Virus record (IMG/VR): IMGVR_UViG_3300044986_001003
Location: 1-34,340 of that record
Source of the DNA: a virus
Length of the DNA: 34,340 nucleotides
Direction: 5' to 3' (one strand)
Shown: positions 1 through 34,340 of the stretch, piece after piece
Position numbering within the stretch: position 1 is the stretch's first letter
Layout: each line of letters opens with the position of its first letter
Notes under the pieces: model-generated
The model's database searches: none
The model's input: only the letters and a program-made list of their open reading frames with translations
What the model was told of the DNA's origin: nothing
Program-made: the position numbers and the translations under genes

Positions 1-19
1 TTACCAAAGGGGACGCAGA

Positions 20-3000
20 ATGATCGCCGACCGCATCGTCGGGCGCGTCGGCGCCGATATCCTCCAACGCCGTATGGCCGATTCGCGTCAAAGCGACGGG
101 ACGCTGCCGGACTCTGCGGCGCTCTACCGCCTTGACAAGCTCGCCCCCGCTCAAATCGCCGCCGTAGTCCGGGAAATATTGAGCAACCCGGATTTGGCTG
201 CCCGCGTCGACGTCAAGATTCCCTTGGGTCTGGTCGAAGACGAGAACCTGCCAGCTGAGGCTGTAACGCACCTTAACGCTGGAGCCGTTCGCAACGCGGG
301 TACGTCCAAGGAGGCCTTACTAACCGCCAACGGAAATGAGCACAATCTCGCCGACACCCTTGGACATGTAACGGCTCTGGGGGCTAAGGAGTTTCGTTCT
401 CACGAGGATGCCTGGGTCGAGGCGACCTGCCATGTGGCCGGAATTGCCCCTACGCCGGAGGATCGGGCAGTATTTCGCGCGGCCATCAAGGGTTTGATGT
501 CTGCTGCCGAGCTATCGCTCAATCAACTCGGCGAGTTTTGCGCAAAGGCCAGCGAAGCGACCAATGCTCGAGGCCTGCCGATTCGTGAATCCATTGGCTG
601 GGCGCTTCCTTATGGCGGCCTCCCACGTGACACCTCACTGTTTTCTAGCGCGAAGACCTACGGCCAAGCGGTGGGGCCGTGGCGCAAGGCGTTCGAGAAA
701 CTCTTCTCGAACCGCGCTCCACTCCTGTCGAAGATGCGTTCGAATGGGCAGCCGATCGACCCTGAAGAACTGACCCAGAGGTTGGCCGACAACACCGAGT
801 CGATCCCAGACCACGCTCGCGTTGCCCTGGAGGCGTTTGTCGCCTCCCAGCCAGGCGATCCGGTAGCAATGTCGGAAGTAGCCGAACTCGAGTGGGAGTT
901 GGACGGTGTCCATCTAATGTTCGACAAGCCCCGTGAGCGACAGCAGGGCCTCGCGGATTCGACCCTGTATTTTTTTGACAACGATTGCGATGATCCGGAA
1001 ATTCTGGACGCTGGTTGGCGCAAGCATCTCGAGGACCTCCGGGCACGAGAGAAGCGCTCGGACTGGAACGAGGAAGATGAGGCGTTCTTCGAACTCCATC
1101 GCAGCCATCTAGAAAAGAACAAGCAGTTGCACTCTCGCTGGGAGAAAGTGGTTTTCGGTAAACCCGTCGAATGCCACGACTTCCTCGAAGGCTTCGCAGG
1201 TGTAGCCCATCGATTGGCCGTCGGGGCTGGGGAGCCGAAGGGAGAGAGGGTTCTGCGATTCACCGTCACCAAGGGGCGCACCGAGTGGCGTGAGCGGTTC
1301 AACGGCGATGTCGGAGCTTTTTTCTCTTCAATGTATCGTGGGCTCAAGGAACTAATGGGTTCGCGTGTCGAGTGGCGCGTAACAAAGATGGGATCCGGAA
1401 ATCTTCCTGATCCATTGTTTGACCACCCCGCGTTCTGTGCCCGTGAGAAAGAAATTCGCGGCGCCAAGTTCAAGGGATGCTCGTCATTGGCCAAGCCGGC
1501 TGTTCAGATCAAGTTCGAAGTTTCTCTGGTCGAGAAGGTTGGCGCCGGTGAAGCAATTCTCGAAAAGACCCAACTTGTTTGGATGTTCCGCCCGGAATCG
1601 ATTGGGCTCTCCATGCTCGACGACATGAAACGTCTGCAAGAGAAGGGTTCCGTTGGCTGCACGGAAGTTCCGCGCCGGCTGGTCAGCAAGAAGGGCGGAG
1701 TCCAAAGTGTCTCCCTGCTAGACACCTCGACCTTGGAAGCTACCTATTCACGCGACGCAGGTTCATTAGTTCCACAGCCGAGCAAGCTAAAGAGCCTTCG
1801 GGCCGAGATCAAGCGTCGCATTGAGGAGCTTGCTACCAACGGCCGGCTCCTGCCGGAGCAAAAAGCCGAATTGCGCAGCGCCTGGGATGCCTTTGAGGAC
1901 GATTACGGTAAGGCTCTCGACGACTTTATTAGCGTGGGTCTTCATGGTGAGGCAGTTTTGCGTCAAGCCGATTCGTTTGCAGTCTTGCTGCGGGCCTTGG
2001 CCATACATGCTCGAGGCGATGTTTGCCGGGCACGCTTAGTTTCCGAGATTTTGTCGATCGGAACCGTGCGCGTTGCTGGTGAACAGCCTTCCATGATCGT
2101 CCCCCCGTGGCATCCGGAACGCATGAAAGCCTTGGCGGTAAAAACTCGGCGAGTTGCCGGATTGGTTGCCCATATTCTCATCGGAAAAAATGTTCTTTTC
2201 GGTGACCGGGGCATCTTCTTCCGTGAGTTCTCCGACGAGTTGGCCCATCCGTTCTATCCGGAAATCGCAACGATTTCCAAGGGTGGTGCTCCCGTGCTGG
2301 TAAGTGAAAGCAGCACCGTCAACGGATACAGCCTGCTCGAGCGGCCAGTACGTTCAGCCGATGAGGAGGAACTCACTGACGCCGATCCGACACAGGCGGC
2401 GAAGCAGGCCCGAGAGCTGCTTGAGCGTTATGTTGGGCTCCAGCCTCACGAAGCAGCGAATCTGAGTGTGCTGCTCTACAACGCCGATGCCGCAGAGTTG
2501 CCTTTGGCAGTAGTCCGGGAACTCTCCGGCATGCAGTCCGAAACAGACTTTCAGTGCAATGTTTCTGTGCGCCATCGCGACCCAGCCAAACTACGCCGAG
2601 TCTATGCCGAGTTGGTGACCAAGACAGGTGACGATCCTGATTTGCCGGTAGTCAGTGAAACCTCACAAAACTTCATGTCGCGACTACGCATTTCGGTTGC
2701 TCCTCCTTCAGCAACACCACCGAAAACAGGCGACGGATTCCGTTCCTTCGATGTAGCCTTCCTTCATGATGTCGTGTCGCGCACAGCTGCCGAAGAGTGG
2801 ATCAAGGTCGATTGGACCAACGATCGACCGACCTTGGAGCACGCTCCTTCCCGTTGGTCGTACCGAAGCGTCTCCGGTGAGAACGAACTCAAGTCGACCA
2901 CATTTCTCACATGTCCGCGTCAAACTGCTTCCGGCTGGGCTTATGTGAATGCCGTCGCCTCCGTCGTCCGTCAAGCCGACGCCGCTCCCGGTGAACAGTT

Positions 3001-5452
3001 TCTGCCGGCCCGACGCATCTCGCTTCAAAACGAGGAGCTCAAGGCAACGCTCGACGACGCCCACGCGCTGGCCGAATGGGTTGCTACTTATGACGAGTTA
3101 CTCGATAAGCGCCAATTGCAGGCCAACGGCGTAACCGTAGTTCGCTATCGCCGTGCCTCTACTAACGGCCGCAACACGATCGTTAGCTCGACCTCAGAAT
3201 TGCGTCTTCTTGGCGTGCTTGCCCGTCGGCGCCTGGGTGAGTTAGGACTACCGCTCTCAGCCGATGAGGTTTCCTCACTGGCCGATAGAATGAAAAAGGA
3301 TGCGTTGTCTGTCTCAGGTGACATCGTTCTACGAGCCGCCAAACGAGGGATCTCTGCCGGTGAGATGATTGGGTTGGTTCTAAGTCGCAGGTTGCTGGAA
3401 GAAGAGTTCCGAACTCTCTCCGGCAATGGAAAGCGGCCTTCGTTCAGCGTATTTTTCCTGCTTGACGACTATGCGGATTGGCTCGCTCAGAAGGAAAGCC
3501 GAATTGCCGACATTCTCGGCCTGTGCGTCGAAGAGAGCGACGAAGGTCCGACTTTGCATGTGGCGGTGGTCGAGTCAAAATATGTCGCGCCTGGGGGCGC
3601 GGCCGAGGCTAAGCGCTCGTCGAAGGCGCAGATGATGGCTACGCTATCGACCTTCCGGGCGGCACTTTTTGGCGACCCTGGCAGGTTGGACCGCGATGTC
3701 TGGCTGGCCCGTCTCGCGGATCTGTTGGTTGATGCGGACATCCCGCCGGGTTGCTCTGGATTGCTCGAACGAGCCCGCGCCAAGTTACGCGACGGAGAGG
3801 CAAAGATTTCACTACGCGGCTACTCTCATGTGTTTGTACATTCGACCGATCCGGCAGCTAGTCCATCGACTTCTGAACATATCCTTGTCGACGACACCGA
3901 CGGCATTGAGGCGTGGCAGGAAGTATTCGAGCGTCCCGAAGTACGCCTGCTTGCCGAGGCCTACGCCAAGGGCACCGAATCCGCCTCTATCCGTGAGAGG
4001 CTTGGAACTGGGAAGCCATGGACCAAGGCAAATCCTCAGTTCCCCGCAGCTCGAGTTGCATGGGGTGCGTTGGTTGAAATGCTTGAGGCATCGGCTGCTC
4101 CGACTCAGGTGGAAGGCGGCGAGGAGCCGCTAACGCAGGTTGTTGTCGATGATGTACAAACGTCACCAGCGGTGGTTGATCCTCAGACTGTCACCGAGGT
4201 TGTAGTTGATCAGAATGAGTCCGTGATGCCCCCAGCTCAGATCGCTACCTCGTCAGCGGGCTTCGATGCCTTAGTTGCGGCCAAGACTGCCGGCACTGCC
4301 GCAGCTACCGACGAGCGCGAAGCATGGGCAGACGAGACGACGCGAAAACTAAAGACCGCCTTGAACTCATACGGTCTGCAGGCTTCGGTACTTGGAACGC
4401 GCCTTACCCCGAACGGGTGCCTAGTGCGTCTGGCTGGATCCGATCGCCTTCGTGTAGAGGATGTAGAAGCCAAGCGCACCCAACTTCTAACAACACACGC
4501 GATCAATCTGGTCACGGTCCAGCCTAAGCCAGGTGAAATAGTTGTGACGATGGCCGGATCCAAACGGCAGTCTGTGTCGCTGTGGGATCTGTGGTCACGT
4601 CGGGAGCTAAATCGGAATGTGTCGGGGATCAACACCTCGATTCTTCTGGGCGTTCAAGAGATCAACGGAGCCTTGCTGTATCTGAATCTAGGTTCGGAGT
4701 TTGGGGGACTTGCTTCCCACGATCCGCATTCACTTGTTGCCGGTGCCACGGGAAGTGGAAAGTCCGTCCTGATCCAAGCGATGATCCTAGATATTGCAGC
4801 GACCAATCCGCCTACTCTGGCTCAGATGGTGATGATCGATCCGAAGATGGGCGTTGATTACGCTGCACTAGAAGACTTGCCGCACATGCGCGAGAAAATC
4901 GTCACGACCAAGGAGCGTTCGCAGGAGATCCTCGAAGGGCTTGTCGATGAGATGGAGGGGCGCTACCGCTTGTTCGCTGCGGCCCGTGCCCGTGATTTGC
5001 CGACTTACAACGCAAAGTCGCCCCCGGAAAGCCGCTTGCCGATGGTGTTCCTGATCCACGACGAATTCGCAGACTGGATGTTCGACGACGAGTACAAGTC
5101 GGCGGTCAGTTCTGCTGTGCAGCGCCTCGGAGTCAAGGCGCGTGCGGCTGGCATTCACCTAATCTTTGCAGCCCAGCGTCCTGACAAAGATGTGATGCCA
5201 ATGCAGTTGCGCGAGAATCTGGGCAATAGGCTAATTCTCAAAGTTGCCAGCGAGGCGACCTCCAAGATTGCTCTCGATCGCCCGGGAGCCGAGCTTCTAT
5301 TGGGTAAGGGACACCTTGCGGCAAAGTTAAACGGCGAACAGGGACTCGTTTTCGCACAAGCGCCATTCTTGAGCGATGACGATATTACTCAAGCGGTCAC
5401 CGCGATACTTTCTGACAGCAAAGAACAGATGAACGGCCACTCGGTCGTATAG
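20..5452 (+). CDS. DptH-like PT-dependent restriction protein with FtsK-type motor
   Basis: This 1810-residue protein has a C-terminal FtsK/SpoIIIE-type ATPase: Walker A GATGSGKS at residues 1575-1582, a Walker B ending in HDE near 1680-1682, and an AAQRP motif. About 1500 residues precede it. Within them I see a PD-(D/E)XK-like signature: D1164, then E1185-S-K1187 after a hydrophobic strand, and a downstream K-A-Q helix. A Q/V/T-rich probable linker lies at about 1357-1413. Length and architecture resemble DptH, the large motor subunit of PT-dependent restriction, and the adjacent ssp genes support that. The start is an ATG with an AAAGGGG Shine-Dalgarno at about 6-12. It is followed 9 bp later by the sspE-like gene, so both are probably one transcript that begins upstream of the window. 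The family name is inferred from architecture and context. A different FtsK/HerA-type defence ATPase is possible. Confidence 0.7.
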   Translation: MIADRIVGRVGADILQRRMADSRQSDGTLPDSAALYRLDKLAPAQIAAVVREILSNPDLAARVDVKIPLGLVEDENLPAEAVTHLNAGAVRNAGTSKEALLTANGNEHNLADTLGHVTALGAKEFRSHEDAWVEATCHVAGIAPTPEDRAVFRAAIKGLMSAAELSLNQLGEFCAKASEATNARGLPIRESIGWALPYGGLPRDTSLFSSAKTYGQAVGPWRKAFEKLFSNRAPLLSKMRSNGQPIDPEELTQRLADNTESIPDHARVALEAFVASQPGDPVAMSEVAELEWELDGVHLMFDKPRERQQGLADSTLYFFDNDCDDPEILDAGWRKHLEDLRAREKRSDWNEEDEAFFELHRSHLEKNKQLHSRWEKVVFGKPVECHDFLEGFAGVAHRLAVGAGEPKGERVLRFTVTKGRTEWRERFNGDVGAFFSSMYRGLKELMGSRVEWRVTKMGSGNLPDPLFDHPAFCAREKEIRGAKFKGCSSLAKPAVQIKFEVSLVEKVGAGEAILEKTQLVWMFRPESIGLSMLDDMKRLQEKGSVGCTEVPRRLVSKKGGVQSVSLLDTSTLEATYSRDAGSLVPQPSKLKSLRAEIKRRIEELATNGRLLPEQKAELRSAWDAFEDDYGKALDDFISVGLHGEAVLRQADSFAVLLRALAIHARGDVCRARLVSEILSIGTVRVAGEQPSMIVPPWHPERMKALAVKTRRVAGLVAHILIGKNVLFGDRGIFFREFSDELAHPFYPEIATISKGGAPVLVSESSTVNGYSLLERPVRSADEEELTDADPTQAAKQARELLERYVGLQPHEAANLSVLLYNADAAELPLAVVRELSGMQSETDFQCNVSVRHRDPAKLRRVYAELVTKTGDDPDLPVVSETSQNFMSRLRISVAPPSATPPKTGDGFRSFDVAFLHDVVSRTAAEEWIKVDWTNDRPTLEHAPSRWSYRSVSGENELKSTTFLTCPRQTASGWAYVNAVASVVRQADAAPGEQFLPARRISLQNEELKATLDDAHALAEWVATYDELLDKRQLQANGVTVVRYRRASTNGRNTIVSSTSELRLLGVLARRRLGELGLPLSADEVSSLADRMKKDALSVSGDIVLRAAKRGISAGEMIGLVLSRRLLEEEFRTLSGNGKRPSFSVFFLLDDYADWLAQKESRIADILGLCVEESDEGPTLHVAVVESKYVAPGGAAEAKRSSKAQMMATLSTFRAALFGDPGRLDRDVWLARLADLLVDADIPPGCSGLLERARAKLRDGEAKISLRGYSHVFVHSTDPAASPSTSEHILVDDTDGIEAWQEVFERPEVRLLAEAYAKGTESASIRERLGTGKPWTKANPQFPAARVAWGALVEMLEASAAPTQVEGGEEPLTQVVVDDVQTSPAVVDPQTVTEVVVDQNESVMPPAQIATSSAGFDALVAAKTAGTAAATDEREAWADETTRKLKTALNSYGLQASVLGTRLTPNGCLVRLAGSDRLRVEDVEAKRTQLLTTHAINLVTVQPKPGEIVVTMAGSKRQSVSLWDLWSRRELNRNVSGINTSILLGVQEINGALLYLNLGSEFGGLASHDPHSLVAGATGSGKSVLIQAMILDIAATNPPTLAQMVMIDPKMGVDYAALEDLPHMREKIVTTKERSQEILEGLVDEMEGRYRLFAAARARDLPTYNAKSPPESRLPMVFLIHDEFADWMFDDEYKSAVSSAVQRLGVKARAAGIHLIFAAQRPDKDVMPMQLRENLGNRLILKVASEATSKIALDRPGAELLLGKGHLAAKLNGEQGLVFAQAPFLSDDDITQAVTAILSDSKEQMNGHSVV

Positions 5453-5461
5453 GGAGATATT

Positions 5462-7297
5462 GTGAAAGCAGATGCGTTACTTTTGACTAAGCTCTATGAC
5501 ACGCTGAACAAGGCTTATGTTCTTCCTGGATATCAACGTCCATTCGCTTGGGACAAGGACAAAGCGATTGCTCTCCTGTCCGCAATTCTTGAAGATGCGA
5601 CTGCGTCCGCTAAGATCACCTCGCTTGGTACATTACTCTTTTGCGATATTCCTGGCTGTGGCACAAACCATCCATTTGGTAACAATGCTGCAAACACGGT
5701 CGCCCCAAACACTATCTGGGAAGTTGTCGATGGTCAGCAACGACTAACGGTATTCGCCATTATCGGTCACGCGCTCAAAGAACGATTTAAGGGACTTTCC
5801 GCTGCCGGGCTTCAATATTCGCCTCCCCTTGAGTTTGAGATGCTCTACGAGACGTCTCGAACAAGAAACGGAAAGAATGTCCCGGTATTAATTCGAGACG
5901 GCGATAACTTTGACACTGGCTATACCTCCGATCTCGCCAAAATGCTTGATGCATTCGCTGGCAATCAAGCTTGGCCTGCAGGTGTTGGACCGCGTTTGCT
6001 TGAGACAAACGACGCAATTGTGAATTGGGTTAATGACAATCTCGATCCGACAAATTTCGCGCTGTTCTGTAACCACTTTTTAACCAAGTGCACGATTGTG
6101 CAAGTGGAGGCTGATGACCAAGATACGGCTTTCACAATGTTTGAACCACTCAATTCAACAAGTGAACCGCTGACTGCTTTTGAGGTGTATCGATCAAAGT
6201 CATTCCGGCAATTGGCAGCACAATTTCCGAAAACAGAGGCTCTGCTCGCGTACGATAAGACGGCTCGTGATGACGTCATTAAACGCTCGAATAACTTGAT
6301 ATTTGCGATGGCACAAGCGTACTCTGGGCAACGTCCTCGAATTCATTTTGTACCCCTGAAGCAGCATCTCGATAACCATGTCGACGCCGCTTTTATAAAT
6401 CACTTCGAAGCAGGAGCTGAATTCTTTAGGAGTTTTTGGATTGAACAAACGGCCACCGATGTGTGGTTCGATGACGAGACGAAGAACTGTGTCCGCTTCC
6501 TTAAGGCAATGTCTCATGATGTTGTCGTTCCGCTCTTGTTAAGATATTTCCTATCGCAGAAGACTTGGCTGCCAGAAGTTCTTAAGGTGATCGTTTCTTT
6601 TTATGCGCTGTGGCGTCCGGCATTCCCAACTAATAATCTTCCAAATATATATCGCGCTTTGCTTACTGAGGGATCTACGGAGAACATGTCGATCGCTAGT
6701 GCAAAGCCACTCAAAACTCCTCAAGAGTTAGCTTCATATTTCCGAGCAAAACTAACGGACAAAGTCGGCCCACTGTTGCCCGGTCAAACGATCGGGCAGA
6801 AATGGTCTGACTCGCTGCCCTTCTTGGATTACCAACAGTTGAAAACTCTATGTCGACTTTTTGTGTTCGTCGATATGGGTGCGTCTATTAAATCCAATCT
6901 GGTTCCAAATGATCCATGGACGTCTGTCGACGATATCGAGCACATACATCCTGGAGGACTGTTGCCAACGCCGCCTAATCTCGATCAACTAGGCAACCTC
7001 ACATTCCTTCCTGTGGCTGTCAATCGATCCTTACAAGATGCGCCCTGGGTCGAAAAGCAGGAGGTCTACACGGCCTTGGCTTCGGCGACAAAGGTCATAA
7101 AGACAAACTACGCTAGTGGAAAGGTAATACCGCCAGCCGTGCAACAGTTTCTTGCGGATCCAAGTAGCCCGTCGCTTGCTCATCTCTCCACGATTGCAGC
7201 AAACACAGTGTGGACCGATATAGAAATCGAGACTAGGTCGAAGTCCATGTTGTCGAACGTTTGGAGCGTTCTTTTTTCAAAATGGCTTCATCCTTGA
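5462..7297 (+). CDS. sspE: SspE-like PT-sensing DUF262/DUF1524 nuclease
   Basis: A 611-residue protein of the GmrSD/SspE type. The N-terminal DUF262 domain shows a Y-Q-R-P-F-x-W motif near residue 19 and the nucleotide-binding D90-G-Q-Q-R94 motif. The C-terminal DUF1524 HNH region shows E493-H-I-H-P, then L-G-N-L and N521. SspE proteins sense phosphorothioate in self DNA through the DUF262 domain, which stimulates NTP hydrolysis, and nick invading DNA through DUF1524. Adjacent sspBCD-like genes make this assignment far likelier than a GmrSD type IV enzyme. The start is a GTG preceded by AGGGAGA, and translation is probably coupled to the upstream gene, whose stop is 9 bp away. The gene looks richer in A/T than its neighbours, suggesting a separate origin. 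It ends convergently with sspD. Confidence 0.8.
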   Translation: MKADALLLTKLYDTLNKAYVLPGYQRPFAWDKDKAIALLSAILEDATASAKITSLGTLLFCDIPGCGTNHPFGNNAANTVAPNTIWEVVDGQQRLTVFAIIGHALKERFKGLSAAGLQYSPPLEFEMLYETSRTRNGKNVPVLIRDGDNFDTGYTSDLAKMLDAFAGNQAWPAGVGPRLLETNDAIVNWVNDNLDPTNFALFCNHFLTKCTIVQVEADDQDTAFTMFEPLNSTSEPLTAFEVYRSKSFRQLAAQFPKTEALLAYDKTARDDVIKRSNNLIFAMAQAYSGQRPRIHFVPLKQHLDNHVDAAFINHFEAGAEFFRSFWIEQTATDVWFDDETKNCVRFLKAMSHDVVVPLLLRYFLSQKTWLPEVLKVIVSFYALWRPAFPTNNLPNIYRALLTEGSTENMSIASAKPLKTPQELASYFRAKLTDKVGPLLPGQTIGQKWSDSLPFLDYQQLKTLCRLFVFVDMGASIKSNLVPNDPWTSVDDIEHIHPGGLLPTPPNLDQLGNLTFLPVAVNRSLQDAPWVEKQEVYTALASATKVIKTNYASGKVIPPAVQQFLADPSSPSLAHLSTIAANTVWTDIEIETRSKSMLSNVWSVLFSKWLHP

Positions 7298-7301
7298 GAT
7301 G

Positions 7302-7350
7302 TAGCTCGGTTTAGCAAATGCGGCGGCCGAGCTATTAGCCTCTAAAGGCT
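7302..7350. terminator. Hairpins between convergent genes, possible bidirectional terminator
   Basis: The 62-bp gap between the converging sspE and sspD genes holds two inverted repeats: TAGCTCGG (7302-7309) with CCGAGCTA (7327-7334), and AGCCT (7337-7341) with AGGCT (7346-7350). Neither is followed by a clear T tract, so intrinsic termination is only a suggestion. Confidence 0.3.
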
Positions 7351-7359
7351 TCCGGGCAC

Positions 7360-8199
7360 CTACTTGTGGCAGACCACGCAGGCGCCACCACCTTCGTCCT
7401 CCCCGAATAGGTCATCGATATCGACGATCGACTCAATAGGGCGTAGCGGGTTTATTGGACGTTTGCTTTTGTCGCGGGCCTTGCGTCGTTCGAAGTCTTC
7501 AACGATCTGGGCCATTCGCTCGGGCCGTTCCAGCTCTACAAGTGGCTCGCCGTGGCTCCAGGTAAATGGTGATCCATGGTCAAGAGCGTTTTTCTCGTAA
7601 GCCTTAGCTTCCTCAAAGGCGTCAGGATGGCGTTCGCGTAGCTTCACCCATTCGATTTTCTGTTGGAAGAAACAGAAGGTGCAGCCGCTGCGTGATCGCC
7701 AGTCGTAATATCTTGGCAGGCCGACACCGGACGAATCGAGAATGTCCATCACACCACGCTTGTCGATGCCGGCTTCTCTGAAAGGAAGTTTTACCGTGAG
7801 ATTTGGGTGTTTTGAACTGTATCCCTCTCGGTATTCCTCGTCAGCCCGAATCGCCACATAGGTGGTCACTTTGTCGCCACACGCAAGCATCGGGCGTACC
7901 CATTGCTCAAACGGCGCTAGTTTGAGTTGTCGAGTGCACCACCGGGTTTGCGGCGAAGGTAGGTAGTGGTTGTACTCGCGTAGCCAGAAATCAAAATCGC
8001 GTCGAGGGTCAAGCCGGAGAATAGGTTTGCCGAGAAAGCCTTCGAGCCGACCGAGAAACTCGTATACCTCGGGCAGCTCCTTACCCGTATCCGTGAAAAA
8101 GTAGTCCACATCGAGTTCAGGGTAAGTTTGGCGAACGAACACCGCTAAGGCGGCGCTGTCCTTACCGCCGGAGATGCCGAGCACATGCTTTTCAGCCAT
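7360..8199 (-). CDS. sspD: SspD-like PAPS reductase-family sulfurtransferase
   Basis: A 279-residue ATP-pyrophosphatase of the PAPS reductase/DndC superfamily. The PP-loop S10-G-G-K-D-S15 is at the N-terminus, followed by T36-D-T-G-K40. Cysteines C88, C173 and C176 could carry an Fe-S cluster or sulfur, as in DndC-type proteins. An additional C274-V-V-C277 pair lies at the extreme C-terminus. SspD activates the DNA backbone for sulfur insertion together with SspB and SspC. I chose the ATG at 8199 over one 21 bp upstream because it has an AAGAGAG ribosome site. Its ATGGCTGA overlaps the sspC stop by 8 nt, repeating the overlap style of the previous gene pair. An assimilatory CysH is unlikely because of the operon partners. 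It is the last gene of the sspBCD operon. Confidence 0.85.
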   Translation of the reverse strand: MAEKHVLGISGGKDSAALAVFVRQTYPELDVDYFFTDTGKELPEVYEFLGRLEGFLGKPILRLDPRRDFDFWLREYNHYLPSPQTRWCTRQLKLAPFEQWVRPMLACGDKVTTYVAIRADEEYREGYSSKHPNLTVKLPFREAGIDKRGVMDILDSSGVGLPRYYDWRSRSGCTFCFFQQKIEWVKLRERHPDAFEEAKAYEKNALDHGSPFTWSHGEPLVELERPERMAQIVEDFERRKARDKSKRPINPLRPIESIVDIDDLFGEDEGGGACVVCHK

Positions 8200-11100
8200 T
8201 ACTCTCTTGCCCCTCGCCATCTTGAGCTAATCGCATGCAGGCACGTCCAAGTGCTGCCATTAGCACTTCAGTTTGCAATCCTTCTGAACGGAGTTTCGTA
8301 GCCAACTCATCGGCAAGACTCTCAACCTTTTCGCGATGGCGCTCTGGGATGTCGAATTCCCGCGAAAAGGTGCGAACCTGTGAGCCGGCTCCGACTACAA
8401 CCGCGAACGCATCACTAGTGGGCTTGCGGCCACGTACTGATGCAAGGGCTTCGGACTGGCGGAACCGAAGGGAAAAGCGTGCGATTTCGAGAAGGGCCGA
8501 ATCAATGTCCCGATCATTCCAGTCACGCGGAGGTTTGTTTGCGGCAAGGCTCAGAATTCCTTCGATGCTCTCTCGGCTTCCATCGTGCTTGGCAAGACGC
8601 GCAGCAAACGCATCCTGCCGCAAGTCGCCAGTTATACCTGCAAGCGTTTCAGCTCGAGAACAAAGACGGGATGGGTCGTCCGCCTGTGCATCCAATGCTT
8701 CAAGCATTGACGATTCGATTCGGCGAAGCAGCGACTCGTAGGCACTCCACAGTTCCGCGACGGGGCCTCGCAGAGCACTTACATATTCGTCACCATCGGC
8801 TGTACCCAACACGGCTGCCAAATCAACGAACAGTACTTTGTGCGGATCGCTTGCTTTGAGAAGCGTGTCGCGAACGGACCGAGCTTCAACAGATAGTGTT
8901 CCGGTTCGTTGCGTCCAAGCTGGGAGCCCCAAAACCATTGCAACCAATCCTCGTGCCGCCTCCAGCGGATCATTAGCGGCCGATACAGCTCCAACCGACG
9001 AGAGTATTTCCGCGATTCCATCGAGAATTCGCTTTTTTTCGTCATCAATCGTGACCCACCGCAACGAGAATCGCTTCTCATCTTGTAGGTATTCGTCGAT
9101 GTCGGCGTCAGTCACTCGAGGGACAAACACTCCATCCTTATAGGCAGCTACGTTGCCTTTGTGTGCAAGTAGAAATGCAGTGAAGACAACCGGCATCGTC
9201 CCTTCCCGGAGTCCGAACGGAGGAGCGGCCCAAAGCTTGTGAATCTCCGCCGCCTCAACTCTGGAGCCGGAATCCTTGAACAGATCGCGAGTCTTCCCCC
9301 AGATTGCCGAGAACGGCATTGCATTTTGTTCATCGGGTGGTAGAAAACGCCAATTACCATCCGCGTCCTGACGGTGAAGGCCCGTAGAGCGCAGTAGAGT
9401 TTCATATAGTCCGCGCTCGGCCGGATAGCCGTTGATGCCAAGATGCGGTTCGCTCTCGTGATCGAGCATCCGATAAAGTAGGTCGCGTCGAGCCTTGACG
9501 CTATTACTTGATAGGCTGTCACGGTTGACAAGCTCGCTCCAAAGCCCAGGTGCGTCTTCATAGACGGTATCGGCGAGGGTTGATGCGATCGGGGTCAGCT
9601 TCGTCGAGGCTTCAAGCTCGATGTCGCCAGCAAACCAGCGAGCATTCGCCAGAGCCGCAGCGAGTTGTTCCTCCAAGCTCGCACGAACGGAACTCGTTCG
9701 GGCAAAAACCTCACGGCGAGCGACAGGGTCACCTTGAAGCTCGTGGCGAGTTTGAACCGCCTGCAAAGCGAGCAACTCAGCACCTAAATCGTCGATTCGC
9801 TCGTGATTGGATGGAATTCCGACTACTACGGGCCACGGACCCGATCGCGAATACTCAGCGCACAAGCGCCATGCGGCCTTATCGCTCATTCCGCGCCCGG
9901 GCAGTGCGAGTAGAAACAGGCCAAATTCTCCGTTCTTAGGCTTAAAAGAATCGACCGCCCGCTTCGCTTCTTCCAGTCGGCACAGCACCACATTCATCCA
10001 GCGAAATGTACCGGTCTCGTGATAGTGCCGCTTGGCAATTACGGGATAGAGATTTGCGAGGCTCGTTAAGAGATCGAAGTCGGTCCCGGGCATTGATGCA
10101 CGGGCTTGGGAAACAGCTTGATCGATGTCGAAATCGCTGCCCTCGAATACCGACCACGACCCAGTGTGCTTCTTGAACAATGCAACGCGCCACTTAGCTA
10201 GGTCCTGAAGTGCTTGCTCGATCAGGTTCGCCGAGTGGCCCGCAAAAATAGATTCGAGAACTTTCGGCTCGGCCGCGAGACCAGATCCATCCTTGAATAG
10301 GTCCAGAACGGCGATGCTCTTAATTAGTGCGACATGAAGCGGATCGTCGGACTTTGCTTCGGCTCGTTCTACAGCCTCGACTGCTTGGGCCCACCGGTGT
10401 CCATCGTTGGAGGCAAGAATCGCCTGTTCGAGATTAGTTTTCAGGTAGTCCCAATAGTTCGACGGCAGATACCACGTAGCATCTTCGGCGGCAGTTGCAT
10501 GCAAATAGGAACGGAACCCATGTGGCTCAGAAGACGAAAGAAATCCGAATGTGCTGCGCTCGTTTTGTCCGAACTGCCGTTTGGAAATCGGTCCTAGCAA
10601 GGCGGCCATCACAGGATGCAGGGGCCAGCACAGTGCCAACGCATGGCCAAATCCGCTACCAACTGCGGGTCGTCGTGCTCGAATGACTTCTGCTACTGTT
10701 TCGGCAGCGTCGATGGACCATTGTGGTCGAGCATCTGCGTCGACAGCACGGCCGATTAGTTCGACAACCTCGTCGCTTGCTGCCACCAAGGGAATATCAG
10801 AGTAACGGCCTTGGATCTTTGCCCAGTCGTCGCGGGTGTCAATTCCAAGTCGAGCAGCATATTGCCCAAACGACTGATGGAGGATGCCGACGACAACGAC
10901 GGTTCCCTCAGCACGAGCGGCTGCTTCGGCGAGTTCTTGAAAAAAGTAGATATCATCACCGAACCCAAGTGCTGAGGCCTCAAGGAATTTCCCGAGCTCA
11001 TCGAGGATGAGGATGGTCCCATCACGGCCTTCGTTTTCAGCTGCGGAACAAAGATCAGCAATGACGGCGGAGGCCGATGCCTTGCGTGAGTCCAAGCCTT

Positions 11101-11524
11101 GTCCTCGAGCCTTACGCAACGCCTTTGAAATCTCCTGAATCACGCTACCGCGCTTACCGACTACAGGGACAACAAGCCAACCGTTCTTCGCAGGAAAGAC
11201 CTTGTCGAATGAGGCTAACTCGGTTGTGCGCAGAATGGAGCGCGCCTTCGATCGCAATCGCTTCTCAGGGGCTAAGGCACTAGCTAAGGCGACTGCCAAG
11301 GAAGACTTTCCGCCTCCGTAAGGGCCAGTCCATGTGAATGCCCGTTGGCGACTCTCACGCAATTGCTTGGACATACTCTCAAGCACTGCCGACACCGTTC
11401 CGTGACAAATGTATCCGTCTAGGGCATCTTCGCGCCCGACGTCAGCATCGATTCGGATCGACCGTTGGTAGTGCCGGGCGATGCGAACGATATCAGAGAG
11501 TTGTTTCCCGCGCGGATCAGTCAT
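8192..11524 (-). CDS. sspC: SspC-like P-loop ATPase of the PT modification operon
   Basis: A 1110-residue ATPase with a Walker A at G67-P-Y-G-G-G-K-S74 and a Walker B ILILDE with D175-E176. The remaining ~900 residues hold no domain I can name. In SspABCD systems the large P-loop protein SspC works with the DUF4007 protein SspB and the pyrophosphatase SspD to make strand-specific phosphorothioate modifications. The flanking genes here are exactly that set. I chose the ATG at 11524, after a GAGAGAG ribosome site. It overlaps the sspB stop through ATGACTGA. An upstream TTG at 11536 would only add four residues. The role is taken from gene order and the ATPase motifs, not from full-length similarity. 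Confidence 0.8.
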   Translation of the reverse strand: MTDPRGKQLSDIVRIARHYQRSIRIDADVGREDALDGYICHGTVSAVLESMSKQLRESRQRAFTWTGPYGGGKSSLAVALASALAPEKRLRSKARSILRTTELASFDKVFPAKNGWLVVPVVGKRGSVIQEISKALRKARGQGLDSRKASASAVIADLCSAAENEGRDGTILILDELGKFLEASALGFGDDIYFFQELAEAAARAEGTVVVVGILHQSFGQYAARLGIDTRDDWAKIQGRYSDIPLVAASDEVVELIGRAVDADARPQWSIDAAETVAEVIRARRPAVGSGFGHALALCWPLHPVMAALLGPISKRQFGQNERSTFGFLSSSEPHGFRSYLHATAAEDATWYLPSNYWDYLKTNLEQAILASNDGHRWAQAVEAVERAEAKSDDPLHVALIKSIAVLDLFKDGSGLAAEPKVLESIFAGHSANLIEQALQDLAKWRVALFKKHTGSWSVFEGSDFDIDQAVSQARASMPGTDFDLLTSLANLYPVIAKRHYHETGTFRWMNVVLCRLEEAKRAVDSFKPKNGEFGLFLLALPGRGMSDKAAWRLCAEYSRSGPWPVVVGIPSNHERIDDLGAELLALQAVQTRHELQGDPVARREVFARTSSVRASLEEQLAAALANARWFAGDIELEASTKLTPIASTLADTVYEDAPGLWSELVNRDSLSSNSVKARRDLLYRMLDHESEPHLGINGYPAERGLYETLLRSTGLHRQDADGNWRFLPPDEQNAMPFSAIWGKTRDLFKDSGSRVEAAEIHKLWAAPPFGLREGTMPVVFTAFLLAHKGNVAAYKDGVFVPRVTDADIDEYLQDEKRFSLRWVTIDDEKKRILDGIAEILSSVGAVSAANDPLEAARGLVAMVLGLPAWTQRTGTLSVEARSVRDTLLKASDPHKVLFVDLAAVLGTADGDEYVSALRGPVAELWSAYESLLRRIESSMLEALDAQADDPSRLCSRAETLAGITGDLRQDAFAARLAKHDGSRESIEGILSLAANKPPRDWNDRDIDSALLEIARFSLRFRQSEALASVRGRKPTSDAFAVVVGAGSQVRTFSREFDIPERHREKVESLADELATKLRSEGLQTEVLMAALGRACMRLAQDGEGQESNG

Positions 11525-12440
11525 ACGCTCTCTCAATCATGGCGTTAAGGAGAGCCGTGGACTCGAAACTTTTGCGGTGGACCTGACGTAGCCCTGCCGT
11601 ATCGGTCCAGGAAAGGCCTCCTTCAGTCAGATCGTCCAATACAAAGAGGCGTTCGGCGACCGAATCTTCGTCTAGCTTAAACACTCGTCCCGGCGATCCT
11701 TCACCATATGCGATCGACTCGAATGCCAGAGTTGAAACACCGGGTGCCGTTCGGTCCCAATGATCGAGCAAGGCATAGGCGAAAATTCCATCAGGAAGTG
11801 TGGGCTTGGGGCCCCTGCGGAACGCGAAGTAGCCCTTCCGCTCTTCACCGATAAGCCCTAGCTCACCGAGCATGGGTTCAGCGAAGTCCTCAGGGGATGC
11901 ACCCGCAACTCGTGGTGCGTAGCTTCGAAGACAGGTTTCTAAATCGCGAGATAGAGTTGAGGCCGATAGCCTGCGCTTGGGATCAAGACTTGCAGCAAAC
12001 TCCGCCAACGGGGCCTCAAGATCTTCACGGGTGAACGATGCCGAAAGGACATGGTTGAACAACCAGAACCACGTTGTAGAACGAAGGCCACGGCCGGCAA
12101 GCTGCCAATGGAAGAACCATGCAGTAGCAGGGTTCTCGGAGTACGGATCGAGTCCTCCGTCGGCAAAGATACGCCGACCGGCATCCGTGACAAGATAAAC
12201 GCCATTCTCTTCACGCATAATTTCACATGCGAGCGCCCAATGCTTGATCGAGGCCACCATGTTCTTTCCAACACCGAACAGCGCGATTGCATCGTCATCG
12301 GAGAATGTCGACTTCGGGATAGTCCAATCCGAGCGGGCGCAATCGAACGCTTTTTTCAGCCACATTTGCCGAAGGGGGAAGGTTTCATGACCTGAAAAAT
12401 GGGCGGCTACTTTTTCAGTATCGGAACTTGTTTTTCTCAT
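11517..12440 (-). CDS. sspB: SspB-like DUF4007 protein
   Basis: A 307-residue DUF4007 protein. The family hallmark is visible at the N-terminus as F15-S-G-H-E-T-F21 with a W-L-K-K motif at 27-30. A winged-helix-like segment follows, with an A-L-F-G-V-G-K-N-M stretch. DUF4007 is the domain of SspB, reported as the DNA-nicking component of the Ssp phosphorothioation machinery. It is the first gene of the sspBCD operon and overlaps sspC by 8 nt. No strong Shine-Dalgarno precedes the ATG at 12440. A TAAGAT -10-like hexamer lies just 9 bp upstream (12449-12454), so the transcript may be nearly leaderless. A near-perfect 23-bp palindrome overlaps the expected -35 region. Confidence 0.85.
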   Translation of the reverse strand: MRKTSSDTEKVAAHFSGHETFPLRQMWLKKAFDCARSDWTIPKSTFSDDDAIALFGVGKNMVASIKHWALACEIMREENGVYLVTDAGRRIFADGGLDPYSENPATAWFFHWQLAGRGLRSTTWFWLFNHVLSASFTREDLEAPLAEFAASLDPKRRLSASTLSRDLETCLRSYAPRVAGASPEDFAEPMLGELGLIGEERKGYFAFRRGPKPTLPDGIFAYALLDHWDRTAPGVSTLAFESIAYGEGSPGRVFKLDEDSVAERLFVLDDLTEGGLSWTDTAGLRQVHRKSFESTALLNAMIERAYD

Positions 12441-12458
12441 AGGACGATATCTTACCGG

Positions 12459-12481
12459 CTACTGGAGACAGTCGCCAGTAG
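12459..12481. promoter_or_regulatory. 23-bp palindrome upstream of sspB, candidate operator
   Basis: A 23-bp dyad centred at 12470 has outer arms CTACTGG (12459-12465) and CCAGTAG (12475-12481), and inner GAC/GTC. Only one of eleven base pairs is mismatched. It sits 19-41 bp upstream of the sspB start, next to a TAAGAT -10-like hexamer, where a repressor or activator would control the sspBCD operon. The binding protein is unknown. Confidence 0.55.
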
Positions 12482-12561
12482 GGCAACTGAACGTGTCGAA
12501 CATTAAGTGTGGAAAATGGCTAATAAATCATTTAAAACAATAAGGTAATCAATTTATTTGG

Positions 12562-12954
12562 CTAGGTTGTTAGGCCAAAAAGACTTCTCTGCTTCGCCCA
12601 TTCGACAGGAAATTGAACCAATAAGTCTTTCAGCGTCAATTGCGCCGGCTGCCGACCATCAAGAATTGAATCCAAGATATCTGGCGCCAAGGAGGCTAGA
12701 CGGATGGTTCGGCTGATAAACGAAGGGCCGATTCGCTCAGCCTTGGCGATTTCGTCCAGGCAACTGTAGGTCCCGTTTTCCAGCAGCTTTTGCCAACGAA
12801 ATGCCCTGGCTATAGCTTTGACCATCGCGTTGTCGATGGTGGCAGCCGGCATCGGGTGCCCGTGCGAACCATCCGGCAGGACAATAATGCGCCGACCTCC
12901 ACGCTTCTTGAAGGTCATTGGAATCTCAATGGAAATGACGTCGCAGCTCATCAT
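12562..12954 (-). CDS. Small ParB/KorB-like HTH protein of the recombinase cassette
   Basis: A 130-residue basic protein. The second half contains a probable helix-turn-helix (D-E-I-A-K-A-E-R then I-S-R-T-I-R-L-A) of the type found in ParB/KorB-like proteins. Genes of this kind often follow the recombinase in DUF2924-recombinase cassettes. Its ATG overlaps the recombinase stop (ATGA), and an AAGAAGG ribosome site fits either this ATG or the next one at 12951. The likely role is an accessory DNA-binding factor for recombination, inferred only from context. It is the last gene of the element on this side. An 80-bp A/T-rich gap separates it from the sspB operator. Confidence 0.65.
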   Translation of the reverse strand: MMSCDVISIEIPMTFKKRGGRRIIVLPDGSHGHPMPAATIDNAMVKAIARAFRWQKLLENGTYSCLDEIAKAERIGPSFISRTIRLASLAPDILDSILDGRQPAQLTLKDLLVQFPVEWAKQRSLFGLTT

Positions 12955-14297
12955 GCAGCCTTCTTGAGTTCCGGTACGGCCAGTACCGACTCGACAAGAT
13001 CTCGCATGCCTTCTGTTTTCATGTCGATCTTGATACCGGTTGGGCTGACCGTGATCCGGTCAACCAGCAGATGAGTGATTCTGGACTGCTCCGCCGGAAA
13101 CAGCTCATCCCATACCGACTCGATGGACTGAAGGGCCTGAATTGTCAGTTGCTCATCGGTGCCGGGGGCGATCTTCTGTACTTCACGTACCGCTTGGGTG
13201 ATGACTTCCGGCGCCAGTAGAATTTTGCGGATCTGTTCAACAACTTTCGCGTCAATATCTCCGGCCGGTACGCGGGTGATCTCGCAGGCGTCTTTGCCAA
13301 TCTTCATTGAGGCTGTATTAATGTAGTAGCGGTAGCGCTTGCCACCTTTCATCGTTGCTCCAGGCGTCATTGCCCATCCATCGCTGGCGAAGATCAGACC
13401 CTTGAGCAATGCCGGAGCCCGGCTTGGACGATTCACGCGCGCCCGTTCATCACGATTGGTCCGGCAAAGCATCGCCTGCGCCTGATCCCACAATTCCTTG
13501 TCCACAATTGGCTCGTGCTCGCCAGGAAAATGCTTACCCTTATAGGCGGCGATACCGATCACAACGGGATTCTTGAAGAGTTTGTACAAGTAGCCCTTGT
13601 CGATCAGTTTGCCGGCACGGTGCTTTTCCTTGATCGTGGTCCATGACTTGGTGGTCACGCCCTCGGTGCGCAGTTCGTTGGCCAGCACCGTCATCGAACC
13701 GATCGCAACGAAACGTTCGAAGATGTGGTTAACCAGTTTTGCCTCAACCGGATTAGGGACCAGTTTGCGTTCGATCACATCGTAGCCAAGGGGTGGCATG
13801 CCGCCCATCCAGATTCCCTTGGCGCGACTGGCAGCGATCTTGTCCCGCACCCTCTCACCGCCAAGTTCCCGTTCGAACTGGGCGAACGACAGGAGGATGT
13901 TCAAAGTCAGACGCCCCATTGACGTGGTTGTATTGAATGACTGCGTGACCGAAACAAAGGTCACCTTGTGCTCGTCGAACAACTCCACCAATTTGGAAAA
14001 ATCGGCGAGGGATCGCGACAATCGATCGATCTTGTAGACCACGATGACGTCGATCAAACCTTCCTGCACATCCTCAAGCAGGCGCTTTACACCTGGTCGG
14101 TTTAACGTACCGCCGGAGAATCCGCCATCGTCGTAGGCGTCGCGCAGTGCCACCCAACCCTCTGACTTCTGCGAGGCGATATAAGCGTGGCAGGCATCCC
14201 GCTGGGCATCCAGCGAGTTGTAGTCCATGTCGAGGCCTTCCTCGGTGGACTTGCGGGTGTAAATGGCGCACCGCATTTTCCGGATAACGGCGGTCAT
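12951..14297 (-). CDS. Large serine recombinase
   Basis: A 448-residue serine recombinase. The N-terminal resolvase domain (about 8-160) shows Y13-T-R-K-S17 with S17 as the likely nucleophile, Q-R-D-A after it, and D-R-L-S-R-S. A recombinase DNA-binding domain occupies roughly 180-290, followed by a C-terminal region with a helical tail. The usual zinc-ribbon cysteines are absent: the segment reads L-L-K-G-L-I-F-A-S-D-G. My recollection is that this is typical of the DUF2924-linked subfamily. The ATG at 14297 follows GGAGG and overlaps the DUF2924 stop (ATGA). It is the probable integrase of the prophage and would act on attP/attB sites near this end. Confidence 0.9.
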   Translation of the reverse strand: MTAVIRKMRCAIYTRKSTEEGLDMDYNSLDAQRDACHAYIASQKSEGWVALRDAYDDGGFSGGTLNRPGVKRLLEDVQEGLIDVIVVYKIDRLSRSLADFSKLVELFDEHKVTFVSVTQSFNTTTSMGRLTLNILLSFAQFERELGGERVRDKIAASRAKGIWMGGMPPLGYDVIERKLVPNPVEAKLVNHIFERFVAIGSMTVLANELRTEGVTTKSWTTIKEKHRAGKLIDKGYLYKLFKNPVVIGIAAYKGKHFPGEHEPIVDKELWDQAQAMLCRTNRDERARVNRPSRAPALLKGLIFASDGWAMTPGATMKGGKRYRYYINTASMKIGKDACEITRVPAGDIDAKVVEQIRKILLAPEVITQAVREVQKIAPGTDEQLTIQALQSIESVWDELFPAEQSRITHLLVDRITVSPTGIKIDMKTEGMRDLVESVLAVPELKKAA

Positions 14298-14740
14298 GCC
14301 AGTCCTCCGGATTTCTTGAGGCCGAAGAACGCCCATCCGTTCCAGATTGTGCCCGTGATTTCTCGGGCGATGTGAGACAGTGATTTGAAAGGACGGCCTT
14401 GGTATTCGAAGTGGTCAACCTGAACCACTACCTCGTATGCGTTGCCTTGCCACTCGCGGATGAGTTTTGTGCCGGCAATCGGACGATTGTCCACTCGGCG
14501 GCTACGGACACGAGGATTTCCTCCATCTAGTTGCTCACCCAGTTCTTCCAGTCGTTTAATCGTGGACGCTTTCAGCCCGCCCAGAGCCAGTTCCTGAATC
14601 CGGTACGCCAGGCGATTTTCTAGAAATCGGCGGTTATATGCCGGCGGCTCTGTGTCGAACAAATCACGCCATGTCTTCTTCAATTCGTCGATCGGAGCCG
14701 ACTTCAATGCCACGATTCGCGCTAATACTTTCTCGGTCAC
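14294..14740 (-). CDS. DUF2924 protein, recombinase partner
   Basis: A 148-residue DUF2924 protein recognised by L-K-K-T-W-R-D-L-F near residue 20, R-R-F-L-E-N-R-L-A-Y-R-I-Q-E-L and G-T-x-L-I-R-E-W-x-G. DUF2924 proteins are almost always encoded directly before a serine recombinase in phages and integrative elements. Their biochemical role is not established. The start is a GTG with GAGGAGA upstream. The gene is the first of a three-gene operon (DUF2924, recombinase, small HTH protein) joined by ATGA overlaps. Its promoter region carries the TTG-17-GTTCAT element shared with other prophage genes. Confidence 0.9.
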   Translation of the reverse strand: MTEKVLARIVALKSAPIDELKKTWRDLFDTEPPAYNRRFLENRLAYRIQELALGGLKASTIKRLEELGEQLDGGNPRVRSRRVDNRPIAGTKLIREWQGNAYEVVVQVDHFEYQGRPFKSLSHIAREITGTIWNGWAFFGLKKSGGLA

Positions 14741-14772
14741 AACATCTCCTCGTTGGTAGCCAGGGTGACGTC

Positions 14773-14801
14773 ATGAACGCTCTGTTCGGTAGGGTTATCA
14801 A
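14773..14801 (-). promoter_or_regulatory. Shared promoter-like element upstream of DUF2924 operon
   Basis: Read on the minus strand: TTGATA (14801-14796), 17 bp, then GTTCAT (14778-14773), with AGC just before GTTCAT and GTCA 3 bp after it. Three other minus-strand prophage units have the same arrangement. It lies 33 bp before the GTG start of the DUF2924 gene. Confidence 0.6.
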
Positions 14802-14933
14802 GTTGTTTCTGACGCTGCTGCAAGCGCAGTACGCCGTGAGCAAGAATGATCGCTATCGCGCGCAAAGGCGCAACGCTAAGTGCCTTGGTGCTGCACGCAC
14901 GAGAATTGTTTGTTGAACGCATCGGCCGGTTCC

Positions 14934-14958
14934 TTCCATATCAACTTTCTATATGGAA
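14934..14958. promoter_or_regulatory. 25-bp inverted repeat, possible operator or recombination site
   Basis: Perfect 8-bp arms TTCCATAT (14934-14941) and ATATGGAA (14951-14958) flank a 9-nt spacer in the gap between the ImmA-like gene and the integration cassette. Such a site could bind a regulator of the cassette or be part of an attachment site. Nothing in the sequence decides between these. Confidence 0.4.
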
Positions 14959-15047
14959 CGGATTTTCCGGAGGCCGGCTGTGTCACGCGATCAGGGAATT
15001 GCGGGGAATTGCAGAAGGTAGCGAATCAATTAAAACAGATGGCTGGC

Positions 15048-16016
15048 TTACGAGCGATTGACTGGTTGCCCCCGTCGCTCGAAGCGGTCGATCGTCGACT
15101 CCAACCCGCCATCGTCATCCCCGTCCTCATCCCTCGTGTCCCGCTCCCAAGGCTTCACTTCCGGAGGCAGAAGTAACAAAGTCATTGTTTGTCGATATTG
15201 GTCGGAAACGATGCGCATTTCACGCAGAGGCATATCTGCCGGCTCCTGCGAAAACCAGACGCGAGCTGCCATTTCAGTGCCCGCCCGATCAACGTTGGTC
15301 ATGCTGCTCGTCATCGTGGCGCAATTAGCCGGCAGCGGGCGCTTCCTGCCATTCCCCAACTTCTTATTAAGCGCGATGGAGCACCACTTGCCGGCAGCGC
15401 TTCCACAGGCGTATTGCACAATGCCCCGATACGACATCACTAGCACGGCACGCTGCTTCGTGAACTCCAGCCACTTCCGTACCGCAGCGGTTAGGGACAC
15501 GCCATAGCGGTCAGCACAAGAACCCAGTACATCGAGATCAATTGTGGTCGAACCGATCTGGGCCTCAAAATCCTTTCGTGGCATTAGAAGATAGGAAGCG
15601 AACTGGTTGGCTTCGTTCTCCATTTGCCGCTCGGGTGTGTCCCACTCCAGCGTATCTGCCTCATTGCAATTGAAATGGTCCTGAATCTTGCGATGGCAAA
15701 GGTAGTGGCCGAGTTCGTGCGCGAGCGTAAATCGGATTCTTCCAGGGGAGGGAATCGCCGTGTTGTAGACGACCGCCCAACTTGACGGAGCGGCTTCGCC
15801 TGCATTGAGATTGAACATGGCCCCTTCGAATTCCGGATCGAGTTCGCTGCCCTGAACCACGATGGGCTCACCGGTCTGAAATGTTTCCGGCACGTCACGA
15901 ATCAACTGCTCGACATTGACGGGAAAGCGTTCTCCACCATGGACCTGATGATAGAGATCCAGGATGCCGCTCAGGCGGTTGGCCCGAGCAATCGGAACGG
16001 GCTTCTCTTCAGTCAT
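15048..16016 (-). CDS. ImmA/IrrE-family metallopeptidase
   Basis: A 322-residue protein with the zinc-peptidase motif H100-E-L-G-H104 in F-T-L-A-H-E-L-G-H-Y-L-C-H, and a probable third ligand E135 in E-A-N-Q-F-A. This is the ImmA/IrrE (COG2856) pattern. The C-terminal half (about 190-322) is less conserved and may sense a signal or substrate. Family members cleave XRE-type repressors to induce mobile elements, as ImmA cleaves ImmR. The partner here is the XRE gene directly upstream, whose stop overlaps this ATG (ATGA). The likely function is to relieve prophage repression by cutting that repressor. A toxin-like or stress-sensing role is the alternative. Confidence 0.85.
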   Translation of the reverse strand: MTEEKPVPIARANRLSGILDLYHQVHGGERFPVNVEQLIRDVPETFQTGEPIVVQGSELDPEFEGAMFNLNAGEAAPSSWAVVYNTAIPSPGRIRFTLAHELGHYLCHRKIQDHFNCNEADTLEWDTPERQMENEANQFASYLLMPRKDFEAQIGSTTIDLDVLGSCADRYGVSLTAAVRKWLEFTKQRAVLVMSYRGIVQYACGSAAGKWCSIALNKKLGNGRKRPLPANCATMTSSMTNVDRAGTEMAARVWFSQEPADMPLREMRIVSDQYRQTMTLLLLPPEVKPWERDTRDEDGDDDGGLESTIDRFERRGQPVNRS

Positions 16017-16339
16017 CCCTGGGGTTTCTTGAGGGTTTTGAGAATTTCCAGCAATTGCTGCTTGGTTTCCGGCTTCAGCGACTTGTAGTTACGGAAAAAC
16101 GCCTTGTCGAAGGCATCAGCGGGCTGATCCAACTGTTCGTTGCTGACGAGGTGTTCGGCTGTTGTATTCAGCACTGCGGCGAGGCGTTCCAGTTTGTCGA
16201 CCGTGGGATTAGCGTCGTCACTGTTTTCGAGTTCCCACAAGTAGCTCTTGCTCATGTCGGCCTCAACGGCCAGAGTTTCCATGCTCATTTTCTGAGCTTT
16301 GCGCAGCTTGCGAATTTTGTCGCCAAGCGGTGTTGCCAC
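16013..16339 (-). CDS. XRE-family phage repressor
   Basis: A 108-residue protein with an N-terminal XRE/Cro-CI helix-turn-helix: L-G-D-K-I-R-K-L-R-K near residue 5, then S-M-E-T-L-A and S-K-S-Y-L-W-E-L-E-N. A short helical tail ends in K-P-E-T-K-Q-Q-L-L-E-I-L. I chose the GTG at 16339 because GGGAGGG lies just before it and the HTH begins a few residues later. An upstream ATG would add an unrelated leader and has no ribosome site. It is divergent from the gene at 16618, forms an operon with the ImmA-like peptidase, and is probably the lysogeny repressor acting at the operator-like repeats at 16463-16501. Confidence 0.85.
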   Translation of the reverse strand: MATPLGDKIRKLRKAQKMSMETLAVEADMSKSYLWELENSDDANPTVDKLERLAAVLNTTAEHLVSNEQLDQPADAFDKAFFRNYKSLKPETKQQLLEILKTLKKPQG

Positions 16340-16358
16340 GATCCCTCCCAAAACAATC

Positions 16359-16377
16359 GGCCTGCGCATGGCAGGCC
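16359..16377 (-). promoter_or_regulatory. Hairpin in the repressor mRNA leader
   Basis: GGCCTGC (16359-16365) and GCAGGCC (16371-16377) form a 7-bp stem with a 5-nt loop, 19 nt upstream of the repressor GTG and close to its GGGAGGG site. In the mRNA it is followed by a short U-rich run (GATTGTTTT). It could act as an attenuator or limit translation of the repressor. Confidence 0.35.
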
Positions 16378-16462
16378 TGGTGAAGCGAATAAGGTCGAAT
16401 AGTACGTTATTCCGAACGAAAAAGCACCGGCGAACAGGGGAAAGTTGACACCGCAATTGGGA

Positions 16463-16501
16463 CGATATAGTCTACGCAAACACCCGATATAGTAGGTGTT
16501 T
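16463..16501. promoter_or_regulatory. Operator-like repeats in the repressor intergenic region
   Basis: The 9-mer CGATATAGT occurs at 16463-16471 and 16485-16493, 22 bp apart or two helical turns. The second copy is framed by an inverted repeat, AAACACC (16478-16484) and GGTGTTT (16495-16501). A TTGACA hexamer lies at 16445-16450. TATAGT within the first copy would sit only 15 bp after it, so the exact promoter is uncertain. A 10-bp palindrome, ATTACGTAAT, follows at 16512-16521. The layout fits a CI/Cro-style switch between the repressor and the rightward genes. Confidence 0.5.
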
Positions 16502-16617
16502 TATCGTAACTATTACGTAATTGTTGTCTTGGGTTGGCTTGGCAGTTCTTCTCAACAGAGGCCACGTGCGAAATGAGCAGGAAAGTTCGGCGGCCACAGA
16601 AAATAAGGAATAAACAC

Positions 16618-17865
16618 ATGGCCGTATTCAACTATCGCCAGTTCATTCGCCAGGTTCCGGCCCGGTCTTGGAAATTCTACTGCCAAGCCCGGCGCCTTAC
16701 GCTGCCGGTAGGTTTCGATTGGGACATTCCGGAGGAAAAACTGGCCGCCGCACTTATCGCCTTCTTCGAGAACCTGAACCAGGATTCGATCGACGAACTC
16801 CAGAGTGACCTGCGCCTCGCCCATGACTTCGCCAATCGTCGTGGCATCGATGCGCTGCGCAGTGCCGCCCCCAAGGATTCGCCCCTTCACGACGACCTGC
16901 CGCAGTTGTCGAGTGATGCCGAGCGCGCACTATGGGCAATCGTGAACTGGCCGCAACTGTTGGCACCTGCGGCCGCAATCCTGGCCTTCAACCTGAGGGC
17001 AGGTGGACGCGGCTGGAAACGCCTCAAAATTGCTTCCTGCCCGACGTTGCATCGCGGTGACGATGAGATCAAAGCCCTGGAAGCGGCGCTAGCTGCTGCC
17101 TTTACGCCCCGCAAGGGTACGCCGCGCGCCTGCCAGATCGAAGCCTTTGACCGCCATCTCGATGGCGGTGTCCAACTGGGCATTCTGATTGAGGACAACC
17201 CGCAGCGTCAGTTGGAGTTTGGCGAAGACGATCGCGTCCATTGGCGTGATATGCGCCCACCTCAGGAAATGCACCTAGTGATTTACCCGGCCACAGGCAT
17301 CATCGACATCATCGTCCCCGGTGGAAGGAAGAACCAAGCAGCCGTTCTGATGCTCTTCGGCCACCATATTTTGAGATCCGCCATCCAACCCCAGGCGATC
17401 ACGGAACCGATGCTGTACTTGAATCGCTTGCGGGATGGGTTCGAACTCTTCGACGACACTCAAGTCGATCTGGCTGCTTACCAGGTACAGCACATTCGGC
17501 TGACGCAGGCTCGTGTTCGCTCCGCGTTGACGCCCCTGTGTGACTACACGATCAAGCCGGACGCCGGGAGAGATTCTCCCGATGCGCTTGCTTGCATTCA
17601 GGCCCACAAACTTGATCACCCACTGCTGGGAAGCGGGTTCAACATCATCGAGGCTATCGTTTCTCTGTATTTTCTCCCGTCAGCCACGAATCGTTTGGGA
17701 CGAACGCTGCACATCGAACTCAAGCAGAACGGGATCAGCAACCTTCGAGACATGTCCGAAGACGACGCCAAACTGGCCGAGGCACTATTGATTGCTTGGG
17801 GCGTCATGCAATCCAATGCTGCCAACGTCGTTCCTGTAGCCCAGCAAGCGGAAACCTCGGAGTGA
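16618..17865 (+). CDS. Unrecognised 415-residue prophage protein
   Basis: I do not recognise this protein. It is 415 residues, soluble by appearance, with no signal peptide or membrane segment. The N-terminal third is helical and acidic/basic mixed. A middle part (about 195-290) has alternating strands, including H-L-V-I-Y-P-A-T-G-I-I-D-I-I-V-P-G-G and F-G-H-H-I-L. The C-terminus includes D-H-P-L-L-G-S-G-F-N-I-I-E. I chose the ATG at 16618, with AAGGAA upstream, over an in-frame TTG at 16534. The next gene starts inside its stop codon (GTGA), so the two are translationally coupled and probably work together. Lying just right of the repressor switch, it could be an early gene or a lysogeny-expressed accessory (moron) pair. 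Confidence 0.8.
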   Translation: MAVFNYRQFIRQVPARSWKFYCQARRLTLPVGFDWDIPEEKLAAALIAFFENLNQDSIDELQSDLRLAHDFANRRGIDALRSAAPKDSPLHDDLPQLSSDAERALWAIVNWPQLLAPAAAILAFNLRAGGRGWKRLKIASCPTLHRGDDEIKALEAALAAAFTPRKGTPRACQIEAFDRHLDGGVQLGILIEDNPQRQLEFGEDDRVHWRDMRPPQEMHLVIYPATGIIDIIVPGGRKNQAAVLMLFGHHILRSAIQPQAITEPMLYLNRLRDGFELFDDTQVDLAAYQVQHIRLTQARVRSALTPLCDYTIKPDAGRDSPDALACIQAHKLDHPLLGSGFNIIEAIVSLYFLPSATNRLGRTLHIELKQNGISNLRDMSEDDAKLAEALLIAWGVMQSNAANVVPVAQQAETSE

Positions 17866-18848
17866 GCAACGGCAGCCCCCCAGAGGGAAAAGCGCTCAAC
17901 GATCGCGCGATGGCTGCCTTGTGTTGGCTGGTGGAGCAGCCCATCCCGCGCTTGGCGCCTGACGCTGTCCGCGCAGGCCACGGCGCCGATGTCTATCGAC
18001 ACCTGCGCGAGATCGAACTTTTGGCACTGTCGAACGATATGGCGGGTGGTGTCCTTTGTCGCGATTGCGGCACCGAGGTGATTCAGCCTGTGGCTGCCGA
18101 TGTGGGATGCCCCGATGAGCATCCTTACCAGGGCTATTGCCCCGATTGCGGCTGGGTTCAACTCACAGCCGAGGATGCTAGATGGTGGCAGGCTCAACCC
18201 ACCAAGGTGGCTCGCTGGCTCAACAGTGCCATAAAGTTGTCTCCGAACTATCGTGTCGAAACCATCATCGACGGCGTGTTGTGGCGCCTGGGTGAGCGTG
18301 AATTCAATCGGCGCCGGCACGTAATATTTTTCGGCAGGCGGCTGGTTGAATCCGCAACCGCCATCGTGAACGCGTTGAGCAATTTGTCTGCGCCTGGTGC
18401 GGAGATCATCGTCACCACAAGCGAGATTGAGTCTATTGGTCGAACTCCGCTTCGTGATCGACAGATCGTGCCGCTACGAGGAATTGCTCATCTGAGGAAG
18501 GCCGGTTTCGTCGTCGAGAATTTTGAGTCATTCATTCCGACTCTGGCGGCAATCCAGACCTCTGACGAGACGTCCTTGCGCCTAATGCATACGCGACAAA
18601 TTGCTCTGATCGCTGGCCAGGAGTTCCCGCTGTCACCGCAGGTCTATTCCTTTATGAAGATCCTTGAGGATGCTGATGGTGACGAAGTGCACAAGCGCCA
18701 CATTGCTAAGCAATTGGGGCTGGACGTAGGTTTTCGAAAAGCCGATGTGTTCAAGCGGCATAAGGAGGTCTTCGATACCTTTGCCGAGTACGACAGCAAG
18801 GGTAACTACTGGCTTAAACCTGAATTCGTGATTGTGGAAAGGGGGTGA
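17862..18848 (+). CDS. Unrecognised protein with Cys4 zinc-ribbon-like and C-terminal HTH-like parts
   Basis: A 328-residue protein of unknown function. Near residues 64-95 it has C-R-D-C-G, later a single C-P-D-E, and C-P-D-C-G, a pattern suited to a zinc ribbon. The C-terminal 70 residues (K-R-H-I-A-K-Q-L-G-L-D-V-G-F-R-K-A-D-V-F) resemble a winged helix. This suggests a nucleic-acid-binding protein, by inference only. The start is a GTG at 17862 inside the previous gene's stop (GTGA). An ATG at 17910 is possible but has no ribosome site. It is the second member of a coupled pair with the 415-residue protein. It is followed by a 70-bp gap and the DUF2188 gene. Confidence 0.75.
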   Translation: MSNGSPPEGKALNDRAMAALCWLVEQPIPRLAPDAVRAGHGADVYRHLREIELLALSNDMAGGVLCRDCGTEVIQPVAADVGCPDEHPYQGYCPDCGWVQLTAEDARWWQAQPTKVARWLNSAIKLSPNYRVETIIDGVLWRLGEREFNRRRHVIFFGRRLVESATAIVNALSNLSAPGAEIIVTTSEIESIGRTPLRDRQIVPLRGIAHLRKAGFVVENFESFIPTLAAIQTSDETSLRLMHTRQIALIAGQEFPLSPQVYSFMKILEDADGDEVHKRHIAKQLGLDVGFRKADVFKRHKEVFDTFAEYDSKGNYWLKPEFVIVERG

Positions 18849-18918
18849 CGCATCGACTTTCATGACCGATGCCCACGAAGGCATCAGCACTCCCAACTCA
18901 ACAGAAAGGATTTACATC

Positions 18919-19143
18919 ATGAGCGGTAAGAATCAACACGTCGTCCCCCGTGACGACAAATGGGCTGTACTCGGCGAGGGCAATAAGCGTGATACGTCTC
19001 ATCACAACACACAGGCAGAAGCCGAGCGTGCGGCACGTGATATTGCAATTAATCAGCGCAGCGAAGTTTTGATCCACGGCGAAAACGGTCGCATCCGCGA
19101 ACGCAACAGTTATGGAAACGATCCGTTCCCGCCTCGCGGCTGA
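18919..19143 (+). CDS. DUF2188 small protein
   Basis: A 74-residue protein matching DUF2188: H-V-V-P-R-D-D-K-W-A-V near the N-terminus, a T-Q-A-E-A-E-R-A-A-R helix, then S-E-V-L-I-H-G-E-N-G-R-I-R-E-R-N-S-Y-G-N-D-P. Small proteins of this family are common in phages and plasmids, and their function is not established. The ATG follows AGAAAGGA. A strong terminator lies directly downstream, so this is the last gene of the transcript that starts at the repressor switch. Confidence 0.8.
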   Translation: MSGKNQHVVPRDDKWAVLGEGNKRDTSHHNTQAEAERAARDIAINQRSEVLIHGENGRIRERNSYGNDPFPPRG

Positions 19144-19177
19144 CAGCCCCAGCGTCTGTACCTGACGCTCCTCAAAA

Positions 19178-19206
19178 AGCCCGGCCTAACCCGCCGGGCT
19201 TTTTTT
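19178..19206 (+). terminator. Intrinsic terminator after DUF2188
   Basis: AGCCCGGC (19178-19185) pairs with GCCGGGCT (19193-19200), closing a 7-nt loop and followed by seven T (19200-19206). The A run at 19174-19178 gives partial function in the other direction. Confidence 0.9.
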
Positions 19207-19213
19207 CGTCCCG

Positions 19214-19235
19214 ATTCAGCCGGCATGGGCTGAAT
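19214..19235. promoter_or_regulatory. Inverted repeat ahead of the replication operon
   Basis: ATTCAGCC (19214-19221) and GGCTGAAT (19228-19235) are perfect 8-bp arms with a 6-nt centre, in the 134-bp gap between the terminator and the AlpA-like gene. It could be an operator for the replication operon. I see no clear -35/-10 pair nearby. Confidence 0.4.
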
Positions 19236-19340
19236 TACCAGGACTGCCGGTGATTTGTGTCCACCTTGCCCACCGGTATGCCCACCCCTCGATTTCCAGA
19301 ATCTCCCTCACGTTTTCGCAACCAATGAAAGGAGAAAAAC

Positions 19341-19553
19341 GTGAGCATCAAACATCTGAATCAGGCCGAACTGGCTGAGCGTTGGGGGGTGAGCGAAGCA
19401 ACGCTCGAACGCTGGCGCTCGGACGGAAACGGTCCAATCTTCATGAAATTGCAGGGCCGTGTCCTGTATCGCCTGGAAGACGTCGAACTGTACGAAATCC
19501 AGTGCCGGCAGAAGAGTACGTCGGCCAAGGCCGTGACGGGGGTGTCGAAATGA
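19341..19553 (+). CDS. AlpA/excisionase-like helix-turn-helix protein
   Basis: A 70-residue protein with a MerR/AlpA-type HTH: L-N-Q-A-E-L-A-E-R-W-G-V-S-E-A-T-L-E-R-W-R at residues 5-25, then a wing with V-L-Y-R-L-E-D-V-E-L-Y. Such proteins act as excisionases or transcription activators in prophages. The start is a GTG with AAAGGAG upstream. It is the first gene of the replication operon, and its stop overlaps the next ATG (ATGA). Confidence 0.8.
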   Translation: MSIKHLNQAELAERWGVSEATLERWRSDGNGPIFMKLQGRVLYRLEDVELYEIQCRQKSTSAKAVTGVSK

Positions 19554-20020
19554 CCTCGCTCACCCTTGATCAATTACGCGCCATGAAGGCATCGGCATTG
19601 GCAGGCTTTGGTGCCGAAATCCTGTGCCAATTGAAAGCTGAAGCCGCCGATCGTCTGGCCACCGAGAAGCAGATCGCCGATCTGGTCGATCAGGCGCTTG
19701 ATCTCAAGTACGCCGAGAGATCACGTGCTCTGCGCCTCACCGAAGGCAAGGACACCGGTGTTGTGCACTTCGAAGATGGCTCGGTACGCATCAGCGCCGA
19801 TCTGCCCAAGAAGACCGAGTGGGATCAGCAGATGCTGGCTGACATCGCTCGTCGCATCGCTGCTGCCGGTGACGACCCGGGTCAGTACATCGACGTCTCT
19901 TACCGCGTCTCGGAAACCAAGTACCTCGCCTGGCCCGACCACCTCCGCAATCAGTTCCTGCCGGCTCGCACCCTCAAGACCGGCAAGGCCACCTATCGCC
20001 TGTCCCCCATTCAGGAGTAA
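19550..20020 (+). CDS. Hypothetical prophage protein
   Basis: A 156-residue protein I cannot name. It has a helical N-terminal half (residues 5-55). The C-terminal half contains V-V-H-F-E-D-G-S-V-R-I and K-K-T-E-W-D-Q, then I-D-V-S-Y-R-V-S-E-T-K-Y and P-A-R-T-L-K-T-G-K-A-T-Y, which looks like a small beta-rich domain. It overlaps the HTH gene by 4 nt and precedes another small gene, within the replication operon. A role in replication or recombination is suggested only by position. Confidence 0.75.
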   Translation: MTSLTLDQLRAMKASALAGFGAEILCQLKAEAADRLATEKQIADLVDQALDLKYAERSRALRLTEGKDTGVVHFEDGSVRISADLPKKTEWDQQMLADIARRIAAAGDDPGQYIDVSYRVSETKYLAWPDHLRNQFLPARTLKTGKATYRLSPIQE

Positions 20021-20025
20021 CCATC

Positions 20026-20310
20026 ATGTTCAAGAACATCATCGAATCGCTGCGTAAAAAGTCGCTGTCCCTTTCAGATCTTCCGGACACCATCCGTGTC
20101 CCCGGTCACGGCGGCAATCCGACAATCGACGGCCTGAACCTTGGAGCGGCCAGTATCGACGACCTGGCCTTCGCCATTCAGGGACTGGAAGACGAATTGT
20201 CTGTCATCTGCAGGCAGTTGAACGCCCTGCGCAAACTGCACGACGTTGCCCGTAACCGTGGCGCTCTCGGTACCGACAAGGTTGCTGAAATCTTCGGCAC
20301 GGAGGTCTGA
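20026..20310 (+). CDS. Hypothetical prophage protein
   Basis: A 94-residue protein with no recognised domain. It has a long helix-forming segment (I-D-D-L-A-F-A-I-Q-G-L-E-D-E-L-S-V-I-C-R-Q-L-N-A-L-R) that could form a coiled coil. The ATG at 20026 follows CAGGAG, which overlaps the end of the preceding gene. It lies directly before the Sak4-like ATPase gene and is probably cotranscribed with it. Confidence 0.7.
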   Translation: MFKNIIESLRKKSLSLSDLPDTIRVPGHGGNPTIDGLNLGAASIDDLAFAIQGLEDELSVICRQLNALRKLHDVARNRGALGTDKVAEIFGTEV

Positions 20311-20311
20311 A

Positions 20312-21118
20312 ATGGCCTTCCCCATCATCACGGCCGATCAGCGCCTTGCCGAAAACCGCCGCTCCTCAGGCGTCATCCTGGGGCCGGCGGGGGTCGGCAA
20401 GACCACGCTGCTCAAGACCACCGAGGCGGTCAGCGCGCTGTTCGTCGACATGGAAGACGGCGACCTGGCGGTGCGCGACTGGATGTGCGACACGCTCAGG
20501 CCACGCACCTGGCCCGAGTGCCGCGACCTGGCCTGCTTCATTGGTGGCCCGAACCCAGCGCTGCGCGACGATCAGGCTTACAGCCAGGCTCACTATGACC
20601 GTGTCTGCGCCGAGTACGGCGATCCCGGGCAACTCGACAAGTACACGCTGATCTTCGTCGACTCGATCACCGTCGCCGGCCGCCTTTGCCTGCAGTGGTC
20701 GAAGGGGCAACCGCAAGCCTACAGCGAAAAGACCGGAAAGCCTGACAACCGTGGCGCGTATGGGCTGCACGGCACCGAACTGATTGCGTGGCTTACCCAA
20801 TGGCAGCACATCCGCAGCAAGGATGTCTGGCTCGTCGGCATCCTCGACGAGAAATTGGATGACTTCAATCGCAAGGTGTTCTCACCACAGATCGATGGCT
20901 CCAAGGCCTCACTGGAACTGCCCGGCATTCTCGACCAAGTCATTTCCATGGTCGTGCTCAAAGACGACGCCGGCAATCCCTATCGCGCATTCGTCTGCCA
21001 GCACCTCAACCCCTGGGGTTACCCCGCCAAAGACCGCTCCGGCCGTCTCGACGTCGTCGAGGAGCCGCATCTCGGCCGCCTCATTTCCAAGATCACCGCG
21101 CCCGTGGCGCAGCAATAA
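20312..21118 (+). CDS. Sak4-like RecA-fold ATPase (AAA_24)
   Basis: A 268-residue ATPase with Walker A G24-P-A-G-V-G-K-T31 and Walker B I-F-V-D117-S. The first strand is followed by F-V-D-M-E-D-G, as in the AAA_24/phage nucleotide-binding family. In many phages such proteins are Sak4-type single-strand annealing recombinases that work with an SSB. The next gene here encodes an SSB-like protein and a nuclease follows, which supports that reading. A role as a replication ATPase remains possible. The ATG at 20312 follows GGAGG, 1 bp after the preceding stop. Confidence 0.8.
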   Translation: MAFPIITADQRLAENRRSSGVILGPAGVGKTTLLKTTEAVSALFVDMEDGDLAVRDWMCDTLRPRTWPECRDLACFIGGPNPALRDDQAYSQAHYDRVCAEYGDPGQLDKYTLIFVDSITVAGRLCLQWSKGQPQAYSEKTGKPDNRGAYGLHGTELIAWLTQWQHIRSKDVWLVGILDEKLDDFNRKVFSPQIDGSKASLELPGILDQVISMVVLKDDAGNPYRAFVCQHLNPWGYPAKDRSGRLDVVEEPHLGRLISKITAPVAQQ

Positions 21119-21132
21119 ACAGGAGATTTTCC

Positions 21133-21765
21133 ATGAACAGCTATTCCAACAATGCCGCCTGGTCCGATTTCAATGATGCTGAGGATCAACGTGAATTCGC
21201 GCTCATCCCGCCCAAGACGCTGGCCAAAGTCATCATGACGATTCGTCCCGGTGGCTACGACGATCCCAGCCAGGGCTGGACCGGTGGTTATGCCGCACGT
21301 TCCGACAAGACTGGTGCGGTCTATCTCAACGCCAAGTTCACCATTCTCGAAGGCCCGTTTGCCAAGCGTGTGGTGTTCGGCCTGATCGGGCTCTACAGCC
21401 CCAAGGGGCCTGACTGGACCAACATGGGTCGCAGTTTTCTGCGCGCCATTCTCAACTCGACACGTGGCATCCATCCGGCCGACCAGTCTCCCCAGGCACA
21501 AACCGCACGGCGCATTCGCGGCTTCGCTGACCTTGATGGCATCGAGTTCGTTGCCCGCATTGATGTCGAGAAGGATCAGAACGGCGACGACAAGAACGTG
21601 GTCAAGGCGGCCATCCAACCCGACCACAAGGAATACGCGCAGTTGATGGGTGCCGTTCCCCGCGTCCCTGCGCCGGGCGCCGGGAGTGGCACCAACTCGC
21701 CTTCTGGCCCATCAGCACCGACGGCAGCCACCGGCGCCCCGGCTCGTCCCACCTGGGCACAGTAA
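21133..21765 (+). CDS. Phage SSB-like protein
   Basis: A 210-residue protein. The first ~160 residues look like a beta-rich phage single-strand-binding domain: A-K-V-I-M-T-I-R-P-G-G-Y, then V-Y-L-N-A-K-F-T-I-L-E-G-P-F-A-K-R-V-V, and I-E-F-V-A-R-I-D-V-E-K-D. The tail from about residue 175 is rich in P, G, A, S and T, like the flexible tail of SSB proteins, although it lacks the usual acidic tip. It sits between the Sak4-like ATPase and the helicase, which fits a recombination/replication role. The ATG follows CAGGAG. It is identified by pattern and context, so DUF naming is left open. Confidence 0.65.
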   Translation: MNSYSNNAAWSDFNDAEDQREFALIPPKTLAKVIMTIRPGGYDDPSQGWTGGYAARSDKTGAVYLNAKFTILEGPFAKRVVFGLIGLYSPKGPDWTNMGRSFLRAILNSTRGIHPADQSPQAQTARRIRGFADLDGIEFVARIDVEKDQNGDDKNVVKAAIQPDHKEYAQLMGAVPRVPAPGAGSGTNSPSGPSAPTAATGAPARPTWAQ

Positions 21766-21777
21766 AGGAGACCGACC

Positions 21778-23451
21778 ATGATTCTCCGACCACGCCAACG
21801 CGATTTCGTTACGCGCTGCGTCGGGGCACTCAAGACCCACGGCAATACGCTGGGGGTCGCCCCGACCGGCGCCGGCAAGACCATCTGTCTCTCAGGCACG
21901 GCAGGCGAGTTTCTCGCCAATCCCGATGCCAAGGCATGCATCCTTGCTCATCGTGACGAACTCACAACGCAGAACCAGTCGAAATTCATCCGGGTAAATC
22001 CAGGAATCAGCACCTCGGTGTTCGATGCCAGGCAGAAATCCTGGGATGGCCAAGCTACGTTTGCCATGGTGCAGACGCTGGCCCGCAATCTGGACAAGTT
22101 GCCAACGCTGGATCTGCTGGTGATCGACGAAGCGCACCACAGCGCAGCGCCGACCTACCGGGCCGTCATCGATACCACGATTGCCCGCAATCCTCATGCG
22201 CTGATCTATGGCGTGACCGCGACTCCCAACCGGGGCGACGGCAAGGGACTGCGTGAGGTGTTCTCCAACGTGGCCGACCAGATCCGGCTGGGGGAACTGA
22301 TCCGCTCCGGCCATCTGGTGGCGCCGCGTACTTTCGTCATCGACGTTGGTACCCGCCAGGCGCTCGATGGTGTGCGCAAATTGGCCGAGGACTACGACAT
22401 GGAGGCCGTGGCCTCGATCATGAACACCTCGCCGGTGAACGAGGCGGTGGTACGGCACTGGAAAGATCGTGCTGCCGGGCGCAAGACCATCGCTTTCGCC
22501 GCCAACGTCGAACATGCCCGCTCGGTATGCGCGGCATTTGTGCAGGCCGGCATCAATGCGGCTGTAGTTTTCGGCGAAATGTCCGATGCCGATCGCAAGG
22601 CCACCCTGGCAGCCTTCGAATCCGGGCACATCTCTGTGATCGTCAATGTGGCCGTGCTCACCGAAGGCTACGACTACACGCCCACCAGTTGCATCATCCT
22701 GCTGCGTCCGAGTTCCTATAAATCGACGCTGATCCAGATGATCGGTCGCGGCTTGCGCGTCGTCGATCCCGCCGAACATCCCGGCGTGGTCAAGACCGAT
22801 TGCATCGTGCTCGACTTCGGAACCGCTTCGCTCAAGCATGGCAGCCTTGAGCAGGAAGTCGATCTCGACGGGCACACCGCTGATGGTGAAGCGCCGATGA
22901 AGGAATGCCCGGCATGCATGGCGCAGATTCCTTTGGCGTCACGCGAATGTCCTCTGTGTGGGCACTCTTTCGCCAGCGATGATGAAGACGGCGGCAAGCA
23001 GTTGATCGACGACTTCGTGATGACGGAGATCGACCTGCTCAAGCGCTCGAACTTTTCCTGGGTGGACTTGTATGGCGACGATTGTGCGCTGCTCGCCAGC
23101 GGATTCAAGGCGTGGGCGGGAGTGTTCTTTCTCGAAGGCCGGTGGCATGCAGTCGGCGGTGCTGCGGGTGAGGCTGTCCGTCTACTTGGGGTCGGCGAGC
23201 GCACGGTATGCCTTGCCCAGGCCAACGACTGGCTCAACGACCACGAATCGGACGACGCGGCTCACAAGACCCAGAAATGGCTTACCGAGTCACCGACCCT
23301 GGCGCAGCTGCGCTACCTACCGGCTGAACTTCGCTCGGACTTCAGCCTGACCCGCTACCAGGCTTCAGCACTGCTCTCGTTTCAGTTCAACAAACCGCAC
23401 ATCAAGCGCCTCATCAAGGCGGCAAACGATGCTTATCGGGAGGCGGCGTGA
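21778..23451 (+). CDS. DEAH-box superfamily II helicase
   Basis: A 557-residue SF2 helicase. Motif I is A28-P-T-G-A-G-K-T35, motif II D117-E-A-H120, and motif III-like T-A-T-P lies near 145. The C-terminal RecA domain contains T-E-G-Y-D and Q-M-I-G-R-G-L-R. A zinc ribbon follows, with C377-P-A-C380 and C391-P-L-C394. A C-terminal extension of about 160 residues has no obvious domain. Such helicases are common in phage replication modules, where they may unwind forks or recombination intermediates. The ATG follows AAAGGAG, and the stop overlaps the next gene's GTG. Confidence 0.9.
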   Translation: MILRPRQRDFVTRCVGALKTHGNTLGVAPTGAGKTICLSGTAGEFLANPDAKACILAHRDELTTQNQSKFIRVNPGISTSVFDARQKSWDGQATFAMVQTLARNLDKLPTLDLLVIDEAHHSAAPTYRAVIDTTIARNPHALIYGVTATPNRGDGKGLREVFSNVADQIRLGELIRSGHLVAPRTFVIDVGTRQALDGVRKLAEDYDMEAVASIMNTSPVNEAVVRHWKDRAAGRKTIAFAANVEHARSVCAAFVQAGINAAVVFGEMSDADRKATLAAFESGHISVIVNVAVLTEGYDYTPTSCIILLRPSSYKSTLIQMIGRGLRVVDPAEHPGVVKTDCIVLDFGTASLKHGSLEQEVDLDGHTADGEAPMKECPACMAQIPLASRECPLCGHSFASDDEDGGKQLIDDFVMTEIDLLKRSNFSWVDLYGDDCALLASGFKAWAGVFFLEGRWHAVGGAAGEAVRLLGVGERTVCLAQANDWLNDHESDDAAHKTQKWLTESPTLAQLRYLPAELRSDFSLTRYQASALLSFQFNKPHIKRLIKAANDAYREAA

Positions 23452-23891
23452 AATGTGCAGTCTGTGCCCGCGAAGCCCGAGGGTTCGGCTACTTCAACGC
23501 CGCATTGCGGCGCACCGATCCCCGGCGGTACTCAGATCGGTGGGTGTTCTGTTCGATGCGCTGCATGAACGCCTTCTCGAAAGTGATGGAACGGCTGACC
23601 AGCATCGAGGAGCACGCCGTGATTGATCCCTCCGACCTCGAACTGGACGCAATGCGTGCTGCACTCGCTCCGCTTGGCGACTACGTCTCAACCATCGGTA
23701 TGGACAGACCTCTGGCGGACTACCGCAAAGAGGAAGTCCTGCGCTTGGTCGAGGTCGTGGTCGAAGCCTACCAGGCCCACATGCTCGACGAACACGAGCG
23801 CATGGCGACCCGGGAGCGAGCCTTCTTTGAACAACGGCTGGCAACGCAATCGCAGAACGCTGCCGGCAACAACACAAGGATTACTTTCTGA
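23448..23891 (+). CDS. DUF6511-like Cys-rich zinc-finger protein
   Basis: A 147-residue protein with an N-terminal C-A-V-C-A-R-E-A-R-G-F-G-Y and F-C-S-M-R-C, giving four cysteines suited to a zinc finger. A helical part follows with I-D-P-S-D-L-E-L-D-A-M and E-E-V-L-R-L-V-E-V-V-V. This matches my memory of DUF6511 phage proteins, whose function is unknown. The GTG start overlaps the helicase stop and has GGGAGG upstream. The stop overlaps the next ATG (TGATG). Confidence 0.75.
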   Translation: MKCAVCAREARGFGYFNAALRRTDPRRYSDRWVFCSMRCMNAFSKVMERLTSIEEHAVIDPSDLELDAMRAALAPLGDYVSTIGMDRPLADYRKEEVLRLVEVVVEAYQAHMLDEHERMATRERAFFEQRLATQSQNAAGNNTRITF

Positions 23892-24646
23892 TGATCGATC
23901 TCAATCACCAACCCAAGTTCCACGAGAAAGTGACCGTACTCGTGGATTCCGCCCTCCAGGCGGAAAACGCTGGCCGCGAAAAACGCCGCTATCTCGGCGG
24001 CTCCCGCCTCGGAGTCGCTTGCGAGCGGGCACTGCAATTCGAGTACGTCGACGCCCCGGTAGATTCTGGCGCCGAATTTCCTGGCCGCACATTGCGCATC
24101 TTCGAGGTGGGGCATGCCCTGGAGGATCTGGCTATCCGCTGGTTGCGCCTTGCCGGATTTGACCTCTACACCCGCCGCAAGGAGGGTGGTCAGTTCGGTT
24201 TTTCCGTAGCCGATGGCCGGATTCAAGGTCATCTCGATGGTGTGATTGCCGGTGCGCCGGGAGAACTTGGCCTCACGTTCCCGATGCTGTGGGAGTGCAA
24301 GACCATGAACGACAAGAATTGGCGTGACACCGTCAAGAAGGGTGTGGCGATCACGAAACCGGTCTATGCCGGCCAGATCGCGACCTATCAGGCGTACATG
24401 GAACCGTCTATTCCTGGCATTTCCGACAACCCAGCGCTGTTCACCGCAATCAACAAAGATACCGAGGAATTATGGTTTGAGTTGGTGCCGTTCGACGCAG
24501 CACTGGCGCAGCGCATGTCCGACCGGGCTGTGCGGGTGATCCAGGCAACTGAAGCTGGCGAGCAGTTGCCGCGCATCGCTACCGAGCCAGGGTTCTATGA
24601 GTGCAAGTACTGCGCATGGACCCATCGCTGCTGGAGTCAGGCATGA
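23891..24646 (+). CDS. Cas4/RecB-like PD-(D/E)XK exonuclease with Fe-S-type cysteines
   Basis: A 251-residue nuclease. The active-site pattern reads H75, D116 in G-H-L-D-G-V, E135-C-K137, then a Q...Y motif (A-G-Q-I-A-T-Y-Q-A-Y). C44 in the N-terminal part together with C238, C241 and C247 near the C-terminus gives the four-cysteine arrangement of Cas4/AddB-type nucleases that hold a 4Fe-4S cluster. In the context of a Sak4-like annealing protein and SSB, it is probably the 5'-3' resecting exonuclease of the phage recombination system. The ATG overlaps the previous stop by 1 nt, and the stop overlaps the next start by 4 nt. Confidence 0.85.
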   Translation: MIDLNHQPKFHEKVTVLVDSALQAENAGREKRRYLGGSRLGVACERALQFEYVDAPVDSGAEFPGRTLRIFEVGHALEDLAIRWLRLAGFDLYTRRKEGGQFGFSVADGRIQGHLDGVIAGAPGELGLTFPMLWECKTMNDKNWRDTVKKGVAITKPVYAGQIATYQAYMEPSIPGISDNPALFTAINKDTEELWFELVPFDAALAQRMSDRAVRVIQATEAGEQLPRIATEPGFYECKYCAWTHRCWSQA

Positions 24647-24972
24647 ACGCGCCAACACCCGGATTCAACATTCTCGCGACCAAGCGCCGCAACCGACCTC
24701 TGGTTGGTACATCCGCCATCGAGCGGCTGTTGCTCAGGAAAGTGGAATTTGTCTGCCCCGAGTCACGCCTGTGCGCCAGTGTGATCAAACAGGCGTTCGT
24801 TGATCTGTGTGGACCATCACGCGATGCGCGCCGCGATGCCCGGCGTTTCTTTCGCGACAGCCGCCTGGAAGGCTGGTGTGACTTGATCGGCCTCAATCCA
24901 GAATTCGTTCGCGAGGTTGCCCTCAAGACCAACTACCTGCCGGTCGATCAGAAAGGGGGCACTCATGCTTGA
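24643..24972 (+). CDS. Hypothetical prophage protein
   Basis: A 109-residue basic protein of unknown function with several cysteines and a helical, arginine-rich middle (D-A-R-R-D-A-R-R-F-F-R-D-S-R), suggesting nucleic-acid binding. I chose the ATG at 24643, which overlaps the nuclease stop (ATGA) and follows GGAG. It overlaps the primase-helicase start by 8 nt. Its place between a nuclease and a primase points to replication, by position only. Confidence 0.7.
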   Translation: MNAPTPGFNILATKRRNRPLVGTSAIERLLLRKVEFVCPESRLCASVIKQAFVDLCGPSRDARRDARRFFRDSRLEGWCDLIGLNPEFVREVALKTNYLPVDQKGGTHA

Positions 24973-27268
24973 TTTCAATGGCAGCACCCCCGCCGAACTT
25001 CCTAAACCGGATGGTGCCCGGGAAGAACTGCGTACCGCTTTGCTGGCCAGGCTGGAAGATGCCCTCCGTCACCTGTTTCCTGCCGGAGAGGTCAAACGAG
25101 GCAAGTTCCTGATCGGTGATGTCCTTGGTAGCCCCGGACGCAGTCTGGAGATCGTGCTCGATGGCGACAAGGCGGGTCTTTGGACTGACCGTGCTACGGG
25201 TGAAGGTGGTGACATCTTCGATCTGATCGCGCGCTTCTTTCGACTGGACGTTCGCGGCGACTTTCCGCGAGTGATGGAGGAAGCGGCCAAACTGGCTGGA
25301 TGCCCGAACACCGCGACCTCCCGCAAGAAGGGCAAGAAGGAAGTGCTGGTCGATGAACTCGGCCCGGCGACGGCAAAGTGGGACTACCAGGCAGCGGATG
25401 GCAGTCTGATCGGCTGCGTCTATCGCTATGACCCGCCCGGTGGTCGGAAGGAGTTTCGCCCGTGGGATGCCAGGCGCCGCAAGATGGCACCGCCGGATCC
25501 ACGTCCCCTCTACAACCAGCCGGGGATGGTGGCCGTTGATACGGTCGTTCTCGTCGAGGGTGAGAAATGCGCCCAGGCACTGATCGACATGGGGATAGTG
25601 GCCACGACCGCGATGAATGGCGCTCATGCTCCGATCGACAAGACCGACTGGACTCCACTCGCCGGTAAGCATGCGCTGATCTGGCCGGATCGGGACAAGG
25701 CCGGCTGGGACTACGCCCTCAATGCCTCCGACGCCATCATGGCGGCGGGCGCGGCGTCCTGCACGCTGCTCATGCCACCCGCCAATCCGTCACCGGAACA
25801 CCCTGAAGGGCAACCTGACGGATGGGATGCCGCCGATGCGGTGAGCGAAGGGTTTGATGTTGGTGACTTCCTTGCGTCAGGTGAACGCATTGCTTGCCAC
25901 GCACCCGGTGCTGCGGAAGACGTCGACATGCCTGCCGAGCAGGCGGTGTGGGCAACCGAGGATGCGCTGGCGCTGACCTTCACGCGGCGCTACGCGGATG
26001 ACTGGCGCTATGTCGCTGCCTGGGGCAAGTGGGTGGTGTGGACCGGCAAGCGCTGGCAAACCGAACAGACCCTGGCGGCACAGCATCTGATGCGACAGGT
26101 CTGCCGAGAGGCGTCGCTCAAGGCGGATTCCCATCGGACAGCATCACGTCTTGCCAGCAGCGGAACGGTATCCGGCTTGGAGCGATTGGCGCGGTCTGAC
26201 CGTCGCCATGCCGCGACAGCGGACGAATGGGATTCGGATTTCTGGTTACTCAACACACCCGGTGGAGTTGTCGATCTCAAAAGCGGACGAATCCGCCCTC
26301 ACGATCGTATCGACCGCATGACGAAGATCACGACAGCTACGCCACAAGGTAACTGCCCGACCTGGCTCAACTTCGTCCACGAAGTAACTGGCGGCGATTT
26401 TGAACTGCAGGGATATCTCGCCCGCGTCGCCGGCTATGCGCTGACGGGTATCACCAGTGAGCACGCCTTGTTCTTTCTTTATGGCACGGGTGCGAATGGC
26501 AAGTCGGTGTTTGTGAATACGTTGGCCACGATCCTCGGCGATTACGCGACCAATGCCGCAATGGACACCTTCATGGAGTCTCGCGCGGATCGTCATCCGA
26601 CCGACATGGCAGCCTTACGCGGTGCCCGTTTCGTGTCGTCGATCGAAACGGAGCAAGGCAAACGATGGGCGGAGTCCAAGCTCAAAGCATTGACCGGCGG
26701 CGACAAGATTTCTGCTCGTTTCATGCGCCAGGATTTCTTCGAATTCTTGCCGCAGTTCAAATTGCTCGTCGCTGGCAACCACAAGCCATCAATTCGCAAT
26801 ATCGACGAAGCAATGAAGCGTCGGCTGCACCTGATTCCGTTTACCGTCACGATTCCGCCCGAGCGACGCGACAAGTTGCTGCAGCAAAAGCTGCTGGCTG
26901 AGGCAGATGGCATTTTGGCCTGGGCCGTGCTCGGTTGTTTGGAGTGGCAACGCAATGGCCTGAAGCCACCGCAACGCGTGCTCGAGGCAACTGACGAGTA
27001 TTTCGAAGGCGAGGACGCGCTTGGCCGATGGATGGAAGAACGCTGCTTTGTTGAGAAGACTGCACGGGCGCTGACCTCCGATCTGTTTGCCGACTGGAAG
27101 GACTGGGCCGAGCAAAGCGGCGAGTTTGTGGGCTCCATCCGGCGGTTTTCCGATCTGCTGGTGACACGCCAATTCTCTCGTTGGCGTGCCCATGGCGGCG
27201 GCCGTGGATTCGAAGGCATTGGCCTGAGGCCCCGTGCTTTCAAGTCATACACCGATTTCAACGACTGA
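24965..27268 (+). CDS. Primase-helicase with Toprim and SF3 (D5/P4-type) domains
   Basis: A 767-residue replication protein. An N-terminal region (about 45-105, with L-D-G-D-K-A-G-L-W-T-D and G-G-D-I-F-D-L-I) resembles the primase zinc-binding module but lacks its cysteines. A Toprim domain follows with E198 in V-E-G-E-K and D242-R-D244. The C-terminal SF3/D5-type helicase shows Walker A G507-T-G-A-N-G-K-S514 and a probable arginine finger in M-K-R-R-L. P4-type primase-helicases melt the origin and prime replication. The ATG at 24965 follows AAAGGGGG. It is the last gene of the operon, and a large inverted-repeat element that could be the origin lies immediately downstream. Confidence 0.9.
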   Translation: MLDFNGSTPAELPKPDGAREELRTALLARLEDALRHLFPAGEVKRGKFLIGDVLGSPGRSLEIVLDGDKAGLWTDRATGEGGDIFDLIARFFRLDVRGDFPRVMEEAAKLAGCPNTATSRKKGKKEVLVDELGPATAKWDYQAADGSLIGCVYRYDPPGGRKEFRPWDARRRKMAPPDPRPLYNQPGMVAVDTVVLVEGEKCAQALIDMGIVATTAMNGAHAPIDKTDWTPLAGKHALIWPDRDKAGWDYALNASDAIMAAGAASCTLLMPPANPSPEHPEGQPDGWDAADAVSEGFDVGDFLASGERIACHAPGAAEDVDMPAEQAVWATEDALALTFTRRYADDWRYVAAWGKWVVWTGKRWQTEQTLAAQHLMRQVCREASLKADSHRTASRLASSGTVSGLERLARSDRRHAATADEWDSDFWLLNTPGGVVDLKSGRIRPHDRIDRMTKITTATPQGNCPTWLNFVHEVTGGDFELQGYLARVAGYALTGITSEHALFFLYGTGANGKSVFVNTLATILGDYATNAAMDTFMESRADRHPTDMAALRGARFVSSIETEQGKRWAESKLKALTGGDKISARFMRQDFFEFLPQFKLLVAGNHKPSIRNIDEAMKRRLHLIPFTVTIPPERRDKLLQQKLLAEADGILAWAVLGCLEWQRNGLKPPQRVLEATDEYFEGEDALGRWMEERCFVEKTARALTSDLFADWKDWAEQSGEFVGSIRRFSDLLVTRQFSRWRAHGGGRGFEGIGLRPRAFKSYTDFND

Positions 27269-27292
27269 TCATGAACCCGGTTTCGGCGCATC

Positions 27293-27389
27293 GGGTGACA
27301 CAGATGACCCAGTTCATCGTAACTCCGTATACGTGCGTACACGCAGGCGCGGAGCGATTTGACGATGTTCTGTGTCATCTGTGTCACCC
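27293..27389. repeat. 97-bp nested inverted-repeat element after the primase gene
   Basis: Perfect 16-bp arms, GGGTGACACAGATGAC (27293-27308) and its complement (27374-27389), extend to 20 bp with one mismatch. Inside them lie CATCGT (27315-27320) with ACGATG (27362-27367) and CTCCG (27323-27327) with CGGAG (27350-27354). An imperfect palindrome of alternating GTAC/GTAT steps lies at the centre. The whole 149-bp gap has no gene of its own. It could be a replication origin, a structured RNA or a strong transcription block. Confidence 0.7.
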
Positions 27390-27417
27390 AGCACCGACCC
27401 CAAATGCGGAGCACCCC

Positions 27418-27894
27418 ATGAAAACACCCAACACCACGATTCTCGCTCTCGACCTGGGCACTCATACCGGCTGGGCGATACACCAGTTGGACGGCACGAT
27501 TACCAGCGGCACGGAACACTTCACTCCCAAGCGCTTCGAGGGTGGCGGCATGCGCTATCTGCGCTTCAAGAGCTGGCTCAACGAACTCCTCAGCAGCAGC
27601 CAACACATCAACGCCGTGTTCTTCGAAGAGGTACGGCGCCATGCAGGTGTTGATGCTGCCCACGCCTACGGTGGCTTCATGGGTCACCTGACCGCCTGGT
27701 GCGAGCAACACAACATTCCGTACCAAGGTGTCCCGGTCGGGACGATCAAGAAGCACGCGACTGGCAAGGGCAACGCAGGCAAGGAGGAGATGATCGCGGC
27801 AGCCATCAAACGTAACCATGCTCCGGGAGACGACAACGAGGCCGACGCCCTGGCACTGCTGCACTGGGCCATCGAGTCACAGGAACTGGAGTAA
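27418..27894 (+). CDS. RuvC-like Holliday junction resolvase
   Basis: A 158-residue RNase H-fold protein of the RuvC type. D12 lies in L-A-L-D-L-G-T-H-T-G-W-A, followed by F-F-E-E-V acidic residues after the second strand and a final D-D-N-E-A-D-A motif. These give the four acidic residues used for two-metal catalysis. Phages use such enzymes to resolve branched replication and recombination intermediates before packaging. The ATG at 27418 lies downstream of the inverted-repeat element and has only a weak GGAG upstream. The next gene begins 4 bp after its stop. Confidence 0.85.
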   Translation: MKTPNTTILALDLGTHTGWAIHQLDGTITSGTEHFTPKRFEGGGMRYLRFKSWLNELLSSSQHINAVFFEEVRRHAGVDAAHAYGGFMGHLTAWCEQHNIPYQGVPVGTIKKHATGKGNAGKEEMIAAAIKRNHAPGDDNEADALALLHWAIESQELE

Positions 27895-27898
27895 TGCC

Positions 27899-28312
27899 AT
27901 GAGTGACTGGACCATTGAGGATGTGGCGGCCCGGTTTGCTGAGGCTGCCGACACTGCACGTCGGTTGCCCCGCGTACAGGTACAGGGTTACTTCAACGTC
28001 TGGCCCGTGTTCGCACGGGATGCCTGGGAAGCGTACCCGGATGACCAAGGCTACCGCCCACTGCCACCGAGTCCGCAGGCCATTGACCGGATGATGGAGG
28101 TCATGCGCTGGGTACAGTGGCTGGAGGTGGAGCAGCGGCACCTGGTCTGGATGAGGGCCAAGCGCTACGAGTGGCCCCAGATTGGCCGGCGCTTCGGATG
28201 TGACCGGACGACGGCGTGGCGACACTGGAAGCGCGCAATGGAGGTCTTGGTTGCACGTCTGGAGGTAGTTACGGCAAGTTGCGGCAAGTCGTGCGTCAAA
28301 GCGGAGTGCTGA
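27899..28312 (+). CDS. DUF6362 HTH-like protein
   Basis: A 137-residue protein with the DUF6362 pattern: W-T-I-E-D-V-A-A-R-F-A-E-A-A-D-T at the N-terminus, P-S-P-Q-A-I-D-R-M-M-E-V-M-R-W-V in the middle, and a C-terminal helix-turn-helix (W-P-Q-I-G-R-R-F-G-C-D-R-T-T-A-W-R-H-W). The family is frequent near phage replication genes and probably binds DNA. A late-gene regulator role is possible but not shown. The ATG has CTGGAG upstream. A small cysteine-rich frame starts inside its stop (TGATG). Confidence 0.75.
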   Translation: MSDWTIEDVAARFAEAADTARRLPRVQVQGYFNVWPVFARDAWEAYPDDQGYRPLPPSPQAIDRMMEVMRWVQWLEVEQRHLVWMRAKRYEWPQIGRRFGCDRTTAWRHWKRAMEVLVARLEVVTASCGKSCVKAEC

Positions 28313-28428
28313 TGATGACTGAGTGCATTTGCCAAAACACCCCCTGCAACACATCCGGGATAAATTGCTACCATTCTTGCTATCGTGGGCGGAAGCCTTG
28401 GACAGAGGCCAACTCTGAAGAAATGTGA
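28312..28428 (+). CDS. Possible 38-residue Cys-rich miniprotein
   Basis: A short frame begins ATGATG inside the DUF6362 stop (TGATG coupling), with GGAG 5 nt upstream. The product has cysteines at 5, 7, 12, 19 and 23 and an acidic tail, suggesting a small metal-binding or disulfide-rich protein. The coupling and ribosome site favour a real gene. Its shortness and lack of a known family keep the call tentative. Confidence 0.4.
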   Translation: MMTECICQNTPCNTSGINCYHSCYRGRKPWTEANSEEM

Positions 28429-28541
28429 CGATGGAAGCGAACCAACTTCAGTTTCTGAGAATTTCCACGGGTCCTTCCTTCACAAAATCCCATGCGGGAG
28501 GCGACAGCCCGGCATTTCGATAGCGTCAGACCGCGAAACGA

Positions 28542-28593
28542 GGTTACCGGGGTTACCAGTTACCACCCCGGTTACCACTTGAACCGAGTTACC
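28542..28593. repeat. Five GTTACC repeats before the methyltransferase gene
   Basis: Five copies of (G/A)GTTACC on the plus strand start at 28542, 28551, 28558, 28570 and 28587. ACCGGGGT (28546-28553) and ACCCCGGT (28565-28572) overlap them as an inverted repeat. Irregular spacing argues against CRISPR. The cluster may be a binding array for a regulator of the methyltransferase gene. It lies in a 207-bp gap that otherwise holds only the terminator at 28606. Confidence 0.5.
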
Positions 28594-28605
28594 AATCAAT
28601 CTAGG

Positions 28606-28628
28606 ACCCGCCCGTGTGGCGGGTTTTT
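28606..28628 (+). terminator. Intrinsic terminator
   Basis: ACCCGCC (28606-28612) pairs with GGCGGGT (28618-28624) around a 5-nt loop, followed by a T run to 28628. It lies only 7 bp before the methyltransferase ATG, so it may regulate read-through into that gene. Confidence 0.8.
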
Positions 28629-28635
28629 GCATTCC

Positions 28636-29883
28636 ATGACCCAAACACTGAACGTCGAATACCGGAAGGTCGAGACGCTGATCCCGTTCGCCCGCAATCC
28701 GCGCACGCACTCCGATGCCCAGGTCGCCAAACTGGCCGCCAGCATCGTCGAGTTTGGCTGGACCAATCCGGTCCTTGTCGATGGCAGCCACGGCATCATC
28801 GCCGGCCACGGTCGCCTGGCCGCTGCACGCAAGCTCGGGCTGACGGAAGTGCCGGTCATCGAACTTGGCCATCTCACTCCAGCACAGAAGCGCGCCTACG
28901 TGATCGCCGATAACCGTCTGGCACTGGATGCCGGGTGGGACGAAGAGATGCTCGCCGCCGAACTGTCCGAACTGTCCGAGGCCGGATACGACCTGGACCT
29001 CACCGGGTTTGATGCTGACGAACTGGCTGACATCATGGCCGGTGAAGAAACGACCACCGAAGGCGAGACAGACGAAGATGCCATGCCGGAGTCCGGCGGT
29101 CCACTGACTTCAAAAGCGGGCGACATCTGGATCTGCGGCGAGCACCGGGTGATCTGCGGGGATTCCACGGACGCCGATACCTACGCCTCTGTACTCGGTG
29201 AGGACATTGCCGACATGGTGTTCACGGATCCGCCGTACAACGTCAACTACGCCAACTCGGCCAAAGACAAGATGCGCGGCAAGAACCGCGCAATCATGAA
29301 TGACAACCTGGGCGACGGGTTCTACGATTTCCTTCAGGCGGCTCTGACGCCGACGCTGGCTCACTGCCGTGGAGGTATTTACGTGGCCATGTCCTCCAGC
29401 GAACTTGATACCCTGCAGTCAGCGTTCCGGGCCGCCGGGGGCCATTGGTCGACCTTCGTCATCTGGGCCAAGAACACTTTCACCCTGGGCCGCGCCGATT
29501 ATCAGCGCCAGTACGAACCGATCCTGTACGGCTGGACAGAAGGCGGTGAGCGCTATTGGTGCGGTGACCGCAACCAGGGCGATGTCTGGCAGATCAAGAA
29601 GCCAGCCAAGAACGATCTACATCCGACCATGAAGCCGGTTGAACTGGTGGAGCGAGCGATTCGGAATTCCAGCCGCCCGGGGGATGTAGTGATGGATCCC
29701 TTTGGTGGCTCCGGCACCACGATGATCGCGGCGCACAAGTCAGGCCGTAAGGCGCGGCTGATCGAACTGGATCCGAAGTACGTTGATGTGATCGTGCGAC
29801 GCTGGCAGGAATTTGCTGGCGCCAAAGCCGTTCGTCAATCGGATGGGGTAAGTTTTGAAAGTGCCACACAAAAAATAGGCTAA
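28636..29883 (+). CDS. ParB-like/DNA methyltransferase fusion, beta-class
   Basis: A 415-residue fusion. The N-terminal ~100 residues form a ParB/Sulfiredoxin-like domain (P-F-A-R-N-P-R-T-H-S and G-I-I-A-G-H-G-R). The rest is an amino-methyltransferase with D198-P-P-Y201 before D354-P-F-G-G-S-G-T-T, the order of beta-class N6-adenine or N4-cytosine enzymes. Such phage-encoded fusions probably methylate phage DNA against host restriction. A replication or packaging mark is the alternative. I chose the ATG at 28636 because homologues begin around M-T-x-x-L-x-V-E-Y-R. No ribosome site is visible, and a terminator lies just upstream, so the mRNA may be leaderless or made by read-through. Confidence 0.9.
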   Translation: MTQTLNVEYRKVETLIPFARNPRTHSDAQVAKLAASIVEFGWTNPVLVDGSHGIIAGHGRLAAARKLGLTEVPVIELGHLTPAQKRAYVIADNRLALDAGWDEEMLAAELSELSEAGYDLDLTGFDADELADIMAGEETTTEGETDEDAMPESGGPLTSKAGDIWICGEHRVICGDSTDADTYASVLGEDIADMVFTDPPYNVNYANSAKDKMRGKNRAIMNDNLGDGFYDFLQAALTPTLAHCRGGIYVAMSSSELDTLQSAFRAAGGHWSTFVIWAKNTFTLGRADYQRQYEPILYGWTEGGERYWCGDRNQGDVWQIKKPAKNDLHPTMKPVELVERAIRNSSRPGDVVMDPFGGSGTTMIAAHKSGRKARLIELDPKYVDVIVRRWQEFAGAKAVRQSDGVSFESATQKIG

Positions 29884-29917
29884 TTGGGTTAAAAGATATG
29901 ATGGGTAGGAGTATGTT

Positions 29918-30175
29918 TTGGCTTCCGATTACAGTTTGTCGATCATGGCGTTAGATACTGACCTGCGCTGGCAACATTTAATGGCGCAACCTGAGTTCGA
30001 GAGTTTCGTTAAGCAAGCACGTGACTATGATCCCGTTGGCTTCGATCGCGCTATGGCAGACGATATCGCCCATGGTGTTTTTGATTTTCGCGACGTAGTA
30101 ATCGAGGCTTTTCGGGACGATCAGACAATCGCAGACGCTAGGCGGACACTGCTTCATCCGTTAGCTCACAATTAA
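29918..30175 (+). CDS. Hypothetical small acidic protein with TTG start
   Basis: An 85-residue protein of unknown function, acidic and helical (F-E-S-F-V-K-Q-A-R-D-Y-D and I-E-A-F-R-D-D-Q-T-I-A-D-A-R). A TTG at 29918 has AGGAG six nt upstream. The in-frame ATG at 29945 has no ribosome site. The gene is A/T-richer than its neighbours. Its last 38 bp overlap the 3' end of the opposite-strand gene. It could be a late insertion next to the methyltransferase gene. Confidence 0.55.
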   Translation: MASDYSLSIMALDTDLRWQHLMAQPEFESFVKQARDYDPVGFDRAMADDIAHGVFDFRDVVIEAFRDDQTIADARRTLLHPLAHN

Positions 30176-30503
30176 TCACGAAGCCGGTGAGGTAAGGCAG
30201 TCCCTTGGGGATGCCGTACTGCTTGCTTGTCTGGCGGCCAATCGTCCAACCCATCCAGCGGATGACGGCGGCCTCGATGGCCTGCTTGATGTTGTGACCC
30301 CGTAGCATCTCGTTGATGACGTCATCTGCAAAGTGGCGGCCGTGGCGGCTGTCGAGGAACAACCGGACCGATACGAGTGGCTGGTAAGTGGCGTCCGAGA
30401 TCGCGGTCATCGCGATCGGCCAGGCGACTGTGGCGTTTTCGTTCATCGTGCCAAAGAAGCCCCAGGCGTCGTTCTGGGTGGCGGGGATGGTTTGCTTGGT
30501 CAT
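30138..30503 (-). CDS. Hypothetical conserved phage protein
   Basis: A 121-residue protein I recall as a widespread hypothetical of alpha/betaproteobacterial elements, with W-G-F-F-G-T, W-P-I-A-M-T-A-I, L-F-L-D-S-R-H-G-R-H-F-A-D-D-V and G-I-P-K-G-L-P-Y-L-T-G-F. Its function is unknown. The ATG at 30503 follows GGAG. The shared TTG-17-GTTCAT element lies 35 bp upstream. Its tail overlaps the opposite-strand gene by 38 bp. Confidence 0.75.
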   Translation of the reverse strand: MTKQTIPATQNDAWGFFGTMNENATVAWPIAMTAISDATYQPLVSVRLFLDSRHGRHFADDVINEMLRGHNIKQAIEAAVIRWMGWTIGRQTSKQYGIPKGLPYLTGFVINCELTDEAVSA

Positions 30504-30537
30504 TTTGGTCTCCTTCGTTGATTGTTGCGATGACCGT

Positions 30538-30566
30538 ATGAACGCTCTGTTTGATTGAGAAGACAA
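30538..30566 (-). promoter_or_regulatory. Shared promoter-like element
   Basis: Minus strand: TTGTCT (30566-30561), 17 bp, GTTCAT (30543-30538), with AGC just before it and GTCATC 3 bp after. It precedes the gene starting at 30503. The wider match extends to ACTTGTCTTC upstream, as in the copy at 32346. Confidence 0.6.
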
Positions 30567-30589
30567 GTCATTTATCGAAGATAGTTGAA

Positions 30590-31054
30590 TCATTTTTCAG
30601 CGGCGATCTGATCGAGCAAATTCATGGCCTGTCGATCGCCGGAGAGCGCAACCCGCAAGCTGCGCAGCGCCTGGTCAACGCTAATTTCCGACCGACGGTT
30701 GTCGAGCAGCCAGCGAATTGCATTGGCCTGATCGTTACTGTGTGCCGGTGCATTCACGGCGACTCCGACGTAGCGCCCGTAGCTGCCGCCAGAGGGATCG
30801 ACGTACAGCGTGGTGCGGCCCGGGGCGCTGACCTCGACCACGCTGCGTTGTCCGTTTCTGTGGCCACCGCGTCCGGCGAGCCAATCGCGATCCTCCAGCA
30901 GGTTGCTGGCAAAGGCGTCGTACTCGGCGGCGGTCAGTTCCTTGTGGAACTCAATCGTGATCGACTCAAGCGGTGCGCTGGAGTCGCTGTTGTGTAGCAC
31001 CTCGTCAAGTTTGCAGGGTTTGCGGGTAAATCGGGCGCGGATGGTGGTGGTCAT
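30590..31054 (-). CDS. Hypothetical prophage protein
   Basis: A 154-residue protein with no family I can name. It has a basic N-terminus (T-T-T-I-R-A-R-F-T-R-K-P), an E-L-T-A-A-E-Y-D-A-F-A segment, G-R-G-G-H-R-N-G-Q-R, and a helical C-terminus. The ATG at 31054 follows CGGAG. The shared promoter-like element sits upstream at 31091-31119. The 86-bp gap to the next gene holds another copy, so the two genes are probably transcribed from separate but similar promoters. Confidence 0.7.
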   Translation of the reverse strand: MTTTIRARFTRKPCKLDEVLHNSDSSAPLESITIEFHKELTAAEYDAFASNLLEDRDWLAGRGGHRNGQRSVVEVSAPGRTTLYVDPSGGSYGRYVGVAVNAPAHSNDQANAIRWLLDNRRSEISVDQALRSLRVALSGDRQAMNLLDQIAAEK

Positions 31055-31090
31055 GTGGGTCTCCGTTCAGTTGATTGTTGTGACACCCGC

Positions 31091-31119
31091 ATGAACGCTT
31101 CGATTTGGAATGATTGCAA
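31091..31119 (-). promoter_or_regulatory. Shared promoter-like element
   Basis: Minus strand: TTGCAA (31119-31114), 17 bp, GTTCAT (31096-31091), AGC just before it and GTCA 6 bp after. TTGCAA is its own complement, so it could also serve rightward transcription toward the HU gene. The gene it precedes starts at 31054. Confidence 0.6.
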
Positions 31120-31187
31120 GTCCATTCTGTAGAAAGATTGATTGGTGGCAGAATCGCCCTTTTCCAAACGAAAGGGAGCCCACGAAG

Positions 31188-31481
31188 ATGAACAAATCCG
31201 AACTGATTGAAGCGCTGGCAGCCAAGACCGAAGTCTCCAAAGCAGCCGCTGGCAAGTCCATCGATGCACTGCTCGAAATCATTACCGCGTCTGTTGCCAA
31301 GGGTAATGACGTCGCGTTGATCGGCTTCGGCACCTTCAAGGCTTCCAAGCGCGCTGCCCGTACCGGCAAGAACCCGAAGACCGGCGAAGCGCTGAAGATT
31401 GCCGCCACGACCGTTCCGACCTTCAAGGCCGGCGCTGGCTTCAAGGCCGCCGTGGCTCCGAAGAAAAAAGCCAAGAAGTAA
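31188..31481 (+). CDS. HU-family histone-like DNA-binding protein
   Basis: A 97-residue HU/IHF-family protein with M-N-K-S-E-L-I-E-A-L-A at the N-terminus and the signature G-F-G-T-F-K followed by R-T-G-K-N-P-K-T-G-E-A. The C-terminal A-P-K-K-K-A-K-K adds a lysine-rich tail. HU proteins bend DNA and can support recombination, replication or packaging. A prophage copy next to DUF3489 and packaging genes suggests a phage-specific role. The ATG follows GGGAG at an 11-nt spacing. It ends before a long hairpin that also faces the convergent DUF3489 gene. Confidence 0.9.
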   Translation: MNKSELIEALAAKTEVSKAAAGKSIDALLEIITASVAKGNDVALIGFGTFKASKRAARTGKNPKTGEALKIAATTVPTFKAGAGFKAAVAPKKKAKK

Positions 31482-31500
31482 TCCCACCTCCATTGGGATA

Positions 31501-31537
31501 GATCAGGGCGGCGACGGGTGACCGGGCCGCCCTGATC
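31501..31537. terminator. Bidirectional hairpin between HU and DUF3489
   Basis: Perfect 12-bp arms GATCAGGGCGGC (31501-31512) and its complement (31526-31537) enclose a 13-nt loop, between two converging genes. The T run is weak (GTTTCC). It probably ends both transcripts. Confidence 0.65.
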
Positions 31538-31546
31538 GTTTCCGGA

Positions 31547-32035
31547 TCAGGCGATCCGGTAGATGCGCTCCCCGCCATCGGCCTTGTCCGAGGTGAGGTT
31601 GAGCCCGAGTTTCTTTTTGAAAGCCCCGGCGAAGGTACCGCGCACCGTGTGCGCCTGCCAGCCGGTCGCCGAGCAGATCTGCGTGATGGTTGCCCCCTCG
31701 GGGCGTTGCAGCATCTGGATCACTGTGGCTTGCTTGCTGTTCTCGCGCGTGCGGGGCCTGCCGGGCGCTACGGTGGCTTCCACTTCGGGGTCGGGGTGAA
31801 GGGCCGCAGGCGCTGGCATGTCGCGACCCAGGGCGACGTAGCCCTCGGCGGTGACGCAACAGTTGGCGTTGTCGTCACGGGTAATCAGCGCCTTGTTGAG
31901 CAGGCCGTGGATCACCTTGTGGCGGGCACCGCCCTTCACGTTGTCGGGGAACCAGATGATCTGGCCGTCGTTGTGATCGATGGCATGTTCGAGGATTTCA
32001 TACTGGGTGTTGCTGAGGGTGATTCGATTCGTCAT
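31547..32035 (-). CDS. DUF3489 protein
   Basis: A 162-residue DUF3489 protein. The N-terminal half (I-T-L-S-N-T-Q-Y-E-I-L and H-K-V-I-H-G-L-L-N-K-A-L-I) resembles a winged helix. The C-terminal DUF3489 part has S-K-Q-A-T-V-I-Q-M-L-Q-R-P-E-G-A-T-I and W-Q-A-H-T-V-R-G-T-F. Such genes commonly travel with DUF2924 and serine recombinase genes, but here those lie about 17 kb to the left. The ATG follows CAGGAG. It is probably cotranscribed with the 82-residue gene upstream, under the shared promoter-like element. Confidence 0.9.
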   Translation of the reverse strand: MTNRITLSNTQYEILEHAIDHNDGQIIWFPDNVKGGARHKVIHGLLNKALITRDDNANCCVTAEGYVALGRDMPAPAALHPDPEVEATVAPGRPRTRENSKQATVIQMLQRPEGATITQICSATGWQAHTVRGTFAGAFKKKLGLNLTSDKADGGERIYRIA

Positions 32036-32062
32036 GGCAATCTCCTGGTGGTTGGATAAGTT

Positions 32063-32311
32063 TCAGTCTTCGAGGACGGTGCGGCCGTCGAGGGTGATCC
32101 AAAGGCGGGCGTCGTCCATCGTTGCCATCTCGCGAGTTTCGCGACCGGAGGACATCCAGACGCCGTCTTTGCCGGTGTAGCTGTAGGTCTTGCCGTTGTG
32201 GGTCACCTCGACGGGCAGGTTCTGGTGAAACTCGACATCGACGTTCATCCAGCCGCGCAGCTGATGGTTGGTATCGATCACTTTGGCTTCGACGGTTTGT
32301 TTGCTGTTCAT
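32063..32311 (-). CDS. Hypothetical small prophage protein
   Basis: An 82-residue protein of unknown function that looks beta-rich (V-D-V-E-F-H-Q-N-L-P-V-E-V-T-H-N-G-K-T-Y-S-Y). The ATG at 32311 follows CGGGAG. It is the first gene of a two-gene unit with DUF3489, 27 bp apart. The shared promoter-like element lies 35 bp upstream. Confidence 0.7.
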   Translation of the reverse strand: MNSKQTVEAKVIDTNHQLRGWMNVDVEFHQNLPVEVTHNGKTYSYTGKDGVWMSSGRETREMATMDDARLWITLDGRTVLED

Positions 32312-32345
32312 GCTTCGCTCCCGAGGTGGTGTTGATGACGATTAC

Positions 32346-32374
32346 ATGAACGCTTCATTCAATCGGGAAGACAA
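32346..32374 (-). promoter_or_regulatory. Shared promoter-like element
   Basis: Minus strand: TTGTCT (32374-32369), 17 bp, GTTCAT (32351-32346), AGC just before it and GTCATC 6 bp after. It precedes the two-gene unit ending in DUF3489 and lies in the 105-bp gap before the divergent terminase genes. Confidence 0.6.
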
Positions 32375-32416
32375 GTGGAATCTGCTCGAACTCAAAAGAA
32401 ATGCTTGATGTAGATC

Positions 32417-32962
32417 ATGGGTCTGTCGATTCGCGCTTACGCCCGCCATCGCGGCGTCTCTCATGTAGCGGTCAAGAAGGCGATCGATACAGGTCGCATT
32501 ACGCCGGAGTCAGATGGGACGATCGAACCGAACCGGGCCGACCTGGAGTGGGCACAAAACACCGTGTCCGCTCGAAAATCCGCCCCGGCCAAATCAGCTT
32601 CGCCGGCAGCGGAGCCGATACGCCAGTCAAACACTCCGATCGAACATGTCGCCCCGACTCTGTCCGCTGGTGGCACCTCCCTGTTACAGGCCAGGACCGT
32701 CAATGAAGTCGTCAAGGCTCAGACCAACAAGATTCGCCTGGCGCAGCTCAAGGGTGATCTGGTTGATCGATCGCAGGCCATTGCTCACGTGTTCAGGCTG
32801 TCACGGACCGAACGCGATGCCTGGCTCAACTGGCCAGCCCGGGTTTCGGCCGAGATGGCTGCCAAATTGGAAGTCGATGCCCATGAACTGCATGTCGCCC
32901 TGGAGTCTGCCGTGCGCGATCATCTGATCGAACTCGGCGATATGCGGCCCCGGGTGGATTGA
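32417..32962 (+). CDS. Terminase small subunit-like protein
   Basis: A 181-residue protein with an N-terminal HTH (I-R-A-Y-A-R-H-R-G-V-S-H-V-A-V-K-K-A-I) like the Nu1-type DNA-recognition domain. A proline/serine linker (about 53-85) and a helical C-terminal part follow (T-N-K-I-R-L-A-Q-L-K-G-D-L-V-D-R). It lies directly before the large terminase and is coupled to it by TGATG, so it most likely recognises the packaging site. The ATG at 32417 has only a weak ribosome site. Confidence 0.8.
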   Translation: MGLSIRAYARHRGVSHVAVKKAIDTGRITPESDGTIEPNRADLEWAQNTVSARKSAPAKSASPAAEPIRQSNTPIEHVAPTLSAGGTSLLQARTVNEVVKAQTNKIRLAQLKGDLVDRSQAIAHVFRLSRTERDAWLNWPARVSAEMAAKLEVDAHELHVALESAVRDHLIELGDMRPRVD

Positions 32963-34340
32963 TGGAACAGGAAGAGTACGAAGGCGCCCTCGATATCGAG
33001 CGTGCCTGGCGGGAGGGGCTTGTCCCGGATCCGCTGCTGTCGGTATCGGAATGGTCCGATCGGCATCGCATGCTGTCCTCCAAGGCCTCGTCAGAACCGG
33101 GCCGCTGGCGCACCAGCCGCACCCCGTATCTGAAGGCCATCATGGATTGCCTGTCGCCGACCTCGCCGGTCGAGCGCGTGGTGTTCATGAAAGCGGCCCA
33201 ACTGGGTGCGACCGAGATGGGCAGCAACTGGATCGGCTACGTGATTCATCACGCACCCGGTCCAATGATGGCGGTCTGGCCGACTGTGGAGATGGCCAAG
33301 CGCAACTCCAAGCAGCGTATCGATCCGCTGATCGATGAATCGTCGATTCTGCGTGAATTGATCGCGCCGGCCAGAAGCCGCGACTCGGGCAACACCATTC
33401 TGGCCAAGGAGTTCAGAGGTGGCGTCCTGGTGATGACCGGAGCGAACAGCGCGGTCGGACTGCGCTCGATGCCGGTGCGCTACTTGTTTCTTGACGAGGT
33501 CGATGGCTATCCGATTGACGTCGATGGCGAAGGCAATGCGGTCGCGCTGGCTGAGGCCCGTACCCGGACGTTTTCACGGCGCAAGATTTTCATCGTGTCG
33601 ACACCGACGATTGCCGGCGTCAGCACCATCGAACGGGAATACGAAGCCTCGGACCAGCGCCGCTACTTCGTGCCGTGTCCGCATTGTGGTCACCGGCAAT
33701 GGCTGCGCTTCGAGCAGCTGCGCTGGGAGCGTGGTGAGGATCGCAACTTCCCGGATACCGCCGCCTATGTCTGCGAGTCCTGTGATGTGCCGATCCCGGA
33801 ACACCACAAGACCTGGATGCTGGAGCACGGCGAATGGCGGTCCATGGCCGACGGTGCCAGTCGCACTGCCGGCTTCCACCTGTCGAGTCTGTACAGCCCA
33901 ATCGGCTGGCGCAGTTGGAAAGATGTCGCGGCTGCCTGGGAGAGTGCCATCAGTAAGGAAGCCGGATCTGCCGCTGCGATCAAGACCTTCAAGAACACCG
34001 AACTCGGGGAAACCTGGGTCGAGGAAGGCGAAGCGCCTGACTGGCAGCGCTTGCTGGAACGCCGCGAGGACTATCGGATCGGGACCATCCCGGTTGGTGG
34101 CCTGCTGCTGACTGCTGGTGCCGACGTCCAGAAGGATCGTATCGAAGTCTCGGTGTGGGCCTTCGGGCGTGGCAAGGAGTCCTGGTTGGTTGAGCACCGC
34201 GTGTTGATGGGCGACACGGCCCGCGACGAAGTATGGCGAGCACTCGCAGCATTGATGCGCGAAACCTGGACACATGAAACCGGCTGCCAGCTTGGACTGG
34301 GTCGTTTGGCCTTGGATACCGGCTTCGCAACGCAAGAAGC
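32962..34340 (+). CDS. Phage terminase large subunit, GpA family (partial)
   Basis: The gene runs off the right edge after 459 codons, so only the N-terminal part is seen. It is a GpA-type (PF05876) terminase. The ATPase has the family's variant Walker A, K77-A-A-Q-L-G-A-T84, and Walker B Y-L-F-L-D178-E179. Two cysteine pairs, C-P-H-C-G and C-E-S-C-D, lie near residues 237-275. The start of the nuclease domain, G-A-D-V-Q-K-D-R-I-E, appears at about 382-391. It packages phage DNA into the procapsid as an ATP-driven motor with an endonuclease. The start overlaps the small-subunit stop (TGATG). The portal and capsid genes are expected to follow. Confidence 0.95.
   Translation, partial: MEQEEYEGALDIERAWREGLVPDPLLSVSEWSDRHRMLSSKASSEPGRWRTSRTPYLKAIMDCLSPTSPVERVVFMKAAQLGATEMGSNWIGYVIHHAPGPMMAVWPTVEMAKRNSKQRIDPLIDESSILRELIAPARSRDSGNTILAKEFRGGVLVMTGANSAVGLRSMPVRYLFLDEVDGYPIDVDGEGNAVALAEARTRTFSRRKIFIVSTPTIAGVSTIEREYEASDQRRYFVPCPHCGHRQWLRFEQLRWERGEDRNFPDTAAYVCESCDVPIPEHHKTWMLEHGEWRSMADGASRTAGFHLSSLYSPIGWRSWKDVAAAWESAISKEAGSAAAIKTFKNTELGETWVEEGEAPDWQRLLERREDYRIGTIPVGGLLLTAGADVQKDRIEVSVWAFGRGKESWLVEHRVLMGDTARDEVWRALAALMRETWTHETGCQLGLGRLALDTGFATQE

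Follow-up and report, generated by a model that had tools for sequence, protein, structure and literature searches.

In the viral record analysed here, genes for phosphorothioate (PT) modification of DNA face a gene for an SspE-like protein that stands directly behind the gene for a large motor protein, which raises the question of whether the last two proteins make one restriction machine or act separately. We analysed the complete IMG/VR record (34,340 bp; the window) and compared the locus across genomes. We consider it quite probable that the window holds an Ssp PT locus of two convergent transcripts with a swappable bay behind sspH, in which the compact SspE would be a further PT-dependent effector acting independently of SspFGH. 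Independent action is favoured because DndI acts independently of DndFGH and the effects of SspFGH and SspE are additive.

Gene layout and the adjoining prophage

The following features were identified in the window.

20 to 5452, plus strand: sspH, 1810 aa, SspFGH restriction arm, subunit resembling a DNA translocase (PADLOC SspH PDLC02806, 2428 bits)
5453 to 7359, no strand: variable bay from the sspH stop to the sspD stop, 1907 bp, marked by GC and by content that differs across loci
5462 to 7297, plus strand: gene for a compact SspE-like protein of 611 aa, starting with GTG, cargo of the bay (PF03235, PF07510, PADLOC SspE)
7360 to 8220, minus strand: sspD, 286 aa, PT modification arm, ATP pyrophosphatase similar to PAPS reductase (PADLOC SspD, 460 bits)
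8192 to 11536, minus strand: sspC, 1114 aa, PT modification arm, ATPase similar to BrxC (PADLOC SspC, 1436 bits)
11517 to 12440, minus strand: sspB, 307 aa, PT modification arm, nickase with DUF4007 (PF13182, 1.4e-87; PADLOC SspB, 377 bits)
12562 to 14336, minus strand: ParB-like gene (130 aa) and large serine recombinase gene (461 aa), left end of the prophage (PF00239/PF07508)

The PADLOC identification of SspH, SspE, SspD, SspC and SspB is far beyond chance. The sspB, sspC and sspD genes form a single operon, convergent to sspH and the SspE-like gene, and PT at 5'-CpsCA-3' in host DNA is the hallmark of the SspBCD module. No cysteine desulfurase gene (sspA) was found adjoining sspB; IscS is able to stand in for SspA (PMC8092258). 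A shared convergent terminator at 7296-7362 was considered and dropped, having a hairpin of -24 kcal/mol yet a z of only -0.93.

The sequence-only reading had described a PT operon facing an SspE-like gene in one apparent transcript with a DptH-like motor gene. Its open reading frames and the 9 bp between the sspH stop and the GTG of the SspE-like gene were confirmed, as were sspBCD, the SspE-like gene and the layout, while the motor was re-assigned by profile searches of both proteins to SspH, and not to Dpt/DndH or to an unrelated family. The SspH profile match is full length (residues 1-1796 of 1810) and includes the FtsK/SpoIIIE motor at residues 1566-1721 (PF01580, E 1.7e-35). The motor protein had no match to the DndH/DptH profile at E<=0.01, the matching models being SspH, HerA and Mad8 only, and the DptH assignment is ruled out by these profiles.

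The record starts 19 bases 5' of sspH, apparently inside the sspFGH operon. Both genes are found upstream of sspH in relatives with enough contig (for instance, loci L008 and L010), and in the window they are probably cut off and not absent. A TGA at bases 21-23, in another frame, overlaps the sspH ATG, as is expected for the end of sspG, because sspG overlaps or abuts sspH in the relatives.

Prophage early genes and terminase are located to the right of the ParB-like and recombinase genes. This pair is a conserved phage integration cassette, recurring in many IMG/VR phage contigs that have no ssp genes, and it probably stands outside the PT system. Most likely, the PT locus belongs to the host DNA and the prophage adjoins it. 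That the locus is itself prophage cargo, and not adjoining host DNA, is suggested by the distance of only 121 bp from sspB to the integration cassette and by another IMG/VR record (L007), which likewise contains an ssp locus; but of 48 IMG/VR loci that encode a related integrase none had an ssp gene, and the SspC search of viral contigs detected no relative, and we regard this origin as improbable. A prophage gene at 28492-29883 (plus strand) encodes a ParB-like nuclease domain at the N-terminus, and its C-terminal part matches a DNA methyltransferase (phrog_498).

The compact SspE-like protein

The 611-aa protein combines a GmrSD_N/DUF262 domain (PF03235, 4e-22) with a GmrSD_C/DUF1524 HNH domain (PF07510, 3e-5), and was matched by PADLOC SspE with 170 bits. 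Profile-profile comparison with the long SspEs (595 columns, probability 100%) demonstrated homology over the whole length. Compared to the canonical SspE of ~770 aa, ~160 residues are missing, mostly between DGQQR and the conserved F-E-x-L-N region. The loss is mostly in the first half of the protein.

The conserved motifs include P-x-Y-Q-R at 22-26 (Y24-Q25-R26) and DGQQR at 90-94 (D90-R94), together with the HNH residues E493-H494, GNLT at 511-514 (G511-N512) and N521. The motif residues kept here are known to matter in SspE (PMC9646914, PMC13251355): in the Streptomyces protein, PT sensing requires Y30 and Q31, NTP hydrolysis requires R100 and nicking requires N676 (PMC9646914). YQR and DGQQR are widespread among DUF262 proteins, and the DUF262 proteins linked to kinase and SIR2 partners also have an aromatic-QR, so these motifs permit PT sensing but do not prove it. 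Near the position of the R404/R408 DNA-binding helix of the SspE C-terminal domain, one basic residue, a lysine, could be aligned. PT-stimulated GTPase and PT-dependent nicking are the hallmarks of SspE. The PT dependence of the short protein is unproven because of its length and this single basic residue, and we propose it as a putative PT-dependent nickase. The AlphaFold model from a 5-row alignment had a pLDDT of 43 and was unusable.

The GC content of the SspE-like gene is 47.5%, compared to 54-57% in the ssp neighbours. A single close relative was detected (61% identity), on the Hymenobacter GOD-10R plasmid (L006), and no further short-SspE relatives were confirmed in viral and genome contigs. 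The plasmid region at 18001-24577 carries the short SspE-like gene with phospholipase D, ATPase and DEAD helicase genes beside SspBCD and without SspFGH, a possible PT effector set. The nearest relative of the locus by SspH, L009, has an SspH with 81% identity over 1760 columns and a long SspE with only 28% identity to the SspE of the window, suggesting that SspE itself was swapped for a different SspE.

The gap between sspH and sspD across loci

Alignment of SspH provided 80 loci from genome contigs, to which plasmid loci and one IMG/VR locus were added. The sampling by SspH is rich in betaproteobacteria. Apart from the window, 62 loci have convergent sspH and sspD, giving 63 in all, of which two are identical in SspH; the stop-to-stop gap is 9-7695 bp. 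The bay is empty in 10 of these 63 loci (9-123 bp), and the others contain at least ten module types, named on the basis of profiles.

SspE-like cargo occupies the bay in six loci including the window (the others are L003, L007, L009, L012 and L057). A DUF262 protein of ~445 aa with a protein kinase was detected in seven loci (one combination counted), and a DUF262 protein of ~346 aa with SIR2 in six, four of them with an Mrr-type nuclease. The pair of a GHKL ATPase and a REC-like protein was found in six loci, "REC" being our own label for a protein that has no Pfam match, and the reversed GHKL pair in five (combinations counted). Seven loci have a helicase, a GHKL ATPase and a third protein, the N-terminus of which resembles a PADLOC endonuclease effector. 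DndB-like cargo is present in six loci, in some with GIY-YIG, nucleoside deoxyribosyltransferase-like (NDT) cargo in four, methyltransferase cargo in two and one unnamed family alone in two, leaving four other loci; STAND NTPase is among the rarer cargos. DndB and DUF262 recur in several cargo types. For E. coli, 14 genomes matched weakly, and the one examined (SCU-113) has a near-empty gap of ~180 bp.

In 50 of 53 loci, the first gene of the cargo has the same orientation as sspH, and in 44 of 53 it lies within 60 bp of the sspH stop; from this strand and spacing one transcript with sspH is expected. The bay content shifts nearly independently of the SspH phylogeny: on the SspH tree of 63 tips, 38 changes of the cargo label were counted, compared to a mean of 47.4 and a minimum of 42 in 300 shuffles. 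The number of changes is lower than for shuffled labels, suggesting that some cargo is inherited. Below 95% SspH identity, pairs with the same cargo are in the minority (8 of 34 at 90-95%, 7 of 104 at 85-90% and 48 of 707 at 60-70%). Of 52 loci, 48 have a bay with a lower GC content than the flanks, the mean difference being -6.0 points (47.7 vs 56.2 in the window). In close pairs with different cargo, the DNA homology ends 18-109 bp before the sspH stop and is back within 16 bp of the sspD stop in most of them. The positions of these breaks suggest that cargo exchange probably proceeds by homologous recombination within the conserved ssp genes on either side.

Five cargo types were also found near SspBCD in the absence of intact SspFGH: the short SspE on the Hymenobacter plasmid; DUF262 with kinase in two Asticcacaulis; DUF262 with SIR2 in Hymenobacter YIM 151858-1; the GHKL ATPase with the REC-like protein in A. 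baumannii VB1190; and the helicase, GHKL and nuclease-like third protein in Aminobacter MSH1. This location suggests that the five types are candidate PT-partner effectors. Diverged DUF262 relatives (<35% identity) sit in some cases outside PT loci.

Several of these loci have additional features. On the Aminobacter MSH1 plasmid (L141, 21053-24079, minus strand), an SspF fragment (profile positions 225-477) is fused in-frame to an SspH fragment (1594-1756) and runs open into the cysteine desulfurase frame; by its sequence, the fusion looks like a remnant of an internal sspFGH deletion. In A. baumannii (L142, 11657-15911, plus strand), the GHKL ATPase gene and its partner directly face sspDCB, a candidate effector of the global clone 2 Ssp. 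On the two Asticcacaulis plasmids (L136, 22721-25048, minus strand; L144, 20692-23019, minus strand), a large gene annotated as DndB adjoins the cysteine desulfurase gene in an Ssp and not a Dnd locus.

These data bear on what the cargo is to SspH. The 9 bp spacing, the likely cotranscription and the presence of SspE-like cargo at the same place in five other loci are in favour of one machine, for instance one in which the SspH motor delivers the HNH nickase. But the slot is empty in 10 loci and holds other modules in 47, in Hymenobacter a short SspE is encoded without SspFGH, the SspEs of the window and L009 (28% identity, against 81% for SspH) give no sign of coevolution, and DndI, with the same layout, acts without DndFGH. 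We detected no evidence for the combined or cooperating effector of the sequence-only reading and consider it very unlikely; the neighbour of sspH is replaced by at least ten alternatives or by nothing, and this exchangeability suggests an accessory and not an obligate complex partner. It is also unlikely that the bay gathers defence genes unrelated to PT, as in a generic defence island, despite the rarer cargos (STAND NTPase, methyltransferase, NDT), whose link to PT is only putative. Unrelated defences are reportedly embedded within other defence systems, as the preprint of Payne et al. 2024 (bioRxiv 10.1101/2024.01.29.577857) is cited to describe (PMC12988326). Against such a pile-up, the five cargo types tested stand beside SspBCD outside intact SspFGH loci, while diverged homologues (<35% identity) do not, and DndB and DUF262, of the ParB-like superfamily (PMC11662687), recur across cargo types.

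The preferred reading, a swappable bay with the compact SspE as an independent effector, would work as follows. One transcript would encode SspF, SspG, SspH and the cargo, and the facing one SspB, SspC and SspD. SspBCD, with SspA or IscS encoded elsewhere, would add sulfur to one strand of the host DNA, and SspFGH would attack DNA that has no PT mark. According to the motifs, PT reading and NTP hydrolysis may be carried out by the DUF262 domain of the compact SspE and DNA nicking by its HNH domain, which would provide a second, independently acting PT-dependent response. The cargos would be replaced as cassettes through homologous recombination in the flanking ssp genes, while both frames of the locus stay put.

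Implications and comparison with known PT systems

A wider hypothesis, to which we would give an even chance, is that the sspH-sspD gap is a docking bay dedicated to alternative effectors that read PT (DUF262 with protein kinase, DUF262 with SIR2 with or without Mrr nuclease, GHKL ATPase with REC-like protein, helicase with GHKL and nuclease-like protein, DndB with GIY-YIG, and compact SspE), several of which would use the DUF262 reader in trans on a kinase or SIR2 partner. This would explain many seemingly effector-less sspBCD loci, including those of A. baumannii global clone 2. If true, the PT mark is a common password for exchangeable killers, with kinases and SIR2 proteins beyond nucleases. 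The bay provides a short list of candidate partner cassettes for such loci, and may explain why most sspBCD loci appear without a known effector: in the 2021 survey of 2,678 sspBCD loci, most had neither SspFGH nor SspE, and it was left undecided there whether they are orphans or have unseen partners (PMC8092258).

The physical coupling of two restriction arms, pointed out by the sequence-only reading, had already been published for SspFGH with SspE (PMC8092258) and in the dndI layout (PMC11662687). SspFGH and SspE are known to be compatible side by side and additive with one SspBCD, and 36 strains have both (PMC8092258). The slot itself, swappable and with many candidate antiviral modules, appears to be new; no described Ssp bay and no kinase or SIR2 PT effectors were found in the open-licence literature.

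The SspABCD-SspFGH system of Vibrio anguillarum FF-93, in which SspFGH damages DNA without the PT mark, shares the SspBCD arm and full-length SspH with the window, whereas in the window sspF and sspG probably lie past the end of the contig and sspH is followed by the SspE-like gene (PMC8092258). The SspABCD-SspE systems of Streptomyces and E. coli 3234/A (PMC9646914, PMC13251355) are alike in the DUF262 and HNH domains, the PxYQR, DGQQR and HNH motifs, the pairing with SspBCD and the full-length homology. The window protein differs in its size (611 aa vs 771-818 aa), its location directly behind sspH and a GC content below that of its neighbours.

As far as the preprint of Payne et al. 2024 is represented in its citations, its embedded defences are similar to the bay in that candidate defence modules are lodged in another defence locus; in the present case the surrounding locus is Ssp, and the five types of cargo tested recur with SspBCD alone. 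Among the defence systems of A. baumannii, Ssp is the most frequent and sspE is almost always absent from it, and a neighbouring histidine-kinase/two-component system beside the effector-less Ssp was suspected previously (PMC12421847). In its global clone 2, SspBCD stands beside a histidine-kinase-type ATPase and partner without SspE (and, in record L142, without SspFGH), and the same pair is the recurrent GHKL and REC-like cargo in the bays of other bacteria, providing independent support for that suspicion.

DndI of Salmonella Cerro 87, encoded at the end of the dndFGHI operon, works with IscS-DndBCDE independently of DndFGH (PMC11662687). The sequence search with the SspE-like protein of the window did not have DndI (PDB 9JFL) among its matches. 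Both are DUF262-HNH proteins of similar size (the dndI ORF is 1,971 bp), each encoded in an FGH effector operon that adjoins the modification operon; DndI belongs to Dnd and the window gene to Ssp. The layout of the window is the Ssp counterpart of dndFGHI.
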